Assembly: GCF_030718205.1 (NCBI RefSeq)
Contig: NZ_JAUZQF010000030.1
Location: 62,001-126,000, forward strand
Source of the DNA: Nonomuraea turcica
Lineage (GTDB): Bacteria > Actinomycetota > Actinomycetes > Streptosporangiales > Streptosporangiaceae
Reading direction: 5' to 3'
DNA length: 64,000 nucleotides
The translations under genes and the position numbers were made by a program. The notes below the pieces were generated by a model. It saw nothing but the letters and a program-made list of their open reading frames with translations. It made no database searches and was not told the origin of the DNA. Below, in pieces: positions 1 through 64,000 of this stretch (its first letter is position 1; the number at the start of each line of letters is the position of its first letter).

Positions 1-11
1 AAGGAGCCGAT

Positions 12-824
12 GTGACAACACGACTACAGGGCCGCCGGGCTCTCCTGACCGGCGGCGCCTCCGGCATCGGCGCCGCGACCGCGGAACTGTTCGCCGCCGA
101 GGGCGCCGCGGTGGTCATCGCCGACCTGCCCTCGCACCGCGCCGCGGCCGACGCCGTAGTCGCGCGTATCGAGAAGGACGGCGGCCGTGCGGTCTTCGCG
201 CCCACCGACGTCACTGACCCGGCCGCGGTGGACGCCGCGGTGGCGCTGTGCGTCGACCGGTTCGGCGGCATCGATGCAGTGGTCGCCTCGGCGGGCGTGA
301 GCGCCCATCCGGACCGCACCGGATCGTTCAACTCGTTGCTCGACCTCGATCCGGCACATTTCCGTTTCGTGCTCGACGTCAACGTGACCGGTGTCTTCCT
401 CACCGCCAGCGCCGCGGCGTCCGCGATGCCGGAGTCGGGCGGCTCGATCGTGGTGCTGGCCAGCATTGCCGCCAAGCGGCCGTCCGCAGGCGCGTACTCG
501 GTGTCCAAGGCCGGCGCGTGGATGCTTACGCGCTGCCTCGCGCACGAATTGGCGCCACGCCATATCCGGGTCAACGCGATCGGGCCGGGTTACGTGGAGA
601 CGGGCCTGCTCGACGGCATGGCCCGGCGATCGGGCGGCGACGACCTCGATGCCCAGAGGATGTGGCGGGAAACGCGCGAGAAGCAGGTGCCGTTGCAGCG
701 GCTCGGGCTGCCGGCGGAGATCGCCCGCACCGCACTTTTCCTCACCAGCGACGAGGGTTCGTACTTCACCGGTTCGCTGTTGCATCCCGACGGCGGATTC
801 GCGTCCGAGTACGCCGGCGGCTGA
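12..824 (+). CDS. SDR family NAD(P)-dependent oxidoreductase
   Basis: A classical short-chain dehydrogenase of 270 residues. It has the N-terminal Rossmann motif TGGASGIG, a central ASAGVS stretch in place of NNAG, the catalytic YSVSK and the family's usual RVNAIGPGYVET. I chose the GTG at 12 because AAGGAG sits at bases 1-6; the ATG at 10 stops immediately. It is the first gene seen of a co-directional run (SDR, phosphotransferase pair, ALDH, HAD, regulator), so it probably oxidises an alcohol or reduces a ketone in that pathway. The substrate cannot be read from the sequence. The operon may begin outside the window. Confidence 0.9.
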   Translation: MTTRLQGRRALLTGGASGIGAATAELFAAEGAAVVIADLPSHRAAADAVVARIEKDGGRAVFAPTDVTDPAAVDAAVALCVDRFGGIDAVVASAGVSAHPDRTGSFNSLLDLDPAHFRFVLDVNVTGVFLTASAAASAMPESGGSIVVLASIAAKRPSAGAYSVSKAGAWMLTRCLAHELAPRHIRVNAIGPGYVETGLLDGMARRSGGDDLDAQRMWRETREKQVPLQRLGLPAEIARTALFLTSDEGSYFTGSLLHPDGGFASEYAGG

Positions 825-853
825 ACCCCCTCCAGACGAGAGAGAGATCCCCG

Positions 854-2593
854 ATGAGCACCGTGGTTCCGGTTGACGAGTTCATCTCCGACGAGTGGTA
901 TCCGGGCTTCAGGCCCGGGCGCACCGACGCCGGGGTCTACACCGAGGCGCTGTCCACCTTCCGGAAGGAGGACGAGGACCGCTTCTGGTTGCTGGACTTC
1001 CACTATCCGCGCGGCATGGTGCCGCTCGGGTACGTCTTTCCCGAGGATGGCATCTGCTTCTGCACCCAGCAGGCGGCCGAGGGTCTGCCGCTGCCCACGA
1101 GCGGCGGGCTCGGTGTCCGGATGGCCGGACCGCACATCTACACCAGCGAGGTGCCGGTCACCTCGCGGTGGGCTGTCGGCGAGCGGGTCGAGCGCATCCA
1201 GCGCGCCCTCCCGGCGACCCTCGAGCGGTTCCAGGCGACGTGGGCCGACCGAGTGACGGAGCTGAACCGCGGACTGGCCTACTTCGAAGGGCAGTCCTTC
1301 GACGGTCGCGACCTCGCCGACCTGGCCCGCCTCTACGAGGAGGCGGTCGTCTTCCACCGCCGCGCCTGGACGATCCACTTTGAGATCATGTACCCGCTGC
1401 TGGCCACCTATGTGGGCTTCCACGGCACGTGCCTGGAACTGGGCATCGACGCGGCCGAGATCTCGAAGTTCCTGCAAGGCTACGACTCCAAGATCATGGA
1501 GACGGATCGCGGCTTGTGGGAGCTCACCCGCAAGGCACGCGCGGCCGGGCTCGCCGACGTTTTCGCCGCCACCGACGCGACAGACCTCAATACGACGCTC
1601 CGGGCCGACCCGGCGGCGAAAGGCTGGGTCGCCGACTTCGACGCGTTCCTGCAGACGTACGGGCACCGCACCGAGGGCATCGCGGACGTCGTGCTGACGC
1701 CCTGGATCGACGACCCGGTCAGCCCGCTGGGCACGGTCCGGACGTACCTGTCGAAGGGCTCCGATCACGACTTCGCCGGCGCGCGGGCCGCCGCCGTGGC
1801 CGAACGGGAACAGGCGATCGACGCCGCCCGCGGCCGGCTCACGGTCGAGGAGCGGCACGTCTTCAATGCCGGGCTGGCCGCGTGCACGTCGGCCAACTTC
1901 GCGTGGTGGAACGAGGACCATAACTACTACATCGACCTGCGCGCACACATCCCGATGCGGCGGGCCGGCCTGGCGATCGCCCGCGCGCTGGGCGCCGAGC
2001 GGCCCGATGACGGACTGTTCGTGTTCCGTCCCGAGCTGCGTCGACTCGCCGAAGGGCACCGCGACTGGGGCAGCATGCGCAAGTTGGTCGACGAACGGCG
2101 GGCCTACTACGAGCATTGGCTCGCCCGCCGGCCGAGAATGCCGAAGGTGCTCGGCACCGTACCCGAGGACATGAGTGACCCGGTGATGCGGGAGATCTTC
2201 GGGACCAATGCCGGGTTCTTCGCGGCCATGAAACAGCTCGGCGGTGACACGTCGCAGGTCACCTCGCTGTCCGGCGTCGCGGCGTCGTCGGGCGTGGCCC
2301 GCGGCGTCGCGCGGGTGCTGCACGGTGCCGAGGAACTGCACCGGATCGAACCCGGCGAGATCCTGGTGTGCGAGGCGACCTCACCCAACTGGACGCCGGC
2401 CTTCGCGAAGATCGCCGCCTGCGTCTGCGACAGCGGTGGCACGCTGACGCACGCGTCGATCGTCAGCCGCGAGTACCGCATCCCCTGCGTGTGCGGGGTG
2501 GGCATCGCGACGTCGACGATCCGCACCGGCGACGAGATCGAGGTGGACGGCACCCGAGGTACCGTGCGCATCCGGAAGCGGGCCGAGCGATGA
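854..2593 (+). CDS. PEP-utilising (swivelling His domain) phosphotransferase subunit
   Basis: 579 residues. The last ~90 residues form a PEP-utiliser mobile domain with the phosphorylatable histidine at about residue 533 in GGTLTHASIVSRE, followed by a GDEIEVDGTRG end. The first ~480 residues are helical with a YGHRTEG motif, as in the substrate-binding part of rifampin-phosphotransferase and PEP-synthase-like proteins. There is no ATP-grasp domain and no PEP/pyruvate TIM barrel; the ATP-grasp domain is the next gene. This split is known for phenylphosphate synthase and the hydroxyphenylethanone kinase pair. I infer that it phosphorylates a hydroxyl group of a small substrate. The reading frame is open upstream from 248, but that part overlaps the SDR gene, so the ATG at 854 is preferred. 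Confidence 0.8.
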   Translation: MSTVVPVDEFISDEWYPGFRPGRTDAGVYTEALSTFRKEDEDRFWLLDFHYPRGMVPLGYVFPEDGICFCTQQAAEGLPLPTSGGLGVRMAGPHIYTSEVPVTSRWAVGERVERIQRALPATLERFQATWADRVTELNRGLAYFEGQSFDGRDLADLARLYEEAVVFHRRAWTIHFEIMYPLLATYVGFHGTCLELGIDAAEISKFLQGYDSKIMETDRGLWELTRKARAAGLADVFAATDATDLNTTLRADPAAKGWVADFDAFLQTYGHRTEGIADVVLTPWIDDPVSPLGTVRTYLSKGSDHDFAGARAAAVAEREQAIDAARGRLTVEERHVFNAGLAACTSANFAWWNEDHNYYIDLRAHIPMRRAGLAIARALGAERPDDGLFVFRPELRRLAEGHRDWGSMRKLVDERRAYYEHWLARRPRMPKVLGTVPEDMSDPVMREIFGTNAGFFAAMKQLGGDTSQVTSLSGVAASSGVARGVARVLHGAEELHRIEPGEILVCEATSPNWTPAFAKIAACVCDSGGTLTHASIVSREYRIPCVCGVGIATSTIRTGDEIEVDGTRGTVRIRKRAER

Positions 2594-3639
2594 CCTACAT
2601 CCGCCACCTCCCGGACATCGCGACCGATGATCCGGCGGCCGGAGGCAAGATGACCCGGCTGGCTGATCTGGCCCGGGCCGGTCTCACCGTGCCGCACGCG
2701 TTCGTCGTTACCACCGACGCGTTTCAAGCGGTGGCGGCGGCGTGCGATCTGCCCTCCGCGCTCGATCGGGAACTGGCCGGTCTTGGTGCCGACGACTCGG
2801 CCGGACTGGCCCGTGCCGAGCAGCGACTACGGGAACGCCTGGCCGGCGCACCGCTGCCGCCGGATCTCACCGAAGCCGTTGCCGGCGCCTACGAGCAACT
2901 GTGCGCGGCGTCGCGGGATGCGCTACTGCCGGTTGCGGTGCGCAGTTCGGCGACGACCGAGGACGCCGTCGCGTCGAGCAGCGCCGGACAGTACGACACC
3001 TACCTCGGTCTGACCGGCGCGCCAGCCGTCCTCGACGGCATACTGCGGTGCTGGGGCAGCCTGTTCGGAGCCCGAGCGCTCAGCTACCGGATCCGCAACG
3101 GTCTATCCCATGTGGAATCGACGATGGCCGTCGGCATCGTGGAGTTGGTGCACGCCCGGGCGAGCGGTGTGGCGTTCTCCCTCAACCCGGTCACCGGACG
3201 GCGGGACCGTATTGTCGTGGAGGCGACGTTCGGCTTCGGCGAGGCGCTGGTGCAAGGCGTGGTCACCCCGGATCACCTGGAGGTTGGCCGCGCCGACCGG
3301 CGGATACTCAGCTACGCGGTGGGCGACAAGCAGACCGTGTCCGCGATGGACCATCGGGCCGGCCAGGTCGTCGAGGTCGCCATGCCGGAGCCGATGCGAA
3401 CCCTCCGCGTGCTCGCCGAAGACGAGATCGGCGCCCTCGTCGATGCCGTGCTCGCCGCCGAGGAGATGCTCGGCGCACCGGCCGACGTGGAGTGGGTCAT
3501 CCCCCGCGCCTACCGGTCAGGTGACCCGGTGACACTCGTGCAGGTCCGGCCCGTCACCACCGCCGTGGCGCAGCCCGCGCAGACCTGGAACGCCGCCGCC
3601 ATGGCGCTCAAATACGCGTTCAAGGGAATACCGCAATGA
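2590..3639 (+). CDS. PEP/pyruvate-binding (ATP-grasp) subunit of a split dikinase-type phosphotransferase
   Basis: 349 residues matching the PPDK N-terminal ATP-binding domain alone. It shows the AVRSSATTEDA nucleotide-binding motif with the SSAGQYDTYL loop, GVAFSLNPVTG, the ATFGFGEALVQG strand and the terminal VQVRPVTT. It starts with ATGA overlapping the stop of the swivel subunit, so the two are translationally coupled and should form one enzyme: ATP phosphorylates the swivel histidine here, and the phosphate passes to the acceptor bound by the partner. Normal PEP synthases carry both domains plus a PEP domain in ~800 residues; this pair lacks the last. Confidence 0.82.
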   Translation: MTYIRHLPDIATDDPAAGGKMTRLADLARAGLTVPHAFVVTTDAFQAVAAACDLPSALDRELAGLGADDSAGLARAEQRLRERLAGAPLPPDLTEAVAGAYEQLCAASRDALLPVAVRSSATTEDAVASSSAGQYDTYLGLTGAPAVLDGILRCWGSLFGARALSYRIRNGLSHVESTMAVGIVELVHARASGVAFSLNPVTGRRDRIVVEATFGFGEALVQGVVTPDHLEVGRADRRILSYAVGDKQTVSAMDHRAGQVVEVAMPEPMRTLRVLAEDEIGALVDAVLAAEEMLGAPADVEWVIPRAYRSGDPVTLVQVRPVTTAVAQPAQTWNAAAMALKYAFKGIPQ

Positions 3640-5075
3640 CCGCCACGACGTATGTCGACGGCCGCTGGTGGGACCGTCCCGAACGCCGGATCGTGCCCGA
3701 CCCCGCCGACAACCGTGAAGTGGTCGCCGAGGTCTCGTTGTCCTCCGCTGCGGATGTCGACGCGGCCTACGCGGCCGCCGACCGGGCCGCGCGGGCCTGG
3801 GCGCGCACTGCCCCCCAACGCCGGCACGACGTACTCCTGGCCGCCGCCGCGGTCCTCGACCGGGACCGGGAGGCGATGGCGCGCGACCTCGTCCGTGAGG
3901 AGGGAAAGATCTGGAAGGACGCCAGCGGCGAGGTGGCCCGCTCGGCGGACACGCTGCGATATTTCGCCATGGCGGCGCTGCAGCCGGCCGGCGACGTACT
4001 GCCGGCGCCCGCCGGATCGTTCATTCTGAGCCGCCGCGTGCCGCTGGGTGTGGTGACCGTCATTACCCCGTTCAACTACCCGATGCTGCTGCCGGCCTGG
4101 AAGATCGGGCCGGCGCTCGCGCACGGCAACACCGTGGTGTGGAAGTGCAGTGAACTGGTGCCGCTGTCCGCCGTCCACTTCACCCGGGCGCTCGCCGAGG
4201 CGGGTCTGCCGGACGGCGTGCTGAACCTGCTGTGCGGCACCGCCGCAACGCTGGCCGGTCCGCTACTGGCGGATTCCCGCACCAGAGCGGTCACCTTCAC
4301 CGGGTCCACCGCAGCGGGCCGGGCGGTGCAACGAGCTGTCACCGGGCGCGACGTCGCCGTGCAGTTGGAGATGGGCGGGAGCAACGTCGCCGTCGTCCTC
4401 GCCGATGCCGACCTCGACGCGGTCACCGCACACCTCGCCGCCGGGGCGTTCTCCGGCAGCGGGCAGAAGTGCACCGCGATCGGCCGGATCGTCGCCGAGG
4501 CGCCGGTGGCTGACGAACTTGCTGAGCGGTTGGCCGCCGCGGCGGCCGACTTGACGATGGGCAGCGGACTCGAGCCGGCCACGAAGCTCGGCCCGCTCAT
4601 GACACCGGCGGCCCGCGACGCGGTGATCCGCGCGACGCGGGAAGGGGTGTCAGCCGGCGGCACGGTGCTGCACGGCGGTGACCCGCCGGCCGAGGAACGA
4701 CTCGCGTACGGCAACTTCCTTCCGGCCACGGTGCTCGCCGGAGTGCAACCGGGCACCGCCACGGCCCGGCACGAGGTCTTCGGACCGTTTGCCGCCGTCA
4801 TATCGGTTCCGGACGCCGGGCGCGCGATGGAGGTCGCCAACGACACCCCGTACGGGCTGAACGCCGGCGTCTTCACCCGCGACCTGGCGCTGGCGCTGCG
4901 CTTGGTGCAGAGCCTCGACGCCGGGATGGTTCATCTCAACGCGGTCACCGGCTTTCCGCCGTACGTCCCGTTCGGCGGGATGAAGGACTCCGGCTCCGGC
5001 CCTTTGGAGCAAGGGCCGCGCACCTATGAGTTCTTCACCCGCGGTCAGGTCGTCCACCTTCACCCGGAGGCGTGA
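3636..5075 (+). CDS. Aldehyde dehydrogenase family protein
   Basis: A full-length NAD(P)-dependent aldehyde dehydrogenase of 479 residues. The general-base Glu is at about 245 (LEMGGSN) and the catalytic Cys at about 279 (GQKCTAIGR). The ITPFNYPM and FTGSTAAGR cofactor motifs and the C-terminal PFGGMKDSG are present. The start overlaps the kinase subunit stop (ATGA), and the stop abuts the GTG of the HAD gene, so it is inside one operon. It resembles benzaldehyde/vanillin- or semialdehyde-type enzymes; which aldehyde is used is not visible. In the pathway it would turn an aldehyde into the acid, perhaps while the ring or chain hydroxyl is phosphorylated. Confidence 0.9.
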   Translation: MTATTYVDGRWWDRPERRIVPDPADNREVVAEVSLSSAADVDAAYAAADRAARAWARTAPQRRHDVLLAAAAVLDRDREAMARDLVREEGKIWKDASGEVARSADTLRYFAMAALQPAGDVLPAPAGSFILSRRVPLGVVTVITPFNYPMLLPAWKIGPALAHGNTVVWKCSELVPLSAVHFTRALAEAGLPDGVLNLLCGTAATLAGPLLADSRTRAVTFTGSTAAGRAVQRAVTGRDVAVQLEMGGSNVAVVLADADLDAVTAHLAAGAFSGSGQKCTAIGRIVAEAPVADELAERLAAAAADLTMGSGLEPATKLGPLMTPAARDAVIRATREGVSAGGTVLHGGDPPAEERLAYGNFLPATVLAGVQPGTATARHEVFGPFAAVISVPDAGRAMEVANDTPYGLNAGVFTRDLALALRLVQSLDAGMVHLNAVTGFPPYVPFGGMKDSGSGPLEQGPRTYEFFTRGQVVHLHPEA

Positions 5076-5870
5076 GTGCACCCCGATCTGGCGTCCTACG
5101 ACACGGTGGTGAGCGACCTCGATGGGACGCTGTGGATAGACGACACCCCCCTGCCCGGCGCCGTCGGCCTGCTGGACTCGTTTCGTCGCCGGGGAGCCAG
5201 GATCTGCCTGGCCACCAACGCCAGCGTCGCCACGTCGGCGCAACTCCGCGCCGGACTCACCCGGGCCGGCCTGGCAGCTCCGGGTGACGTGCTGGTCACG
5301 GCCGCGGACGCGCTCGGGGCGCAGGCCCGCGAACTAGGCATTCACGAGGTGGCAGCGATCGGTGAGGCAGGCCTGTTCGACGCGTTGGCCCGGCACGGGG
5401 TGCGCGCCGTGCCGGGCGACGAGGTCTGGCGGTCGTGGTCATCCACACCGTCGGGCCGCGCCGTCGCCATGGGTCTGGCCCCGGACACCGATATCAGGAC
5501 GCTCGGACGTGTTGCCATGCTGCTGGAGCGTGGCCTGCCCTTGCTGGTCACCACCACCGAGGTGGCATATCCGACGCGGGAAGGGTTGTCCGGCGGCACC
5601 GGCATGGCGCTGGCCGCACTCGCCGCCCGGGTCGCCGTCGATCCGATCATCTGTGGTAAACCGTCGTCGCCGTTCTTGACCGCGCTCCGGCCGCACGTGG
5701 CGGGCAGGGTGCTGATGATCGGTGACACCGTCGCAGCCGACGTCGAGTTGGCCGCCGCCGCAGGCTGGGACAGTCTGCTCGTGCTCACCGGAACCAGCGC
5801 CGACCAGCACACCGACTGGCCCCGGGCAACATTCGTGACGCCGGATCTCCTGACGATCGGCGCGCGATGA
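5076..5870 (+). CDS. HAD-superfamily (NagD-like) phosphatase
   Basis: 264 residues with the four HAD motifs: DLDGTL (nucleophile Asp14, acid Asp16), LATNAS, GKP with the lysine, and MIGDTVAADVELAAAAG. The order and spacing fit C2-capped NagD/p-nitrophenyl-phosphatase-like enzymes. The GTG start directly follows the ALDH stop, and the end overlaps the regulator start (ATGA). Its place beside an ATP-dependent phosphotransferase is telling: it probably removes the phosphate that the kinase pair adds. A general phosphate-ester scavenging role is the alternative. Confidence 0.83.
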   Translation: MHPDLASYDTVVSDLDGTLWIDDTPLPGAVGLLDSFRRRGARICLATNASVATSAQLRAGLTRAGLAAPGDVLVTAADALGAQARELGIHEVAAIGEAGLFDALARHGVRAVPGDEVWRSWSSTPSGRAVAMGLAPDTDIRTLGRVAMLLERGLPLLVTTTEVAYPTREGLSGGTGMALAALAARVAVDPIICGKPSSPFLTALRPHVAGRVLMIGDTVAADVELAAAAGWDSLLVLTGTSADQHTDWPRATFVTPDLLTIGAR

Positions 5871-6520
5871 CCACCGCACGGACGAGGCCCGGCGAAGGAA
5901 TACAGGCGCTGCCCACCGCTCCCCCGCCGACCGGTGCCGAGTTCGACGACGCCGCCATCCTGGGCCGCCGGATCCGGCAACTGCGCAAGAACGCCGGGCT
6001 GACACTGGACCGCGTCGCCGACGCCGCGCAGATCTCGGCCAGCCTGCTCTCCCGGATCGAGCGGGGCGCCGCACAGCCGTCACTACCGACGCTGCGCACC
6101 ATCTCCCAGGCGCTCGGCATTCCCATCGCGGCGCTGTTCGAGGGCGAGGACCGATCAACCGCGAGCGAGCATGACGCGGCTGGGCGGCGACTCGTCGTGC
6201 GGCACGCCGACCGGCGCCGGCTCAAGGTGCCGGATTCCCGCATCCAGTACGAACTCATGATCCCCGACCTGGACGGCGCGGTCGAGGTGATCTGGGGAGC
6301 GATACCACCGGGTGGTGGGACGACACATCCCTCCTCCCACCCGGGCGAGGAGGTCATCGTCGCGCTCGCCGGGCACGTCGCGGTCGTGGTCGACGACCAG
6401 GAGTTCCTCCTGGCAGTAGGGGACACCATCCGCTTCGACCGCAGCCGTCCGCACCGCCTCTTCAACCCCCGCCCGACGGTCGCGGAGTTTGTCCTGGTCG
6501 TCACGCCACCGTCGCGCTGA
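5867..6520 (+). CDS. XRE-family regulator with C-terminal cupin sensor
   Basis: 217 residues. An XRE helix-turn-helix lies at about residues 30-85 (IRQLRKNAGLTLDRVADAA, SASLLSRIERG), and a small cupin barrel occupies the last ~70 residues (HPGEEVIVALAG, GDTIRFDRSRPHR). This architecture is common in regulators of catabolic genes, where the cupin binds the inducer. It is the last gene of the overlapping operon and probably controls it. It is a close paralogue of the regulator at 10629-11240; the linker and cupin are nearly identical even at DNA level. Confidence 0.88.
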   Translation: MTTARTRPGEGIQALPTAPPPTGAEFDDAAILGRRIRQLRKNAGLTLDRVADAAQISASLLSRIERGAAQPSLPTLRTISQALGIPIAALFEGEDRSTASEHDAAGRRLVVRHADRRRLKVPDSRIQYELMIPDLDGAVEVIWGAIPPGGGTTHPSSHPGEEVIVALAGHVAVVVDDQEFLLAVGDTIRFDRSRPHRLFNPRPTVAEFVLVVTPPSR

Positions 6521-6602
6521 CAACAGCCCTCGCGTTCGCTTTCTCGCCTGGGCCGAGTTTCACGCCAGCCCAGGCGTCTCCCACAAACAGGAGGAAGATC
6601 AG

Positions 6603-8078
6603 ATGTTGACATCGCGCAAGACGCGGTCCGGGCAGAAGGCCCGCCGGGCCGTCCTACTGTTGCTCCCGGCGGCTCTCGCCGGGGCACTGGTCTCGGCATC
6701 TCCGCTGACCGCGAACGCGGCCGCTGTCGTCGCGGTGCCTGCCGCGACACTGACGAAGGTCAACGTTCCCGGCACATCACCGATGTCGGCCACCGCCGTC
6801 GACCTGAAGGCTGCCGGCTACACCGCCAAGGAGTTCTACGCGGAAGGCCTCGCCCACCGGTACACCGGAGCGAACGCCAACACCTTCACGACCGCCACCG
6901 TTCTCGACGGCGGCAATCCGTATCGCACGCGGGTGATGGTGCGATACCCCAAGCCGCACAAGTTCAACGGGACGCTGGCCGTCGAGTGGACCAACGTCAC
7001 AACCGGGGTCGACTTCGAGTTCGCCACGGCCGAGGCCTCGGAATACCTCCTGCGTGAGGGCTATGCGGTCGCCATCGTTTCGGCACAGCGTGTCGGTGTC
7101 GAGCGGCTCAAGACATGGAGCCCGCAGCGATACCCCGGGCTCTCGGTGGACGTGAACAAATGCCTTCCCGACGGCACGTCCCTCTGCACCGGGGACCCGA
7201 TCTCCTACGACATCTTCGCGCAGATCACCCGGGCACTCATGAACAACGCCGGGGGCGCGACCGCGCCGATGCCAGGCCTGCACGTGCAGGACGCGATCGC
7301 CATCGGCCAGTCCCAGTCGGCCGCTCGGCTGGCCATCTACTACAACACGATCCAGCCGCTCCACAACGTCTTCGACGGCTTCGCGTTCTGGGACCGGTCG
7401 GGCCAGCTCCGAGATGACCTGACCGTTCCGGCGATCAGTGTCGACTCCGAAGGGCTGGGGGGCTCGTTCGGGGGCGCTGGATGGACGACGTCGACGTACA
7501 CCCGCAAGTGGGACGTCGCAGGCGCGACGCACGCTTCGCTGTACGGCGCCCAGTACATCGAGGCGATCGCGCAGCGCGATCAATCGATTTTGCTGCCCGA
7601 CGGACAGCCGAAAACGTTCTTTGAGTGGATCGACTTCAACCACGTCTGTGTCAAGCTTCCGCCCTTCACCACGGTGGACGTCGGCCTGGTCTACAACAAG
7701 GCAATCGATTCTGTCCGCAACTGGTTCAAGAGAGGGACGCCCGCCGCCCCTTCGCGAAGCTTCGTGATATCCCCATCCCCGCCGGGTCTTCCTGTTCGTG
7801 ATGCAGACGGCAAGGTGGAGGGCGGGATCCGTCTCCCGCAGTTCGTTGTGCCGACCGCGGAGCAGGGTGCGCTCAACGGGACCGCCTTCCCCTGCAACGT
7901 GTCAGGCTGGCACCGCTACTACACCAAGGACGAGCTCAAGGCGATGTACGGCACTCACGGCCGCTACGTCGCGAAGGTGCAAAGGGTCATGTATCCGCTG
8001 GTCGCAGAAGGCTATGTGTTGAGGACCGACGCGTTGGCTGCCGTTCGCGACGCCGCGCTGTCCGACGTCGCGAAGTAG
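6603..8078 (+). CDS. Secreted alpha/beta-hydrolase domain protein
   Basis: 491 residues. A Sec-type signal peptide (basic RKTRSGQKARR, then a leucine/alanine core ending near ANAAA) precedes a long hydrolase of the 'alpha/beta hydrolase domain-containing' type. The likely nucleophile is Ser237 in IGQSQSAARL. A strong AGGAGG just upstream fixes the ATG at 6603; the open frame back to 6489 overlaps the regulator. An 82-bp gap separates it from the regulator, so it may have its own promoter. It probably cleaves an ester or amide outside the cell and so could release the substrate of the preceding pathway; that link is inference. Confidence 0.75.
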   Translation: MLTSRKTRSGQKARRAVLLLLPAALAGALVSASPLTANAAAVVAVPAATLTKVNVPGTSPMSATAVDLKAAGYTAKEFYAEGLAHRYTGANANTFTTATVLDGGNPYRTRVMVRYPKPHKFNGTLAVEWTNVTTGVDFEFATAEASEYLLREGYAVAIVSAQRVGVERLKTWSPQRYPGLSVDVNKCLPDGTSLCTGDPISYDIFAQITRALMNNAGGATAPMPGLHVQDAIAIGQSQSAARLAIYYNTIQPLHNVFDGFAFWDRSGQLRDDLTVPAISVDSEGLGGSFGGAGWTTSTYTRKWDVAGATHASLYGAQYIEAIAQRDQSILLPDGQPKTFFEWIDFNHVCVKLPPFTTVDVGLVYNKAIDSVRNWFKRGTPAAPSRSFVISPSPPGLPVRDADGKVEGGIRLPQFVVPTAEQGALNGTAFPCNVSGWHRYYTKDELKAMYGTHGRYVAKVQRVMYPLVAEGYVLRTDALAAVRDAALSDVAK

Positions 8079-8122
8079 TCGCCGAGGACAGGGCTCGCGC
8101 GCACCCGTGAATGCCCGATAGT

Positions 8123-8160
8123 AAGCAGTCGGGATCGCAGTCCGGCGGTCCCGACTGCTT
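8123..8160. terminator. Intrinsic terminator hairpin
   Basis: A perfect 12-bp inverted repeat (AAGCAGTCGGGA at 8123-8134, its complement at 8149-8160) with a 14-nt loop lies between the convergent ends of the secreted hydrolase (+) and the CocE-like gene (-). There is no clear T-run, as is usual in actinomycetes. It would serve both strands. Confidence 0.75.
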
Positions 8161-8175
8161 CGCGGCTTACCACGG

Positions 8176-9590
8176 TCACCCGTCGGCGGCGAGCCCCTTC
8201 CGGCCGGTCGACAGTCGCACGGGCAGGATCACTGCCGACGGGTGCTCCGGGTCGTGGTAGACCTCCTGGTGGGCGGTGAGCAGCGTGGCCGCGGTCGCCC
8301 GTGGCCGTCCGGTGCCGGGGTTGCGGGCGAACCGGGGAAAGGCGCCGCTGGAGACCTGTATCCGAATGCGATGACCCCGCTTGAACAGGTACGCGGTCGG
8401 CCACAGCCGCACCTGAGCGGCGCGGATCTGGTCGGCGCTCGTCAGGCTCAGCAGGCCGTCGCAGATGTTGTACGAGCGGCCGCGCGGGTCCACGTCGCAG
8501 AGGCGGACGAAGACGTCCGCGTAGGGCCGGCTCGAGCGGAAGTAGATCTCGGCGCTGACCTCGCCGATCACCTCGAGGTCGTGCTCCAGGGCGGAGGTGG
8601 TGTAGGTGAGCACGTCCAGGCGGGTCTCCAGGGCGGTGTTGTCGACGCGGCCCGTCGTGCCGGTCATCCGGACCCCGCCGACAGCGGGGGTGGGGTCGAC
8701 CGGGTCGTACTGGTACCGGTCGGGCCCGGACACGCCGGGTGGTTGCTCCCCCTTGGCGTGGGCAAGCCCGAAGTCGGTGGCCTCGCGAACCGCTGTCCCG
8801 ATCACGTCTGGAGCGGTGTGGGTCCACTGACCGACGGTCAGGCGTGCGTCGCGCCCCGGTGACTGTGGTCGATGCCGGCCCACCGGTCGGCGTCTCGGTC
8901 GTGGGCGAGAATGTCCTGGATGTACTCGGATCGGTGACCGAGAGCGGCGATGTCCGAGCCGGTGAGCGGAATGGTGCGCAACGCCCGCTGCAGTCGCCTG
9001 GCACCCAGGCGGTGACGCAACATCGCCCAGCGCCGCTCCTGAGTGGCGACCAGGACGCCCCAGTCGAAAGGCGTCTCGAGGGAGATCCCGTCGGCGCGCA
9101 GGAATTCCATGGTCAGGGCAGACTCACTCACCTGCGGAATCATCGCCTTGACCGAGGGTGGCAGCCGGTCCGTCATCGCCCATTGCGCGTAGCCGAGGTA
9201 GCTCAGCCCGAACAGCACCATCGTGTCGGCGAACCACGGCTGGTTCCCCACCCATTCCAGCGTGGCCAATCCGTCCTCACGCTCGCAGCGCAGCGGGTCG
9301 AGGGTGCCACCGGAGCCGAACGTGCCGCGGGTGCTCTGGATCAGGACCTGGAAGCCCCGCTCGGCCAGCGGCCGGGTCAGGACCGTGCCCAAGGTGCCGC
9401 GCCGGCCGTACGGGGTGCGGATGACGACCGTCGGCAGGGCGTCGCCTCCGGCTCGAGGCGCCCAGCGGTCGGCGAGGAGATCGACACCGTCGGGCATCGG
9501 CACTCGAAGGTCGCGGTCGACGATCAACTGTCGGGTGGACGGTGTGGCCAAACGCAACATGCGTTGGATGAGATGGCTGGTCAGGTTCAT
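8176..9590 (-). pseudogene. CocE/NonD family hydrolase, broken by an out-of-frame internal deletion
   Basis: Two minus-strand frames together give a CocE/X-Pro dipeptidyl-peptidase-like protein. The N-terminal half (9590 down to about 8840) has the serine motif GLSYLGYAQW and ends at WAGIDHSHR. The C-terminal half (about 8860 down to 8176) begins near RLTVGQWTH with the jelly-roll domain. In intact relatives about 30-40 residues, including the GWYDIF catalytic-Asp segment, lie between these two points. Here they are missing and the frame changes, with a stop shortly after the join. The protein must be inactive unless the halves are made separately, and even then the Asp is absent. Confidence 0.8.
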
Positions 9591-9620
9591 GGTGCGACCT
9601 TCCGGACGCGGGACGGACGA

Positions 9621-9644
9621 CGTGTGGGACGGCGTGTGGGACGG
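9621..9644. repeat. 12-bp perfect tandem repeat
   Basis: CGTGTGGGACGG occurs twice head to tail in the intergenic region between the minus-strand CocE remnant and the AraC gene. It lies where the divergent promoters should be. It could be a duplicated regulator half-site or simple slippage. Confidence 0.6.
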
Positions 9645-9708
9645 CGTCAGCGCACAATTTGCCCGTGAGTGATCCCGCTACCGGGCACAACCCAGGAGGG
9701 CGGACATC

Positions 9709-10524
9709 ATGACGCTGAACATCCCGGCGGGTGCAGGCGCCGATCAATCGCCCGGGAGTGATCGGTGTGACCCTCGCCGGCACCGGCACGCTCGTTCAGG
9801 AGGACGAACGGCTGTCGTGCGCGCCGGCGACTTCGCGATGTACGACAGCACCCGCCCGTGCGTTCTGCAGGTCGAGGGCGACCTCGAGATGCTCACCCTG
9901 CACATTCCGCACATGACGATGTTGGCAGTACTGCCCGGGGCTTCTGCCTCCACCGCCACCGCGATCAACGGACGGGATGGCAGCGCCGCCCTGATCTATC
10001 CGCTGCTCAAGAACCTCTCGGCCACGGCGGACACCGCCTCACCAGTGGTCCAGCGGCATTACGCGACCGCCGCTGTTGAGCTCATCGCGGCGTCGCTCGC
10101 GGAGATCGCCTCGCTGCCCACAGGCGCTCCGCTGCGCGCGGCTACCCTCGCGCGGGCACAACAGTACATCGAACAAAATCTGTGGGATCCCGATTTGTCC
10201 CCGGCGGCTGTCGCCCGCGCCGTCTTCGTCTCGCCGCGCCACCTGCAAGCCCTCTTTCACGAGCAGCAGACATCCGTTGCCCGATACGTGATGAAGCGGC
10301 GTCTCGACCGCGCTCACCACGACCTCGCCGACCCTCGCCTGGCACACCTGTCGGTCGCTGACATCGCCACACAGCTCGGATTCCGGCGTCCATCTCATTT
10401 CGCCTACGTGTTCAGGACGCGGTTCGGCCTCAGCCCGCGCGAACATCGATACAGCGGCCGGGAGAAACCCAGGCGCCTGACTCCGGTCGGCGACACCGCC
10501 GAACGAGACATCCCGACAACGTGA
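9709..10524 (+). pseudogene. AraC-family regulator with a truncated, frameshifted sensor domain
   Basis: The C-terminal two thirds are a good AraC protein: a partial AraC-binding-like domain (RAGDFAMYDSTRPC) and a double HTH (LSPAAVARAVFVSPRHLQALF; VADIATQLGFRRPSHFAYVFR). The N-terminus does not fit. The expected sensor sequence (VIGVTLAGTGTLVQEDER) lies in another frame from about 9740 to 9805 and joins the downstream frame by a one-base shift. About 60-70 residues before it are missing. A strong ribosome site (CCAGGAGGG) precedes the ATG at 9709, so a 271-residue product may still be made, with a scrambled first ~35 residues. Confidence 0.7.
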
Positions 10525-10628
10525 CCATGGCAGGGCGTGGTAGCTCTTCGTCGCCGTATCGAGGCCCAAGTGGCAGGTAGGGTCCTAGTGTTCGGCGGCG
10601 ACGCGCTGCCGGGAAAGGAGTGGGCTGG

Positions 10629-11240
10629 ATGACCAGCGCCGCCACGTCGGCAGATCCGGACGCCGCCGACGCCGCCGCCCTTGGCGGTCGGATCCGGGAA
10701 TTGCGCAAGAGGGCGGGACTGACCCTGGACAGCGTCGCCGACGCCGCGCAGATCTCGGCCAGCCTGCTCTCCCGGGTTGAGCGCGGTGTCGCGCAGCCGT
10801 CGCTGCCCACGCTGCGCACCATCGCCCGTGCCCTCGGTGTGCCGATCGCGGCGCTGTTCGAGGGCGAGGACCGGTCAACCGCGAGCGAGCATGACGCGGC
10901 CGGGCGGCGGCTCGTCGTGCGGCACGCCGACCGGCGCCGGCTCAAGGTGCCCGACTCGCGTATCCAGTACGAACTCATGATTCCCGACCTGGACGGCGCG
11001 GTCGAGGTGATTTGGGGGTCGATACCACCGGGCGGCGGGGCCACCCTTCCCTCCTCGCACCCCGGCGAGGAGGTCGTCGTCGCGTTCACCGGGCACGTCG
11101 CCGTCGTGGTCGACGACGAGGAGTTCCTGTTGGCGGCGGGCGACACGATCCGTTTCGACCGGAGTCGCCCGCATCGTCTGCACAACCCCCGGGCGACAGT
11201 CGCGGAGTTCATGCTCATTGTGGCGCCACCATCACGTTAG
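10629..11240 (+). CDS. XRE-family regulator with C-terminal cupin sensor (paralogue)
   Basis: 203 residues with the same plan as the regulator at 5867: XRE HTH (IRELRKRAGLTLDSVADAA, SASLLSRVERG) and a cupin end (HPGEEVVVAFTGH, GDTIRFDRSRPHR). From the HTH to the cupin the two are almost identical, including long stretches of identical DNA. AAAGGAG at 10614-10620 places the ATG at 10629 as start, rather than the GTG inside that motif. It leads a block of aromatic-type catabolic genes and probably controls them, possibly with the same inducer as its paralogue. Confidence 0.88.
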   Translation: MTSAATSADPDAADAAALGGRIRELRKRAGLTLDSVADAAQISASLLSRVERGVAQPSLPTLRTIARALGVPIAALFEGEDRSTASEHDAAGRRLVVRHADRRRLKVPDSRIQYELMIPDLDGAVEVIWGSIPPGGGATLPSSHPGEEVVVAFTGHVAVVVDDEEFLLAAGDTIRFDRSRPHRLHNPRATVAEFMLIVAPPSR

Positions 11241-11389
11241 ATTGCGTCCGAGCAGGTACTGAAGCGTCATGCAATGCTCCCTTGCATGTCATGCATGTCG
11301 GCCCTAGCCTGTGACCATGCGGCTTCCGGCCCTCATGTGTGGTCGAGGGCTCCGCGTCAACGTCGCGAGCTAGCAAAGGAGCTGGCAGC

Positions 11390-11923
11390 ATGCCTGAAAC
11401 GCCCAATTCGGAGTTTTGGAAAACCCTCAAGCCGATCGAGAATTCGCAGAAGCCGGATGCGCTGCCGGAGGTCTACCTCTCCAAGGTCGCCACCGATGAC
11501 GACCGCTACTACGTGCCTTTCACCGAGACCGTCGGGTCCCGGCCGCTGTGGATCAACGTCAAGGACAACAGCTGGGCTGACATCCTGCGCGCGAAGGAGG
11601 CTGGGCTGGTCAACCGGCATTACCACCCGCATGAGGTGTTCGCCTACACCATCTCCGGCAAGTGGGGCTACCTGGAGCGGCCCTGGACGGCGAGCGCCGG
11701 CGACTTCGTCTACGAAGCCCCGGGCGAGGGTCACACGCTGGTTGCCTACGACAGCGGCGAGCCGATGAAAACCTTCTTCATCGTCAAGGGTCCGCTCGCC
11801 TGGCTGGACGAGAACGGCGACGTCACCGGGATCTTCGACGTCCACGACTACATCGCGATGTGCCGGGAGCACTACGACAAGGTGGGCATCGGCGCCGACT
11901 ACGTCAACTCGCTCTTCCGCTGA
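11390..11923 (+). CDS. 2,4'-dihydroxyacetophenone-dioxygenase-like cupin
   Basis: 177-residue single-cupin protein. The metal ligands are visible as His77 and His79 in NRHYHPHEVF and His115 in PGEGHTL. This pattern and the GKWGYLE and AMCREHYDKVGIGADYV segments are those of the 2,4'-dihydroxyacetophenone dioxygenase family, Fe enzymes that cleave an aliphatic C-C bond next to a carbonyl on an aromatic side chain. The real substrate may be a related alpha-hydroxyketone or diketone. AAAGGAG lies before the ATG. The next gene follows after 13 bp, so it is in an operon with a dehydrogenase that could make the ketone. Confidence 0.75.
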   Translation: MPETPNSEFWKTLKPIENSQKPDALPEVYLSKVATDDDRYYVPFTETVGSRPLWINVKDNSWADILRAKEAGLVNRHYHPHEVFAYTISGKWGYLERPWTASAGDFVYEAPGEGHTLVAYDSGEPMKTFFIVKGPLAWLDENGDVTGIFDVHDYIAMCREHYDKVGIGADYVNSLFR

Positions 11924-11936
11924 TGGGAAAGGCCGC

Positions 11937-13019
11937 GTGACGAGGGCCGCCGTCTGGTACGGAGCGCGCGATGTCCGCGTCGTCGATGTGGAGTCCCGGG
12001 CCACCGGCCCCGGGGAGGTCGCGATCGCGGTGGCATACTGCGGCATCTGCGGTAGCGACCTGCATGAGTACGCTGACGGACCGCATGCCATCCCGGTGCA
12101 CGAACCGCATCCCGAGTCGCGGACGACCGCGCCGATCATCGTCGGCCACGAATTTTGCGGCACGGTGGTCGAAGTCGGGTCCGGCGTGTCCGGGTTCGCG
12201 CCGGGCGACCGGGTCGCGGTGGAGCCACACTACCGCTGCGGCGCGTGTCCCCGATGCCGGAACGGTGAGTACAACATCTGCCGGCACTTCGGCTTCGCCG
12301 GTCTCATGGGCGACGGCGGGATGGCCGAACGGGCCGTCGTTCCCGCCTACATGCTGCACCGCCTACCCGACACGGTCTCACTGGAGCAGGCGGCAGTGTT
12401 CGAGCCGGCTGCCGTGGCCCTGCACGCCTGGCGGCGGGCGGGCTTCCGCCCGGGCGAGACACTCGCCGTGATCGGCCTCGGCCCGATCGGGCTTCTCATC
12501 GTGATGCTGGCCGTGCGGCACGGCGCGGGCCGCATCATCGCGGCCGACCTCTCCCCGGCCCGGCTCGAGGTCGCCCACGCCCTGGGTGCAACGGACCTCG
12601 TGCCCGCCGAAGATCGGGCTGCCGTGGCTGACCTGATCAGGCAGGCCGCCGACGCTGAAGGCGTGGACGTGGCTTTCGAAGTCGTCGGCTCCGAGGAGAC
12701 GCTGCGCACCTGCATGCACGCGACGCGGAGCGGCGGCCGGGTCATGCTGGTCGGCCTGGCCGGGACGGTCAGCATCGATGCGTTCGCGATGGTCAACAAG
12801 GAGCAGTCGATCATCACCAGCGTGGGTTATCGCGACGTCTACCCCGACCTGATCCGGTTGGTGGAGAAGGGGATGGACCTCACCGCGATCGTCACCGCCA
12901 TCATCGCCTTGGAGGACGTCGTGCACGACGGGTTCGAAGCCCTGCTGCGCGGCAGCGACCAGATCAAGATCCTTGTTCGACCAAGTGGAGGAAGGCAAGC
13001 ACATGACCACGGCGGATAG
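11937..13019 (+). CDS. Zinc-dependent alcohol dehydrogenase (2,3-butanediol dehydrogenase-like)
   Basis: 360 residues, MDR superfamily. It has a catalytic-zinc site (CGICGSDLHEY, GHEF), the structural-zinc loop CGACPRCRNGEYNIC and a Rossmann motif VIGLGPIGLL. The DGPHAIPVHEPHP segment is typical of 2,3-butanediol/sorbitol dehydrogenases, which oxidise vicinal diols or acyloins. The GTG at 11937 is preceded by GGGAAAGG. The 3' end overlaps the next SDR gene by 17 bp. With the upstream cupin it could supply an alpha-hydroxyketone or diketone for C-C cleavage; this is inference from context. Confidence 0.87.
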   Translation: MTRAAVWYGARDVRVVDVESRATGPGEVAIAVAYCGICGSDLHEYADGPHAIPVHEPHPESRTTAPIIVGHEFCGTVVEVGSGVSGFAPGDRVAVEPHYRCGACPRCRNGEYNICRHFGFAGLMGDGGMAERAVVPAYMLHRLPDTVSLEQAAVFEPAAVALHAWRRAGFRPGETLAVIGLGPIGLLIVMLAVRHGAGRIIAADLSPARLEVAHALGATDLVPAEDRAAVADLIRQAADAEGVDVAFEVVGSEETLRTCMHATRSGGRVMLVGLAGTVSIDAFAMVNKEQSIITSVGYRDVYPDLIRLVEKGMDLTAIVTAIIALEDVVHDGFEALLRGSDQIKILVRPSGGRQAHDHGG

Positions 13020-13749
13020 GGCAGGGTTCAACAGCGACCAGTTCGCCGGGCACCCGGTGTTCGTCACCGGCGGCACGTCGGGGATCGGCGCCGCGACGGC
13101 GATGCTGTTCGCCGAACTCGGCGCCGACGTCACGGCTCTCGGCCTCGCCCCCCGGGTCGCCGGCGAGCGACCGGTGCATCCGCGGGTACGGGTGATCAAG
13201 CACGACGTCCGCGACCACGACGGCCTGGCGCGGCTGATCTCGGCCGAACCGCAGATCGGTGTCCTGGTCAACTGCGCGGGCGTCAGCCACGACCGCAGGG
13301 AGTACGACCTGGACCCCTGGCGCGTGGTGCTGGACGTCAACCTCACCGCCACCATGGTCGCCAGCGAAGCGGCGCGCCCGGGTCTCGCGAGGGCCGGCGG
13401 CTGCGTCGTCAACGTGTCCTCGATGTTCGCCTTCTTCGGCAGCAGGGATCGGCCGGCGTACAGCGCGAGCAAGGGGGGCGTCTCGCAACTGACCCGGTCC
13501 CTCGCCGCGGAGTACGCCCCGGAAGGCATCCGGGTGAATGCCGTTGCGCCGGGGTTCGTGGAGACACAGCTGGCCCGCGGCTTGCTCGACGATCCGCAGG
13601 CCGCCGCGGAACTGCTGCTGCGCATCCCGCTGGGACGGTACGGAAAGCCCCGGGATGTCGCTCAGGTGATCGCGTTTCTGTGCTCGCCTGCCGCGTCGTA
13701 CATCTGCGGGGCGGTCTTGCCCGTGGATGGGGGCTATCTCTGCGTTTGA
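13003..13749 (+). CDS. SDR family oxidoreductase
   Basis: 248-residue classical SDR: TGGTSGIGAATA cofactor loop, NCAGVSHD, NVSSMFAFF with the catalytic serine, YSASKGG catalytic Tyr/Lys, and the terminal LPVDGGY. The ATG at 13003 has GGAGGAAGG eight bases upstream; the frame is also open from 12973. It overlaps the ADH gene by 17 bp and belongs to the same transcript. It is distinct from the SDR at 12-824. Confidence 0.9.
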   Translation: MTTADRAGFNSDQFAGHPVFVTGGTSGIGAATAMLFAELGADVTALGLAPRVAGERPVHPRVRVIKHDVRDHDGLARLISAEPQIGVLVNCAGVSHDRREYDLDPWRVVLDVNLTATMVASEAARPGLARAGGCVVNVSSMFAFFGSRDRPAYSASKGGVSQLTRSLAAEYAPEGIRVNAVAPGFVETQLARGLLDDPQAAAELLLRIPLGRYGKPRDVAQVIAFLCSPAASYICGAVLPVDGGYLCV

Positions 13750-13769
13750 TTGCGGCCATCAAGTTGCGG

Positions 13770-14306
13770 TCAGTGCCTGCGTTTCGTGGTCGCCGTGGTC
13801 GCTCCGGCCATGAGCTTTTCCAGCAGGCCCACCAACGTGACGTGTTCAGCCTCGGTGAGGGTGGCGGCCCAGGTCTGCTCCCGCTGGTTGTGTGCCCGGA
13901 AGGCATCGGTGATGGCGTCACGTCCGGCCGGGGTCAGGGTCAGCGTGATGGCGCGCCCGTCGTGATCGGCCCGTCGGCGGGATGCCAGACCGGCTCGTTC
14001 GAGGGTGTTGACCAGCGCCGAGACGGCAGCACGGCTCATGCCGGACAATTCGGCGACGCGCTTGGCCTCCATCGGCCCGGCGAGCCAGAGCACGAACAGC
14101 ACCCGGAAGCCGGCCCAGCTGAACCCGCGCGGCCGGTGTACCGACGACTCCAGGTCGTAGATGAGGGCGTTGGTCACCCTGTGCAGGGTGAGCACGAGAC
14201 GCATCGCATCCGGGTCGATCTCGGGCAGTTCCCGCCTGGTGTGGTCGATCGCGAAGTCGATGAACCCCAAGTAGTCCAGTTCTTCCGGCAGGGCGGCGCC
14301 ATTCAT
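13770..14306 (-). CDS. MarR-family transcriptional regulator
   Basis: 178 residues with the MarR winged helix: FSWAGFRVLFVLWLAGPMEAKRVAELSGMS, SRAAVSALVNTLERAGL and the wing RRRADHDGRAITLTLT. It is divergent from the MBL hydrolase/flavin hydroxylase pair with about 100 bp between them, so it most likely represses that pair in response to a phenolic ligand. It converges with the SDR gene, 20 bp apart. Confidence 0.9.
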   Translation of the reverse strand: MNGAALPEELDYLGFIDFAIDHTRRELPEIDPDAMRLVLTLHRVTNALIYDLESSVHRPRGFSWAGFRVLFVLWLAGPMEAKRVAELSGMSRAAVSALVNTLERAGLASRRRADHDGRAITLTLTPAGRDAITDAFRAHNQREQTWAATLTEAEHVTLVGLLEKLMAGATTATTKRRH

Positions 14307-14377
14307 GTGGCCAAGACTATGGCCTGTCTTCTCCAGGGCTTCCCTGCCAACGCGGTTTGGCGTAGCGTCCAGGAAAT

Positions 14378-14393
14378 AGTAAAACCTTTGACT
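14378..14393. promoter_or_regulatory. Candidate MarR operator
   Basis: A 16-bp near-palindrome AGTaAAAcCTTTgACT lies between the divergent MarR gene and the MBL hydrolase gene. It is 18 bp upstream of the MBL ATG and just before its AGGAG ribosome site (14399-14403). The position suits repression by the neighbouring MarR protein. It was found by eye only. Confidence 0.45.
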
Positions 14394-14410
14394 AGACTAG
14401 GAGCTGTGTC

Positions 14411-15373
14411 ATGGCGCAGAAGCCCTTCGCCTCGTCCGCCGATCTCGCCGACAAACAGCAGACCCTCGAGGTGTTGGCCGACGGGGTCTATGCGCTGACG
14501 GCGGAGGGCGATCCGAACGTCGGGGCGATCGAAGGCGAGGATTTTCTGGTCTGCTTCGAGGCGCTCGCCACTCCGGTGGCCGCCCGGGAATGGCTCGCCT
14601 TGCTCCGTCAGCACACTGACAAACCGGTCAAGTTTCTCGTGTTGTCGCACTACCATGCGGTGCGGGTGCTCGGTGCCAGCGCCTTCGACGCCGAGGTGAT
14701 CGTGGCGCACGAGCGGACACGCGAGTTGATCGCCGAACGCGGCAAGCAGGACTGGGAGTCGGAATACGGCCGGATGCCCCGACTGTTCAAGGAGCCCGCC
14801 TCGATTCCGGGATTGACTTGGCCCACTGCCACGTTCGCGGATCGGTTCACCATCGATCTCGGCGGCGATCGGGGTGATCTGGTGCTGCAGTACTGCGGGC
14901 GCGGGCACACCGAGGGCGACATCGTGGCGTGGCTGCCCCGACAGCGGATCCTCTTCGCCGGTGACCTGGTGGAGGCGCACGCGGCGTTGTACACCGGCGA
15001 CGCGTTCCACCGGGACTGGTCGACCGGGACGCTGGACGCGGTCGCCGCCTTCGGCGCCGAGACACTCGTCGGCGGGCGCGGCGCGGTGGCGTCCGGGCGA
15101 GACGCGGTGGACGCGGCGATCGGGCAGACCCGGCACTTCCTGCAGGTGATGCTGCGTGAAGTCGGCGCCGTGCGGCAGCGAGGTGGCACGGTGAAGGAGG
15201 CGTTCGAGGCGACTCACGCCGCCCTCGTCGATCAGTACGGCGGCTGGCCCATCTTCGAACACTGCCTGCCGTTCGACGTGTCCCGGCTCTGGGACGAGAT
15301 GTCCGGCATCGAACGGCCGCGCATCTGGACCGGGGAACGCGACCGCGCCGTGTGGCAGGAATTGCAGGACTGA
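14411..15373 (+). CDS. MBL-fold metallo-hydrolase
   Basis: 320 residues of metallo-beta-lactamase fold: LSHYHAVRVLGA (first His pair), CGRGHTEGDIVAW (later ligand His), LFAGDLVE (bridging Asp). The usual HxHxDH is HYHAVR here, so the Asp-His pair that binds the second metal is absent; I believe this variant is typical of a subfamily rather than a mutation. Its stop overlaps the ATG of the flavin hydroxylase by one base (TGATG), so the two act together, probably on an ester or lactone made or used by the hydroxylase. Confidence 0.82.
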   Translation: MAQKPFASSADLADKQQTLEVLADGVYALTAEGDPNVGAIEGEDFLVCFEALATPVAAREWLALLRQHTDKPVKFLVLSHYHAVRVLGASAFDAEVIVAHERTRELIAERGKQDWESEYGRMPRLFKEPASIPGLTWPTATFADRFTIDLGGDRGDLVLQYCGRGHTEGDIVAWLPRQRILFAGDLVEAHAALYTGDAFHRDWSTGTLDAVAAFGAETLVGGRGAVASGRDAVDAAIGQTRHFLQVMLREVGAVRQRGGTVKEAFEATHAALVDQYGGWPIFEHCLPFDVSRLWDEMSGIERPRIWTGERDRAVWQELQD

Positions 15374-17025
15374 TGAACGGCCACACGCCTGACGCCCGCG
15401 ACGGACGCGGCCCGTCGCCGGTGGTGGTACTCGGCAACGGGCCGGTGGGCCAGACTGCCGCGCTGCTGCTGGCGCGGTGGGCTGTCCCGGTTATCCTGCT
15501 CGATCAGCGGCCGCACCGCGACCCGGTCGGTTCCAAGGCGATCGTGCAGCAGCGCGACGTCCTCGACGTGTGGGACGCCGTTGGCGCCGGCCGCCGCATC
15601 GCCGACGAGGGGCTCACCTGGACCGTGGCGCGCACCTTCTACCGCGACCAGGAACTGTTCAACTACACCTTCGCTGACCCGGGCCGATCTGTGTTTCCGC
15701 CGTTTGTGAACATCTCACAGACGCGTACCGAGGAAGTCCTTGACCAGCGGATCGCGGCCGAACCGCTCATCGACGTGCGCTGGGACCACCACGTGACCGG
15801 CATCGCCCAAGACGAGCAGGGCGTCACGCTGCACTGTGGGAACCGTGCGGTGCAGGCGTCTTACGTGGTCGCATGCGCCGGAGCCCGCGGCGACGACATA
15901 CGGCGCATGCTCGGCGTCAGGTTCGACGGGCGCTCCTTCGACGACCGGTTCCTGATCTGCGACATCCGCACCGACCTGCCCGGCTGGGCCAACGAGCGCC
16001 GGTTCTATTTCGACCCGCCGTGGAACCCCGGACGGCAGGTCCTCATCCACCCCTGTCCGGACAGTACGTTCCGCATCGACTGGCAGGTCCCGGCCGGCGA
16101 GGACCGTGCCGTCGGCGTGGACCCAGGCGGCCGGGACGCGCGGATCCGAGCCATCATCGGTGATCGGCCCTACGAGCTGGTGTGGAGCTCGGTGTACCGC
16201 TTCCACTCCAGGGTCGTGGACCGGATGCGGGTCGGGCGGGTGCTGCTCGCCGGCGATCTGGCCCACCTGGTCTCCCCGTTCGGCGCCCGCGGACTCAACT
16301 CCGGCGTACAGGACGCGGAGAACGCCGCCTGGAAGCTGGCGTTCGTCCTCAACGGCTGGGCCGACGAGTCGCTGCTCGACAGCTACCACGCCGAACGGCA
16401 CGCCGCCGCCCGCGAGAACCTGGACGTCACCGACGCCACCATGCGCTTCCTCGTACCCGGCACCGAGGCCGAGCACCAGCACCGCCTGGCCGTCCTGGAG
16501 GCGGCCGGCACCGACGCGGGCGCCCGCGCTGCCGTCGACTCCGGCCGGCTCGCGGAACCCTTCTGGTACGTCGACTCGCCGCTGACCACGCCGAATCCGA
16601 ACCATCCGTTCACCGGACGCCCACCGCGCGGCGCCGTGCCGCCGGCCGGCCCTGGCATCCTCGTGCCCGACGCGCCGATCGCGATCGGCGGGCGTCCCAC
16701 CCGGATACGGCAGATCGCCCGCGACGGATTCCTGCTGCTGGCCGGCGAGCGGGTGGACGCCGACGCCGTCCACGCCGCCGCGCAGCGCGCAACCTCGGCA
16801 CCGGTGCGGGTCGAGCGCATCACCGACATCGACCACGACAGCGCGCTCGCCACCGTCCTGGCGGCCCATCCCGAGGAGCTGTGGATCATCCGGCCGGACG
16901 CACATGTCGCCGCGGTACTCACTGATCCGGGCCCGGCCGCTGCCGGCACGGCGCTGCGGCGTGCGACCGCCGCTCCCACCACGACAGAGGAGCGTGACCA
17001 TGGCGTACTACCGGCTGATCGGTGA
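15373..17025 (+). CDS. FAD-dependent aromatic hydroxylase (class A flavoprotein monooxygenase)
   Basis: 550 residues. FAD-binding GNGPVGQTAALLLARW is at the N-terminus, and the second FAD motif LLAGDLAHLVSPFGARGLNSG is near residue 300. A thioredoxin-like C-terminal domain follows, as in PheA/TfdB-like phenol and 3-(3-hydroxyphenyl)propionate hydroxylases. It uses NAD(P)H and O2 to hydroxylate a phenolic ring. It sits between an MBL hydrolase and remnants of homogentisate genes, so its product may once have been homogentisate-like. The 3' end overlaps the first remnant by 26 bp. Confidence 0.88.
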   Translation: MNGHTPDARDGRGPSPVVVLGNGPVGQTAALLLARWAVPVILLDQRPHRDPVGSKAIVQQRDVLDVWDAVGAGRRIADEGLTWTVARTFYRDQELFNYTFADPGRSVFPPFVNISQTRTEEVLDQRIAAEPLIDVRWDHHVTGIAQDEQGVTLHCGNRAVQASYVVACAGARGDDIRRMLGVRFDGRSFDDRFLICDIRTDLPGWANERRFYFDPPWNPGRQVLIHPCPDSTFRIDWQVPAGEDRAVGVDPGGRDARIRAIIGDRPYELVWSSVYRFHSRVVDRMRVGRVLLAGDLAHLVSPFGARGLNSGVQDAENAAWKLAFVLNGWADESLLDSYHAERHAAARENLDVTDATMRFLVPGTEAEHQHRLAVLEAAGTDAGARAAVDSGRLAEPFWYVDSPLTTPNPNHPFTGRPPRGAVPPAGPGILVPDAPIAIGGRPTRIRQIARDGFLLLAGERVDADAVHAAAQRATSAPVRVERITDIDHDSALATVLAAHPEELWIIRPDAHVAAVLTDPGPAAAGTALRRATAAPTTTEERDHGVLPADR

Positions 17026-17231
17026 CGTCCCACCGAAGCGCCACACCCAGCACCGTCGTCCCGATGGTGGCCTCTACTACGAGGAACTGATGGGCGAGGA
17101 GGGCTTCTCCAGCGACTCGTCGCTGCTCTACCACCGGCACCTGCCCTCGGCCATCGTCGACGCGACGCCGTGGGAGCTGCCCGAGCTGGCCACCGACGCA
17201 AACCATCCGCTGCGACCGCGGCACCTGCGCG
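17000..17231 (+). pseudogene. hmgA: Homogentisate 1,2-dioxygenase, 5' fragment
   Basis: About 77 codons from ATG 17000 (ribosome site GAGGAGCG) match the start of actinobacterial homogentisate dioxygenases (GDVPPKRHTQHRRPDGG, ELMGEEGFSSDSSLLYHRH, NHPLRPRHL). Homology then stops and the frame runs on into unrelated out-of-frame sequence to 17440. The ~310-residue remainder, including all iron ligands, is gone, so this is inactive. Confidence 0.75.
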
Positions 17232-17636
17232 CACGCGAAGCTGCGTACCGGCGGCACCACGGCAGACGCCTTTCCCACGGAGTCGGAACTCGCCGCCGCG
17301 ATCGCCGGATGCCTCGACCGCGATCTGGCGTTCAAATGCACTGCCGGGCTTCACCACGCCGTGCGCCACTCTGCCGCCGACACCGGCTTCGAGCACCACG
17401 GTTTCCTCAACGTCCTCCTCGCCACGGCCGCACTACTTGACGGCGCGGACACCACACGAGCCGCTGAGGTACTCGCCGAGCGCTCCGCCGACGCCCTCGC
17501 CGCAGCGGCCCGGCAGCTCAGCGACCTCCACATCGCGCGGCTACGGAACCGTTTCCGGTCGTTCGGCACCTGTAGCGTCACCGAGCCGCTCACCGACCTC
17601 ACCGGGCTCGGCCTGCTCGACCCCACGGAAAGGTGA
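17220..17636 (+). pseudogene. 3' fragment of a conserved protein, fused to the hmgA remnant
   Basis: In a different frame from the hmgA remnant, about 138 codons encode LAFKCTAGLHHAVRHSA, TGFEHHGFLNVLLATAALL and FRSFGTCSVTEPLTDL, ending with TGA at 17636. This looks like the C-terminal half of a conserved actinobacterial protein found near homogentisate genes, but I cannot name its function. It has no start codon of its own that I trust. The junction with hmgA near 17225 looks like a deletion that joined two neighbouring genes. Confidence 0.5.
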
Positions 17637-17643
17637 ACCTCGC

Positions 17644-17850
17644 GTGAGCCTGCTGGACCTGGCCCCGAACACCCCCTCGGCCTGGCGAACCTGCCGTACG
17701 GCATATTCGGCCATCCCCTCGGCGGCCGGCACGTGAGCGTGCCGATCGGCGATCAGGTGCTCGACCTGACCACCGCGGCCGCGCGGCTCGACCTGCCGTA
17801 TGCCGGGCTGGTAGCCGGGCCGGTACTCAACCCGCAGCGTACCTGCCCGC
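17644..17850 (+). pseudogene. fahA: Fumarylacetoacetase, frameshifted 5' fragment
   Basis: GTG 17644 starts VSLLDLAPNTP. After a run of C bases near 17672 the frame is one base short, and the expected continuation (LGLANLPYGIFGHP, HVSVPIGDQVLDL) is in the next frame up to about VAGPVLNPQ. The remaining ~330 residues of the enzyme are missing. The fragment is the N-terminal SH3-like part of fumarylacetoacetate hydrolase, the last enzyme of homogentisate breakdown, so pathway decay is consistent across three adjacent remnants. Confidence 0.7.
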
Positions 17851-17994
17851 CTCAAGGCCATGGTCGAAGGGCGGGTGTCGCCGTGCCGACTCCGGCCACG
17901 GCGGGATCTTCCAGTTCCACGACAAGTTCGCCCCCATCGCCGCGAAGTTCCTCGCGCGATGACCGGCACGCCACGAAATCCAGGGAGACGGGCA

Positions 17995-18789
17995 ATGACT
18001 CAGACACCGACCTATGTCAAGAAACCCTTCGCTTCGTCGATTCTGCTGTGGATGCGCACCGATCAGCCCCGTCAGCAAGGGTTGGACCACTGGAAGGGCC
18101 CACACTCCAAGATCATCAGTGTGACACCGGGATTCGAGGAGTACCGGCAGATTCACCTGGCCGAGACCAATCCGGGGCTGTGGCCGGCCATCAGCGGAGT
18201 GGAGACGGCCATCCCCGCCGATCGCAGGATCGACGGCCTCGCCGAGGTCACCTTCCAGTCGGTCCTCTCTCCGCTCTGGGGCCGGAAGCAGACGAAGCTC
18301 GCCTACAAAGATGAGGTGAATGTGTTCCGGCGCACCCTGCTCTATGCGGGGCCGCCGAACTCCGCTCGTTGGTACGACGTCGCGGATCCCGGTGAGCGGG
18401 CGGAAGCCCGGGCCCTGATCTACCTCAGGAGAAGGCAGGGGGTCGGCACCGGTGCTTTCCGCCGGTTCGTCACCGAGGTGATGGTCGCCGGCCTCGCGAA
18501 CGCCGGCATGTTGAAGGAACTGCGTACGCAGGTGTTCATGCCCTGGAGCCAAAGGCTCTGGGACACGCCGAACGTGGCCCACGACAACCCCACCGACCAG
18601 CGCTTCCACGCCTCAATGATGCTGGGCTTCACTGATGCCGACGCGCTTCGGGCAAGCTTCGCCAGCGATGCTGTCACGAAGTTGTCGCCCGTGCTTCCCG
18701 CGTTCGTCTCAGCCGTGCACGCCTACGAAGTGTCTGCGGCGCTCACCTATGTACAGAACGGAGAGATTCTGCCGACCTACCAGAAGTGA
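17995..18789 (+). CDS. EthD-like dimeric alpha/beta-barrel protein, function unknown
   Basis: 264 residues. The start is set by AGGGAG at 17982-17987. Two similar halves seem present: one around HWKGPHSKIISVTPGFEEY and a second after about residue 125 (ALIYLRRRQGVGTGAFRRF ... VAHDNPTDQRFHASMMLGF). This suggests a fused pair of EthD/ferredoxin-like domains, as in several actinobacterial proteins of aromatic catabolism or polyketide metabolism. The final AALTYVQNGEILPTYQ is typical of full-length members. No catalytic residues can be named. It follows the homogentisate remnants and appears intact. Confidence 0.55.
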   Translation: MTQTPTYVKKPFASSILLWMRTDQPRQQGLDHWKGPHSKIISVTPGFEEYRQIHLAETNPGLWPAISGVETAIPADRRIDGLAEVTFQSVLSPLWGRKQTKLAYKDEVNVFRRTLLYAGPPNSARWYDVADPGERAEARALIYLRRRQGVGTGAFRRFVTEVMVAGLANAGMLKELRTQVFMPWSQRLWDTPNVAHDNPTDQRFHASMMLGFTDADALRASFASDAVTKLSPVLPAFVSAVHAYEVSAALTYVQNGEILPTYQK

Positions 18790-18911
18790 TCGACCATGCG
18801 CGTCGATGTATCCGAACGTCACAAGTCAAGAACGCCCCGAATCAGGCTCGTGACCCCCGGCTGTGCAGCTCCTTGCCCACGCCGTGCGCTGGTTCGCTGA
18901 CGAGTCGGTGG

Positions 18912-19240
18912 TCAGCGGCTCGTGGCGAGCACAGCGGGGCGCCGTGACCAGGAGGAGCCTTCGACGGCGCGGACGTTGTTTGTGGCCGGCTTGTTGGTCA
19001 GCAACACCGGGTAGACCAGTGTCCAGTCCAGGGCGGAGGCAGTGAGGATCTGTTCGCCGGCGGCCTTGTCGGCGAAGATCGCCTTGCCACCCCTGTAGAG
19101 GAACCGGAGGATCGCGGAGGCCTTGCTCAGAGACTCGCCGACTCCGAAAGCCGACATGATCACCAGTCGTTTGGTGTCGCCGTCCTCGGCGGCCCGAACG
19201 AGCGCGCGGGTGCTGTCGGCGATCAGGTTGGCCGGGTCCT
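18912..19240 (-). pseudogene. NAD(P)H-binding (NmrA/SDR5-like) protein, 3' fragment
   Basis: On the minus strand about 109 codons from AKDPANLIADST through LVIMSAFGVGES and GEQILTASALDWTLVYP to a stop at 18912 match the C-terminal part of small NAD(P)H-binding oxidoreductases. The dinucleotide-binding N-terminus is missing. The fragment is joined out of frame to an MFS transporter remnant at about 19240. Confidence 0.65.
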
Positions 19241-19541
19241 TGGCTCAGCAGCGAGGCGGCGCCGAAGATCGCCAGGCCGGCGACGAACAGCCGCCGGCCG
19301 ACGAGGTCACCGGCGCGGGCGCTGAGCAGCAGCAGACCGCCGACGACGAGGGTGTAGGCGTCCTGCCCCCCAGGACAGGACACTTGGGCTCAGGTCCAGA
19401 TCGGCGCGGATGCTCGGCAGCCCGGTAAAGATGACCGAGTTGTCGAGCAGGATCATGAAGTAGCCGATCAGGATGATCGCCAGGATGGCGGTCGGGCGTG
19501 CCGCAGACCGCTCTGCGGTGCCGCCGGCGGGGTTGGATCAT
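19240..19541 (-). pseudogene. MFS transporter (EmrB/QacA-type), 5' fragment
   Basis: Minus-strand pieces in more than one frame give the first two membrane segments of a DHA2-type drug exporter: ILAIILIGYFMILLDNSVI, GLPSIRADLDLSPSVLSW, then QDAYTLVVGGLLLLSARAGD and LFVAGLAIFGAASLL. There are at least two single-base shifts, and a break at about 19240 into the NmrA-like piece. It was divergent from the MmyB regulator, which may have controlled it. Confidence 0.65.
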
Positions 19542-19667
19542 GCTGCTCCTCGTGTGCGGGTCGGGATGCTTCCAATCAACGACGATCCAGGCGGGCCAGG
19601 GAGGGACGCTCGTTCGGGGTAGTGGCCTTACCTCCTTCACGACCGTCACCGTGCTTACCCTGGGGTT

Positions 19668-20558
19668 ATGGGCCATATCGACCACCGCGCCGAGGTCCGC
19701 GAGTTTCTCAGCTCGCGGCGGGCGCGCATCACTCCGGACCAGGCGGGACTGCCCGCCTACGGCGGCAACCGTCGCGTCAAAGGACTGCGGCGCGAAGAGG
19801 TCGCAATGCTCGCCGGCGTCTCCATCGACTACTACGTCCGCATGGAGCGCGGGAACCTGTCCGGTGCCTCCGACAGCGTGCTGGACGCCCTGGCCCGCGC
19901 ACTGCAACTGGACGAGGCCGAGCGCGAGCACCTGTTCGCGCTGGCCCGGGCCGCCGGTCCGGGCCAGCGCCGCCGCCGCACGTCGCCCACCACGATCCGG
20001 CCGATGATCCAGCAGGTGCTCGATGCCATCACCGACGCACCGGCCTGGGTGCGCAACGGCCGTCACGATATCCTCGCCATGAACCGCCTGGCCCGCGCCC
20101 TGTACTCCCCGGTCCTGGCCGACCCGCGCCGCCCGGCGAACACCGCCCGGTTCCTCTACCTCGATGAGGCCGCGAGGGAGTTCTTCGTCGACTGGGACCG
20201 GATCGCCAACGACGCCGCCGCCATGCTCCGGCTGGAGGCGGGCCGCAACTCGCACGACCGGGCGCTGATCGAGCTGGTCGGCGAACTCTCGACGCGCAGT
20301 GAGGTCTTCCGGCAGCGGTGGGCCTCCCACGACGTGCAGTTCCACCGCAGCGGCATGAAGCGGCTGTGCCATCCGGTGGTCGGCCGGCTCGACCTGAACT
20401 TCGAATCGATGGAGCTGCCGTCCGAGCCCGGCCTGGCCCTCAACGTCTACACCGCCACCCCCGGCAGCGCCACCGCTGACGGCCTGAAGATGCTCGCCAG
20501 CTGGGCGGCCACCCAGGACCTCGCCGAGGCGCGGCAGCCAGCCCCGGACCAGAGCTGA
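19668..20558 (+). CDS. XRE-family regulator with MmyB-like ligand domain
   Basis: 296 residues. The N-terminal HTH has the family signature REFLSSRRARITPDQAGLP, RRVKGLRREEVAMLAGVSIDYY and MERGNLSGAS. An MmyB ligand-binding domain from about residue 105 follows (AWVRNGRHDILAMNRLARALY, DWDRIANDAAAMLRLEAGR, HPVVGRLDLNFESM). Such proteins usually repress adjacent oxidoreductase genes and may bind a fatty-acid-like ligand. It faces a dead MFS gene and lies upstream of the ADH/DUF2255/AKR run. A second copy of this type is at 50790-51740. Confidence 0.88.
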   Translation: MGHIDHRAEVREFLSSRRARITPDQAGLPAYGGNRRVKGLRREEVAMLAGVSIDYYVRMERGNLSGASDSVLDALARALQLDEAEREHLFALARAAGPGQRRRRTSPTTIRPMIQQVLDAITDAPAWVRNGRHDILAMNRLARALYSPVLADPRRPANTARFLYLDEAAREFFVDWDRIANDAAAMLRLEAGRNSHDRALIELVGELSTRSEVFRQRWASHDVQFHRSGMKRLCHPVVGRLDLNFESMELPSEPGLALNVYTATPGSATADGLKMLASWAATQDLAEARQPAPDQS

Positions 20559-20954
20559 GCCACGCCCTCACATCACGAAGCCTCCGGAGGGCGCGCTACA
20601 CGGCGTGAAGCCCTCACTGCACCGAAGCCAGTCCGGCCTGCGATAAGGCCGCGCGACCGGCGCGTAAACCCCGCTGGGAGGCCCTGTCATTACCTGTAAC
20701 AGCAGACCCTGCCGCATGTCAGAGCGAGCCGGTTTCATAGAGCTTGACCAGGCCATTCACGCAGAGAAGGGGCGCATGCGGCGAACCGACCGACACGGTG
20801 GTGCGGAGCAGCAGCAGCCTGCGGCCCTCCAGCCGAAGCCGCCGCAGCCGCACACCGGCAGGGTCGGCCACGAGCTCCCCGGCAGCCGCTCCGGGACCTG
20901 AGGTGGCACTGCGCGTACAGGCGGACGACGAAGACAAGAAAACGGAAACCTCCG
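20559..20954. other. 396-bp stretch without a recognisable gene
   Basis: Short open frames occur on both strands but none has a convincing ribosome site or family motif. It must contain the promoter for the ADH/AKR genes that follow. No clear inverted repeat was found. Confidence 0.5.
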
Positions 20955-22000
20955 ATGCGAGCTACTTTCATGTACGGCACCGGTGACGTGCGCGTGGAGA
21001 ACGCGCCCGACCCGGTCCTGCAGCAGCCCACCGACGCGCTCGTGCGCATCGTGCACTCGTGCATCTGCGGCAGCGACCTACACCCCTACCACGACCTGCC
21101 GGCCTCACAGCAGGGCACGCCGATGGGGCACGAGTTCCTCGGCGTGATCGAGGACCTCGGCACGGAGGTGTGCGGGCTCAAGCGCGGTGACCTGGTGGTG
21201 GCGCCGTTCGCCTACGCCGACAACACCTGCGACCTGTGCCGGGAGGGCCTGCACACCTCCTGCCCCAACGGCGGCTTCTGGGCGGCCTGCGACGTCGGCG
21301 GGGCCCAGGCGGAGGCGATCCGCGTCCCGCAGGCGACCGGCACCCTGGTCAAGCTGCCGGTCGGCGAGGACAGCGAGCTGCTGCCGTCGCTGCTGACCCT
21401 GGCCGATGTGTACGGCACCGGCTACCACACCGCCAAGCAGGCCCGTGTCGACGCGCGCACCACGGTCGCGGTGATCGGCGACGGCGCGGTCGGGCTAATG
21501 GCGGTGCTGTCGGCCCGGCGGCTCGGCGGCTCGGCGCGGAGCGGATCATTCTGATGGGCCGGCACGACGACCGCACCAAGCTGGGCATCGACTTCGGGGC
21601 GACCGACATCGTGCCCGAGCGCGGCGCCGAGTGTATCGAGAAGGTGCGCGAGCTGACCCGCGGTCAGGGCGTGCACGCGGTGCTGGAGGCCGTCGGCTAC
21701 CGGAACGCCTACGACACGGCGGTCGGCCTCGTCCGCCCCGGCGGGGTGATCAGCCGCGTCGGCGTGCCGCAGTACGAGGACGCGCCGATCGGGTTCGGCA
21801 GCCTGTTCGGCCCGAACATCACGCTGACCGGTGGCCCCGCCCCGGTACGCGCCTACATCGACGAGCTGCTGCCCGGCGTGCTGGACGGCACGGTCGAGCC
21901 GGGCCGGGTGTTCGACCGGGCGATCGGCCTGGAGCAGGTGCCCGACGGCTACCACGCGATGAACGACCGCACCGCGCTGAAGGTCCTCATCCAACCCTGA
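20955..22000 (+). pseudogene. Zinc-dependent alcohol dehydrogenase, frameshifted by an 8-bp tandem duplication
   Basis: The first frame (20955 to about 21530) encodes the zinc domains (SCICGSDLHPYHDLP, GHEFLG, CDLCREGLHTSCPNGG) and the Rossmann motif VIGDGAVGLMAVL. The rest (AERIILMGRHDDRTKLGIDFGA to the end, AMNDRTALKVLIQP) is in another frame. GGCTCGGC is present twice in a row at 21520-21535. Removing one copy restores an uninterrupted 345-residue enzyme of normal length. As written, the product stops at 21554 without the second half of the cofactor domain. Confidence 0.8.
21520..21535. repeat. 8-bp perfect tandem duplication inside the ADH gene
   Basis: GGCTCGGC at 21520-21527 is repeated at 21528-21535. 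The extra 8 bases change the reading frame. Replication slippage could add or remove a copy, so the lesion is potentially reversible. Confidence 0.8.
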
Positions 22001-23377
<1,377 letters not shown>

Positions 23378-23404
23378 CCGGCCATCCCCTTCTGCACCCA
23401 CCAG

Positions 23405-24692
<1,288 letters not shown>

Positions 24693-24914
24693 AGCCGGAC
24701 GTCCTGTCTCGGCCGCGCACCATCGATGAGGCGTGCGGCGATCCACACCGGTCACCCGCTGTGCCGGCGCGCGCCATGGCCCCAGCCTCGGATCGTCCGG
24801 CTGCCCCTGGCGATGCACAGCGCCGCTGGTCCGGGGGTGTGTGGCAAACCGTACGGTCCCCTGGTGCGTGATCGGCTGAGGACGGCCCCAGCCCCAGAGT
24901 CGGGCCCGGGCCCC

Positions 24915-25120
24915 TTAGACGCTGAAGCTCGCGGAGTGGTGGGCCACCCACTCGGCGTAGGTGCGGGCAGGATGCCCGGTGACCTGCTCGACCGTCGGCA
25001 GAACCGGCGCCGGGGTGTCCTGTGCTGCTGCGAGCTGATCGAGGAGGAGGTCGGCGGCAGGGGGCGGCATGTGGCCGAGGAGCTGCCGGCGGACGTCGTC
25101 CCGGTATGTGGCCAGGCCGG
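24915..25120 (-). pseudogene. NAD(P)H-binding (NmrA-like) protein, 3' fragment
   Basis: About 65 codons at the end of a minus-strand frame (GLATYRDDVRRQLLGHMPPP, AADLLLDQLAAAQ, VLPTVEQVTGHPARTYAEWVA) match the C-terminal tail of NmrA-like oxidoreductases. The preceding residues in this frame are unrelated. It is joined to a LysE-type fragment just upstream. Confidence 0.6.
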
Positions 25121-25149
25121 TGCGACTCGCACCCGCGAGCAGGCGGCCT

Positions 25150-25243
25150 GCTCCGCACCGGCCTGCGGGACCGAAGGGCGAGCCAGCGTGCCGATCCCCA
25201 GCCAGACCAGATATGCCGCGCCCGCCACGGTCAGAACGCGGCG
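25150..25243 (-). pseudogene. LysE-type amino-acid exporter, internal fragment
   Basis: A minus-strand stretch of about 30 codons (VLTVAGAAYLVWLGIGTLARP) is the characteristic middle of LysE/RhtB exporters. Both ends of the gene are missing. It faces the Lrp-type regulator at 25379, the usual partner arrangement for such exporters, so the regulator has probably lost its target. Confidence 0.5.
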
Positions 25244-25378
25244 ACGGCATCGACGGGCATGACTCTGCTTCTCCCTTGTACTCGTCCGAGGATTCGGGAA
25301 GGAAGTTTATGCGCGAATGGGTGAAACGTGTTTCCAATCCTTCCCCCGACAAGGTTGCTTTGGGGGAGAATCTTCCCC

Positions 25379-25831
25379 ATGGACGACGTAGACCGGAGAA
25401 TTCTTGCCGAACTCCAGCAAGACGGGCGGCTCACCATCACTGAACTCGCTGAGCGCGTCCGCCTCAGCGTCTCGCCCTGCCACCGGCGCCTGCGCGCCCT
25501 GGAACACTCCGGCGCGATCAGCGGCTACCGGGCCCATCTCGACGCCCACACCTTGGGCCTGACGTTCGAGGCCCTCGTCTTCGTCACCATGCGCGCCGCG
25601 GACCGCGACACCGTCGATGCCTTCGAACAGGCGGTCGCCGCCGTACCCCACGTCCTGCAGGCCCAACGACTCTTCGGCGACCCCGACTACCTGCTGCGCG
25701 TCATCGCCCGCGACCTGCCCGCCTTTCAGGAGATCTACGACGACCGTCTCGCCACCCTCCCCGGCGTCCAGCGCCTCAGCTCCACCCTCATCATGAAGAG
25801 CGTCGTCGAGAACCGGCCTCTGCCGTTGTGA
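25379..25831 (+). CDS. Lrp/AsnC-family transcriptional regulator
   Basis: 150 residues. N-terminal HTH (DDVDRRILAELQQDGRLTI, ELAERVRLSVSPCHRRLRAL) and a RAM ligand domain (VLQAQRLFGDPDYLLRVIARD). The ATG at 25379 gives the usual length; the frame extends back to 25328. GGGGGAG lies nine bases upstream. The divergent LysE exporter is only a remnant, so the present target is uncertain; the MFS/aminotransferase pair downstream is a possible one. Confidence 0.88.
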   Translation: MDDVDRRILAELQQDGRLTITELAERVRLSVSPCHRRLRALEHSGAISGYRAHLDAHTLGLTFEALVFVTMRAADRDTVDAFEQAVAAVPHVLQAQRLFGDPDYLLRVIARDLPAFQEIYDDRLATLPGVQRLSSTLIMKSVVENRPLPL

Positions 25832-26065
25832 GCTCGCCCGGCCTCGGTTCGCAGAACGAGGCACGGCCGTCGGTTCGCCGGACAGGTCCTGGGCTTGCAT
25901 CGGGTGCGGGAGTACCGCTTGGCAAGAATCTTCCGAACAGGTCGCCTGCCGCACAAGATGATCCCTTGAACGCCGTGAAAGAGGGGGAAAGTTAGTAACA
26001 TTTTCTCGCAGAATGTGCCTAAGCTTCCCTCCCATGACAATGAACGGAGGAAAGGGCAATTCGGC

Positions 26066-26140
26066 ATGACCGCAGACACAGTGGTCGCCGTCGCGACAGT
26101 GGCCCTTCTGCTGGTGCGCACCCTCGGCCCGACCGCGTGA
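26066..26140 (+). CDS. 24-residue hydrophobic ORF, translationally coupled to the MFS gene
   Basis: ATG 26066 opens a 24-codon frame with a hydrophobic core (TVVAVATVALLLVRTLG). It ends with TGA overlapping the GTG start of the MFS gene (GTGA). AAAGGG lies about 10 bases upstream. It could be a leader that couples translation, a small membrane peptide, or the stub of a lost gene. No family is recognised. Confidence 0.3.
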   Translation: MTADTVVAVATVALLLVRTLGPTA

Positions 26141-27450
26141 CCGGCACCGTCCCGCAAACTTCCGCCAAGTCCCGGCCGCGCCTGCACCGTGCCTGGCTGG
26201 TGGCCGCCGTCACGCTGCTGGCCCTGGTCGCGGCGGCGGCGTTCCGCTCCACTACCGGCGCTCTGTTCGAGCCCCTTGAGGAGGAGTTCGCCTGGAGCCG
26301 TACCCAGCTGTCCGGGGCGGTGACGGCCAATCTCATCGTCTACGGGCTGGTGGCGCCGTTCGCCGCCGTGTTGCTGGAGCGCTTCCCGCCGCGAGCGGTG
26401 GTCGCCGTGGCCCTGGCCCTGGTGGCCGCCGGAAGCGGGCTGACCGTGGTGATGACCGAGGTCTGGCAGTTGTGGGTGTTGTGGGGTGGCTTTGTCGGGG
26501 TGGGCACCGGGGTCATGGCCCTGGTCTTCGGCGCGATGGTCGCCAACCGCTGGTTCACCCGCCATCGCGGGCTCGTCATGGGGATCTTCTCCGCCGCCAA
26601 CGCCTGCGGTCAGCTGGCCTTCCTGCCCGCCATCGTGCACCTGGCCGGTCACCACGGCTGGCGTACCGCGTCGCTGCTGGTGGCGGTTTTCGCCGTGGCG
26701 ATCGTTCCGCTGCTGTTCTGGCCGTTCGCCAACGGCCCCGCCGAGGTGGGGCTGACCTCCTACGGGGCCGGCGACGCCACCCTCGTTGCGCCGTCCGATC
26801 CGCGTCGGCGCGGCGCCGTGGTGGAGACCCTGGTGGTGCTGCGCGAGGCGATGCGGGCGCGGGCGTTCTGGATCCTGGCGCTGACCTTCTGGGTCTGTGG
26901 ATGGTCCACCAACGGGCTGATCCAGACGCACTTCATCCCCGCCGCGCACGACCATGGCATGCCCGCCACCACCGCCGCCGAACTGCTGGCGCTGATCGGG
27001 ATCTTCGACGTGATCGGCACCGTCGCCTCCGGGTGGCTGACCGACCGGGTACGCCCCTGGATCCTGCTGGTCGCCTACTACGGGCTGCGCGGGCTGTCCC
27101 TGCTGACCGTGCACACCCTGCTCGGACCATCGGTGGAGCCGTCCCTGTGGATCTTCATCGTCTTCTACGGCCTGGACTGGGTGGCCACCGTCCCGCCCAC
27201 CGTCGCGCTGTGCCGGGAGCACTTCGGCCCGCAACGTGCCACCGCCGTTTTCGGCTGGGTCTTCGCCGCACACATGGTCGGCGCCGGAGTGGGCGCCCTG
27301 GCCGCGGGCCTGGCCCGGGAGAGCTCCGGCAGCTACCTGGCAGCCTGGATCACCGCGGCGGCTCTGTGCTTCGTGGCCGCCGCCAGCCTGTTCCTGCTCC
27401 CGGCCGCACAACCCGTAGAGCAACCTTCACCCAGGGAGAAGTCCACATGA
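26137..27450 (+). CDS. MFS transporter (monocarboxylate/oxalate-formate type)
   Basis: 437 residues with about 12 predicted membrane segments. It has the N-terminal RSTTGALFEPLEEEFAW, a RWFTRHRGLVMGIFSAANA motif between helices 4 and 5 typical of the MCT/OxlT group, and a central charged loop near residue 220. It probably moves an organic anion across the cytoplasmic membrane. It is followed after 31 bp by an aminotransferase, so an amino or keto acid is a sensible substrate. Confidence 0.85.
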   Translation: MTGTVPQTSAKSRPRLHRAWLVAAVTLLALVAAAAFRSTTGALFEPLEEEFAWSRTQLSGAVTANLIVYGLVAPFAAVLLERFPPRAVVAVALALVAAGSGLTVVMTEVWQLWVLWGGFVGVGTGVMALVFGAMVANRWFTRHRGLVMGIFSAANACGQLAFLPAIVHLAGHHGWRTASLLVAVFAVAIVPLLFWPFANGPAEVGLTSYGAGDATLVAPSDPRRRGAVVETLVVLREAMRARAFWILALTFWVCGWSTNGLIQTHFIPAAHDHGMPATTAAELLALIGIFDVIGTVASGWLTDRVRPWILLVAYYGLRGLSLLTVHTLLGPSVEPSLWIFIVFYGLDWVATVPPTVALCREHFGPQRATAVFGWVFAAHMVGAGVGALAAGLARESSGSYLAAWITAAALCFVAAASLFLLPAAQPVEQPSPREKST

Positions 27451-27481
27451 ATGCACGCGCAAGCGAGCCGGAGGTCGTGGC

Positions 27482-28657
27482 GTGAGGATTTCGCAACGTG
27501 CGCAGGCCGTCGCCCCGTTCTACGCGATGGAGTTCGGCAAACACGCCGCCACGCTGGAGTCGCAGGGACACCACGTCATCAAGCTCAGCATCGGCGAACC
27601 GGACTTCGGCGCGCCCCCGGCCGTCCTGAGCGCACTGCGCGAGGCCATGGACGGAAGACCGATGCCCTACACGGCGGCACTCGGCCTGCCCGAGTTGCGG
27701 CAGGCGATCGCCCAGTTCTACCGGGACGAGCATGACGTCGATGTCGACCCTGCCCGGGTCGTCGTGACCGCGGGCGCCTCGGCCGCCCTGGTGCTGGCCA
27801 CCGCGGCACTCGTCGACCCGGGCGACGAGGTGATCATCGGAGACCCGTCGTACCCCTGCAACCGGCAGATTGTCGAAAGCTTCGGCGCCCACGTCACGCT
27901 CGTCCCCGCCACCGCCGAGACCCGCTTCCAGCTGGACGCGGCATCGGTGAAGTGGAGCTGGACGGACGACACGCGCGGGGTCATGATCGCCACCCCGTCG
28001 AACCCGACCGGCACCTTGATCCCGGCCGACGAGCTCGCGGCGATCTGCGACCTCGCCCGCGAACGGGACGCCTGGCGCATGGTCGATGAGATCTACCTCA
28101 ACCTGAGCGACCACGACGACCAGGGCCGGCCACCGCGCAGCGTGCTGTCGTCCGATCCCGGCGCCATCGTCATCAACAGCTTCTCGAAATACTTCGGCAT
28201 GACCGGCTGGAGACTCGGATGGTGCGTCGTCCCGGAGATCCTCGTGCCGGCGATGGAGCGCCTGGCCCAGAACTACTTCCTCTGCGCGTCCGCTCCCGCC
28301 CAGCACGCCGCGCTGGCCTGCTTCACCCCCGAGTCCCTTGCCGTCTGTGAGGCACGCCGCGTCGAGTTGGCCGAGCGGCGCGCGCTCGTCCTGGAGGGCC
28401 TGGCGCGGATCGGATTGCCGGTGCCCGTCCCGCCGGACGGCGCGTTCTACGTGTACTTCGACGTCAGTCACACCGGGCTCACCTCCTGGCAGTTCTGTGA
28501 GCGAGCGCTGCAGGAGGCGCACGTCGCCCTCACCCCGGGCAGGGACTTCGGCCTCCACACCGCGGAGACACACGTCCGGCTCTCGTACGCGGCCTCAACG
28601 GATGATCTCCGCGAAGGGATCGACCGGCTCGGGAGGTTAGTGACCGCCCTTCGATGA
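27482..28657 (+). CDS. PLP-dependent aminotransferase (class I/II)
   Basis: 391 residues, fold-type I. LSIGEPDFGAPPAVL is at the N-terminus, ATPSNPTGTL binds cofactor, and the Schiff-base lysine is in NSFSKYFGMTGWRLGW. It ends with the substrate-carboxylate region HVRLSYA. The GTG at 27482 has GGAGG seven bases upstream and starts the conserved RISQRAQAVAPFYAMEF. It resembles aspartate/aromatic aminotransferases. It shares a transcript with the MFS permease. Confidence 0.9.
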   Translation: MRISQRAQAVAPFYAMEFGKHAATLESQGHHVIKLSIGEPDFGAPPAVLSALREAMDGRPMPYTAALGLPELRQAIAQFYRDEHDVDVDPARVVVTAGASAALVLATAALVDPGDEVIIGDPSYPCNRQIVESFGAHVTLVPATAETRFQLDAASVKWSWTDDTRGVMIATPSNPTGTLIPADELAAICDLARERDAWRMVDEIYLNLSDHDDQGRPPRSVLSSDPGAIVINSFSKYFGMTGWRLGWCVVPEILVPAMERLAQNYFLCASAPAQHAALACFTPESLAVCEARRVELAERRALVLEGLARIGLPVPVPPDGAFYVYFDVSHTGLTSWQFCERALQEAHVALTPGRDFGLHTAETHVRLSYAASTDDLREGIDRLGRLVTALR

Positions 28658-28893
28658 AGCTCCGCGGCGGGCTTGCCTCCGGGGCGAACGCCGAACGGGC
28701 GGGCCTGCCAGAGCACAGATGTGCCCGGCCGGGAGACGCCGTTCACGGTCCGCGTGCTCCCTCAAGCCCTGCGGATCAGTCCAATTTGTCGTGAGTGGCC
28801 CTGTCTTGCCAGACGGGCATCCGTTGGGATGGGCATGCTCCCGCCGGCATATGGGTGCCTGATAACCGCTTCCGTTGATATCGAAAGGCCTTG

Positions 28894-29313
28894 ATGACTA
28901 TGCCGCGCTCGCGCTCGTTCGCGCAGGTCGATGTGTTCTCCACCATCTCGTCTCTCGGCAATCCGGTTGCCGTCGTCCTCGACGGAACGGACCTGACCGA
29001 CGAGGAGATGCAGCGCCTGGCGCGCTGGACGAATCTGTCCGAGACCACGTTCGTTCTGCCCCCCACCACTGCGGAGGCGGACTACCGGCTGCGAACCTTC
29101 ACCCCTGGAGGCGAACTGCCGTTCGCCGGGCACCCCACCCGCGGGTCTGCACGTGCGTGGTTGGACAACGGCGGCACACCGCAGCACGCCGACTGTATCG
29201 TGCAGGAGTGCGCCGCCGGCCTGATCAGCGTACGCCGCGGCGACGGACCGCGACGGCGCCGGAACCGGCCGTCCCACGCTGCGGTCGCGTCCGGCGCGGT
29301 GCTGCGCGCCTAG
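28894..29313 (+). pseudogene. PhzF-family isomerase/epimerase, truncated
   Basis: About 110 residues match the first half of a PhzF-like protein: DVFSTISSLGNPVAVVLDG, ARWTNLSETTFVLPP with the conserved glutamate, FTPGGELPFAGHPTRGSA and VQECAAGLISVRR. After this the sequence becomes arginine-rich nonsense and stops at 29313. The second domain (~150 residues) is not found in any frame nearby. The active site lies between two domains, so this should be inactive. Confidence 0.75.
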
Positions 29314-29510
29314 ACCGATCGCCCCGTCACCTCAGCCGACCGATCCGTTCAGGTCGGGGTCAGGGGCACCGGGTGTGCAGCTCGGTTTCGGCAGCGCCCG
29401 CCCGCTCACGGAGGAGCGGTTCGACGCGGACCCGGCGGTCCTGCGATGGCCGTGGCCTTGCTGGCCGGCCACCGCGAACCGGGCAGGCCATTAAATGATC
29501 GTCGCGATTG

Positions 29511-29795
29511 TCATTGATAGCCGCACGTGAAACGCCTGGTCGACGTGATGCCGACTAGGTGTTGGTGGGGAAAGGCAGGGCGTCGCGCCGCCGTCGGGGT
29601 GCCGAAGCCGTACGTCTTCGGCTGTTCGGGGGTCCACTGTGGCCAGCGTTGGGTACCTCGGGCACACCGTCGCGGGCGAAGGTCGCCCAGGCATGCATCA
29701 TCTCTCGGGTGACTGCTTCGCGGCCGGGTGCCCGTCCGGTGATCGGCAGGCGGTCGATGGTGCCGAACACGTAGGGCACCTCGAGTCCGTGGCAT
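29511..29795 (-). pseudogene. Carboxylesterase, 3' fragment
   Basis: The minus strand encodes the C-terminal end of a type-B carboxylesterase: GACHGLEVPYVFGTIDRL with the catalytic histidine, GREAVTREMMHAWATFARDG, then after a frame change WTPEQPKTYGFG. The serine-bearing N-terminal ~400 residues are missing. It is fused head to head with the GH43 fragment near 29795. Confidence 0.7.
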
Positions 29796-30330
29796 GCTCC
29801 AAGGAGCCGATGTCTCCGGCGAGTACAGTTCGCACTCCCCCCACCCCGGCCCGTCGTTTACCCGTGAGGCGCCCGCGCACTTCAAGCGGGGCGGCATCCA
29901 CTACCTCGTCACCTCGGGCACGACGGAGTACTTCCCGAACTTCTCAGAGTTCGCCAGGGGGCCGGGCTATCACGGGCCGTTCACCGTTCTCGGCGATGCG
30001 CATCCCGGGGATGCGTCGCGCACGTCGTACCGGTCGCAGATCAGCTCGGTGTTCAAGCACCCGCATAAGAAGGATCTGTACATCGCGCTGGCAGACCGGT
30101 GGATCCCACAACTGCCGGCGGACATGCCGAACGTCTACGACATCATGGCGGCGATGTCCCGCGGCGAGACGCCGCCGATCCCCGTCGACACGGCCGAGGC
30201 GTCACTGAGGTCCATATCCGGTGAGGATAACACCGGCACCGCCGACTACGTGTGGCTCCCGATTCGCTTCGACGGCGACCGCCCGTACATCGAGTGGCTC
30301 AACGAGTGGAAGCCCGATGACTTCGCGTGA
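29794..30330 (+). pseudogene. GH43-like glycoside hydrolase, 3' fragment
   Basis: 178 codons from an ATG that probably belongs to junction DNA. From about REAPAHFKRGGIHYLVTSGTT onward it matches the C-terminal half of GH43-type beta-galactosidase/arabinanase-like proteins (GPFTVLGDAHPGD, SRTSYRSQISSVFKHP, DLYIALADRWIPQLP, ADYVWLPIRFDGDRP, IEWLNEWKPDDFA). The N-terminal propeller blades with the general base are missing. The reading frame itself is undamaged, so a short protein could be made but should be inactive. Confidence 0.65.
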
Positions 30331-30607
30331 GCGCGGGCTGCGCCTCTTCTCCCGTGGCGGGAGCGTGGACGTCATCGGCGTTCTCGCGGCCCGGCAGAAA
30401 GGCCCACCACGATCACGGTCAACCTGATGCTGAACCTCCCGTCCGTCCACGGCGTCTCCATGTTCGAGCGTGAGGAGTTCACTGGTGGAAAGGAACCGAA
30501 TAAGACGTCCGCTGCGACCAGCGCTGTGGCGAACATGATCACCGCGAAGCTGGGCCGCATCTGCGGTGCTCGTATCGCGGCTTCCTGCGGCCGACAGGGC
30601 CAGTCGT

Positions 30608-30840
30608 GATGTCTTCGCCGCAGTCGACGTCGCCGGGTACAACTACGCGTTCGGCCGCGGCAAAACGGACCGCAGACGATACCCACATCGGGTCAGGGTG
30701 GACAGTGAACCCATGCCCGGCGACCCTGCCGGCGATCTGGGAGCGTGTCACGTCGATGCCGGGCGTCATCGGGGACTTCATGTGGACCGGGAGGGACTAC
30801 CTCGGCGAGCCGACATCGGCCTGTGGAGTTTTGGCCATGG
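30608..30840 (+). pseudogene. GH2-type beta-galactosidase/glucuronidase, internal fragment
   Basis: Three frames in succession give DVFAAVDVAGYNYAFGRGK, YPHRVRVDSEPM, then PAIWERVTSMPGVIGDFMWTG and DYLGE, then ADIGLWSFG. These are consecutive conserved segments of family 2 glycosidases around the catalytic domain. At least two frameshifts plus loss of both ends make it dead. It belongs to the same decayed plant-polysaccharide gene set as the GH43 and esterase pieces. Confidence 0.6.
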
Positions 30841-30854
30841 GATCGGCGGGATAA

Positions 30855-30911
30855 TCGGGCTACATCACCGGCGCGACCTACGACGTCAATGGCGGTTTCC
30901 ACATCCACTGA
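30855..30911 (+). pseudogene. SDR, C-terminal fragment (18 codons)
   Basis: SGYITGATYDVNGGFHIH followed by TGA is the typical last strand and tail of a classical SDR. Nothing upstream in frame belongs to an SDR. It is a very short piece adjoining the GH2 remnant. Confidence 0.5.
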
Positions 30912-30939
30912 ACACCCACGGAGTCCATTCGGCGCAGCA

Positions 30940-31962
30940 TCAGCGTGCGGGGCCAGTGCTGCCCCGAACAACGAGACGCGTGGGAAGCACGATCTCGCGG
31001 CGTCCCTCGATGTCGCCGTTCAGCCGGTCGATGGCCGCTTGGACGGCGAGCCGGGCTTGCTCGATCGGTGATTGGCTGACGGTCGTGAGGGCCATGCGCG
31101 GGTGTCGTGCCATGAGGCTGTCGTCGAAGCCGGTCACGGACATGTCGTCCGGTACCCGGATGCCCCTGCTTTCCAGTGCTTCGAGCAGCCCCAGCGCCGT
31201 ACGGTCGTTGAACGCGACGATGGCCGTGATGCCCGCGCCGGATGGGAGGTGTTCGAGAGCCGCCGCCCCCTGCCGCTCAGTGAGGCCTCCAGGAAGGACG
31301 ACGGCCTCGAGCCCGTGCCGTCGCATGGCCGCCCGGTAGGCGCGCCGCCGGACGGCGGCGATGTGTCCCGTTCCTCCGTCGACGTGCGCGATGTGCTGGT
31401 GGCCGAGTGAGACCAGATGGTCGACCACCTCGGCGATGCCCTGCTTGTCGTCGGCCCGGACGACGTCCACGCCGGGCAGGTCGAGCGGCCGCCCCACGCA
31501 GACGGTCGGGACGCCCTCGACGAGCGGCGCCAGCTCGACTTCCGGCATCGTCGGCCCCAGCAGCAGGAGCGCCTCGCAGCGGAAGTCGATGAGGGTCTCG
31601 ATGGAGCGCCGCTCGTCGTGAGTGGCGGTGATGGCGCCCAGAACCGTCTCGTACCCCGCGGCGTCCACCATCGCCTGGATTTCTTCAGCGAGTTCCCCGT
31701 GATAGACGTTGCTCGGGAGAATCGTCACGCCGATGAGCCGCGTCCTTCGCTGGGCGAGGAGCGTGGCGGTCCTGTCCTTCCGATATCCCATGCGCTCGGC
31801 GACCGCCAGCACGCGCTGGGTCGTGGCCGCGCTCGGCCCCGCCGCGCCGCTGAGCACCTTGGAGACCAGGCCCTTGGACACGCCGGCAGCGGCGGCGACG
31901 TCGAGGATCGTCGGCCGGCGGCGTCCTGGCGGAGGCGATGCCGGGGCGGTGAGGTCGGGCAT
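30940..31962 (-). CDS. LacI-family transcriptional regulator
   Basis: 340 residues. The N-terminal LacI HTH and hinge are clear (TILDVAAAAGVSKGLVSKVLSG, AERMGYRKDRTA). They are followed by a periplasmic-binding-protein-like sensor domain (LIGVTILPSNVYHG, VDVVRADDKQGIAEVVDHL, VTGFDDSLMARHPRMALTT). It is divergent from the Gfo/Idh/MocA-ABC transporter operon and most likely represses it until the imported sugar or a derivative binds. The operator at 32047-32056 fits this family. Confidence 0.92.
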   Translation of the reverse strand: MPDLTAPASPPPGRRRPTILDVAAAAGVSKGLVSKVLSGAAGPSAATTQRVLAVAERMGYRKDRTATLLAQRRTRLIGVTILPSNVYHGELAEEIQAMVDAAGYETVLGAITATHDERRSIETLIDFRCEALLLLGPTMPEVELAPLVEGVPTVCVGRPLDLPGVDVVRADDKQGIAEVVDHLVSLGHQHIAHVDGGTGHIAAVRRRAYRAAMRRHGLEAVVLPGGLTERQGAAALEHLPSGAGITAIVAFNDRTALGLLEALESRGIRVPDDMSVTGFDDSLMARHPRMALTTVSQSPIEQARLAVQAAIDRLNGDIEGRREIVLPTRLVVRGSTGPAR

Positions 31963-32002
31963 GCGAGCACGATAAGCCCCGAGCCTTTGTCAGCACAAAC
32001 CC

Positions 32003-32056
32003 TTGACATATGTCCGTAACACGTCGCATGCTCGGCGCAACCTTTTAAACCGGTTT
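32003..32056 (+). promoter_or_regulatory. Promoter element and LacI-type operator
   Basis: TTGACA at 32003-32008 is a consensus -35; a weak -10 candidate (CATGCT) lies 18 bp further on. The perfect palindrome AAACCGGTTT at 32047-32056 has the central CpG of LacI-family operators and sits just downstream of the presumed start point, where a repressor would block the operon starting at 32133. Assigned by eye. Confidence 0.6.
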
Positions 32057-32132
32057 CCAAGCCGAGTGTGAGGGCGATCTACGCAGCGCGGACGCCCTTA
32101 TTCAATAATGCCCATGAATTGAAGGAGCCAGC

Positions 32133-33326
32133 ATGTCCGACGACCACATCGGCGTCGCCGTCATCGGTGCCGGCATGGCCGGCAGGTCGCACGCCGCCGG
32201 TTATCGCAGCGCGACGACGACGTACGACTCAGGTCTGCCCGACGTGCGGCTGGTGGCGATCGCCGACGTGAACGAGCACTTCGCCCAGGAGACCGCCCGC
32301 AGGTTCGGGTACGAGCGAGCCGAGACGTCCTGGCAGGCCGTGGCGGACGCCCCCGACATCGACGTCGTGAGCGTCGTGGTCGCGAACCACCTGCACCAGG
32401 AAATCGTCGAGGGACTCCTGGCGGCGGGCAAGCACGTTTTGTGCGAGAAGCCTTTCGCGCCGACCATCGCGGAGGCCGAGGCCATGGTGGCCGCGGCCCG
32501 GGCCAGGCCGGACCTGCAGGCGGGAGTTGGCTTCACCTTCCGCCGATCGCCCGCCATCGCGGCCGTGAAGCGACTCGTCGACGACGGCTCGATGGGACGG
32601 CCGATCCACTTCAACGGCCACTACTGGTGCGACTACGGCGCCGACGCGTCGGGGCCGATGAGCTGGCGCTACAAGGGCGGCCCTGGATCGGGTGCGCTCG
32701 CCGACATCGGCAGCCACCTCGTGGACCTCGCCGAGTTCCTCTGCGGTCCGATCCGGTCCGTTCGCGGGGCGGTGCTGTCGACGTTCGTCACCGAGCGCGC
32801 GCTGCCGCTGGGCGCGGCAGTCGGGCACGCCGCGGCGGCGCTGAGCGACGAGCGTGAGCCAGTCGAGAACGAAGACCTGGCCACCTTCACCGCGACCTTC
32901 GAGTCCGGCGCCACAGCGACCATGTCCGCCTCCCGCGTCGCGATCGGCCTGGCGAACTCCCTCGGCTTCGAGTTGTTCGCCGAGAACGCCGCAGCGACCT
33001 TCGACCTGCTGCGGGCGGGCGAGTTCGGCTACATGGACCGCGCGGTGCAAGGGCCCACGAAGGGCTATCGGCAGGTGGCCGTCGGCCCGGAGCACCCGTA
33101 CCTCACCGGGGGCCTGCCCATGGACTTCCCCGGGGTCGGATACGGCCAGAACGACCTGTTCGTCTTCCAGGCCCGCGCGTTCCTCGAGCAGGTGGCCGGT
33201 CTCGATCGGCTGCCCCGGGTTCCCTCATTCGAGCACGGGCTGGACAACCTTCGGATGCTCGACGCCATCACCGAGTCCGCCGACCTCGGCGGTGCCGAGG
33301 TCTCGATCAAGAAAGAAGTCTCATGA
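32133..33326 (+). CDS. Gfo/Idh/MocA family oxidoreductase
   Basis: 397 residues. N-terminal Rossmann fold (VAVIGAGMAGRSHAAGY), the diagnostic EKP motif in HVLCEKPFAP, and a C-terminal alpha/beta dehydrogenase domain with SHLVDLAEFL containing the catalytic His. It probably oxidises a sugar or cyclitol hydroxyl with NAD(P)+. First gene of the LacI-controlled operon, with GAAGGAG before the ATG. Its stop overlaps the following isomerase (ATGA). Confidence 0.9.
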   Translation: MSDDHIGVAVIGAGMAGRSHAAGYRSATTTYDSGLPDVRLVAIADVNEHFAQETARRFGYERAETSWQAVADAPDIDVVSVVVANHLHQEIVEGLLAAGKHVLCEKPFAPTIAEAEAMVAAARARPDLQAGVGFTFRRSPAIAAVKRLVDDGSMGRPIHFNGHYWCDYGADASGPMSWRYKGGPGSGALADIGSHLVDLAEFLCGPIRSVRGAVLSTFVTERALPLGAAVGHAAAALSDEREPVENEDLATFTATFESGATATMSASRVAIGLANSLGFELFAENAAATFDLLRAGEFGYMDRAVQGPTKGYRQVAVGPEHPYLTGGLPMDFPGVGYGQNDLFVFQARAFLEQVAGLDRLPRVPSFEHGLDNLRMLDAITESADLGGAEVSIKKEVS

Positions 33327-34315
33327 AGCTCGGCGCTTACACCGCCTGCCTGCACGACAAGCCGCTGCCCGAGGCCCTGGCCGTTCTCAAAGGGATGGGA
33401 TTGGAGAGCGCGGAGATCAACTCCGGCGGATTCATCCCTGAGCCGCACCTGCCGATCGACGACATCCTTACGAGTGCGCAGGCTCGCCAGGACTACCTCG
33501 GGCTCTTCGACGAGCACGGAATCACGCTGACCGCGCTCAACTGCAACGGCAACCCCCTGCACCCGAACCCCGTGGTCCGGGGGAAGCACTCGGGCGACCT
33601 CCTGCGCTCGCTGGAGCTGGCCGCCGTCCTGGGTGTCAAGCGCGTCGTCACGATGTCGGGCACGCCGGCCGCGAGCGCCGCCGGGAGCAATCCGGCATGG
33701 AACGTCCTGCCCTGGGACAGCGCCTACCTCGATGTCCAGGACTACCAGTGGAACGAGGTCGCGATCCCGTTCTGGAAGGCGGTCCAGGAGCGTGCGGCCC
33801 ACTTCGACGTCAAGGTGGCGATCGAGATGCACCCGCACAACGTCGTCTACAACCCGGCGACGCTGGAGCGGCTCGTCGACAAGATCAATGCGACGCACGT
33901 CGGTGCCGAGATGGACCCCAGTCATCTGTTCTGGCAGGGCATCGATCCGGTGGAGGCGATCGGGCACCTCGGCTCCCTGGTGTACAACGCCGCCGCCAAG
34001 GACACCCGGATCAATCCCGCGGCGCGGGTAAACGGCGTCCTCGACGACCGCTTCGGCCGCGTTCACCCCGACGAGCCCGGCGCCGTCCGTCTCGGCGGGC
34101 CGTACACCCTGTCGCGCTGGCCGCAGAACTCCTCCTGGGATTTCGTTGCCGTGGGCCGCGGCCACGACGTCGCCTGGTGGACCGCCTTCCTCCAGGCGCT
34201 CGAGAAGGTGGACCCGGACATGGCCGTGAACATCGAGCACGAAGACCAGGAACTCGACCAGCTCGAAGGCCTGGCCGCCGCGGCCAGGACCCTGCTCCAG
34301 GCCGCCGGTCGCTGA
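33323..34315 (+). CDS. Sugar phosphate isomerase/epimerase (xylose-isomerase-like TIM barrel)
   Basis: 330 residues. Metal and substrate residues sit on conserved strands: SAEINSGGF, LTALNCNGNPLHPNP, VAIEMHPHN, GAEMDPSHLFWQG and the terminal NIEHEDQEL. This is the IolE/IolH/EutZ-like group that isomerises or dehydrates keto-sugars or inosose. Translationally coupled to the dehydrogenase upstream, so the two probably act on successive intermediates. Confidence 0.87.
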   Translation: MKLGAYTACLHDKPLPEALAVLKGMGLESAEINSGGFIPEPHLPIDDILTSAQARQDYLGLFDEHGITLTALNCNGNPLHPNPVVRGKHSGDLLRSLELAAVLGVKRVVTMSGTPAASAAGSNPAWNVLPWDSAYLDVQDYQWNEVAIPFWKAVQERAAHFDVKVAIEMHPHNVVYNPATLERLVDKINATHVGAEMDPSHLFWQGIDPVEAIGHLGSLVYNAAAKDTRINPAARVNGVLDDRFGRVHPDEPGAVRLGGPYTLSRWPQNSSWDFVAVGRGHDVAWWTAFLQALEKVDPDMAVNIEHEDQELDQLEGLAAAARTLLQAAGR

Positions 34316-34540
34316 CCGCCCGGACCACCCGTGGGCACCCCGGGCGACCTCGGGGTCCCTCTCCGACCGCTTCGCGTGAATCGGCGCAATCCGCTGTGAC
34401 GCGTGAGTGCGCACCAGGCTCGTGACCGACCCTGCTGACTGACCGGGGCCGGGCGACCGCCGACACACCCCCCGATCCACCGCGCGCTCCCACCCAGAGA
34501 TCTGTCGCGCCGGCCCATCACACGAAGGAGTACCGCAGAA

Positions 34541-35617
34541 ATGGAAGTCACACGAACCCGGCGGCGTCCACTCGGCCGCCTCTACCTGACGGCGATCAGC
34601 ATCCTCGCCGCCGCCGCCACCCTGACCGCCTGCGCGAGCGGCAAGGCCACCACCGGCACCGCGAGCCAGGCCGCCGCGGCCCCCAGCGCATCCGCGACCA
34701 CCGGCGGATCCGGCGGCGGGAAGGTCTCCATCTTCGTCATCGGCGGCAAGTCCGACGACCCGTTCTGGTCCGCGGTCAAGCGAGGCGTGGACGACGCTGC
34801 CAAGGTCGTGGAGGCAGGCAGCGGCAAGGTGACGTGGCTGGGTCCGCAGAACTACGACAACCTCGGCCCGGACGCTGCCAAACTCATTCTCAGCGCCAAA
34901 AGCCAGGGCTCCACCGCCATCATCGGCGCCGACTGGGTGCCAGAGGCGCAGAACGACGCCTTCAAAACCGCCTCCAGTGGGGGCGTCCCGGTTTTCCTGT
35001 TCAACGCCGGTGGCCCTGAGCAGGCCAAGAACGTGGGCGCGCTGTCCTACACCGGCTCTGAGGAGCTGCTGGCGGGCAAGGCCGGCGGCGAGTTCTTCGC
35101 TAAGAACGGCGCGAGGAACGTCCTGTGCGTCAACACCGTTCCCGGCGCGGTGAACACCGAGGCGCGGTGCAAGGGCGTCGCCCAGGGCATGAGCACCGGC
35201 GGCACGTCCACCCAGCTGCCGCTACCCTCGTCCAGCTTCGGCAACCCGACGGCCGTGACTCAGGCGATCAAGGCTGCCCTGCTCAAGGACAGCACCATCG
35301 ACGGCCTGATCACCATCAGCACCCAGGATGCCGACAGCGCGGCCGCCGCCATCGACCAGGCCGGCGCCGCGGCCAAGGTCAAGCTGGGCACGTTCGACAT
35401 GAGCGACACCCAGCTGCAGCGCATCAAGGCCGGCAAGCAGCTCTTCTGCATCGACCAGCAGCCCTACCTGCAGGGTTACCTCGCCGTATCCCAGGCCTAC
35501 GCCTACAACGCCTTCGGACTCCGCGTCGCGCAGGAGTCACTGCTGACGGGGCCCGCCATCGTCGACGCCCGCAACGTCGACGCCGCGATCGCCGGTGTCA
35601 AGGCAGGCGTCCGCTGA
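34541..35617 (+). CDS. Sugar ABC transporter substrate-binding lipoprotein
   Basis: 358 residues. Lipoprotein signal peptide with lipobox LTAC (Cys31) after an RRRP charged start, then an Ala/Ser/Thr-rich linker and a type I periplasmic-binding fold (Peripla_BP_4: FVIGGKSDDPFWSAVKRGVDD, GVPVFLFNAGG, IDGLITISTQDADSAAAA, LFCIDQQPYLQGY). This is the ribose/inositol/rhizopine family. A 225-bp gap precedes it, which may hold a second promoter. GAAGGAG lies upstream of the ATG. Confidence 0.92.
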   Translation: MEVTRTRRRPLGRLYLTAISILAAAATLTACASGKATTGTASQAAAAPSASATTGGSGGGKVSIFVIGGKSDDPFWSAVKRGVDDAAKVVEAGSGKVTWLGPQNYDNLGPDAAKLILSAKSQGSTAIIGADWVPEAQNDAFKTASSGGVPVFLFNAGGPEQAKNVGALSYTGSEELLAGKAGGEFFAKNGARNVLCVNTVPGAVNTEARCKGVAQGMSTGGTSTQLPLPSSSFGNPTAVTQAIKAALLKDSTIDGLITISTQDADSAAAAIDQAGAAAKVKLGTFDMSDTQLQRIKAGKQLFCIDQQPYLQGYLAVSQAYAYNAFGLRVAQESLLTGPAIVDARNVDAAIAGVKAGVR

Positions 35618-35693
35618 TCCCGCCGAAGGCGCCGGGTCCGGGGTCTCGTACGCCGGGCCCGGCACTCCGATCAGACTCGAGGTGGTACGAACA

Positions 35694-36746
35694 ATGACCG
35701 TCCAGATCTCCGACACGGCCCGCCCCGCAGCGGCCGGGACGTCGTCGGCCCGTTCCCTACGCAACTTGACCTACCGGCCCGAGGCCGGGGCCCTCATCGG
35801 GACCTTGGGCGTCTTCGTCTTCTTCGCCGTCTTCGGCGGCGCCAACTTCCTCGCGCCCTCCGGCACCGCGGCCTGGCTGAACGTCGCCGCGGAGCTCGGC
35901 ATCATCGCCGTCCCGGTCGGCCTCCTCATGATCGCCGGCGAGCTCGACCTGTCCGTCGGCTCCGTGCTCGCGGCCAGCTCGATGACCCTGGCCATCGTCT
36001 CGGGCTACTGGGGCGGACCGGTGATCCTCGGCATCGTGCTCGCCCTCGGCGTCGGCGTGGCGGTAGGGCTGCTCAACGGACTCATCGTGACGCGCACCAA
36101 CGTGCCCTCCTTCGTCGTCACCTTGGCGACCCTCTTCGGGACCGCCGGACTGACCCTGGGGCTCTCCCGTGTGATCACCGGCACCACCAGCGTCGCCATC
36201 AACCCCGACCCGGCCTCGAAGGCAGTCCTCGGCACGCTCGTCGCCGGCCAGTTCGAGGTGGCGATCTTCTGGTGGCTCGCGGTCGCGCTCGGCGTCGGCT
36301 GGATGCTGCAGATGACCAAGTACGGCAACTGGATCATGGCCGTGGGCGGCGACAAGGACAGCGCCCGCGCAGCCGGCATCCCGACCGACCGGCTCAAGAT
36401 CGCCCTGTACGTCGGGAGCGGGTTCGGCGCCTCCCTGGTCGGAGTGATCCAGACCATCCTCTACAACGGCGCCCAGGTCGCCAACGGGCAGTCGTTCGTC
36501 TTCAACTCCATCATCGCGGTGGTCGTCGGAGGCGTCCTGCTGACCGGTGGCTACGGATCCGTCGTCGGGGTCGTCCTCGGCACGCTCACCTTCGCGATCG
36601 TGAACCAGGGCATCTACTACACGGGCTGGAACTCGGACTGGGCGAGTTTCATCCTCGGTGTCCTCATCCTCGCCGCCGTCCTTATGAACAACACGTTCCG
36701 CCGGTTGGCGCTGTCGTACGCGCCTCGCCCCGGAAAGAAGGCCTGA
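35694..36746 (+). CDS. Sugar ABC transporter permease (RbsC/FrcC type)
   Basis: 350 residues, about ten hydrophobic segments, with the BPD_transp_2 signature ELDLSVGSVLAASSM and GLLNGLIVTRTNVPSFVVTLATL and the coupling motif AVGGDKDSARAAGIPTDRLK. The ATG at 35694 is chosen because the earlier frame overlaps the lipoprotein gene. It forms the membrane channel for the lipoprotein at 34541 and the ATPase at 36750. Confidence 0.92.
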   Translation: MTVQISDTARPAAAGTSSARSLRNLTYRPEAGALIGTLGVFVFFAVFGGANFLAPSGTAAWLNVAAELGIIAVPVGLLMIAGELDLSVGSVLAASSMTLAIVSGYWGGPVILGIVLALGVGVAVGLLNGLIVTRTNVPSFVVTLATLFGTAGLTLGLSRVITGTTSVAINPDPASKAVLGTLVAGQFEVAIFWWLAVALGVGWMLQMTKYGNWIMAVGGDKDSARAAGIPTDRLKIALYVGSGFGASLVGVIQTILYNGAQVANGQSFVFNSIIAVVVGGVLLTGGYGSVVGVVLGTLTFAIVNQGIYYTGWNSDWASFILGVLILAAVLMNNTFRRLALSYAPRPGKKA

Positions 36747-36749
36747 ACC

Positions 36750-37541
36750 ATGCCCGAGCCACTCCTCCGGCTCACAGACGTGAGCAAGTCGTTCGTCGGC
36801 ACGAACGCGTTGCAGGACATCTCCCTGGAGGTGCACCCGGGAAGGGTGCTGTGCCTGCTCGGCGACAACGGCGCTGGCAAGTCGACCCTGATCAAGATTC
36901 TTTCCGGCGTCCACACCCCCACGAGCGGCGCCATCGAGGTGAACGGGCAGCCCGTCGTCTTCAGGAGCCCGCGGGACGCGAGCGCGTACGGAATCGCCAC
37001 CGTTCACCAGTTCGGCGGCACCTTCCCGCTGATGAGCGTCGGTCGGTCGTTCTTCGTGGGGGTCGAGCCCACCAAGGGCTGGGGGCCCTTCAAGCGCTTC
37101 GACAAGAGTCTCGCTGGCGAGATCGCCGTCCGCGAGATGCAGTCCCTCGGCATCACCCGGGTGACCGACGGCAAGCGGCTGGTCGGCAGCCTGTCCGGCG
37201 GCGAGCGTCAGGCCTTGGCCATCGCGCGTGCCGTCTACTTCGGCGCCAACGTCCTCATCCTTGACGAGCCGACCGCCGCGCTCGGTGTCAAGGAGGCCTC
37301 GCACGTCCTGCGGATCATCATGCAGGCACGCGCCAAGGGCGTAGCCGTCATCTTTGTCACCCACAACGTCCTGCACGCCATGATGGTCGGCGACCACTTC
37401 GCGGTCCTGATCCACGGCCGGAAGGCCGACGACTTCCGCAAGGGCGAGCGGACCCGTGAGCAGATCACGGACCTGATGGCGGGCGGCGAGGCCATGGCGG
37501 ACCTCGAGGCGGAGCTCGCGGAACTGGAGGCGTCGGCATGA
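36750..37541 (+). CDS. Sugar ABC transporter ATP-binding protein
   Basis: 263 residues with a single nucleotide-binding domain: Walker A GDNGAGKST at residues 38-46, signature LSGGERQA, Walker B VLILDEPTAAL and the switch THN. Many simple-sugar importers use a fused double ATPase of ~500 residues; this is the single-domain FrcA-like form, so it would act as a homodimer. It starts three bases after the permease and overlaps the next isomerase (ATGA). Confidence 0.92.
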   Translation: MPEPLLRLTDVSKSFVGTNALQDISLEVHPGRVLCLLGDNGAGKSTLIKILSGVHTPTSGAIEVNGQPVVFRSPRDASAYGIATVHQFGGTFPLMSVGRSFFVGVEPTKGWGPFKRFDKSLAGEIAVREMQSLGITRVTDGKRLVGSLSGGERQALAIARAVYFGANVLILDEPTAALGVKEASHVLRIIMQARAKGVAVIFVTHNVLHAMMVGDHFAVLIHGRKADDFRKGERTREQITDLMAGGEAMADLEAELAELEASA

Positions 37542-38404
37542 AGGTCGCCCTCGACCCGTACATGCTGCGGTCCACCCCGCTGCTGGAGCTCCCCGGCGTG
37601 GTCGCCGAGCTCGGCTACGAGTACATCGAGCTGTCACCGCGCGAGGACTTCATGCCGTTCTTCCTGCATCCGCGGGCGGACGACGCGAAGGTCAAGGCCT
37701 TCAAGAAGGCCCTCGACGGTGCCGGCGTGAAGATCTCCTCGGTCCTGCCGCTCTACCGGTGGTCCGGCCCGGACGAGGACGAGCGCGAGGCCGCCGTCCG
37801 GTACTGGAAGCGCGCCATCCAGATCACCGTCGACCTCGGCTGCACCATCATGAACAGCGAGTTCAACGGCCGCCCCGAGCAGGCGAGCCTGTCGGAGGCC
37901 AAGTTCTGGAAGTCTATGGAGGAGCTGCTGCCGATCTTCGAGCGGGAGGGTGTGCGGCTGCGCCTCGAACCGCACCCCGACGACTTCGTCGAGGACGGCA
38001 AGGTCGCCGTCGACATGGTCCGCGGGATCAACTCCCCGCTCGTGTCGTTCCTGTACTGCGCCCCGCACACCTTCCACATGGGCGGCAACATGGCCGGGAT
38101 CATGGAGTACGCCGGTCCGCTGATGACCCACCTGCACCTGGCTGACGCCTTCGACCACACCGCCTCCTCCGGGCTGCGCTACATCGTCAACCCGCCGGGC
38201 TCCACGGCCCGGGTGCACCAGCACCTGGACATCGGGCAGGGAGAGGTCGACTGGGAGGCGTTCTTCGCGACCCTGAACCGGCTCGGCTTCGCGGACGGCG
38301 CGGACACCATCATGACCTCGTGCGTGTTCGCCTGGGAGGACCGCGCGCGCGAGTCCGCGACCTTCATGCGCCAGACCATCGACAAGTACATCGGGTCCTG
38401 GTGA
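37538..38404 (+). CDS. Sugar phosphate isomerase/epimerase (IolH/IolE-like)
   Basis: 288 residues of TIM-barrel fold. It has the metal-site strands EYIELSPREDF, IMNSEFNGRPEQ, VRLRLEPHPDDF and LHLADAFDHT, with HQHLDIGQGEVDWEAFF near the end. Members of this group occur in inositol and related cyclitol clusters. It is coupled to the ATPase upstream and to the truncated aldolase downstream (GTGA), so it is part of the same transcript. Confidence 0.87.
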   Translation: MKVALDPYMLRSTPLLELPGVVAELGYEYIELSPREDFMPFFLHPRADDAKVKAFKKALDGAGVKISSVLPLYRWSGPDEDEREAAVRYWKRAIQITVDLGCTIMNSEFNGRPEQASLSEAKFWKSMEELLPIFEREGVRLRLEPHPDDFVEDGKVAVDMVRGINSPLVSFLYCAPHTFHMGGNMAGIMEYAGPLMTHLHLADAFDHTASSGLRYIVNPPGSTARVHQHLDIGQGEVDWEAFFATLNRLGFADGADTIMTSCVFAWEDRARESATFMRQTIDKYIGSW

Positions 38405-39061
38405 CCGCAATGCTCGGTGACGACCAGTGGCATCGGCTGCTCGCCACCCGCGCCACCGACCCACACGCCGTCCGCCAGGCGTACGCCGCCCGCGCACGCC
38501 CCGGCCGCCTGCTCAACGATCGCGGGACCATCTTCCTGATCGCCGCCGACCACGCCGCCCACGGTGCCCTGGCCTGCGGCACCGACCTCATGACGATGGC
38601 CGACCGGCGCTCGCTGCTCGGCCGCCTGGTGGAGGCGCTGGAGCACCCCGACGTGGACGGGGTGCTGGGCAGCCCCGACATCGTCGAGGAGCTGCCGCTG
38701 CTCGGGGCACTGGAGGGCAAGGTCGTCATCGACTCCATGAACCGCAACGGTTTCGACGGCGCCACCTGGACCATGGAGCAGCGTGCTGGGCATGACCAGC
38801 GCACACACGTACCTGAAGATGCCGTCGTGTGAGGACCCGCGGGCGGTCTTCGGCGCCACCACGCTGCCCTGCCTGGTGCTCGGCAGGGTACCCAACCCCG
38901 ACCCGGCCAAGGATCTGGAGTCCTCGGCCTTGACCCAGCCCGTCGTACGCGGCCTGGTGGTCGTTCGTGCGCTGCTCTACCCGCCCCACGGTGACGTCCG
39001 TGCCGCGGTGGACGCCGCCGCGAAGGTGCTGTGGGCGGCGCACACGGAGGCCGCCGTATGA
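38401..39061 (+). pseudogene. Cgl0159-like (beta/alpha)8 aldolase-family protein with out-of-frame internal deletion
   Basis: From GTG 38401 the first ~120 codons match the start of Cgl0159/deoxyribose-phosphate-aldolase-like proteins of inositol clusters (FLIAADHAAHGAL, MADRRSLLGRLVEAL, DVDGVLGSPDIVEEL, ALEGKVVIDSMNR). At about 38785 the frame changes, and only the C-terminal ~90 residues follow (SAHTYLKMPS, LPCLVLG, GLVVVRALLYPPHGDV). About 80-100 residues of the barrel are missing. The remnant suggests the operon once served inositol-like catabolism. Confidence 0.7.
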
Positions 39062-39290
39062 GTATCCACTACCCCCGGCTCCCGGCACCCCGGCGGGCCT
39101 GCAGTACCTTCTGCTGCATGAGCTTCAGGCCGATCGCGGGTGCCGGACGTGCCCATTCGACCGCCTGGTCCGAGACCGGCGTGTGGTGCGAGACGGGCGT
39201 GCCCGAATTCCTTACCTTCCTCACCCGACGCGCGGCTCACCCGGATGCCCGGCAGCGTCAGCCGCACCGGCTCTGAGGCGAGCAACCGTA
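39058..39290 (+). other. Possible iolB-like start followed by scrambled sequence
   Basis: An ATG at 39058 overlaps the aldolase remnant stop (ATGA) and begins SIHYPRLPAP, faintly like IolB starts. The rest of the frame (to 39276) is cysteine- and arginine-rich and fits no family. In actinobacterial inositol clusters iolB often follows the Cgl0159-type gene, so a deleted iolB is plausible but not proven. Confidence 0.2.
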
Positions 39291-40038
39291 TTGACCGTCC
39301 TCGACTGGGTGCTGCTCGCGATCGCGGCCTGTCTGATCGGCTTCGCGAAGACCGCCGTCGGCGGGGTGGCCAGTCTCGCGATCGCGGTCTTCGCCGTCGT
39401 CTCCCTGCGCGCGAGTCGACCGGGGCCGTGCTGACGCTGCTCCTGGTGGGCGACCTCATCGCGGTCCGGCTCTACCGGCACCATGCCGACTGGTCGATGC
39501 TGCTCCGGCTCCTTCCGTCCGTAATCCCGGGGTTGGCGCTGGGGGCCTGGTTCGTGGCCACGGCCGACCAGTTGCTCATGCAGAGGTGCATCGGGCGGCC
39601 CTGTTGGCGATGGCGCTGCTGCAGCTGGGCGGACGCCGTCATGACGGCAAGCCCGAACGGCCGCCGGGCCGGCTCTACGCCTTGGCAGGGAGGGCCGCCC
39701 CGTTCACCGTGGGCGTCATCGCGGGGTTCGCGACGATGACGGCCAACGCCGCGGGCCCGGTCATGACGATGTACCTGCTCATGGCGGGCCTACCGGTGCT
39801 CGGACTGCTGGGCACGGGCGCGTGGTTCTTCTTCCTAGTGAACCTGGCCAAGGTGCCGTTCAGCGCGGGCCTTGAGCTGATCGACGGTGCCACGGTGCTG
39901 CTCGACCTCGCGCTCGTGCCGCCGCTGCTCGTCGGTGCCGCGGTCGGCGCTCGCCTGGCGAACAAGATCCCGCGACGACGATTCGAGGACATCACCATGG
40001 TACTGACCGTGATGTCCGCCGCCACGCTACTCCTCTGA
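39291..40038 (+). pseudogene. TauE/SafE-family sulfite/anion exporter, frameshifted
   Basis: Three successive frames give a nearly complete protein. They are WVLLAIAACLIGFAKTAVGGVASLAIAVF (from TTG 39291), then RESTGAVLTLLLVGDLIAVRLY and LLPSVIPGLALGAWFV, then, from about 39590, AALLAMALLQL and the second half (FTVGVIAGFATMTANAAGPVM, WFFFLVNLAKVPFSAGL). The two frame changes, near 39410 and 39590, make it a pseudogene unless the sequence has errors. It is otherwise full length (~249 codons). Confidence 0.75.
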
Positions 40039-40100
40039 GCGGCGACCGAGGCCGGCAGGAGGGGGTCGGCAGATCCGCGGGCCCGCCTCCATCTATATGG

Positions 40101-40385
40101 ATGAGACCCGAGGAGCCTTTGAACCCCGACCAGCAGCGAGATTTCACCGAGTTCGTCGCCGGCCGCTCCGACAGCCTGATCAGGCTCGCCTACGTGCTGA
40201 ACAACGACTAGCACGCCGCCGAGGACCTGCTCTAGACGGCGCTGGCCAAAGCCGCCAGACACTGGCGGCGGATCCCTGACAATCCGGAAGCGTACGTGCG
40301 CCGGATCATGTGCCACGAACCGGTCGGCCGCTGGCAAAGCCGGCGCTGGGATCGCGAAAGCGTGGTCCGGGGGCCGCCTGCGTGA
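40101..40385 (+). pseudogene. SigE-family ECF sigma factor fragment with two in-frame TAG codons
   Basis: ATG 40101 opens RPEEPLNPDQQRDFTEFVAG and SDSLIRLAYVLNND, then TAG (40209), HAAEDLL, TAG (40233), TALAKAARHWRRIPDNPEAY and VRRIM. This is sigma region 2 of a SigE-type factor. Both TAG codons stand where relatives have Gln, so two CAG-to-TAG changes explain them. Region 4 is absent; after about 40360 the sequence passes into another gene fragment. Confidence 0.75.
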
Positions 40386-40560
40386 ACTCGAAGACGCCGC
40401 GCACGAGCCGATGCAGCAGCTGATCCTCCTGGAACAGCAGCACGAGAAGATCCTCGCCCGGCGGCGCCGACTCGAGCGCGACGCCGAGCAGGAACTCATC
40501 AGCTCGGCCCAGGTGGTGGCGACGACGCACGCCATGCTCCGGATGCGCCCGGGGCGCGAT
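40386..40560 (+). pseudogene. AAA-type superfamily 1 helicase, internal fragment
   Basis: About 55 plus-strand codons (LILLEQQHEKILARRRRLERD, AEQELISSAQVVATTHAMLRM) resemble the segment before the DEAD-like box in AAA_11/12 helicases. There is no start, no Walker motif and no continuation. It is squeezed between the sigma factor remnant and the opposing isochorismatase fragment. Confidence 0.4.
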
Positions 40561-40818
40561 GCGCGGGTGCACGAGCGTCTCGGGGGATTCTTCGTGAAAC
40601 AGCGTCCCCGCCCCGTGCAGGCCGCTGATCAACAGGTTTCCCGCTGCCACATCAAGGCCTGAGGCCCGGAGCCCGAAACGGATGAAGATCACCGGGATTC
40701 CGGAGGCTCTGGCCGCGGGGAGAACCTTCTCCACGACCGGGAGCACGCCGGCGGCGAAGGGGTAGTTGTCCACGATGCCCGCCTGCAGGTCGCCGACGAT
40801 GAGCGCGGTGGTGGTCAT
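40550..40818 (-). pseudogene. Isochorismatase-family cysteine hydrolase, 5' fragment
   Basis: From ATG 40818 on the minus strand about 88 residues match the first half of an isochorismatase-like hydrolase: TTTALIVGDLQAGIVDNYPF with the catalytic Asp, PVVEKVLPAARASGIPVIFIR, and a TLVHPRIAP segment. The catalytic-Cys half is missing and the frame continues through the antisense of the helicase piece. Confidence 0.65.
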
Positions 40819-41140
40819 ACGGCTCCTTGTCTGTCCGGCGCGCCATCGGCCATCCCCCACGGTCGTATCCTTGGCGCTGTTGTTGTCGATCTAGTACGAC
40901 GATAGTGGGACAGATTCGCATAAGGGCCATCGGCCGCGGCGCAGGCGGCTTGGGCGCAGGCCGCACTCTCGGGCGCTATGTTCACCACCACCAGCCCCCT
41001 AATCCGCTCAAACCACGATGGCACGAGCTCAAGGTCCGATGTCACAGGACATCTCCTGCGATAGCGATCGTTCCCGGTGGCAGACGATGTCGCTGAGAAG
41101 CGACATCGCTGGGGGCTTGCGGTCAGAGCGCCGGCGTGCT

Positions 41141-42010
41141 TCAGAAACTTTCGAGCGCATGTTCGAGGAGCGCGGTGGCCGCAGGGAGCGGGTCGGCCGG
41201 GAGGGCCAGCAGGATGGTGCGCACGGAGGCCGGTTCGAGGGGGATGGCGTGAACGCCAGCGTGGTGAGCGGGTAGGGAGAGCTCGGGCAGGATGCTCACG
41301 CCGAGCCCTTCGGCGACCATGGCGAGGATGCTGTTGGTGTCGCGGACTCGATAGTGGCAGCGCAGGCTCGCGCCTGCTTCCCGCGCGAGCGCCGTGATGA
41401 GCGGCTCGCATCCGCCCGTCGACATGATGAACGGCTGCCGGGCCAGGTCCGCGACCGGCACGGAGTGGCGTACGGCCAGGTCGTGACCGCTGGGTAGGGC
41501 GGCCAGCATCTGGTCGGTGGCCAGCGGGCGCATGACCAGATCGGGCACGCTGGCGGAGACGGCCCCGGCCGTCAGGGTGCCGATGTCGGCGGCCCCGGTC
41601 TGCAGCCAGTCGAGTACCTCCCCGTCCGACCCCTCGATCACGGTGAGCCGCACGTGTGGATGCGCCTCGCCGAACGTCCGCAGGATCCGCGGCAGCAGGC
41701 GGGCGTTGGCGCTGGGGATGGCGCCGACGCGCAGGCTGCCGCGGTCCTGCCCGCGCGCCGCGGCCACCTCCTGCTCCAAGGCTTCGAGCTGGGTGAGGAT
41801 GAGCGTGGCGCGGCGGCAGACGGCTCGCCCTGCGGCGGTCAGGCTCACCCCGTGGCTGCCCCTGACGAGCAGGGCCAGGCCGAGTTCGCTCTCCAGGCCG
41901 CGCAGCGCATGGCTGACCGCGGACTGCGTGGTGTTCAGCTCCTCGGCCGCGCGGGTCATGTTGCCGGTACGCGCGACCGCCTGCAGGATCCTCAGCTGCG
42001 TGAACGTCAT
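41141..42010 (-). CDS. LysR-family transcriptional regulator
   Basis: 289 residues. N-terminal HTH (TFTQLRILQAVARTGNMTRA, AEELNTTQSAVSHALRGLE) and a substrate-binding effector domain (LRVGAIPSANARLLPRIL, MVAEGLGVSILPEL). The ATG at 42010 overlaps the stop of the upstream amidotransferase gene by four bases, so the two are co-expressed, and LysR probably controls this very operon through the palindrome at 42756-42777. Confidence 0.9.
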   Translation of the reverse strand: MTFTQLRILQAVARTGNMTRAAEELNTTQSAVSHALRGLESELGLALLVRGSHGVSLTAAGRAVCRRATLILTQLEALEQEVAAARGQDRGSLRVGAIPSANARLLPRILRTFGEAHPHVRLTVIEGSDGEVLDWLQTGAADIGTLTAGAVSASVPDLVMRPLATDQMLAALPSGHDLAVRHSVPVADLARQPFIMSTGGCEPLITALAREAGASLRCHYRVRDTNSILAMVAEGLGVSILPELSLPAHHAGVHAIPLEPASVRTILLALPADPLPAATALLEHALESF

Positions 42011-42702
42011 AGCGCCGCACGCAGCAGTCCCACGACCAGCGGGTGCGGGCGCCCGGGCCACGAGCTCGTCTGTGGCACGAACAGTGTGGCTAGGTAGTAC
42101 GGGTGGTCGGGGATCTCCAGCACTCGGGCCTCGCCGGTGTCATCCACGCCCGTCACCCGCAGTCCGCCCTCGTGCAGGGCACTCTGGTAAGCCGGATTGA
42201 GGCCGAAGTTGCAGTAGTACTGCTCCTTGGCCTCGTCGCGCCCGTACACGTCGGCCACTTGGGAGCCGGGCGTGAGCGTGACGGGCATGGTCCGGCCGGC
42301 GAGCGAGCAGGCGAGCTCGGTGACGAACAGGCTGGAGGCGTAGGGGTCGTACTCGGCGTGCTGCGCGTCCTCGAACCGGAGTACGTGGCGGGCGTACTCG
42401 ATGATGATGTGCTGGCAGCCGCCGCACGTCCCCAGGGTGGGGACGCCGTGCTCGCGGCCGTGCCGAAGCGCGGCCAGCGCGCCGCACAGGCTGCGGTACG
42501 GGCTTCCCGGGGCGCACCACAGCACGTCCGCGGCGTGCACGGCGGACAGGTCCGCTTCGAGCGGCTCGGTGGCCAGCCAGCGGACCTCGATCTCGACCCT
42601 GAGGTGGTCGGCGGCGTGGCGCAGCGCATCGTCAGTGGCCACGTGCGGGGTGTATGTCTTGTCGTAGTCGCCGATGACCGCGACCTGCAAGGAAGGCTTC
42701 AT
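42007..42702 (-). CDS. CTP-synthase C-terminal-like class I glutamine amidotransferase domain protein
   Basis: 231 residues. It matches the glutaminase half of CTP synthase without the synthetase half: VAVIGDYDKTYTPHVATDDAL, VLWCAPGSPYRSL, and the nucleophile elbow GTCGGCQHIIIEYARHVL. This is the group known as 'CTP synthase C-terminal region-related (seleno)protein'; here ordinary Cys codons stand in the elbow and I see no in-frame TGA. The His/Glu end is IPDHPYYLATLFVPQ. The reaction is unknown. It is coupled to the LysR gene downstream. Confidence 0.8.
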   Translation of the reverse strand: MKPSLQVAVIGDYDKTYTPHVATDDALRHAADHLRVEIEVRWLATEPLEADLSAVHAADVLWCAPGSPYRSLCGALAALRHGREHGVPTLGTCGGCQHIIIEYARHVLRFEDAQHAEYDPYASSLFVTELACSLAGRTMPVTLTPGSQVADVYGRDEAKEQYYCNFGLNPAYQSALHEGGLRVTGVDDTGEARVLEIPDHPYYLATLFVPQTSSWPGRPHPLVVGLLRAAL

Positions 42703-42755
42703 GCGGCCACTATGCGGGGACGCCGGTATGAGTTCCAATACCTGATCGCGCAGAC

Positions 42756-42777
42756 GTCATGAGCTCACGCTCATGAC
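42756..42777. promoter_or_regulatory. LysR-type operator candidate
   Basis: A perfect 9-bp inverted repeat (GTCATGAGC, four-base spacer, GCTCATGAC) lies about 54 bp upstream of the amidotransferase start. It contains an ATGAG...CTCAT core with T-N11-A spacing, as LysR proteins prefer. Its position suits autoregulation of the amidotransferase-LysR operon. Confidence 0.65.
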
Positions 42778-43166
42778 AACGGCCGGGGGGCGGCGTTGTG
42801 ATGCGAGTGACCGCGATGTCCGTGACACGCACGCTACCGACGCCAGTGACCTTGCAACCTGGCTCTCCTCAGCCACCGGTCGCAGCCCCTGCATATCGAT
42901 GCTTTCCTGATGTCCTTGGACAGCGAAGGCGGCCCGATGTTCGGCCGTGGACCTGGGCGGGCCTGATTCGATGGCACAGGGCCGACTTCGCTGGCAACGG
43001 ACACCTGATGGTGGAGGGGAGGGCCTTTCCCCCTGGGTGCCGCTATCTCACCCGACATTCCGCGCCCGGCCAGCCCTCGAGTGCTGTCCAAATGTCCTCT
43101 GTCACTGAAGGCTGATCATTGTCACCGAAGGTTGATGACCACTGGTTTCGTGACACCGAAGATTGA
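42778..43166. other. 389-bp stretch without a gene; insertion-sequence debris at its right end
   Basis: No convincing ORF on either strand. GTCACtGAAGGcTGAT at 43101-43116 recurs as GTCACcGAAGGtTGAT at 43121-43136, and a looser ACACCGAAGATTGAG lies near 43155. Short repeats of this kind occur at the ends of IS21-like elements as transposase-binding sites. Confidence 0.45.
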
Positions 43167-43193
43167 GTGACGCGTCGCCAGTCGTCAGGAGTG

Positions 43194-43351
43194 ACGGTGG
43201 AGGAACTCGCGGTTGAGCACGGGGATCCGGCTCTTAGTTCGTTTGAGCTGGACAATTGGATCGACGAGTGGCGTGGGCTGGCCCTCCACTACGACAAGAC
43301 CCGGGAAGCTGCGCCGGACTCCACCTGCGAGGCCCCATCTTATGGACCTGA
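43194..43351 (+). pseudogene. Transposase (IS5-like DDE), 3' fragment
   Basis: About 50 codons in two frames. First WIDEWRGLALHYDKTRE, the WRGLATRYDK motif at the end of many IS5-type transposases, then after a frame change CAGLHLRGPILWT and TGA at 43351, matching their ESYLAGLHLRAAILW tail. The catalytic core is absent. No terminal repeats could be paired. Confidence 0.55.
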
Positions 43352-43416
43352 AGTCTCGAACCTGCCTAAAGATCCGGCCTCAGAACAGGCCCTACCAGGC
43401 TCGAAGGTTCGCTCAG

Positions 43417-43719
43417 CTAGTCGTCGCGCCCTTTTCGGCGGATTTTGATCGTACGCATGTCCGTCACCGCGACCTGCAAGATCTCGTGCGCGTACCCGTG
43501 CGCCTCCAGTGCGGCCAACGCATGTAGGGCGGCGTCGTCCTCGTCGTCGTCTGGCCCGGCGGGCACCTGGCAGCGGAAGGTGAAGGCCGATACGCTCGCG
43601 TCGTGAGTGAACGCGCCCACTTCGGTGTAGGCGGCGCCGCTTCCCGCTATCACGGCGGCCCGGCCGGCATCGTCGAGCCCCTTGAACTTGCCTCTGATCG
43701 TCACTCTGAACACGGTCAT
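43417..43719 (-). CDS. DUF6204 family protein
   Basis: 100 residues: FRVTIRGKFKGLDDAGRAAVI, FTFRCQVPAG and ALAALEAHGYAHEIL. It fits a small actinobacterial family (DUF6204) of unknown function with a ferredoxin-like pattern. The start overlaps the TetR gene stop by four bases, so it is made together with that regulator and is likely part of its response. Confidence 0.7.
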   Translation of the reverse strand: MTVFRVTIRGKFKGLDDAGRAAVIAGSGAAYTEVGAFTHDASVSAFTFRCQVPAGPDDDEDDAALHALAALEAHGYAHEILQVAVTDMRTIKIRRKGRDD

Positions 43720-44354
43720 TCCTCTCGTACGGCATAGCCCAGGACTCGCTCACCGAGCAGGCTCTCCACGATGTCCAGCAGTTCGAGGACGGCCTCGGCG
43801 ATCGTGTCGGGAAGCTCGCCCGCCGCCGTTCGCCTTCCGATCTCGGTCATGACCAGTGCGTGCAGGCAGCCGATGTGCCAGGCGACCGCGCGCGGCAGCG
43901 GATCGTACTCGGATGCGTCAGTCTCCTCGGCGAGCACAACTGTCAGCGCGTCCGTCATCTGGCGGCCGAGGTCCTCCAGTCGGGCGGACAGCGTGGGCGC
44001 GGCTCGCATCATCTCCAGTACGCTTCCGAATCCGGCGCTCAGCCCGACGCGGCGATCGCGGCCGCGCACCTCCTCCCGAAGGCGCGCCAGCACCGCGCCC
44101 GCCGCGGACTCCCCAGGCCGACGCTGCCGCACGATGTCGGCCAGCCGCTGCGGGGAGGCCTCCTCCTGCGGCAGGGCAAGATCCTCCTTGGATTCGAAGT
44201 AGTTGTAGACGGTGTTGACCGACACCTCGGCGGCCGACGCGACCTCGGCGATCGTCACGTTCTCGAAGCCGCGCTCCACGAACAGACCGATGGCCACCTC
44301 GGAGATACGCTGCCGAGTTTGCCGCTTCTTGCGCTCCCGCAGTCCTTCCTGCAT
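43716..44354 (-). CDS. TetR-family transcriptional regulator
   Basis: 212 residues. HTH at about residues 9-55 (RQTRQRISEVAIGLFVERGF, VTIAEVASAAEVSVNTVYNYF, SKEDLAL) and a helical ligand domain. It is divergent from the DinB gene at 44429 with ~75 bp between and coupled to DUF6204, so it probably regulates both directions. Confidence 0.9.
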   Translation of the reverse strand: MQEGLRERKKRQTRQRISEVAIGLFVERGFENVTIAEVASAAEVSVNTVYNYFESKEDLALPQEEASPQRLADIVRQRRPGESAAGAVLARLREEVRGRDRRVGLSAGFGSVLEMMRAAPTLSARLEDLGRQMTDALTVVLAEETDASEYDPLPRAVAWHIGCLHALVMTEIGRRTAAGELPDTIAEAVLELLDIVESLLGERVLGYAVREE

Positions 44355-44428
44355 AAGAGGAATCTACTGCAAAACCTAAGCCGACTGCATCTTTGCAATG
44401 GGCTGCAGGTTTCTGTCATGATCAACCA

Positions 44429-44956
44429 ATGCATGTATCCCGATGTGAGCTGCTGCGCTGGCAGTTCGACTTGACCTGGTCGCTGTTCGATTACCACCTG
44501 GAGCGGCTGGAGCCTGCGGACTTCCTGTGGGAGCCCGCTTCCCGCTGCTGGACTGTGCGTCCGGACGTCGCGGGGACCTGGGTGCCTGACTGGGCGGAGA
44601 TCGAGCCCGACCCCGTCCCGGTTCCCACGATCGGTTGGGTGAGCTGGCATATCGGCTGGTGGTGGAGCGTGACTATCGATCACGCTCAGGGCCGGACACC
44701 GCGGGAGAGGGCCGAGATCGCTTGGCCAGGTGATGGAAGGACCGCCATCGAGTGGTTGCGCAGCCTCCGTGAGGACTGGTTGGCGGTGCTGGATCGCCTC
44801 ACCGACGCCGACTTGGACGCCACGGCCCCCGCCTTCCCATGGCCAAGGGACTCCAAGCACACCGTCGCCCATATGGTCGCCTGGGTGAATTCCGAGCTGA
44901 TGAAGAACGTCACTGAGATTGGTCAGCTTCGGCTGTTGCGGGCCGCTTCGGGGTGA
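44429..44956 (+). CDS. DinB-superfamily protein
   Basis: 175 residues forming the four-helix DinB pattern: LRWQFDLTWSLFDYHLERL, a second helix with VSWHIGWWWSVTIDH (metal His), and KHTVAHMVAWVNSELMKN with the third His. Such proteins are often thiol-dependent (mycothiol or bacillithiol) transferases, though for this subgroup the activity is untested. The upstream frame to 44393 lacks a ribosome site, so the ATG at 44429 is used. Confidence 0.8.
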   Translation: MHVSRCELLRWQFDLTWSLFDYHLERLEPADFLWEPASRCWTVRPDVAGTWVPDWAEIEPDPVPVPTIGWVSWHIGWWWSVTIDHAQGRTPRERAEIAWPGDGRTAIEWLRSLREDWLAVLDRLTDADLDATAPAFPWPRDSKHTVAHMVAWVNSELMKNVTEIGQLRLLRAASG

Positions 44957-45204
44957 GGTGAGCGATTCGGGACCGAGACAGGCGAGAGTCTGGTCGGCGA
45001 CTCTCGTCAGGACTGCACAAGTGATCATTAGGTGGCCCGCCTCAGCGCGCAGGGCAGGTGGGCGTAGAGGTGTTCGATCTCGACGTCGCGGCCGTTGTCG
45101 ACTAGGACGACGTTCTCGTTGGCTCACTGGTTGTACAGGGTTGGTCAGGCCGCTGCTTGTTCTTAAGAAATCTGGAGCGATCTCGCAAGCGCCAAGGTTA
45201 AAGA

Positions 45205-46179
45205 TCAAGTTGGCGGAGCGGTGCGGCGGAGCCGTACCACCACAAAGGCGAGCAGCCCGAGGGCGGCCAGCGCGAAGACCGCGTTGCCGATGAGGTCCAC
45301 ATTCGCAGGCGCTGGGAAACTCGGCGGCTGAGGGAAGCCGTGCCACGCGTAGGTGACCAGGCCGGCAGCGCCCAGGGAGAACCTGTGCCAGGGTCCCCAG
45401 CCCATGCGCCGGGACCAGCGCAGGATGAGCAGCGTCATCGTGGCGTAGAGCGCGAGGTAGAAGCCGACCGTGATCCACGCGGGCACGATGGACTGCAGCT
45501 TGCCCGCCATGGTGGGGAGCCAGAACGCCAGCCCGGCCGCGATGGTGATAGCGAAGACGGTCCACGGGCTGGCCGGCGTGGCCGGGAGGAGGGGGCGGCG
45601 GAATCGAACGGACAGGAACGCGGCGATGATCAGGGCGACGGCAGTGATCAGTGTCCAGGTGATCTGAGCGGCCGACAACGGGTAGATGGCCGCACTTGCC
45701 AGGGCGATGGGCACCGCGCCGCCCAGCAGGAACAGGACGGCTGACACGGTGAGGCCGACCTTGCCGAGCCAGGGCGTGTCCGACCGGCGTGAGCCCGCCT
45801 CTACTATCGAGATCGGCACCGCGATGCTCCACACCCCATGGATGGCCAGAACGAACACGGTCCAGTGCGCGCCGATGCCCAGTGCCGGAATGAACCCATA
45901 GTCGAGCAACCGCAACCCGACATAGTCGGGATTGAACAGTGACTGGGTGAGCAGGCCCTCCTCGATCACGGCATAGGCGAGCCCGAGCAGGATGATCCCC
46001 GGCCACCCCAGCCGCCATCGGCGGGCGACCTCACGGATCAGTAGCGCGCCACCGCCATAGAGCGGAATCAGCCCGATGATCATCGGTAGGGCGTTGAAGG
46101 CGATGTTGCCGAGCAGGTACTCGCCGACCAGCGGCGCGAGAACCAGCAGGCCAAGTGCTGGAAGAATGCGTTTGAACAC
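45205..46179 (-). CDS. Polytopic membrane protein of unknown function in the P450/ABC operon
   Basis: 324 residues with roughly nine hydrophobic segments (LPALGLLVLAPLVGEYLLG, IALASAAIYPL, WTLITAVALIIAAFL, LIGNAVFALAALGLLAFVVV). One loop carries AVIEEGLLTQSLF, which recalls the EE motif of CPBP intramembrane proteases, but the later His motifs are not convincing. GTG 46179 is preceded by TGAGGA. It is eight bases after the ABC permease, so it works with that exporter. Confidence 0.6.
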   Translation of the reverse strand: MFKRILPALGLLVLAPLVGEYLLGNIAFNALPMIIGLIPLYGGGALLIREVARRWRLGWPGIILLGLAYAVIEEGLLTQSLFNPDYVGLRLLDYGFIPALGIGAHWTVFVLAIHGVWSIAVPISIVEAGSRRSDTPWLGKVGLTVSAVLFLLGGAVPIALASAAIYPLSAAQITWTLITAVALIIAAFLSVRFRRPLLPATPASPWTVFAITIAAGLAFWLPTMAGKLQSIVPAWITVGFYLALYATMTLLILRWSRRMGWGPWHRFSLGAAGLVTYAWHGFPQPPSFPAPANVDLIGNAVFALAALGLLAFVVVRLRRTAPPT

Positions 46180-46187
46180 GTCTGTCC

Positions 46188-46946
46188 TCACCGGTTGTAG
46201 AGCCTGCGTGCCCACAGGTATCCGCCCAGCGCGATGGCCGCGCTCCAGAGTGCCGCCGCCGCGAAGCTGGATCCCGCGGGCTCCCCGGCCAGTAGCGCGC
46301 GCAGGGTTTCGATGACCGGTGTGAACGGCTGGTGTTCGGCGAACCAGCGCAGCGGGCCCGGCATCGACTCCGGCGGGACTACGCCGCTGCCCAGGAACGG
46401 CAGCAGCATCAGCGGCATCGGCAGGTTGCTGGCCGTGGCCACGTTCTTGGTGACCATGCCCAGCGCGGCCGACAGCCAGGTGATGGCGAAGGTGACCATC
46501 GCCAGGACCCCCACCACCCCGAGCCAGTCCAGCGCGGAGGCAGCGGGGCGGAAGCCGATCAGCAGGGCCGTCAGCGTCACCGCCGTGATGGCGATGAAGT
46601 TCTGGACCAGCGCGCCGAGCACGTGCCCGGTCAGGACCGAGACGCGGGCGATGGCCATGGTCTTGAATCTGGCGACGATGCCCTCGGTCATGTCCACGGC
46701 CACCGAGATCGCTGTCCCCTGCGCGGCGCTCGCGATCGTCGTGATCATGATGCCGGGGGTGATGTAAGCGGCGTAGGCGGCGCGGTCGCCGCCGATCCCG
46801 GCGCCCATGATGCCGCCGAGGACGTAGACGAACAGCAGCAGGAGCACCACTGGCACGCCCGCGTAGGTGAGGATCAGTGTGGGGTAACGCCACATGTGCC
46901 TGATCTGGCGGCGCAGCATCGTCGCGGAGTCGGTGATCGCTCTCAT
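46188..46946 (-). CDS. ABC-2 type transporter permease (DrrB-like)
   Basis: 252 residues with six hydrophobic segments and the ABC2 signature GVVPPESMPGPLRWFAEHQPFTP near the end. The N-terminus MLRRQIRHMWRYPTLIL is typical of DrrB/daunorubicin-exporter permeases. Its ATG overlaps the stop of the ATPase (ATGA). It forms the membrane part of an exporter for a drug-like or lipid molecule. Confidence 0.88.
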   Translation of the reverse strand: MRAITDSATMLRRQIRHMWRYPTLILTYAGVPVVLLLLFVYVLGGIMGAGIGGDRAAYAAYITPGIMITTIASAAQGTAISVAVDMTEGIVARFKTMAIARVSVLTGHVLGALVQNFIAITAVTLTALLIGFRPAASALDWLGVVGVLAMVTFAITWLSAALGMVTKNVATASNLPMPLMLLPFLGSGVVPPESMPGPLRWFAEHQPFTPVIETLRALLAGEPAGSSFAAAALWSAAIALGGYLWARRLYNR

Positions 46947-47878
46947 CGGGAGGACTCCTCGGTCAGGGTGAGGAAGACGTCGTCCAGGTCGGGTGTGTGC
47001 ACCGACAGCTCGGCGACGTCGATGGCCTGTGCGTCGAGCCATTCCAGGAGTTTGCGCAGCGTGCTGACGCCGGTGTCGGGGATCTGCACCGTGAGGGACT
47101 CCTCGTCGCGCGAGGTGGCCCTCAGGTGGGAGGCCGCCCTGAGGTAACCGTCGGGGTCGGCGAAGCGTACGACGATGTGGCCGCCGGGGACCATTCGCTT
47201 GAGCTCCTCAGGGGTGCCTTCGGCCACCAGCCGGCCCTGGCTGAGCAGCGCGATGCGGTCGGCGAGTTCGTCGGCCTCCTCCAGGTATTGGGTGGTCAGG
47301 AAGATGGTCACGCCGTCCTGCTGGACGAGGTCGCGGACGATCTGCCACATGGTGCGGCGGCTGCGCGGGTCCAGGCCTGTGGTCGGTTCGTCGAGGAAGA
47401 TGAGCTTGGGCGTGCCGACCATGGTCATGGCGAGGTCGAGCCGGCGGCGCATGCCGCCGGAGTAGGTGACCGCGGCCTTGCGCGCGGCGTCGGTGAGGTC
47501 GAAGCGCTCCAGCAGTTCGCGGACGCGCCTACGGCCCTTGGCGCGGCCGAGGTGGAGCAGGTCGGCCATGAGTCGCAGGTTCTCCTCGCCGGTGAGGAAG
47601 CTGTCGACCGCGGAGAACTGGCCGGTGACGCCGATCGCGGCACGCACCTTGTCGGGTTCCTTGGCCAGGTCGTGCCCGGCCACCCAGATCTCGCCCGCGT
47701 CGGCCTTGATCAGGGTGGACAGGATCTGCACTGTGGTGGTCTTGCCCGCGCCGTTGGGGCCGAGCAGCGAGAAGACGGTGCCCTGCGGGATGGTGAGGTC
47801 GATGTCGTCCAGGACGCGGTGGGCGCCGTAGGACTTACGCAGCCCCGTCACCGAGACGAAGGTTCGCATCGCGTTCAC
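46943..47878 (-). CDS. ABC transporter ATP-binding protein (DrrA-like)
   Basis: 311 residues: Walker A GPNGAGKTT (residues 40-48), signature YSGGMRRRLDLA, Walker B LIFLDEPTTGLD and a C-terminal DrrA1-type extension (LSVHTPDLDDVFLTLT). GTG 47878 overlaps the P450 stop (GTGA); an ATG at 47869 is an alternative start. It powers the permease at 46188-46946. The close coupling to a P450 suggests that the exported compound is oxidised by it or induces it. Confidence 0.9.
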   Translation of the reverse strand: MNAMRTFVSVTGLRKSYGAHRVLDDIDLTIPQGTVFSLLGPNGAGKTTTVQILSTLIKADAGEIWVAGHDLAKEPDKVRAAIGVTGQFSAVDSFLTGEENLRLMADLLHLGRAKGRRRVRELLERFDLTDAARKAAVTYSGGMRRRLDLAMTMVGTPKLIFLDEPTTGLDPRSRRTMWQIVRDLVQQDGVTIFLTTQYLEEADELADRIALLSQGRLVAEGTPEELKRMVPGGHIVVRFADPDGYLRAASHLRATSRDEESLTVQIPDTGVSTLRKLLEWLDAQAIDVAELSVHTPDLDDVFLTLTEESSR

Positions 47879-49083
47879 CCCCGATCCCAGGTGACGGGCA
47901 GGCTGTGCACGCCGTAGACCTGCGAGGGGTCGGTGCGCAGCGACAGCTCTTCAGCCGGTACGGCGAGCCGCAGCGTCGGGAAGCGGATGAGCAGCGCGGG
48001 AAACGCGACACGCATCTCGATGCGGGCAAGCTGCTGACCGAGGCACTGATGGACGCCGTGGCCGAAGGCCAGATGCCCGGCGGCCGAGCGGCGCAGATCG
48101 AGCACGTCGGGGTCGGAGAACCTGGCCGGGTCCCTGTTGGCGGCGTTGATCGCGATGACGACCGTGTCGCCCGCCTTGAGCTGCCTGCCGCCGAGCTCCA
48201 CGTCCTCCAGCACGCCGCGCATACCGGTGGCGGCGACGGACAGGTAACGCAGCAGCTCCTCCACGGCGCCGACGGCCAGGTCGGGGTCGCCGCGCAGGGC
48301 GGCGAGCTGGGCCGGGTTGCGCAGCAGGGCGAAGGTGCCGAGCGCGAGCATGTTGGCAGTGGTGTCGAGCCCGGCGCCGAGCAGGAACGCGGCCACGCCG
48401 CCGAGCTCCTCGTCGGTCAGGCCGCCGCCGGTGGCCAGGTCGCTGAGCAGGTCGTCGGTCGGCTTGGCCCGCTTGGCGAGCGCGAGCTCCCGCAGGTAGG
48501 TGCCGAGCTCGACGAAGGCGGCGTACTGCGCCTCAGCGGTCCCGGCGTCCGGCAGGGCCCGGGTGGAGCTCTGGAACTGGTCGCGGTCCTCGTACGGCAC
48601 GCCGAGCAGCTCACAGATCATCAGCGCTGGAACCGGCTGCGTGAAGACCTCGACGAGGTCGGCGGGCGGCCCCTGCCGCTCCATCGCGTCGAGCCGCTCA
48701 CGGGTAATCTCGGTGACCCGCTCGGTGAGCAGGTTCATCCTGCGGACGGTGAACTTGCCCGCCAGCAGCTTGCGGAAGCGGGTGTGCTGGGGTGCGTCCA
48801 TGCCGGTCAGGTCGCCGGCGGGGGCGGGAGGCAGGTGCCCGCCCGCCAGGGGGTGGTAGTGGGTTTCGTAGCGGGAGCTGAAGCGTGGGTCGGCGAGGAT
48901 CTGGCGGACCAGGTCGTATCCGGTGACGATCCAGATGCCGGGGGCGCCCTCGGGTGCGGCCAGGCGGGCGATCGGCTGCTCTGCGCGCAGGGCGGTGAGC
49001 GAAGGGGCGGGATCGAAGGGGCACGCGGGTGCGCGGTCCAGGGACACAGTGACCGGCTCCACGCGATAGTTCGCGTTCGACAT
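47875..49083 (-). CDS. Cytochrome P450
   Basis: 402 residues, a bacterial class I P450. The I-helix has AAFLLGAGLDTTANML (Thr pair for oxygen activation), the ExxR motif is EELLRY, and the heme loop FGHGVHQCLGQQLAR has the axial Cys at about 347. It is similar to CYP105/107-type drug- and macrolide-modifying enzymes. First gene of the operon P450-ATPase-permease-membrane protein, with the GbsR-type regulator divergent. No ferredoxin gene is adjacent, so an electron donor must come from elsewhere. Confidence 0.92.
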   Translation of the reverse strand: MSNANYRVEPVTVSLDRAPACPFDPAPSLTALRAEQPIARLAAPEGAPGIWIVTGYDLVRQILADPRFSSRYETHYHPLAGGHLPPAPAGDLTGMDAPQHTRFRKLLAGKFTVRRMNLLTERVTEITRERLDAMERQGPPADLVEVFTQPVPALMICELLGVPYEDRDQFQSSTRALPDAGTAEAQYAAFVELGTYLRELALAKRAKPTDDLLSDLATGGGLTDEELGGVAAFLLGAGLDTTANMLALGTFALLRNPAQLAALRGDPDLAVGAVEELLRYLSVAATGMRGVLEDVELGGRQLKAGDTVVIAINAANRDPARFSDPDVLDLRRSAAGHLAFGHGVHQCLGQQLARIEMRVAFPALLIRFPTLRLAVPAEELSLRTDPSQVYGVHSLPVTWDRG

Positions 49084-49086
49084 GAT

Positions 49087-49106
49087 TGAAAGCTACGTTG
49101 CTTTCA
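49087..49106. promoter_or_regulatory. Inverted repeat at the P450 start
   Basis: TGAAAGC-TACGTT-GCTTTCA, with perfect 7-bp arms, begins three bases upstream of the P450 ATG and contains TACGTTGC, shared with the larger palindrome at 49182-49200. It could be an operator or an mRNA hairpin over the ribosome site, which is otherwise not obvious. Confidence 0.5.
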
Positions 49107-49181
49107 GAAATTCCGTCAATCAATCGATATGTTTACATGCAGGTCAAAGCCAATAAATTGATGCGTTGGCGCTGAGACTGA

Positions 49182-49200
49182 ATGCAACGATACGTTGCAT
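49182..49200. promoter_or_regulatory. Operator candidate for the GbsR-type regulator
   Basis: ATGCAACG-ATA-CGTTGCAT, perfect 8-bp arms with a 3-bp centre, lies 29 bp upstream of the regulator ATG and about 100 bp from the P450 start. It shares TACGTTGC with the second repeat. Divergent genes with paired operators suggest repression of both. Confidence 0.65.
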
Positions 49201-49229
49201 TGTGTGGCGCCGAACGCAATACTGGTGTC

Positions 49230-49913
49230 ATGCCAGACGGAAGGTTGACCCGGCAGGACCGCCAGCGCATCGCGGCCGGCCTCGCCGAAGGCCGCTCCTA
49301 CGCCGAGATCGCCAGGCGACTGGACCGGCCGACCTCGACGATCAGCCGTGAGGTCGGCCGCAACGGCGGCCCCAGCGACTACCGCCCCGAGCGGGCGCAC
49401 CAGGCGACAGCGCGGCGGGCGCGGCGCGGCACCCCGGCACGTTCGCCCGAGGCCGGACCCCAGGACCGCAAGCTCTTCGAGGTGGAAGAGGGAGCCGTCG
49501 AGATGGCGATCGGGATGGGCCTGCCGAAAATGGTGGCGCGCGTGCTCATCGGCCTGTGGCTGAGCGAGGACGGCAGGCTCACCGCGGCCGAGCTGTCGCG
49601 CGGACTGAACGTCAGTCCCGCCTCGATCTCCATGGCGGTGGGCTACCTGACCCAACAGGGGTTGATCAGGCGCGAACGTGATCCGCAGCGGCGGCACGAC
49701 ATCTACGTGGTCGACGACGACGCCTGGTACCACTCGACGGCGATCAGCGCCCGGCAGACGCTCGCGGCGGCGGAGATCACGAAGGCGGCGGGGCAGACGC
49801 TCGGGCTCGACACGCCCGTGGGACGCCGCCTGGCCAGGGGCGGTGCGTTCCTGGAGCGGATCAGCCTGGACGCTCTGGCGTCGGCCGAACGCTGGCGCGA
49901 CCTCCCGCCGTGA
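49230..49913 (+). CDS. GbsR/MarR-type regulator with N-terminal IS30-like HTH
   Basis: 227 residues. An N-terminal HTH_38 of the kind found in IS30 transposases (LTRQDRQRIAAGLAEGRSY, AEIARRLDRPTSTISREVGR) is followed by a GbsR/MarR winged helix (MVARVLIGLWLSEDGRL, ELSRGLNVSPASISMAVGYL). There is no transposase catalytic domain. Two DNA-binding domains in one chain suggest it binds a composite site. ATG 49230 is used; the frame runs back to 49182 through the palindrome. It likely controls the divergent P450/exporter operon. Confidence 0.85.
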   Translation: MPDGRLTRQDRQRIAAGLAEGRSYAEIARRLDRPTSTISREVGRNGGPSDYRPERAHQATARRARRGTPARSPEAGPQDRKLFEVEEGAVEMAIGMGLPKMVARVLIGLWLSEDGRLTAAELSRGLNVSPASISMAVGYLTQQGLIRRERDPQRRHDIYVVDDDAWYHSTAISARQTLAAAEITKAAGQTLGLDTPVGRRLARGGAFLERISLDALASAERWRDLPP

Positions 49914-50239
49914 TCAGACCGCAGGAATTGTGCCCCCGATTTCAAGTGCTGGCCCGCTCAACGCCCACGAGGCCCTGTTCGACCCGCGTAACGAAACTCC
50001 CGCTCCCAGCGCCACGCCGGCGGCACCACGGAACGAAACTCCGTGCGCATCTGACTACGACGCGATCGTGACCTACTCCGGGCTGCCCGGCTGCGCGACA
50101 TCCCCGCTCAGCGCCGCTCGCTTGGCGACGTCCAGCCGTACCTCGCCGTCGGGGGCTGGACGTGCTGCCGGAAGGGCGGCGTCAGCCCGCGCTGGAATCT
50201 CGTGGCGCCGGTTCGCGGTAGATGTCGCCGGCTGGTCGA
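49914..50239. other. 326-bp stretch without a recognisable gene
   Basis: No ORF with family motifs. AACGAAACTCC occurs at about 49989 and again near 50033. The right-hand part is antisense to the tail of the MFS fragment frame, which has lost homology there. Confidence 0.4.
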
Positions 50240-50456
50240 GCAGGTCCTGTGTGCTGACCTCGGGGACCGCTCTCCCTGTTCGCAAGGCCAGTGGCGTCAC
50301 GGCGATCGCCGCGGCGAGCGGGAACAGTGCGGCGGTGCCGAAGCCCGCGGCGTAGCCGAGGCTCGCGATGAGCGTGCCCATCGCGGGTGGGGTGGCCGAG
50401 GAGGCGAGGTTCTGCACGATCGTCTGGACCGACATGGGTAAGCCGTTACCGGACGT
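50240..50456 (-). pseudogene. MFS transporter, internal/3' fragment
   Basis: On the minus strand about 70 codons (GNGLPMSVQTIVQNLASSATP, AMGTLIASLGYAAGFGTAAL, FPLAAAIAVTPLALRTG) match the last two membrane helices of an MFS exporter. Helices 1-10 are missing. It abuts, head to head, the recombinase fragment on the other strand. Confidence 0.5.
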
Positions 50457-50458
50457 GT

Positions 50459-50659
50459 CACCAACCGCCAACGCCTGAGCAGGTCGGGCACGCCCACGCC
50501 ATGCTCACCCAGCCCGACGCGACGGTCTCCTCGATCGCTCGGCTACTGGGCGTCAGCCGCTCCACGATCTATAAGTATCTGCCTGAGCTCAAGCCCGACG
50601 GTCCTGCGGCCATCGAGATCCCGATTGCACGGGCCGAGCTGGAAGCCCCTGGTGGGTGA
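50459..50659 (+). pseudogene. Serine recombinase/resolvase, C-terminal HTH fragment
   Basis: About 55 codons (PTPEQVGHAHAMLTQPDATV, SSIARLLGVSRSTIYKYLPEL) are the HTH_7 end of resolvase-type recombinases, as encoded by Tn3-like elements. The catalytic-serine domain is absent. It may be the resolvase partner of the Tn3-type remnant at 60972-63080, moved apart, but this cannot be shown here. Confidence 0.6.
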
Positions 50660-50789
50660 TGATTGAGCGGTACCGCCCTGGCCGCCCGTGAGGTCATGGT
50701 CGCCTTGGGCATCCCGACATCGGTAAGGTCCACGAGGTCGGCCGGCGCCAGGTGCGGGGTGCGGGGTGCGGTGCGCAGTGTGTCGGCGA

Positions 50790-51740
50790 TCAGTCGGTTG
50801 TCTCGGCCGATTCGTGGTCGTTGGTCGAAGCGTGCTTGTCGATGGCGTCGTGGGTTGCGGCCCAGCTGGCCAGGAGGTTCAGGGCGTCCTGGGTGGGTGA
50901 GGCGGGTTCGGCGGTGTAGGTGAGGAGGAACTGGCTGGGGTCGGCGCCCAATGGGAAGGTCTCGAACGGCAGGTCGAGGTCGCCGACGACCGGGTGGTGG
51001 AGGAGCTTCACGCCGGTGGTGTGGATCCGGACGTTGTGGGCTGCCCAGCGGCGACGGAAATGCTCGCTGCGGGTGGACAGCTCGCCGATCAGGTCTGTGA
51101 GTCGCCTGTCGTACAGGTCGCGGCCAGCTTCGGCGCGGAGCATGGCGACGGTGTCGTTGGCAACCTGGTCCCAGTCGCGGAAGAACTCAGTCGCCTGCGG
51201 GTCGAGGAAGACGAACCGGGCGTTGTTTGGCGGCCGTACCGGGTCGGCGTAGACCGGGGAGAACAAGGCGCGCCCGAGAGGGTTAGTGGCCAGGATGTCC
51301 CCGCGTCCGTTGAGGATGAACGCGGGTGTGCCGGTCATGGAGTTCAGGACGCGCTGCACCGGTGGGCGGACGCGTTGCTGGACCGGGCGGCGGCGTGGTG
51401 GGCGGGTCGTGCCGGCACCGCGCAGGAGGTCGAGCAGGTGGATTCGTTCGGCCTCGTCGAGCTGGAGCGCTTGGGCGATGCCCTCGATGATGCTCTCGGA
51501 GACGCCGGTGGCGTCGCCGCGTTCCAGCCGGGTGTAGTACTCGCTGGAGATGCCCGCGAGCAGGGCCACTTCCTCGCGGCGCAGCCCGGTGACCCGCCGG
51601 CGCTCTCCGCCGTAGGCGGGCAGTCCGGCCTGTTCGGGGGTGACCTTGGCCCGTCGCGTGCCCAGGAATTCCCGGATCTCGGCCCGGAAATCACCACGAA
51701 AGTCGCGATTAGTGCCATAAGGGTTGTTTCTGCTCGCCAT
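50790..51740 (-). CDS. XRE-family regulator with MmyB-like ligand domain (second copy)
   Basis: 316 residues, same plan as the protein at 19668: REFLGTRRAKVTPEQAGLP, RRVTGLRREEVALLAGISSEYY and RLERGDATGVS, then the MmyB domain (AFILNGRGDILATNPLGRALF, HPVVGDLDLPFETF). ATG 51740 gives the conserved start. It is divergent from the ester cyclase at 51953, and the 93-bp repeat that precedes both the ester cyclase and the SDR is a good candidate for its binding region. Confidence 0.88.
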   Translation of the reverse strand: MASRNNPYGTNRDFRGDFRAEIREFLGTRRAKVTPEQAGLPAYGGERRRVTGLRREEVALLAGISSEYYTRLERGDATGVSESIIEGIAQALQLDEAERIHLLDLLRGAGTTRPPRRRPVQQRVRPPVQRVLNSMTGTPAFILNGRGDILATNPLGRALFSPVYADPVRPPNNARFVFLDPQATEFFRDWDQVANDTVAMLRAEAGRDLYDRRLTDLIGELSTRSEHFRRRWAAHNVRIHTTGVKLLHHPVVGDLDLPFETFPLGADPSQFLLTYTAEPASPTQDALNLLASWAATHDAIDKHASTNDHESAETTD

Positions 51741-51829
51741 GTGCTCCACTCTACGAGCGCTTCCTTCTGCCCGGGGGTCCCTCTCAGTGACCCCCTCATC
51801 AGTGACTCCCACACTCCCGTGACAACGGG

Positions 51830-51922
51830 TTTTGTTGGTAGCCGCACCGCCCCACGGTGGTGTGAATGGGCCGGATACGGCGCTTGTGCCACCGGTTTCC
51901 AGTCCTCTGCGGCGCCGTCGGC
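51830..51922 (+). repeat. Duplicated upstream region, copy A
   Basis: About 93 bp, starting at TTTTGTTGGTAG and ending at CTCTGCGGCGCCGTCGGC, recur at 52658-52751 with roughly 80% identity. An identical core, GGGCCGGATACGGCGCTTGT, is shared. Copy A ends 30 bp before the ester cyclase ATG and lies between it and the divergent MmyB gene. It looks like a shared promoter/operator module. Confidence 0.8.
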
Positions 51923-51952
51923 GTCGCGATCCTCGGAATAAAAGGACAAATC

Positions 51953-52531
51953 ATGCGTCGATACACCAAGCCGGCTGTCGTCGTCACGGCGCTGGGTGCG
52001 CTCAGCCTCGCGGTCTTCGGATCGGGTGCCGCGGACGCGGCCAGCACGGTCGGCGGCAACACCGGCTCCGGGCCGTCGCCTCGCATCACGGCGGAATCCG
52101 CCTCGTGGCACCACGGGATCTCCCAGGTGAACAAGCGCATCATGCAGCGCTACAGCAGTGAGTTCCTGCCCGGTCGCGATCCCGCTCTGGCGAGAAAGTT
52201 CGTCAGCCCGGACATCGTCGTGCACTTCGGCGGCCAGACGTGGCAGGGCTGGGACATCTATCTCGGCATCGTCGCCGCGAACCTGAAGGCCTTCCCCGAC
52301 CTCAAATGGACGGTGGAGGATATGCGGGCCGAGGGTGACACCGTGGCCATCCGCTACAGCATGACCGGCACCCACAAGGGACCCTTCGCCGGTGTTGAGG
52401 CGACCGGCAAGGCCATCCGCTCGGAGAGCATGACGTTCTACCGCTTGTCCCACGGCAAGATCGTCGAGGAGCGAGCCCAGCTCGACATGCTCGGCATCCT
52501 CCGGCAGATGGGCGCCATACCCGCCGCATAA
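51953..52531 (+). CDS. Secreted SnoaL-like ester cyclase
   Basis: 192 residues. Signal peptide (RRYTKPAVVVTALGALSLA, cleavage near AADA) and a SnoaL/NTF2-like domain: VSPDIVVHFGGQTWQGWD, FPDLKWTVEDMRAEGDTVAIR, SESMTFYRLSHGKIVEERAQL. SnoaL proteins include polyketide cyclases, but many small ones have unknown roles. The ATG at 51953 follows AAAGGAC. It lies in the second MmyB module and is followed by a hairpin. Confidence 0.8.
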   Translation: MRRYTKPAVVVTALGALSLAVFGSGAADAASTVGGNTGSGPSPRITAESASWHHGISQVNKRIMQRYSSEFLPGRDPALARKFVSPDIVVHFGGQTWQGWDIYLGIVAANLKAFPDLKWTVEDMRAEGDTVAIRYSMTGTHKGPFAGVEATGKAIRSESMTFYRLSHGKIVEERAQLDMLGILRQMGAIPAA

Positions 52532-52533
52532 CA

Positions 52534-52552
52534 GCGAAGCCCTGCGCTTCGC
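52534..52552 (+). terminator. Hairpin after the ester cyclase
   Basis: GCGAAGC-CCTGC-GCTTCGC, perfect 7-bp stem with a 5-nt loop, begins three bases after the stop codon. No T-run follows. It probably ends the single-gene transcript before the second copy of the duplicated promoter region. Confidence 0.6.
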
Positions 52553-52657
52553 CCTCCTGCGACGCGTCCGTCCGTGCTCCCGAGGCCGCCAACCTGCTCG
52601 CAGGATGGCCCGCCGGCGGAGAGTTCATCGAGGGTGAAGGGCGACGACTCTGGAAGT

Positions 52658-52751
52658 TTTTGTTGGTAGTGCGCCGCCCCGCGGCGATGGGAACGGGCCG
52701 GATACGGCGCTTGTTGCCGCTGGTTTCCAGGCCCTCTGCGGCGCCGTCGGC
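52658..52751 (+). repeat. Duplicated upstream region, copy B
   Basis: Second copy of the region at 51830-51922. It ends about 57 bp before the SDR gene at 52809. The order of blocks (TGTTGGTAG, GGGCCGGATACGGCGCTTGT, GGTTTCCAG, CTCTGCGGCGCCGTCGGC) is kept with similar spacing, while sequence on both sides differs, so selection or a recent duplication of a regulatory unit is likely. Confidence 0.8.
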
Positions 52752-52808
52752 CGCTGTGATCATCGAAATCACCCAGGTGCCCGATCAGGGCACCTAAAAG
52801 GAAATCTC

Positions 52809-53654
52809 ATGAGCAAGGTCATTTTTGTCACGGGTGCCGGACGCGGTCTCGGCACGGACATCGCCCGCGAGGCCCTCGCCGCGGGCCACCAGGTCGTCGC
52901 CACCGGCCGCCGTCCCGAACAGGTCGAGAAGACCCTGGGCGGGCCGCAGGACAACTTGCTGGTCACCAAGCTGGACGTCACCAGCCTCGAGGACGCCCAG
53001 GCCGCCGCGCAGGCCGCAGTCGACCGTTTCGGCCGCATCGACGTCCTCATCAACAACGCCGGGAACCTGTTCACCGGCTACTTCGAGGAGATCTCGCCCG
53101 CACAGATGCGCCAGCAGTTTGAGACCAACCTCTTCGGCCCGATGAACGTCACCCGCGCCGTCCTGCCTCTCATGCGCCGACAGCGCGCCGGCCACGTCAT
53201 CACCATCACCTCGACCGCCGGACTGGTCGGCATGGAATTCACCTCCGCCTACGCCGCCTCGAAGTTCGCAGAAGAGGGCTGGATGGAGTCCCTTCGCTAC
53301 GACGTCGAGCCGTACAACATCCACACCACGGTCGTGGAGCCCGGCTACTTCCGCACCGAACTCCTCGGGGACGGCTCCACCACCTGGCCCGAGCTGTCCA
53401 TCGACGACTACGCCCCGCGCACCGCCCCGAGGATCGAGGGCATGAAGAGCATGAACGGCCGGCAGCCCGGCGACCCCGCCAAACTCGCCCGCGCCCTGCT
53501 CACCATCGCCAACCAAGACAAGCCCCTGCAGCGCTTCGTCGCCGGCGCGGACGCCATCGAGGCCGCCCAGACCAAAGCGAAGGAACTCCTCGCCGAGGCC
53601 GAGGCCTCACGCGAGCTGGGCGGCAGCCTGGCCCACGACGACACCCACGCCTGA
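52809..53654 (+). CDS. SDR family oxidoreductase
   Basis: 281 residues: [17 protein letters not shown] cofactor loop, [25 protein letters not shown] with the catalytic Ser, [15 protein letters not shown] with Tyr/Lys, and EPGYFRTEL. The C-terminal extension is that of the 'SDR with Rossmann fold, retinol-dehydrogenase-like' group. AAAGGAAATC precedes the ATG. It is driven from copy B of the duplicated region and so is probably under the MmyB regulator. Confidence 0.9.
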
Positions 53655-53722
53655 GCAACACGCCCCGCACCCCGGCCGATGCGGAAGCCAGGTGCATCTT
53701 CGACAGCATGGAGGCAGGCAAC

Positions 53723-54205
53723 ATGCCACTCAAAGGCGAGTACGAGCCGAGCACGGCGCAGTTTGTACGTGACCAGGTGGAGCTGTACGAAAGCTCCGGC
53801 GGTACGCAAGGAACGACGCTGAGCATCCTGGTCGTACGTCCGGAAGACGAGAAGCTACGGGACCTGCCTGTCGTCATCCTGACCACCCTGGGCGCCAAAA
53901 GCGGCAAGATCCGCAAGTCCCCGCTCATGCGGGTGGAGCACGACGGCTCCTACGCCGTGGTCGCCTCCGCGGGAGGAGCCCCCACACACCCGGTCTGGTA
54001 CCACAACGTGGTGGCCGACCCCCGGGTGGAGCTTCAGGACGGCCCGGTGCGCCAGGACATGCTGGCACGCGAGGTGACCGGGGACGAGAAGGCCGTGTGG
54101 TGGGCTCGAGCCGTCGAGGCGTTCCCGGACTATGCCGAATACCAGAAAAACACGGACCGCCAGATCCCGCTCTTCGTTCTGGAGCCGGCGGCCGAGGAGC
54201 ACTGA
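53723..54205 (+). CDS. Nitroreductase-family deazaflavin-dependent oxidoreductase (Ddn-like)
   Basis: 160 residues of split-barrel fold: [41 protein letters not shown] (F420 phosphate-binding), [20 protein letters not shown] and an [14 protein letters not shown] end. This is the Ddn family that uses reduced F420, supporting an actinobacterial origin. The ATG at 53723 with GGAGG eight bases upstream is preferred to the ATG at 53708. It follows the SDR by 68 bp and may share its transcript. Confidence 0.88.
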
Positions 54206-54411
54206 CCCCAGCTGACAGCGGCCAGTTCGAAATCCCCCACGGACGGCCAGTACACGCTCGGCTACCTGAACGAAGCCATGCGCCGGCAGCGCGGGCCACC
54301 GAAGCATGGCCCTTTAGCGGGTGGGCACCGCACTGGTCATGGCACTCACGGGCCATGACCACAGGCCATGACCGCCGACCGTGCCTGACGACCACTGACA
54401 AGGAGTACCTG

Positions 54412-55392
<981 letters not shown>

Positions 55393-55473
55393 CCGCCGGC
55401 GCCGCTGCGCTCTCGTGAAGACGCCGAGGTCACGAACGCGCGGCAGCGGTTGCAGTTCTAAGCTCCCGCCGAT

Positions 55474-55641
55474 GGAGTCGAGACCGAGATCCACCTGCTG
55501 CGCCACGCCCACGCCACCGGACTGATCAACGCCGGGGTGTCCATCGATGCTGTGTGCCGCCGCCTCGGCCACGCCACCACCTGCAGCGCATACAACTGGG
55601 TCGTCTCGGCCCGACGCCGCCGCGACCGTGTGTCTAGCTGA
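55474..55641 (+). pseudogene. Tyrosine recombinase, C-terminal fragment
   Basis: About 55 codons: VETEIHLLRHAHATGLINAG, VSIDAVCRRLGHATTCSAY. This is the HxxR...LGH motif block at the end of phage-type integrases, with the region of the final tyrosine preserved but no N-terminal domains. It ends with TGA at 55641, overlapping the end of the opposing MFS fragment. Confidence 0.65.
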
Positions 55642-56308
55642 TAAACCAGCTCAGAGGCCCTTTGGCGGCTGGTAGCACGATTGTTAACGGCTTACCCGAC
55701 ATCGCGCGGCCCGACCACGAGACGGGCACCAGCTCCGCGACGGCCGCGTAGCCGACGCCGTGCCAGCTCACCGTCGCCACGATTGCCACGATCAGCAGCC
55801 AGGGGCTCGGCCAGGCGTCCAGCGCCACGGAGGAGGCCAGCGCGGCCAGGGTGATGGTGTTGACCAGGGCGAGGCGGTGCAGTGGGCGGCCTTTGCCGGA
55901 TGAGTGGTCCGACCAGCGTCCGGCCCCGATCCGGGCGGCCGCACCGGTCAGCTGTGCCGCCGCCAGCAACGGCCCCGCCATGGTGGGTGTCCAGCTGAGG
56001 CCCCGCACCAGGTGGTCGAACGCGAAGGTGCCCACGGTGATCTGCCCGACGACCAGCAGGGCGCTAGCACCGTGCACGCGCCACACCGACGATCGTTTCC
56101 TGTACGGGGAGGCCGCGGCCGGGTCGTTGGAGCTGCCGGTCGCCCTTGGCGCCGGGGCGAGCAGCAGCACGGTCACAAGCGCGGCGGCCACGCAGATCCC
56201 CGCCGGCACCGCGAAGGCGACCCGGATGCCCCACTGCTCGGCGATCGCGGGCAACGCGACGCCGGCCACGGCCACGCCGAGGGGTTGCGAGGCCTGCCGG
56301 ATGCCCAT
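55634..56308 (-). pseudogene. MFS transporter, internal fragment
   Basis: About 224 codons on the minus strand contain membrane helices from about the fifth to the tenth (GIRQASQPLGVAVAGVALPAI, VTVLLLAPAP, GPLLAAAQLTGAAARIGAGRW, WLLIVAIVATVSWHGVGYAAV). The first ~120 residues are missing, and the C-terminus breaks off at AMSGKPLTIVLP followed by foreign residues. Too incomplete to transport. Confidence 0.65.
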
Positions 56309-56385
56309 CGGGTCCAGCCGAGATACGACCAGAACCGACCATGAGTCGATCTTGACGCCCGTTTTCGGTGCAGGCGTACGTACGG

Positions 56386-57333
56386 TCAGCGGTCAACCGT
56401 GATCAGTTTGAGGGCGTCTTCCTTGTCCTTGTCGGAGGGCAGGCTGTAGCGGCGGGTGGTCTCCAGGCGGGCGTGGCCGAGGATCTCGGCGACCAGGATG
56501 AGGTCCGTCTTGCCGCGGACCAGTGTGGTCGCGAGGGTGTGGCGCAGGACGTGCGCGGTGGTGGGGTCGTCCAGGCCGGCTGTCTGGGCGATTTTGGTGA
56601 TGATGCTGCTGGCGGCGCGGGCGGTCAGCCGTCCGCCCTTGGCGTTGAGGAACAGGGCTCGGCTGTCGCCGGTGTGGGGCCAGTTGGGGCGTTCGTCGAG
56701 CCAGAGTTGCAGCGCGGTGCGGAGCTTGGGGTGGATGTCGACTTCGCGGAACTTGTCGCCCTTGCCGTACAGGCGCAGCTTGCCCTTGCGGGCCGACAGG
56801 TGGACGTCGTCGACGTCGAGGTGGACGACCTCGCTGATGCGTGCGCCGGCGTAGCAGGGGATCAGCGCGATGCAGCGGTTGCGCGGGGACAGGTGCGCCT
56901 CGACGGCGAGCAGCCAGCGGATGTGGGCGCGCTCTTCGAGTGCGCGGGGCGCGTTCTTGGGGAGGTCTTCGCGGCCGACGATGGCCTTGCCCAGGCCGCG
57001 GCGGGTGTGAAAGTCGTCCAGGGCGGTGAGGGCGGAGTTGACGTAGACGCGGCTGCGTTTGGCGGTGCCGTCGCGCAGCAGCCACATCCGGTAGTCGCGC
57101 ACGGCCCAGTCGCGGGCCTGGCGGTCAGCCAGGGAATCGGCGGTGTAGGTGGCGGCGTGGTCGGCCAGCCAGGCCAGGAACATGCGCACGCGGGAGCGGT
57201 AGGTGCGGCGGGTCTCGGCCGACAGCGGCGCGCGTTCCAGCGCGGCGGCGTACTCGACGAGGACGGTGTCGTAGGCGGCAGGGAGCCGGGTGGGGCGAGC
57301 GCCCGCAGCCGGGCGATCACCGTCGCTCGCCAT
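56386..57333 (-). CDS. Tyrosine recombinase / integrase
   Basis: 315 residues, apparently complete. N-terminal SAM-like core-binding domain (LVEYAAALERAPLSAETRRTY), catalytic Arg in PCYAGARISEVVHL, HVLRHTLATTLV with His and Arg, and LGHARLETTRRYS with the second His and the nucleophilic Tyr. It overlaps the DUF1697 gene by 17 bp at its 5' end. No att repeat or excision gene was identified, so it may be a stranded integrase of a lost element. Confidence 0.85.
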   Translation of the reverse strand: MASDGDRPAAGARPTRLPAAYDTVLVEYAAALERAPLSAETRRTYRSRVRMFLAWLADHAATYTADSLADRQARDWAVRDYRMWLLRDGTAKRSRVYVNSALTALDDFHTRRGLGKAIVGREDLPKNAPRALEERAHIRWLLAVEAHLSPRNRCIALIPCYAGARISEVVHLDVDDVHLSARKGKLRLYGKGDKFREVDIHPKLRTALQLWLDERPNWPHTGDSRALFLNAKGGRLTARAASSIITKIAQTAGLDDPTTAHVLRHTLATTLVRGKTDLILVAEILGHARLETTRRYSLPSDKDKEDALKLITVDR

Positions 57334-57901
57334 AGCTGTGGGCCGGCGCCGTCACCTGCTCAGTGGAACGCTTGACCAGGCGCTTGACCGTCCTTGCGGT
57401 GCGGGTGGTGGCGGGGACTTTGAGCCTCGCCTCCACCTCGGCGGTGGGACTGCCGACCCGGGTTGCGATCTTTTTGATGACGCTCAACGCCACGCCATCG
57501 CCGATCTCGATGATGTCGACATCGCCTCGGTCATTCGTCCAGGGCAGCGGGGCGCCGAACTCCTGAACGCTGTCGAAGAAGGTGAAGGTCTCGCGATAGA
57601 TGTGTTCGTTGTCGGTGCCGGCGAAAGGGTCGCACTCAAGGATCGTCGCGAGCTGGTCGACAGGACGCACGAACGCGGCGTCGTCGTAGCCGCTGACCGT
57701 CAGCAGTCGCGGCGCCGCCCGGTTCACCACCTCGCGGGGCGAGGTGTCGCTGGACTCGATCAGGACCGTCCCGTTCGTCTGGAACGACCGTGCCGACGAC
57801 GCCCCCGCGGCGCGCAGCGCGTCTTCGAGCATCGCCCGGGTGGGGCTGTTCGGGTGGCCCAGGTTCATGTTCCGGTAGAAGACGACGAACGCGGTCGGCA
57901 T
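57317..57901 (-). CDS. DUF1697 domain-containing protein
   Basis: 194 residues: TAFVVFYRNMNLGHPNSPTR, ARSFQTNGTVLIESSDTSP, DPFAGTDNEHIYRETFTFF, LSVIKKIATRVGSPTAEVE. The family begins with a conserved 'RGINVG' type strand; this member reads RNMNLG. Function unknown. The long frame upstream to 58123 overlaps the epoxide hydrolase, so the ATG at 57901 is used. Its 3' end overlaps the integrase start. Confidence 0.75.
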   Translation of the reverse strand: MPTAFVVFYRNMNLGHPNSPTRAMLEDALRAAGASSARSFQTNGTVLIESSDTSPREVVNRAAPRLLTVSGYDDAAFVRPVDQLATILECDPFAGTDNEHIYRETFTFFDSVQEFGAPLPWTNDRGDVDIIEIGDGVALSVIKKIATRVGSPTAEVEARLKVPATTRTARTVKRLVKRSTEQVTAPAHSYGERR

Positions 57902-57962
57902 GCGCTGTGTTCCAATCTTGTGAAGACCACCGATGTCGCGGCAGGCGCGCCTGCGGGTGACG

Positions 57963-59030
57963 TCATCGGCGGAGGGTGAAGAACGTGCGGAGGTCGTCGG
58001 CGAGGAGTTGGGGTTCCTCTTGCGCGGCATGGTGCCCGCCTTTGTCGTAGGTGTTCCAGTGCACGATGGCGCTGTGGTCGCGTTCGGCGAGCGGGCGGAT
58101 GGAGGGAAAGAAGTCGTCGGCAAAGCAGGCCAGGCCCAGCGGGATCGATGACGGCTCGGCAGGCGGCCTGTTGCCGTGATAACCGATCAGGGCTGAGCTG
58201 CCGGCGGTGTCGGTCAGCCAGTAGATGGCGGCGTTGGTGAGGATGTAGTCGTCGCTCACCGCGTCGCCGAACAGCTGCAGGTTCCAGGCCAGCTGGCCGG
58301 CCGGGGAGTCGGCGAGCGCGTGCGCCAGGGTCTGCGGCTGGGTGGACTGGAGGGCGAGGTAGGCGCTCCGGCCGGTCATGAAGCGTTCCAGGGCGGCCAG
58401 CTTCGCCCGGTCGTCCGGTCCCAGCAGGGCGCGCTCCGCCGGATCGGCGGAGGGCAGGGAGAAGATCTGGGTGACGTGCACCCCGACGACGCGGTGCGGA
58501 TCCAGGCGTCCGAGCTCGATGGAGATCAGAGAGCCGACGTCGTTGCCGTGCGCGCCGTAGCGCTCATAGCCGAGCCGGCGCATCAGCTCCGCCCACGCCG
58601 CGGCGACGCGGCGGCGGTTCCAGCCCGGCTCACGCGGTACGCCGGAGAATCCGAAGCCGGGCACTGAGGGGATGACGAGGTGGAAGGCGTCGCTCAGCCG
58701 GTCGATCAGCGGAAGGAACTCCACGACCGACATGGGCCAGCCGTGGGTGAGGATGAGCGGCAGGGCGTCCGGCCGGGGTGAGCGGATGTGCAGGAAGTGC
58801 ACGTCAAGCCCGTCGATCTCGGTCAGGAACTGCGGATGGGCGTTGATCCGCCGCTCCCAGGCGCGCCAGTCGTAGCCGTCGCGCCAGTACTCGACCAGGT
58901 GCCGGACGCGGTCGGCGGGCACACCGAGGCCGCGGCCGGGCAGCGGGCGGGTGAAGCGGGTCGCGGCCAGCCGGGCGACCAGGTCGTCCAGGGTCTCTTG
59001 CGGAATCTTCACCCGATACGGCCGCATCAT
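57963..59030 (-). CDS. Epoxide hydrolase (EHN-domain alpha/beta hydrolase)
   Basis: 355 residues. N-terminal EHN domain (VKIPQETLDDLVARLAATRF), oxyanion HGWP (96-99), nucleophile Asp164 in AHGNDVGS, and a catalytic His in KGGHHAAQEEP near residue 333. It hydrolyses epoxides to diols, in the cytoplasm. ATGA overlap with the preceding alpha/beta hydrolase (59027-59725), so the two form an operon facing the WYL regulator. Confidence 0.88.
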   Translation of the reverse strand: MMRPYRVKIPQETLDDLVARLAATRFTRPLPGRGLGVPADRVRHLVEYWRDGYDWRAWERRINAHPQFLTEIDGLDVHFLHIRSPRPDALPLILTHGWPMSVVEFLPLIDRLSDAFHLVIPSVPGFGFSGVPREPGWNRRRVAAAWAELMRRLGYERYGAHGNDVGSLISIELGRLDPHRVVGVHVTQIFSLPSADPAERALLGPDDRAKLAALERFMTGRSAYLALQSTQPQTLAHALADSPAGQLAWNLQLFGDAVSDDYILTNAAIYWLTDTAGSSALIGYHGNRPPAEPSSIPLGLACFADDFFPSIRPLAERDHSAIVHWNTYDKGGHHAAQEEPQLLADDLRTFFTLRR

Positions 59031-59725
59031 GACCGGGCCACCTCGTCCAGCACCCGGGCCAGCAGCTCCGGTTCGGTGATCATCGGCCAGTGCCCGGCGT
59101 CCAGCGTGACCACCTCCAGGCCCGGCATGCGCGGCGGGCCGCCCGGGTCGCCCGCGCAGGCGATGTAGGTACGGGGCAGCCCCTGCGCCGCGCGCAGGTC
59201 GGCCGGCGCCGGGTCCTGGTAGGTGCCGATGGGCTGGCCGGCGCCGCGTGCCCGCAGCCAGGCCCGGTCCTCGGGGGTGAGCCCGTGCTCGCCGAAGTTG
59301 GCGTCGATGACCTCGTCGCTCATCACCGGGATCCGCCCGTCCCGGACAGTCTGCATGATCGCTTCGACGACGGGCGCGGGAGTGCTGTCGAACAGGCTCT
59401 TGCCCGGCTCGGGCAGGAGCGCGGCCAGGTAGACCAGCCGGGCGATCCGCCCGGAAATCGTGGTGGCGGCGATCGTGGCCGGGGCTCCGCCGTAAGAGTG
59501 CGCCACGAGCACCACCTCGCGCAGCCCGGCGTACTCGATCGCGGCCGTGATGTCCCGGGCATGCGTGGTGAGCGTCGTGTCCGACGAGCCCAGATGCGTG
59601 CGGTCGCCGAACCCGGTGAGCGTCAGCGGATACACCTGGTGGCCGTACGCGGTCAGCAGCGGCGTGACGCGCTCCCAGGCCCATGCGCCGAGGAACGAAC
59701 CGCCGACAAGAACGATGGTCGACAC
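59027..59725 (-). CDS. Alpha/beta hydrolase (esterase-like)
   Basis: 232 residues: oxyanion strand IVLVGGSFLGAWAWERV, nucleophile Ser in VVLVAHSYGGAP, catalytic His in LDAGHWPMITEPE. It belongs to the small pyrethroid-hydrolase/hydroxynitrile-lyase-like group. First gene of the operon with the epoxide hydrolase. Divergent from the WYL-domain regulator with 86 bp between, so likely under its control. Confidence 0.88.
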   Translation of the reverse strand: MSTIVLVGGSFLGAWAWERVTPLLTAYGHQVYPLTLTGFGDRTHLGSSDTTLTTHARDITAAIEYAGLREVVLVAHSYGGAPATIAATTISGRIARLVYLAALLPEPGKSLFDSTPAPVVEAIMQTVRDGRIPVMSDEVIDANFGEHGLTPEDRAWLRARGAGQPIGTYQDPAPADLRAAQGLPRTYIACAGDPGGPPRMPGLEVVTLDAGHWPMITEPELLARVLDEVARS

Positions 59726-59811
59726 CGGGTCGACTCCTTTCGATCGATCTCTTACCGGCGCAAGGCTAGGGAGGATTGTGGACGCTTTCTGCCCTGATTA
59801 GGATCGTGGCC

Positions 59812-60759
59812 GTGTCCCGTCCCGCGACCCGCGTTCTGGCACTGCTGGAGATTCTGCAAGAGCGCGGCCTGGTGCCCGCCGACGAACTGGCCCGGCGCCT
59901 GGACGTCGACGCCCGCGCCGTCCGCCGCTACATCACCGCCCTGCGCGACATGGACATCCCCGTCGAGTCCGTCCGCGGACGCTACGGCGGATACCGGCTG
60001 GCCCGCGGCGTACGCCTGCCGCCCCTGATGCTCGCCGATGACGAAGCGGTAGCCGTGGCGGTCGCGCTGGCCACCGGCAAGCAGCACGAACAGGTGGGAG
60101 AGCCCGGCCCGACCGACCGGGCGCTGGTCAAACTCAACCGCGTCCTGCCCGCGCCGCTGCGCCGGCGTGTAACCGCGTTGATCGCCGCCACCTCGGCGAC
60201 GGCAGGCCCGCTGACCCCCGAACCGCACCTGGCGCTGACGCTGGCCGCGGCCGTCCACGCGCGGCACACCGTCCGGATCGAGCACACCCGCGGCGCACGC
60301 GAGGTGGACCCGTACGGGCTCGTCGTGCACTCACGCCGCTGGTACCTGGTCGGACACGACCATCTCCGCGCCGCCATCCGCATGTACCGCCTGGACAGGA
60401 TCAGCGACGCCGCCGAACTGCCCGGCACATTCACCCCGCCCGACGGTTTCGACCCCGTCACCCACGTGCTGCACACGTTGACGCTCGGCGCCTGGACCCA
60501 CCGCACCGAGGTATGGCTCGACACCGACCTGGCGACAGCCCGCGACCACCTGTCGGCCACCTTCGGCGACCTGAACGCCTGCCCCGGCGGCGGCGTGCTC
60601 CTGGTCAGCGGAGCAGAAGACCTGCCCGCCATGGCGCGCATCCTCACCGGCCTGCCCTGGCCCTTCACCGTCCGCGATCCGCCCGCGCTGGTCACGGCGC
60701 TCGCCGAGCACGTCACCGCGCTCACCCTGGCCGTCTCCCGCTCCCATCCCGCACCGTAG
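59812..60759 (+). CDS. HTH/WYL-domain transcriptional regulator
   Basis: 315 residues. N-terminal HTH_11 (RVLALLEILQERGLVPADEL, ARRLDVDARAVRRYITALRD), the PVESVRGRYGGYRL linker, a WYL domain (RRWYLVGHDHLRAAIRMYRLDR) and a C-terminal WCX extension. WYL regulators sense nucleic acids or small ligands and often control a divergent operon, here the hydrolase pair. GTG 59812 is chosen; the frame is open from 59776. Confidence 0.88.
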   Translation: MSRPATRVLALLEILQERGLVPADELARRLDVDARAVRRYITALRDMDIPVESVRGRYGGYRLARGVRLPPLMLADDEAVAVAVALATGKQHEQVGEPGPTDRALVKLNRVLPAPLRRRVTALIAATSATAGPLTPEPHLALTLAAAVHARHTVRIEHTRGAREVDPYGLVVHSRRWYLVGHDHLRAAIRMYRLDRISDAAELPGTFTPPDGFDPVTHVLHTLTLGAWTHRTEVWLDTDLATARDHLSATFGDLNACPGGGVLLVSGAEDLPAMARILTGLPWPFTVRDPPALVTALAEHVTALTLAVSRSHPAP

Positions 60760-60826
60760 CCGTCGGCGCCTCTCATCCCCGCTGCGCCGCGGCGTCATCG
60801 TCGCCGGCGCTCTCGCCCACGAAATA

Positions 60827-60864
60827 GGGGTCCCAGTAGCAATGAAGAAATTTTCCACAAAGTA
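60827..60864 (+). repeat. Candidate left inverted repeat of a Tn3-type element
   Basis: A 38-bp stretch beginning GGGGTCCCAGTAGC and ending in TTTTCCACAAAGTA lies about 110 bp before the transposase remnant. A GGGG start, 38-bp length and this placement are those of Tn3-family ends. The matching right end was not found in the window. Confidence 0.5.
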
Positions 60865-60971
60865 GCGTCTGACCTGCGGTAACGGAGGAGTTTGGCCTCC
60901 TGTGGCGGGTTGATGATCACTGCCGCTACGTTCGTTCAGGTTTGTCCGGTACGGCACGTGGAGTGGTGCTG

Positions 60972-63080
60972 TTGTCAGAGAAGATGTTCTCCGAGGAGCA
61001 GTTGGAGCAGCTGCGCTCGTTCCCGGAGATCAGCACAGATGAGTTGATCCGGTAATTCATGCCGACGTCGGCTGACGTGGCGTTCGTTGATCTGGGCAAG
61101 GGTAGGGGCCCGGTCGACCAGCTGGGCATGCTGGTCCAGCTCTGTACGCTGCCGTGACTCGGGTTCGTGCCTGACGATGTGGCCTCGGCGCCGCCGGCGG
61201 CGGCGGCCCGGGTCGCGGAGCGGCTGGGCGTGGCGTCGGCGGCGCTGCGGCTGTACGGCAAGCGCGATCAGACCCGCTCGGACCATCTGGGCCTGATCGC
61301 CAAGTATCTGGAGTGGCAGACCGCCCCAGCGGGCAGCCAGGCGATGAAGGAGCTGGAGCAGTTCCTGCTGGACCGGGCGATGGAGCACGACCCGCCCACG
61401 CTGCTGTTCAACCTGGCGCGCGAGTACCTGATGGCGGCCAAGGTGATCCGGCCCGGCGCGCTCATCTTGGCCAAGATGGTCGGCACGGCCCGCAAGGGCG
61501 CCGCCGATCTGACCTCGCAGCTGGTGGGGCACCTGCTGACGGCGGAGCTCCGCGCCAATCTGGAGCGGATGCTGACCTGGCTGCGCGCGATCGACGCCCA
61601 CCAGATGGATGTGTCGGTGCTGCCGAACGAGCGCCGCCGGTTCCTGGCCCAGGTCGCACGCCGCTCGACCAACCAGGGCCTGGAGCGGCGCAAGGGAGCG
61701 CAAGTTCCCGATCCTGCTGGCGTTCGTCGCCCAGGCCGCGGTCGACCAGCTCGACGAGGTGGTGGCCCTGTTCGACCAGGCGGTGTCGGCTCGTGAGTCG
61801 CGGGCGAAGTCCAAGACGGACGAGGCGCTGTCGAACCGGGCGGGATGCTGCGCGAGCGGATCGGCATGCAGCGGCTGCGGGAGATCACCTCTGATGCGTG
61901 GAAGCCGCTGCCCCGGGACCATGGCCGCGCCCGACGACACCGGCATGGTCCGGCTGGATGAGGACGAGCACCTGGTGGTGCCGCCGCTGTCGGCCGAGGA
62001 CGTGCCCGCCGAGGCCAAGGCGCTGAAGACGAGCTGGCCGCGATGCTGCCGTTCGCGCCGATCGCCTCGATGCTGATCGAACTGGACGCCCGCACGCACT
62101 TTCTGGACTGCTTCACCCACGCCGGCGGCAGCAAGCTGACCAAGACGGCCGAGACCAAGCGCAACATCCTGGCCGTGCTCATCGCGATGTCCACCAACCT
62201 GGGCGCCTCGCCCGCATGTCGGAGGCCTGCGGGGTGTCCTACGACGTGCTGGCCTGGACGATGGAGTGGTATGTGCGGGAGGAGACGCTGCGCGAGGCCA
62301 ACACGGTGATCGTCGACCACCACTACGGCCTGGAGCTGGCCAAGGTGTTCGGCGGCGGCACCATGAGCTCATCGGATGGCCAGCGCTTCCCCGTCCGTGG
62401 CAAGGCCCTGACCGGCCGGACGATGGTCATTCACGGCGGTCAGGTGCTGTCCACGTACACCCATGTCTCCGATCAGTGGTCGACGTGCGGCACGAAGATC
62501 ATCGTGCCGACGGCGTGGGAGGCGCACTTAGTCCTGGACGACTTCCTGGGCAACGCGACCGACCTTCCGATCGCCGAGCACGCGACCGACAGTCACGACG
62601 GGCCGCTGCTGGGCGCGCGCTGGAATGAGGACCTCATCGCCGCCTGCTGGCCGGACCTGCTGCGGATGGCCGGGGCGCTGAAGTGCGGGCAGGCCACCGC
62701 CTCGCTGATCGTCGGCAAGTGGTCGGCCGCCTCCCGGCAGAACACCCTGGCCGCCGCTCTGAAGGAATGGGGCATGCTGCGCAGGACCATCACCCGGCCG
62801 CACCTGGAGCAGCAGACCGAGCAGGCGTGGTGCCTGACCCTGCTGACCAACTCGGTGGTCGCGTGGAAGACCGAATATTATTCTAGGGCGGTGCTGGAGC
62901 TGCGCTCCCAGGGCCGGGAGGTGAGCGACGAGATCGCACATCTCGCCTGGCCACAGCGACAACATCACCTTCTTCGGCGTCATCAACGTGGACGTCGAGG
63001 CGGAACTGGCCAAGCTCGACACCAGCGGATGGCGACCGCTTCGGCCCGTCCAACTGCGCCAGCTGGGGCTGACCCCGTGA
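60972..63080 (+). pseudogene. Tn3-family transposase, multiply broken
   Basis: From TTG 60972 the protein reads SEKMFSEEQLEQLRSFPEI (DUF4158 N-terminal domain), meets TAA near 61052 and TGA near 61157, then runs on (GFVPDDVASAPPAAAARVAE, VSVLPNERRRFLAQVARRS). It changes frame near 61695, 61840, 62030, 62215 and 62945, and ends with NITFFGVINVDVEAELAKL and TGA at 63080. The DDE region is recognisable (TMSSSDGQRFPVRGKAL, AEHATDSHD). At least two stops and five frameshifts make it long dead. Confidence 0.8.
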
Positions 63081-63157
63081 CCTGAGTCCCTCGAAGAGGG
63101 CAAAAGCCCTGCACCTGCCCGGACGGAGCGCGAGGCCGGCGGGCCAACGGCGCGGGG

Positions 63158-63790
63158 TTATCGGTTTGTCGGCTGGCCCGCGGTCAAGGGCGCGGTGGAC
63201 TTGCGGTGATGGGAGGCGCGGGCTTTGGCGCGGTTCCCGCAGATGTCCATGGAGCACCAGGTCCGGCGCCGATTGCGGGAGTGGTCATAGTAGGCCCATC
63301 GACAGCTCGGCTCCCGACAGGCCTTCAGCCGCGTCCACGTGCCTTCCGCCACTGCCTCGGCCACGACGGCGAGCAGCCTGGCCAGCGCCGCATCCACCGG
63401 CCCCCGGGCGCGGGCAACCAACCGGGGCGGGGAAACGGTCACGTCGAGCATCAGCGGGAAGTCGCGGGTGAGGTCGGCGAGCTCGGCGCGAGCGGCGGGG
63501 TTGAGGCCGTCCGGACGCGGGCTGGAGACCGGCTCGGTGTTGTTCTCGGCGATCAGCGCGCGTAGTCCCTCGCGGATCCGTTCGGCACGGTCGCGCTGCT
63601 CGGCGTTCACCACCGTGTCGGCCGGCATGAGACCGCGGGCGTGCAACCACGTCGCCAGCTGTTGCGGGGTTGCGATCTCGTCGCAGTCCCGGCGGCGGGT
63701 GTTGATGAACTCCTCGATCACGCGCAGCGGCATCGGCGCCGTCCCGGTTGCGAGGTTGTCCGGCACGGGCTCGGCAGCACGCTCATCCAT
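63158..63790 (-). CDS. ABATE/CGNR zinc-finger transcriptional regulator
   Basis: 210 residues. The N-terminal ABATE-like domain (LRVIEEFINTRRRDCDEIATP, LATWLHARGL) is followed by the CGNR zinc finger with the paired motifs CREPSCRWAYYDHSRNRRR and WCSMDICGNRAKARASHH. These are stress-type regulators. ATG 63790 is favoured over GTG 63793. It is divergent from the VOC gene at 63879 and probably controls it. Confidence 0.88.
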   Translation of the reverse strand: MDERAAEPVPDNLATGTAPMPLRVIEEFINTRRRDCDEIATPQQLATWLHARGLMPADTVVNAEQRDRAERIREGLRALIAENNTEPVSSPRPDGLNPAARAELADLTRDFPLMLDVTVSPPRLVARARGPVDAALARLLAVVAEAVAEGTWTRLKACREPSCRWAYYDHSRNRRRTWCSMDICGNRAKARASHHRKSTAPLTAGQPTNR

Positions 63791-63826
63791 CACGCCTCAC
63801 AGCCTACCCGGCTATCGGCGATGGTA

Positions 63827-63855
63827 GGTTACATAACCGACGTAACCAATACGTC
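63827..63855. promoter_or_regulatory. Operator candidates between CGNR regulator and VOC gene
   Basis: GGTTA-CA-TAACC (63827-63838) is directly followed by GACGTA-ACCAA-TACGTC (63839-63855). Both are perfect inverted repeats and lie in the 88-bp divergent gap. They are likely binding sites for the CGNR protein or for autoregulation. Confidence 0.5.
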
Positions 63856-63878
63856 AGTTAGATCAGAAGGGACCGCTG

Positions 63879-64000
63879 GTGAGTATCAGCATCGGCAACA
63901 TCTGCATCGACACGAACGACCTGGCCGGCAGCACCGCCTTCTGGCAGGCGGTCACCGAGTACCAGGTCGCTTCCTCGGAGGAAGTCGCCACCTACCTGGA
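63879..64000 (+). CDS. VOC-family (glyoxalase-like) protein, 5' part
   Basis: GTG 63879, with AGAAGGGA upstream, opens SISIGNICIDTNDLAGSTAF and WQAVTEYQVASSEEVATYL, the first beta-alpha-beta unit of a glyoxalase-like VOC protein (DLAGSTAFW is typical). The gene runs off the window end. Divergent from the CGNR regulator. Confidence 0.75.
   Translation, partial: MSISIGNICIDTNDLAGSTAFWQAVTEYQVASSEEVATYL

Follow-up and report, generated by a model that had tools for sequence, protein, structure and literature searches.

A two-part dikinase operon of Nonomuraea for the probable transient phosphorylation of a phenol

The window analyzed here, a 64-kb stretch of the Nonomuraea genome, opens within an operon that starts upstream of it and has the gene order LivK-LivH-LivMG-LivF-SDR-DikH-DikI-ALDH-HAD-XRE/cupin. 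The four Liv genes make up a HAAT-type ABC importer (LivK reached no specific NCBIfam family model at 1e-15), and DikH and DikI are the two parts of a kinase. The features of the locus are collected in Table 1. An ORF check of the window confirmed the genes at coordinates that had been given by a sequence-only reading of this DNA, including the split kinase, with its domain content, and the SDR gene in front of it. That reading had also described overlaps with the aldehyde dehydrogenase, the phosphatase, and the regulator. Overlaps of 4 bp do join DikH to DikI, DikI to ALDH, and HAD to the regulator, but the ALDH stop (5075) and the HAD start (5076) merely abut. The LivF stop likewise overlaps the SDR start by 4 bp, with LivMG, LivH, and LivK lying further upstream.

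Table 1. Features at the dikinase locus (window positions, except for LivF)
Feature	Position	Strand	Description
LivF	L008:17272-18015		Directly before SDR
SDR dehydrogenase	12..824	+	Pfam adh_short_C2, 6e-59
DikH	854..2593	+	579 aa; helical substrate-binding domain and C-terminal swivel domain; catalytic His533
DikI	2590..3639	+	349 aa; ATP-grasp subunit; PPDK_N, 2e-85
Aldehyde dehydrogenase (ALDH)	3636..5075	+	Aldedh, 2e-139
HAD-IIA (NagD/p-nitrophenylphosphatase-type) phosphatase	5076..5870	+	Hydrolase_6 and Hydrolase_like
XRE-cupin regulator, copy 1	5867..6520	+	HTH_31 and Cupin_2
Abhydrolase_10 protein	6603..8078	+	Adjoins operon; PF20091, 5e-97 on the L029 copy
XRE-cupin regulator, copy 2	10620..11240	+	168/206 aligned residues identical to copy 1
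31-bp operator, TCATGMAA-N7-TTGCATGTCRTGMAKG	11267..11297	+	Candidate site before DAD gene
2,4'-Dihydroxyacetophenone dioxygenase (DAD)	11390..11923	+	PDB 4p9g, E=2.5e-89
Zn alcohol dehydrogenase	11937..13019	+	13 bp behind DAD; ADH_N and ADH_zinc_N
Second SDR	12973..13749	+	NCBIfam SDR models; start from gene caller

All ten operon genes are kept in L082, a MAG from another family, Micromonosporaceae. Its SDR is 83% identical to that of the window, and an Abhydrolase_10 gene adjoins the operon there too, with 87% identity. The Abhydrolase_10 protein has, by eye, a signal-like N-terminal segment and gave no PDB match at 0.01. The SDR reached no specific NCBIfam family model, and the best such model for the ALDH, ketoglutarate semialdehyde dehydrogenase, scored 400 bits against the 770 required.

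The sequence-only reading took the kinase for a split dikinase built like phenylphosphate synthase and HpeHI, without a PEP barrel, and its domain content bears this out. DikH has one Pfam match, the PEP-utilizers domain with the swivel His (residues 498-569), PPDK_N is the only Pfam domain of DikI, and the Pfam search found no match to the PEP barrel domain in either protein. An AF2 model of DikH, computed from an alignment of the window protein with those of 45 of the 79 homologous loci, covers all 579 residues (pLDDT 92.2, pTM 0.91); it consists of a mainly helical part and the swivel domain, and all residues are accounted for without a PEP barrel. As expected of a two-component small-molecule dikinase, there is a separate ATP-grasp subunit, together with a separate subunit that joins an RPH-like substrate domain to a C-terminal swivel domain. 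The catalytic His of DikH lies in the motif GGTLTH, following GGxxx and without a regulatory Thr two residues before it; H533 and L531 are invariant in 46 sequences. In HpeH and its relatives, the eighth residue ahead of the catalytic His is a conserved T/S, as in T/SxxGGxxxH (PMC12167813), but this position is Cys525 in DikH and is nearly invariant as such across the 46 sequences. The PDB matches of DikI are the PEP synthases 9dae (3.4e-47) and 8a8e (1.5e-43), followed by HpeI (9goj, 1.5e-41), so by sequence two PEP synthases are closer to it than HpeI.

Structure comparison matched rifampin phosphotransferase to the DikH model over 478 residues, and rifampin phosphotransferases are the only matches that cover most of its length; HpeH is likewise reported to match rifampin phosphotransferase (PMC12167813). 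This likeness would suit a detoxifying or antibiotic phosphotransferase of that type that happens to be split, a reading we consider highly improbable. RPH is a single chain that includes the ATP-grasp domain and belongs to another biological setting, the operon here combines an importer and oxidizing enzymes with a phosphatase of its own that would reverse any resistance, which argues against such a role, and full-length paralogues of the same genome are placed apart from DikH in the tree. A truncated PEP synthase or RPH, which the sequence-only reading had named as one outcome that would count against it, is ruled out by this separation from the full-length paralogues, by the fold match, and by the presence of the ATP-grasp partner as a separate gene in 75 of the 79 homologous loci.

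DikH is 25-30% identical to HpeH-, CreH-, and PpsA-type references, which have about 45% mutual identity. The references (support 100) and the window clade (support 99) form separate clades in the tree, and DikH falls outside the characterized HpeH/CreH/PpsA group; a phenolic substrate is thus not given by orthology, because identity to the references is so low. The tree was computed after 28 loci had been thinned (27 from Pseudonocardia or Actinomycetospora, plus L107, which is short) and also without L052 and L025-L027, L026 and L027 being the contigs of L042 and L085; it included 4 of the first set of reference matches (5 genomes) and 8 of the second (16 genomes). L131, L134, and L136 were labeled Cre purely by similarity, and L131 did not group with Cre in the tree. 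Nothing was found in the literature on this dikinase clade or on this gene combination, and a scan of viral contigs gave four pattern matches and no relative.

Two further claims, that the operon lacks a carboxylase and that the HAD phosphatase belongs with the kinase, agree with the survey of homologous loci. There is no carboxylase among the operon genes, and blastp at 1e-12 within the fetched flanks found an Hpe-type carboxylase subunit in 0 of 79 loci; an obligatory carboxylase partner, which the sequence-only reading had also named as counting against it, is ruled out by this count. A phosphatase is present in 46 of the 79 loci and lies no more than two genes from the kinase in 43 of those. 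Counted by slots in 78 of the loci (the gene caller found no DikH in L052), phosphatases take up 44/322 at one to two genes from DikH/DikI versus 4/819 at three to nine. The remaining 33 loci gave no phosphatase, and 13 gave neither phosphatase nor oxygenase, in searches that used one representative per family (blastp 1e-12, half coverage) and miss distant members. Some locus contigs end near DikH, and Pseudonocardia or Actinomycetospora account, by record title, for 32 of the 79 loci; these 32 are not independent.

In 46 of the 79 loci, the fetched DikH flanks include Rieske, P450, or phenol hydroxylase-like genes, with the low-identity matches (VanA and P450 rows, 25-33%) possibly representing other subfamilies, and extradiol-pathway genes also lie near DikH in part of the loci. 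Such neighbors speak against a dikinase that acts outside ring chemistry on aliphatic or sugar-like alcohols (acyloins or polyols, for instance), and so does the operator shared with a DAD whose residues suit a phenolic OH. On the other hand, many nonaromatic substrates are served by HAD-IIA phosphatases and HAAT importers, DikH is distant from the known phenol kinases, and the nearest Acidimicrobiia loci (L038, L040, and L041) carry 2-oxoacid dehydrogenase-type (E1/E2) genes, which could mean another substrate; all told, we judge the aliphatic alternative unlikely.

The DAD gene is connected to the dikinase operon by the candidate operator, a second copy of which is found 54 bp ahead of the LivK start codon (ATG). 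Searched at up to three mismatches in the 12.66-Mb genome, the operator gave two matches, both exact, and a control pattern gave 0; two matches are expected, because the pattern was written from those same promoters, and the informative result is that there is no third. Inverted arms, CATGCAA-N7-TTGCATG, precede the DAD gene of the window and, in L082, the LivK gene; the operator core also stands before the Abhydrolase_10 gene of L082. We infer that the XRE-cupin regulator binds the 31-bp site, and likewise the direction of regulation. The DAD itself matches the enzyme of Alcaligenes sp. 4HAP (PDB 4P9G) over nearly its whole length and keeps the catalytic residues: H77, H79, and H115 are at the Fe-ligand places, and Y94, W62, and D64, located by counting along the sequence, correspond to the active-site Tyr and to the Trp/Asp for the phenolic OH. 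It received no NCBIfam name at 1e-15. Unlike its Alcaligenes counterpart, it stands behind an operator common to a dikinase operon, and the second SDR is likely on the same transcript. Of the 79 loci, only the near-identical L029 has a DAD gene near DikH, and none was found in the 18 kb of L082, which has the whole operon, so the link to DAD depends on the site plus the regulator duplication of a single lineage. An operator common to the importer and DAD promoters points to a phenol of the hydroxyacetophenone type, and the co-regulated dioxygenase thereby lends indirect support to the substrates suggested in the sequence-only reading.

We give about an even chance to the reading that the operon serves the breakdown, via a phosphate tag, of a phenolic compound taken up by the cell, most likely one of the hydroxyacetophenone/C6-C2 type; the two-part kinase probably phosphorylates a phenol only transiently. 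The HAAT-type importer would bring the compound in, DikI would bind ATP and phosphorylate the swivel His of DikH, and DikH would transfer the phosphoryl group to the substrate bound in its helical domain, at a hydroxyl that is most likely phenolic. With the tag in place, the side chain would be oxidized by the SDR and ALDH, and the NagD-type HAD phosphatase would then take the phosphate off. The XRE-cupin regulator would control this operon together with the DAD operon, which would cleave a 4-hydroxyphenyl alpha-ketol to give 4-hydroxybenzoate and formate; with a common regulator, both gene sets probably serve one substrate family. The computation establishes the architecture, the family, the conservation of the operon, the shared site, and the association with a phosphatase, from which we go on to infer the substrate, the phosphorylation site, and the order of steps.

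HpeHI, from the hydroxyphenylethanone pathway (hpeHICBADEF) of Rhodococcus rhodochrous GD02, has the same two-component domain split and RPH-like substrate domain, and DikH shares 27% and 30% identity with the HpeH proteins from two hpe-type loci. The likeness extends to the NagD-type HAD phosphatase and to the phenolic ketone chemistry suggested by the co-regulated DAD. HpeD, the NagD-like phosphatase of the hpe pathway, is of the same family as the HAD phosphatase, which is 33% identical over a 123-residue stretch to the HAD of an hpe-type locus. However, the operon here has neither the biotin carboxylase HpeCBA nor HpeEF and has the importer, SDR, and ALDH instead. PpsAB, the phenylphosphate synthase of anaerobic phenol catabolism, also has the two-component architecture (DikH is 25-27% identical to PpsA-type references), but pps-type loci carry UbiD-like genes, identified by eye, that are absent from this operon.

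The cre components (CreHI, 4-cresol, Corynebacterium glutamicum) are listed in PMC9549646. One cre-type locus carries a dikinase with an SDR, an ALDH, an HD-domain protein, and a P450. The SDR, ALDH, and phosphatase alongside the dikinase are thus common to both, whereas the phosphatase family differs (HAD-IIA here, HD domain in cre), as does the regulator (XRE-cupin here, IclR by eye in cre), and the operon here lacks the P450, ferredoxin, and ferredoxin reductase and has an importer. The CreHI alkylphenol system reportedly phosphorylates, then oxidizes the side chain, then dephosphorylates. The idea of a temporary phosphate tag, put forward in the sequence-only reading, is not new: the CreHI logic has already been published, hpe has its NagD-type phosphatase, and the trick is known from other bacterial pathways.

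A cre-like route without the P450 is a minority reading that we find doubtful. The imported compound would already carry an alcohol group, as do hydroxybenzyl alcohol, tyrosol, and phenolic alcohols like them; it would be trapped by phosphorylation, converted to an acid by the SDR and ALDH, and released by the HAD as a hydroxyaryl acid. The DAD operon would merely share the regulator because both compounds arise together. Cre-type loci do have the same core of dikinase, SDR, ALDH, and phosphohydrolase-type gene, and trapping was suggested by the HpeHI authors as a reason for phosphorylation, but DikH is far from the CreH clade, and an operator found at just these two sites suggests that DAD chemistry is more closely involved.

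Returning to the phenol tag, we propose tentatively, at somewhat less than an even chance, that in a large dikinase clade of actinobacteria and some proteobacteria the phosphate serves as a removable phenol handle. Many loci would have their own phosphatase, from two unrelated superfamilies (HAD, with two subclasses, and the inositol-monophosphatase type), and differing oxidizing enzymes; the Nonomuraea form would be a carboxylase-free, purely oxidative hydroxyacetophenone-type route, with a dedicated importer and a C-C-cleaving dioxygenase under the same operator. The HpeHI group stated that the reason why bacteria phosphorylate phenols before breakdown is unclear, and a clade in which any phosphatase present mostly lies close to the kinase, while the oxidizing enzymes vary by locus, could help to find out what purpose the phosphate serves, be it trapping, a recognition handle, or activation. 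Given the two-site operator, an inducer of the DAD gene should also induce the kinase operon. The enzymes may be of practical use in dehydrogenase- and dioxygenase-based routes for phenolic ketones and alcohols, for example from lignin.

HmgA, maleylacetoacetate isomerase, and FAH genes lie near DikH in L098, the isomerase also occurs in L102, and FAH-like fragments seen by eye adjoin the operon in L082, where they resemble a broken gene at an insertion site. Because this pattern does not recur and the L082 fragments suggest a disrupted gene, a homogentisate link for the dikinase loci is weak. In the tree, the second dikinase copies of L045 and L046, labeled as window clade, group on the Cre side, and both dikinase types are present in these genomes.

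The split dikinase genes belong to an operon that is already under way at the start of the window. Open reading frames confirmed the gene coordinates of the sequence-only reading; the gene overlaps that it described proved to be 4 bp at three junctions, but the ALDH and HAD genes abut instead. The swivel-His subunit, DikH (579 residues), has a single Pfam match, the PEP-utilizers swivel domain at residues 498-569, and its top NCBIfam match, the unnamed subfamily PRK08296, scores 219.5 bits, far under the cutoff of 578. PPDK_N ATP-grasp is the sole Pfam domain of its partner, DikI. By Pfam and NCBIfam, an SDR gene precedes DikH, and Aldedh, a HAD-IIA phosphatase, and an XRE-cupin regulator follow DikI in that order. 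The SDR start overlaps the ABC ATPase gene LivF on contig G000:C39 of the same genome, and upstream of LivF are a fused LivM-LivG, LivH, and a LivK-type binding protein (Pfam). Since the window starts inside the operon with Liv genes directly upstream, the transcription unit is most likely LivK-LivH-LivMG-LivF-SDR-DikH-DikI-ALDH-HAD-XRE/cupin.

A promoter comparison revealed a common site, and the resulting 31-bp pattern was then run on the 12.66-Mb genome, allowing up to three mismatches, along with a control pattern. It occurs in two places only, each with no mismatches; the control pattern had no matches in the genome. One copy ends 54 bp upstream of the LivK ATG, and the other accompanies a second regulator gene and a dioxygenase gene. 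The pattern core is also present upstream of LivK and of an Abhydrolase_10 gene in a Micromonosporaceae MAG (L082) and occurs twice in Nonomuraea basaltis (L029), while an exact match to it is absent in 104 of the 107 loci searched. The inverted arms CATGCAA-N7-TTGCATG, seen in the window and L082 (the LivK copy in the window's genome has one left-arm mismatch), would suit a dimeric HTH regulator, and we infer that the XRE-cupin protein binds this putative operator.

Coordinates of features in the window (unprefixed) and in related loci
Feature	Position	Remark
DikH	854-2593	
DikI	2590-3639	
Two neighboring open frames	8176-9590, minus strand	by eye, one 547-aa gene in L029 (17323-18966)
XRE-cupin regulator, second copy	10620-11240	168/206 residues identical to first copy
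Operator copy 2	11267-11297	upstream of gene 11390-11923
Dioxygenase (DAD)	11390-11923	
Metallo-beta-lactamase-fold gene	14411-15373	adjoins aromatic hydroxylase gene
FAD-dependent aromatic hydroxylase	15421-17025	PRK08132, 477 bits vs cutoff 416
Fumarylacetoacetase-like pieces	L082:1494-2173 and 4175-4465	by eye; one duplicated
PF01717 genes	L091:8628-9680, L042:4937-6091	examples
P450/ATP-grasp fusion, cre-type	L145:10008-12413	801 aa (Pfam P450 + PPDK_N)

The co-regulated dioxygenase matches 2,4'-dihydroxyacetophenone dioxygenase (DAD; 4p9g) over residues 6-177 of 177 (E 2.5e-89). DAD converts 2,4'-dihydroxyacetophenone to 4-hydroxybenzoate and formate in 4-hydroxyacetophenone breakdown; its structure is described with iron ligands His76, His78, and His114 and an invariant Tyr93, and modeling pairs the phenolic hydroxyl with Trp61 and Asp63 (PMC4219425). 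The window protein carries H77, H79, and H115, plus Y94, W62, and D64, the last three counted along the sequence. 4-Hydroxyacetophenone is reported among the preferred substrates of HpeHI, the dikinase of the Rhodococcus hydroxyphenylethanone pathway (PMC12167813). Mainly because of this preference and the co-regulation of DAD, a hydroxyacetophenone-type C6-C2 phenol is the favored substrate; against it, DAD is nearby in only 1 of 79 related loci, the near-identical L029.

Most likely, the compound would be imported, a hydroxyl would be phosphorylated via the phospho-His of DikH, SDR and ALDH would oxidize the product, and the HAD enzyme would take the phosphate off; we infer the substrate, the hydroxyl concerned, and the order of the steps. 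The product would enter 4-hydroxybenzoate metabolism or a related route, and the DAD operon would cleave the alpha-ketol form. A temporary phosphate tag during side-chain oxidation, proposed by the sequence-only reading, is in outline already the CreHI 4-cresol pathway of Corynebacterium glutamicum, reportedly described by Du et al. in 2016 (cited in PMC12167813). There, phosphorylation is followed by P450 oxidation and then by dephosphorylation, with CreD as the phosphatase. The components listed for this alkylphenol oxidation system are CreH, CreI, the P450 CreJ, redox partners, and CreD (PMC9549646). The hpe phosphatase is described as NagD-like (PMC9618137), and the HpeHI authors propose trapping as the purpose of the phosphate (PMC12167813). 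A report that mentions the single-component kinase MarK gives just 52 of 836 cases in which kinase genes are clustered with carboxylase genes (PMC13101465), so kinases apart from carboxylases have been noticed before. The phosphate-tag logic is therefore known already, and no description of the DikH clade or of the operon's gene set was found in the open-licence papers searched.

Scanning an 84,980-species collection for two short peptide patterns turned up 92 relatives, the best 80 of which make up 79 loci; the following counts apply inside their fetched flanks. The ATP-grasp partner is present in 75/79 loci and Hpe-type carboxylase subunits in 0/79. Rieske genes are LigX-type in 36/79 and VanA-type in 14/79, other oxygenases being P450 (13/79) and phenol hydroxylase (6/79); ALDH, SDR, and LivK are found in 23, 9, and 5 loci. 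Phosphatases are of the HAD_2 type (38/79), the inositol-monophosphatase type (6/79), or HAD-IIA (4/79), with at least one in 46 loci and no more than two genes away in 43. Of the slots one or two genes away from DikH/DikI, they occupy 44 of 322, versus 4 of 819 for slots three to nine genes away, and so the phosphatase appears to be a kinase partner, recruited from two unrelated superfamilies. By these three representatives, 33/79 loci have no phosphatase in the flanks, and 13/79 have neither phosphatase nor oxygenase.

The cre-type loci L143, L145, and L146 carry P450, dikinase, SDR, and ALDH genes and, by eye, a regulator, ferredoxin, reductase, and one further gene, in L143 an HD-domain protein (Pfam), which occupies the place of the phosphatase found beside DikH/DikI. 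The P450 and ATP-grasp subunit are fused in L145; in L127, L128, L129, and L132, an open frame with extra same-frame sequence before the ATP-grasp match is cut off at the locus edge. In two Pseudonocardia genomes (L045 and L046), a second dikinase pair, which the tree places on its cre-type side, lies within a few kb of the window-type one.

Other genes recur near the dikinase clade. Cobalamin-independent methionine synthase-like genes (PF01717) were found with two representatives in 9/79 and 6/79 loci, the sets overlapping. A class III aminotransferase is present in 6/79 (L086, L087, L088, L090, L098, and L103), where phenolic amines are perhaps the substrates. In the nearest Acidimicrobiia relatives (L038, L040, and L041), the kinase is followed by genes of the 2-oxoacid dehydrogenase E1/E2 type. 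In L066, L079, L089, L095, and L100, the dikinase has phenol hydroxylase, extradiol dioxygenase, and meta-cleavage-type genes close by; L055 has meta-cleavage-type genes with no phenol hydroxylase match.

The dikinase operon is an accessory trait. The closest named match to DikH, that of N. basaltis, is 99% identical over DikH, and the 35 same-genus genomes other than the window's gave one match at E ≤ 1e-40, to a different protein (33% identical). At class level, 6 of 394 genomes match at E ≤ 1e-60, the window's own among them. Going by record titles, Pseudonocardia or Actinomycetospora account for 32 of the 79 loci from the best 80 of 92 relatives; mycobacteria, acidimicrobia, other actinobacteria, and some proteobacteria are among the remainder.

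All ten operon genes are present in the same order in L082, with amino acid identities to the window's genome of 86% (LivK), 74% (LivH), 73% (LivMG), and 69% (LivF) for the importer, 83% (SDR), 84% (DikH), 69% (DikI), 72% (ALDH), and 65% (HAD) for the enzymes, and 74% for the regulator. At third codon positions, the Abhydrolase_10 gene is 86% identical and LivK 75%, versus 44 to 64% for the other compared genes; these two were therefore probably exchanged more recently, and for SDR and DikH the conservation, on these comparisons, is at the protein level. In L082, fumarylacetoacetase-like pieces border the Abhydrolase_10 gene and the operon, an arrangement that would fit insertion of the block at this position.

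Farther along the window, the aromatic hydroxylase may catalyze a later step in phenol breakdown. The window copy of the 547-residue L029 gene appears to be interrupted, since it forms two open frames.
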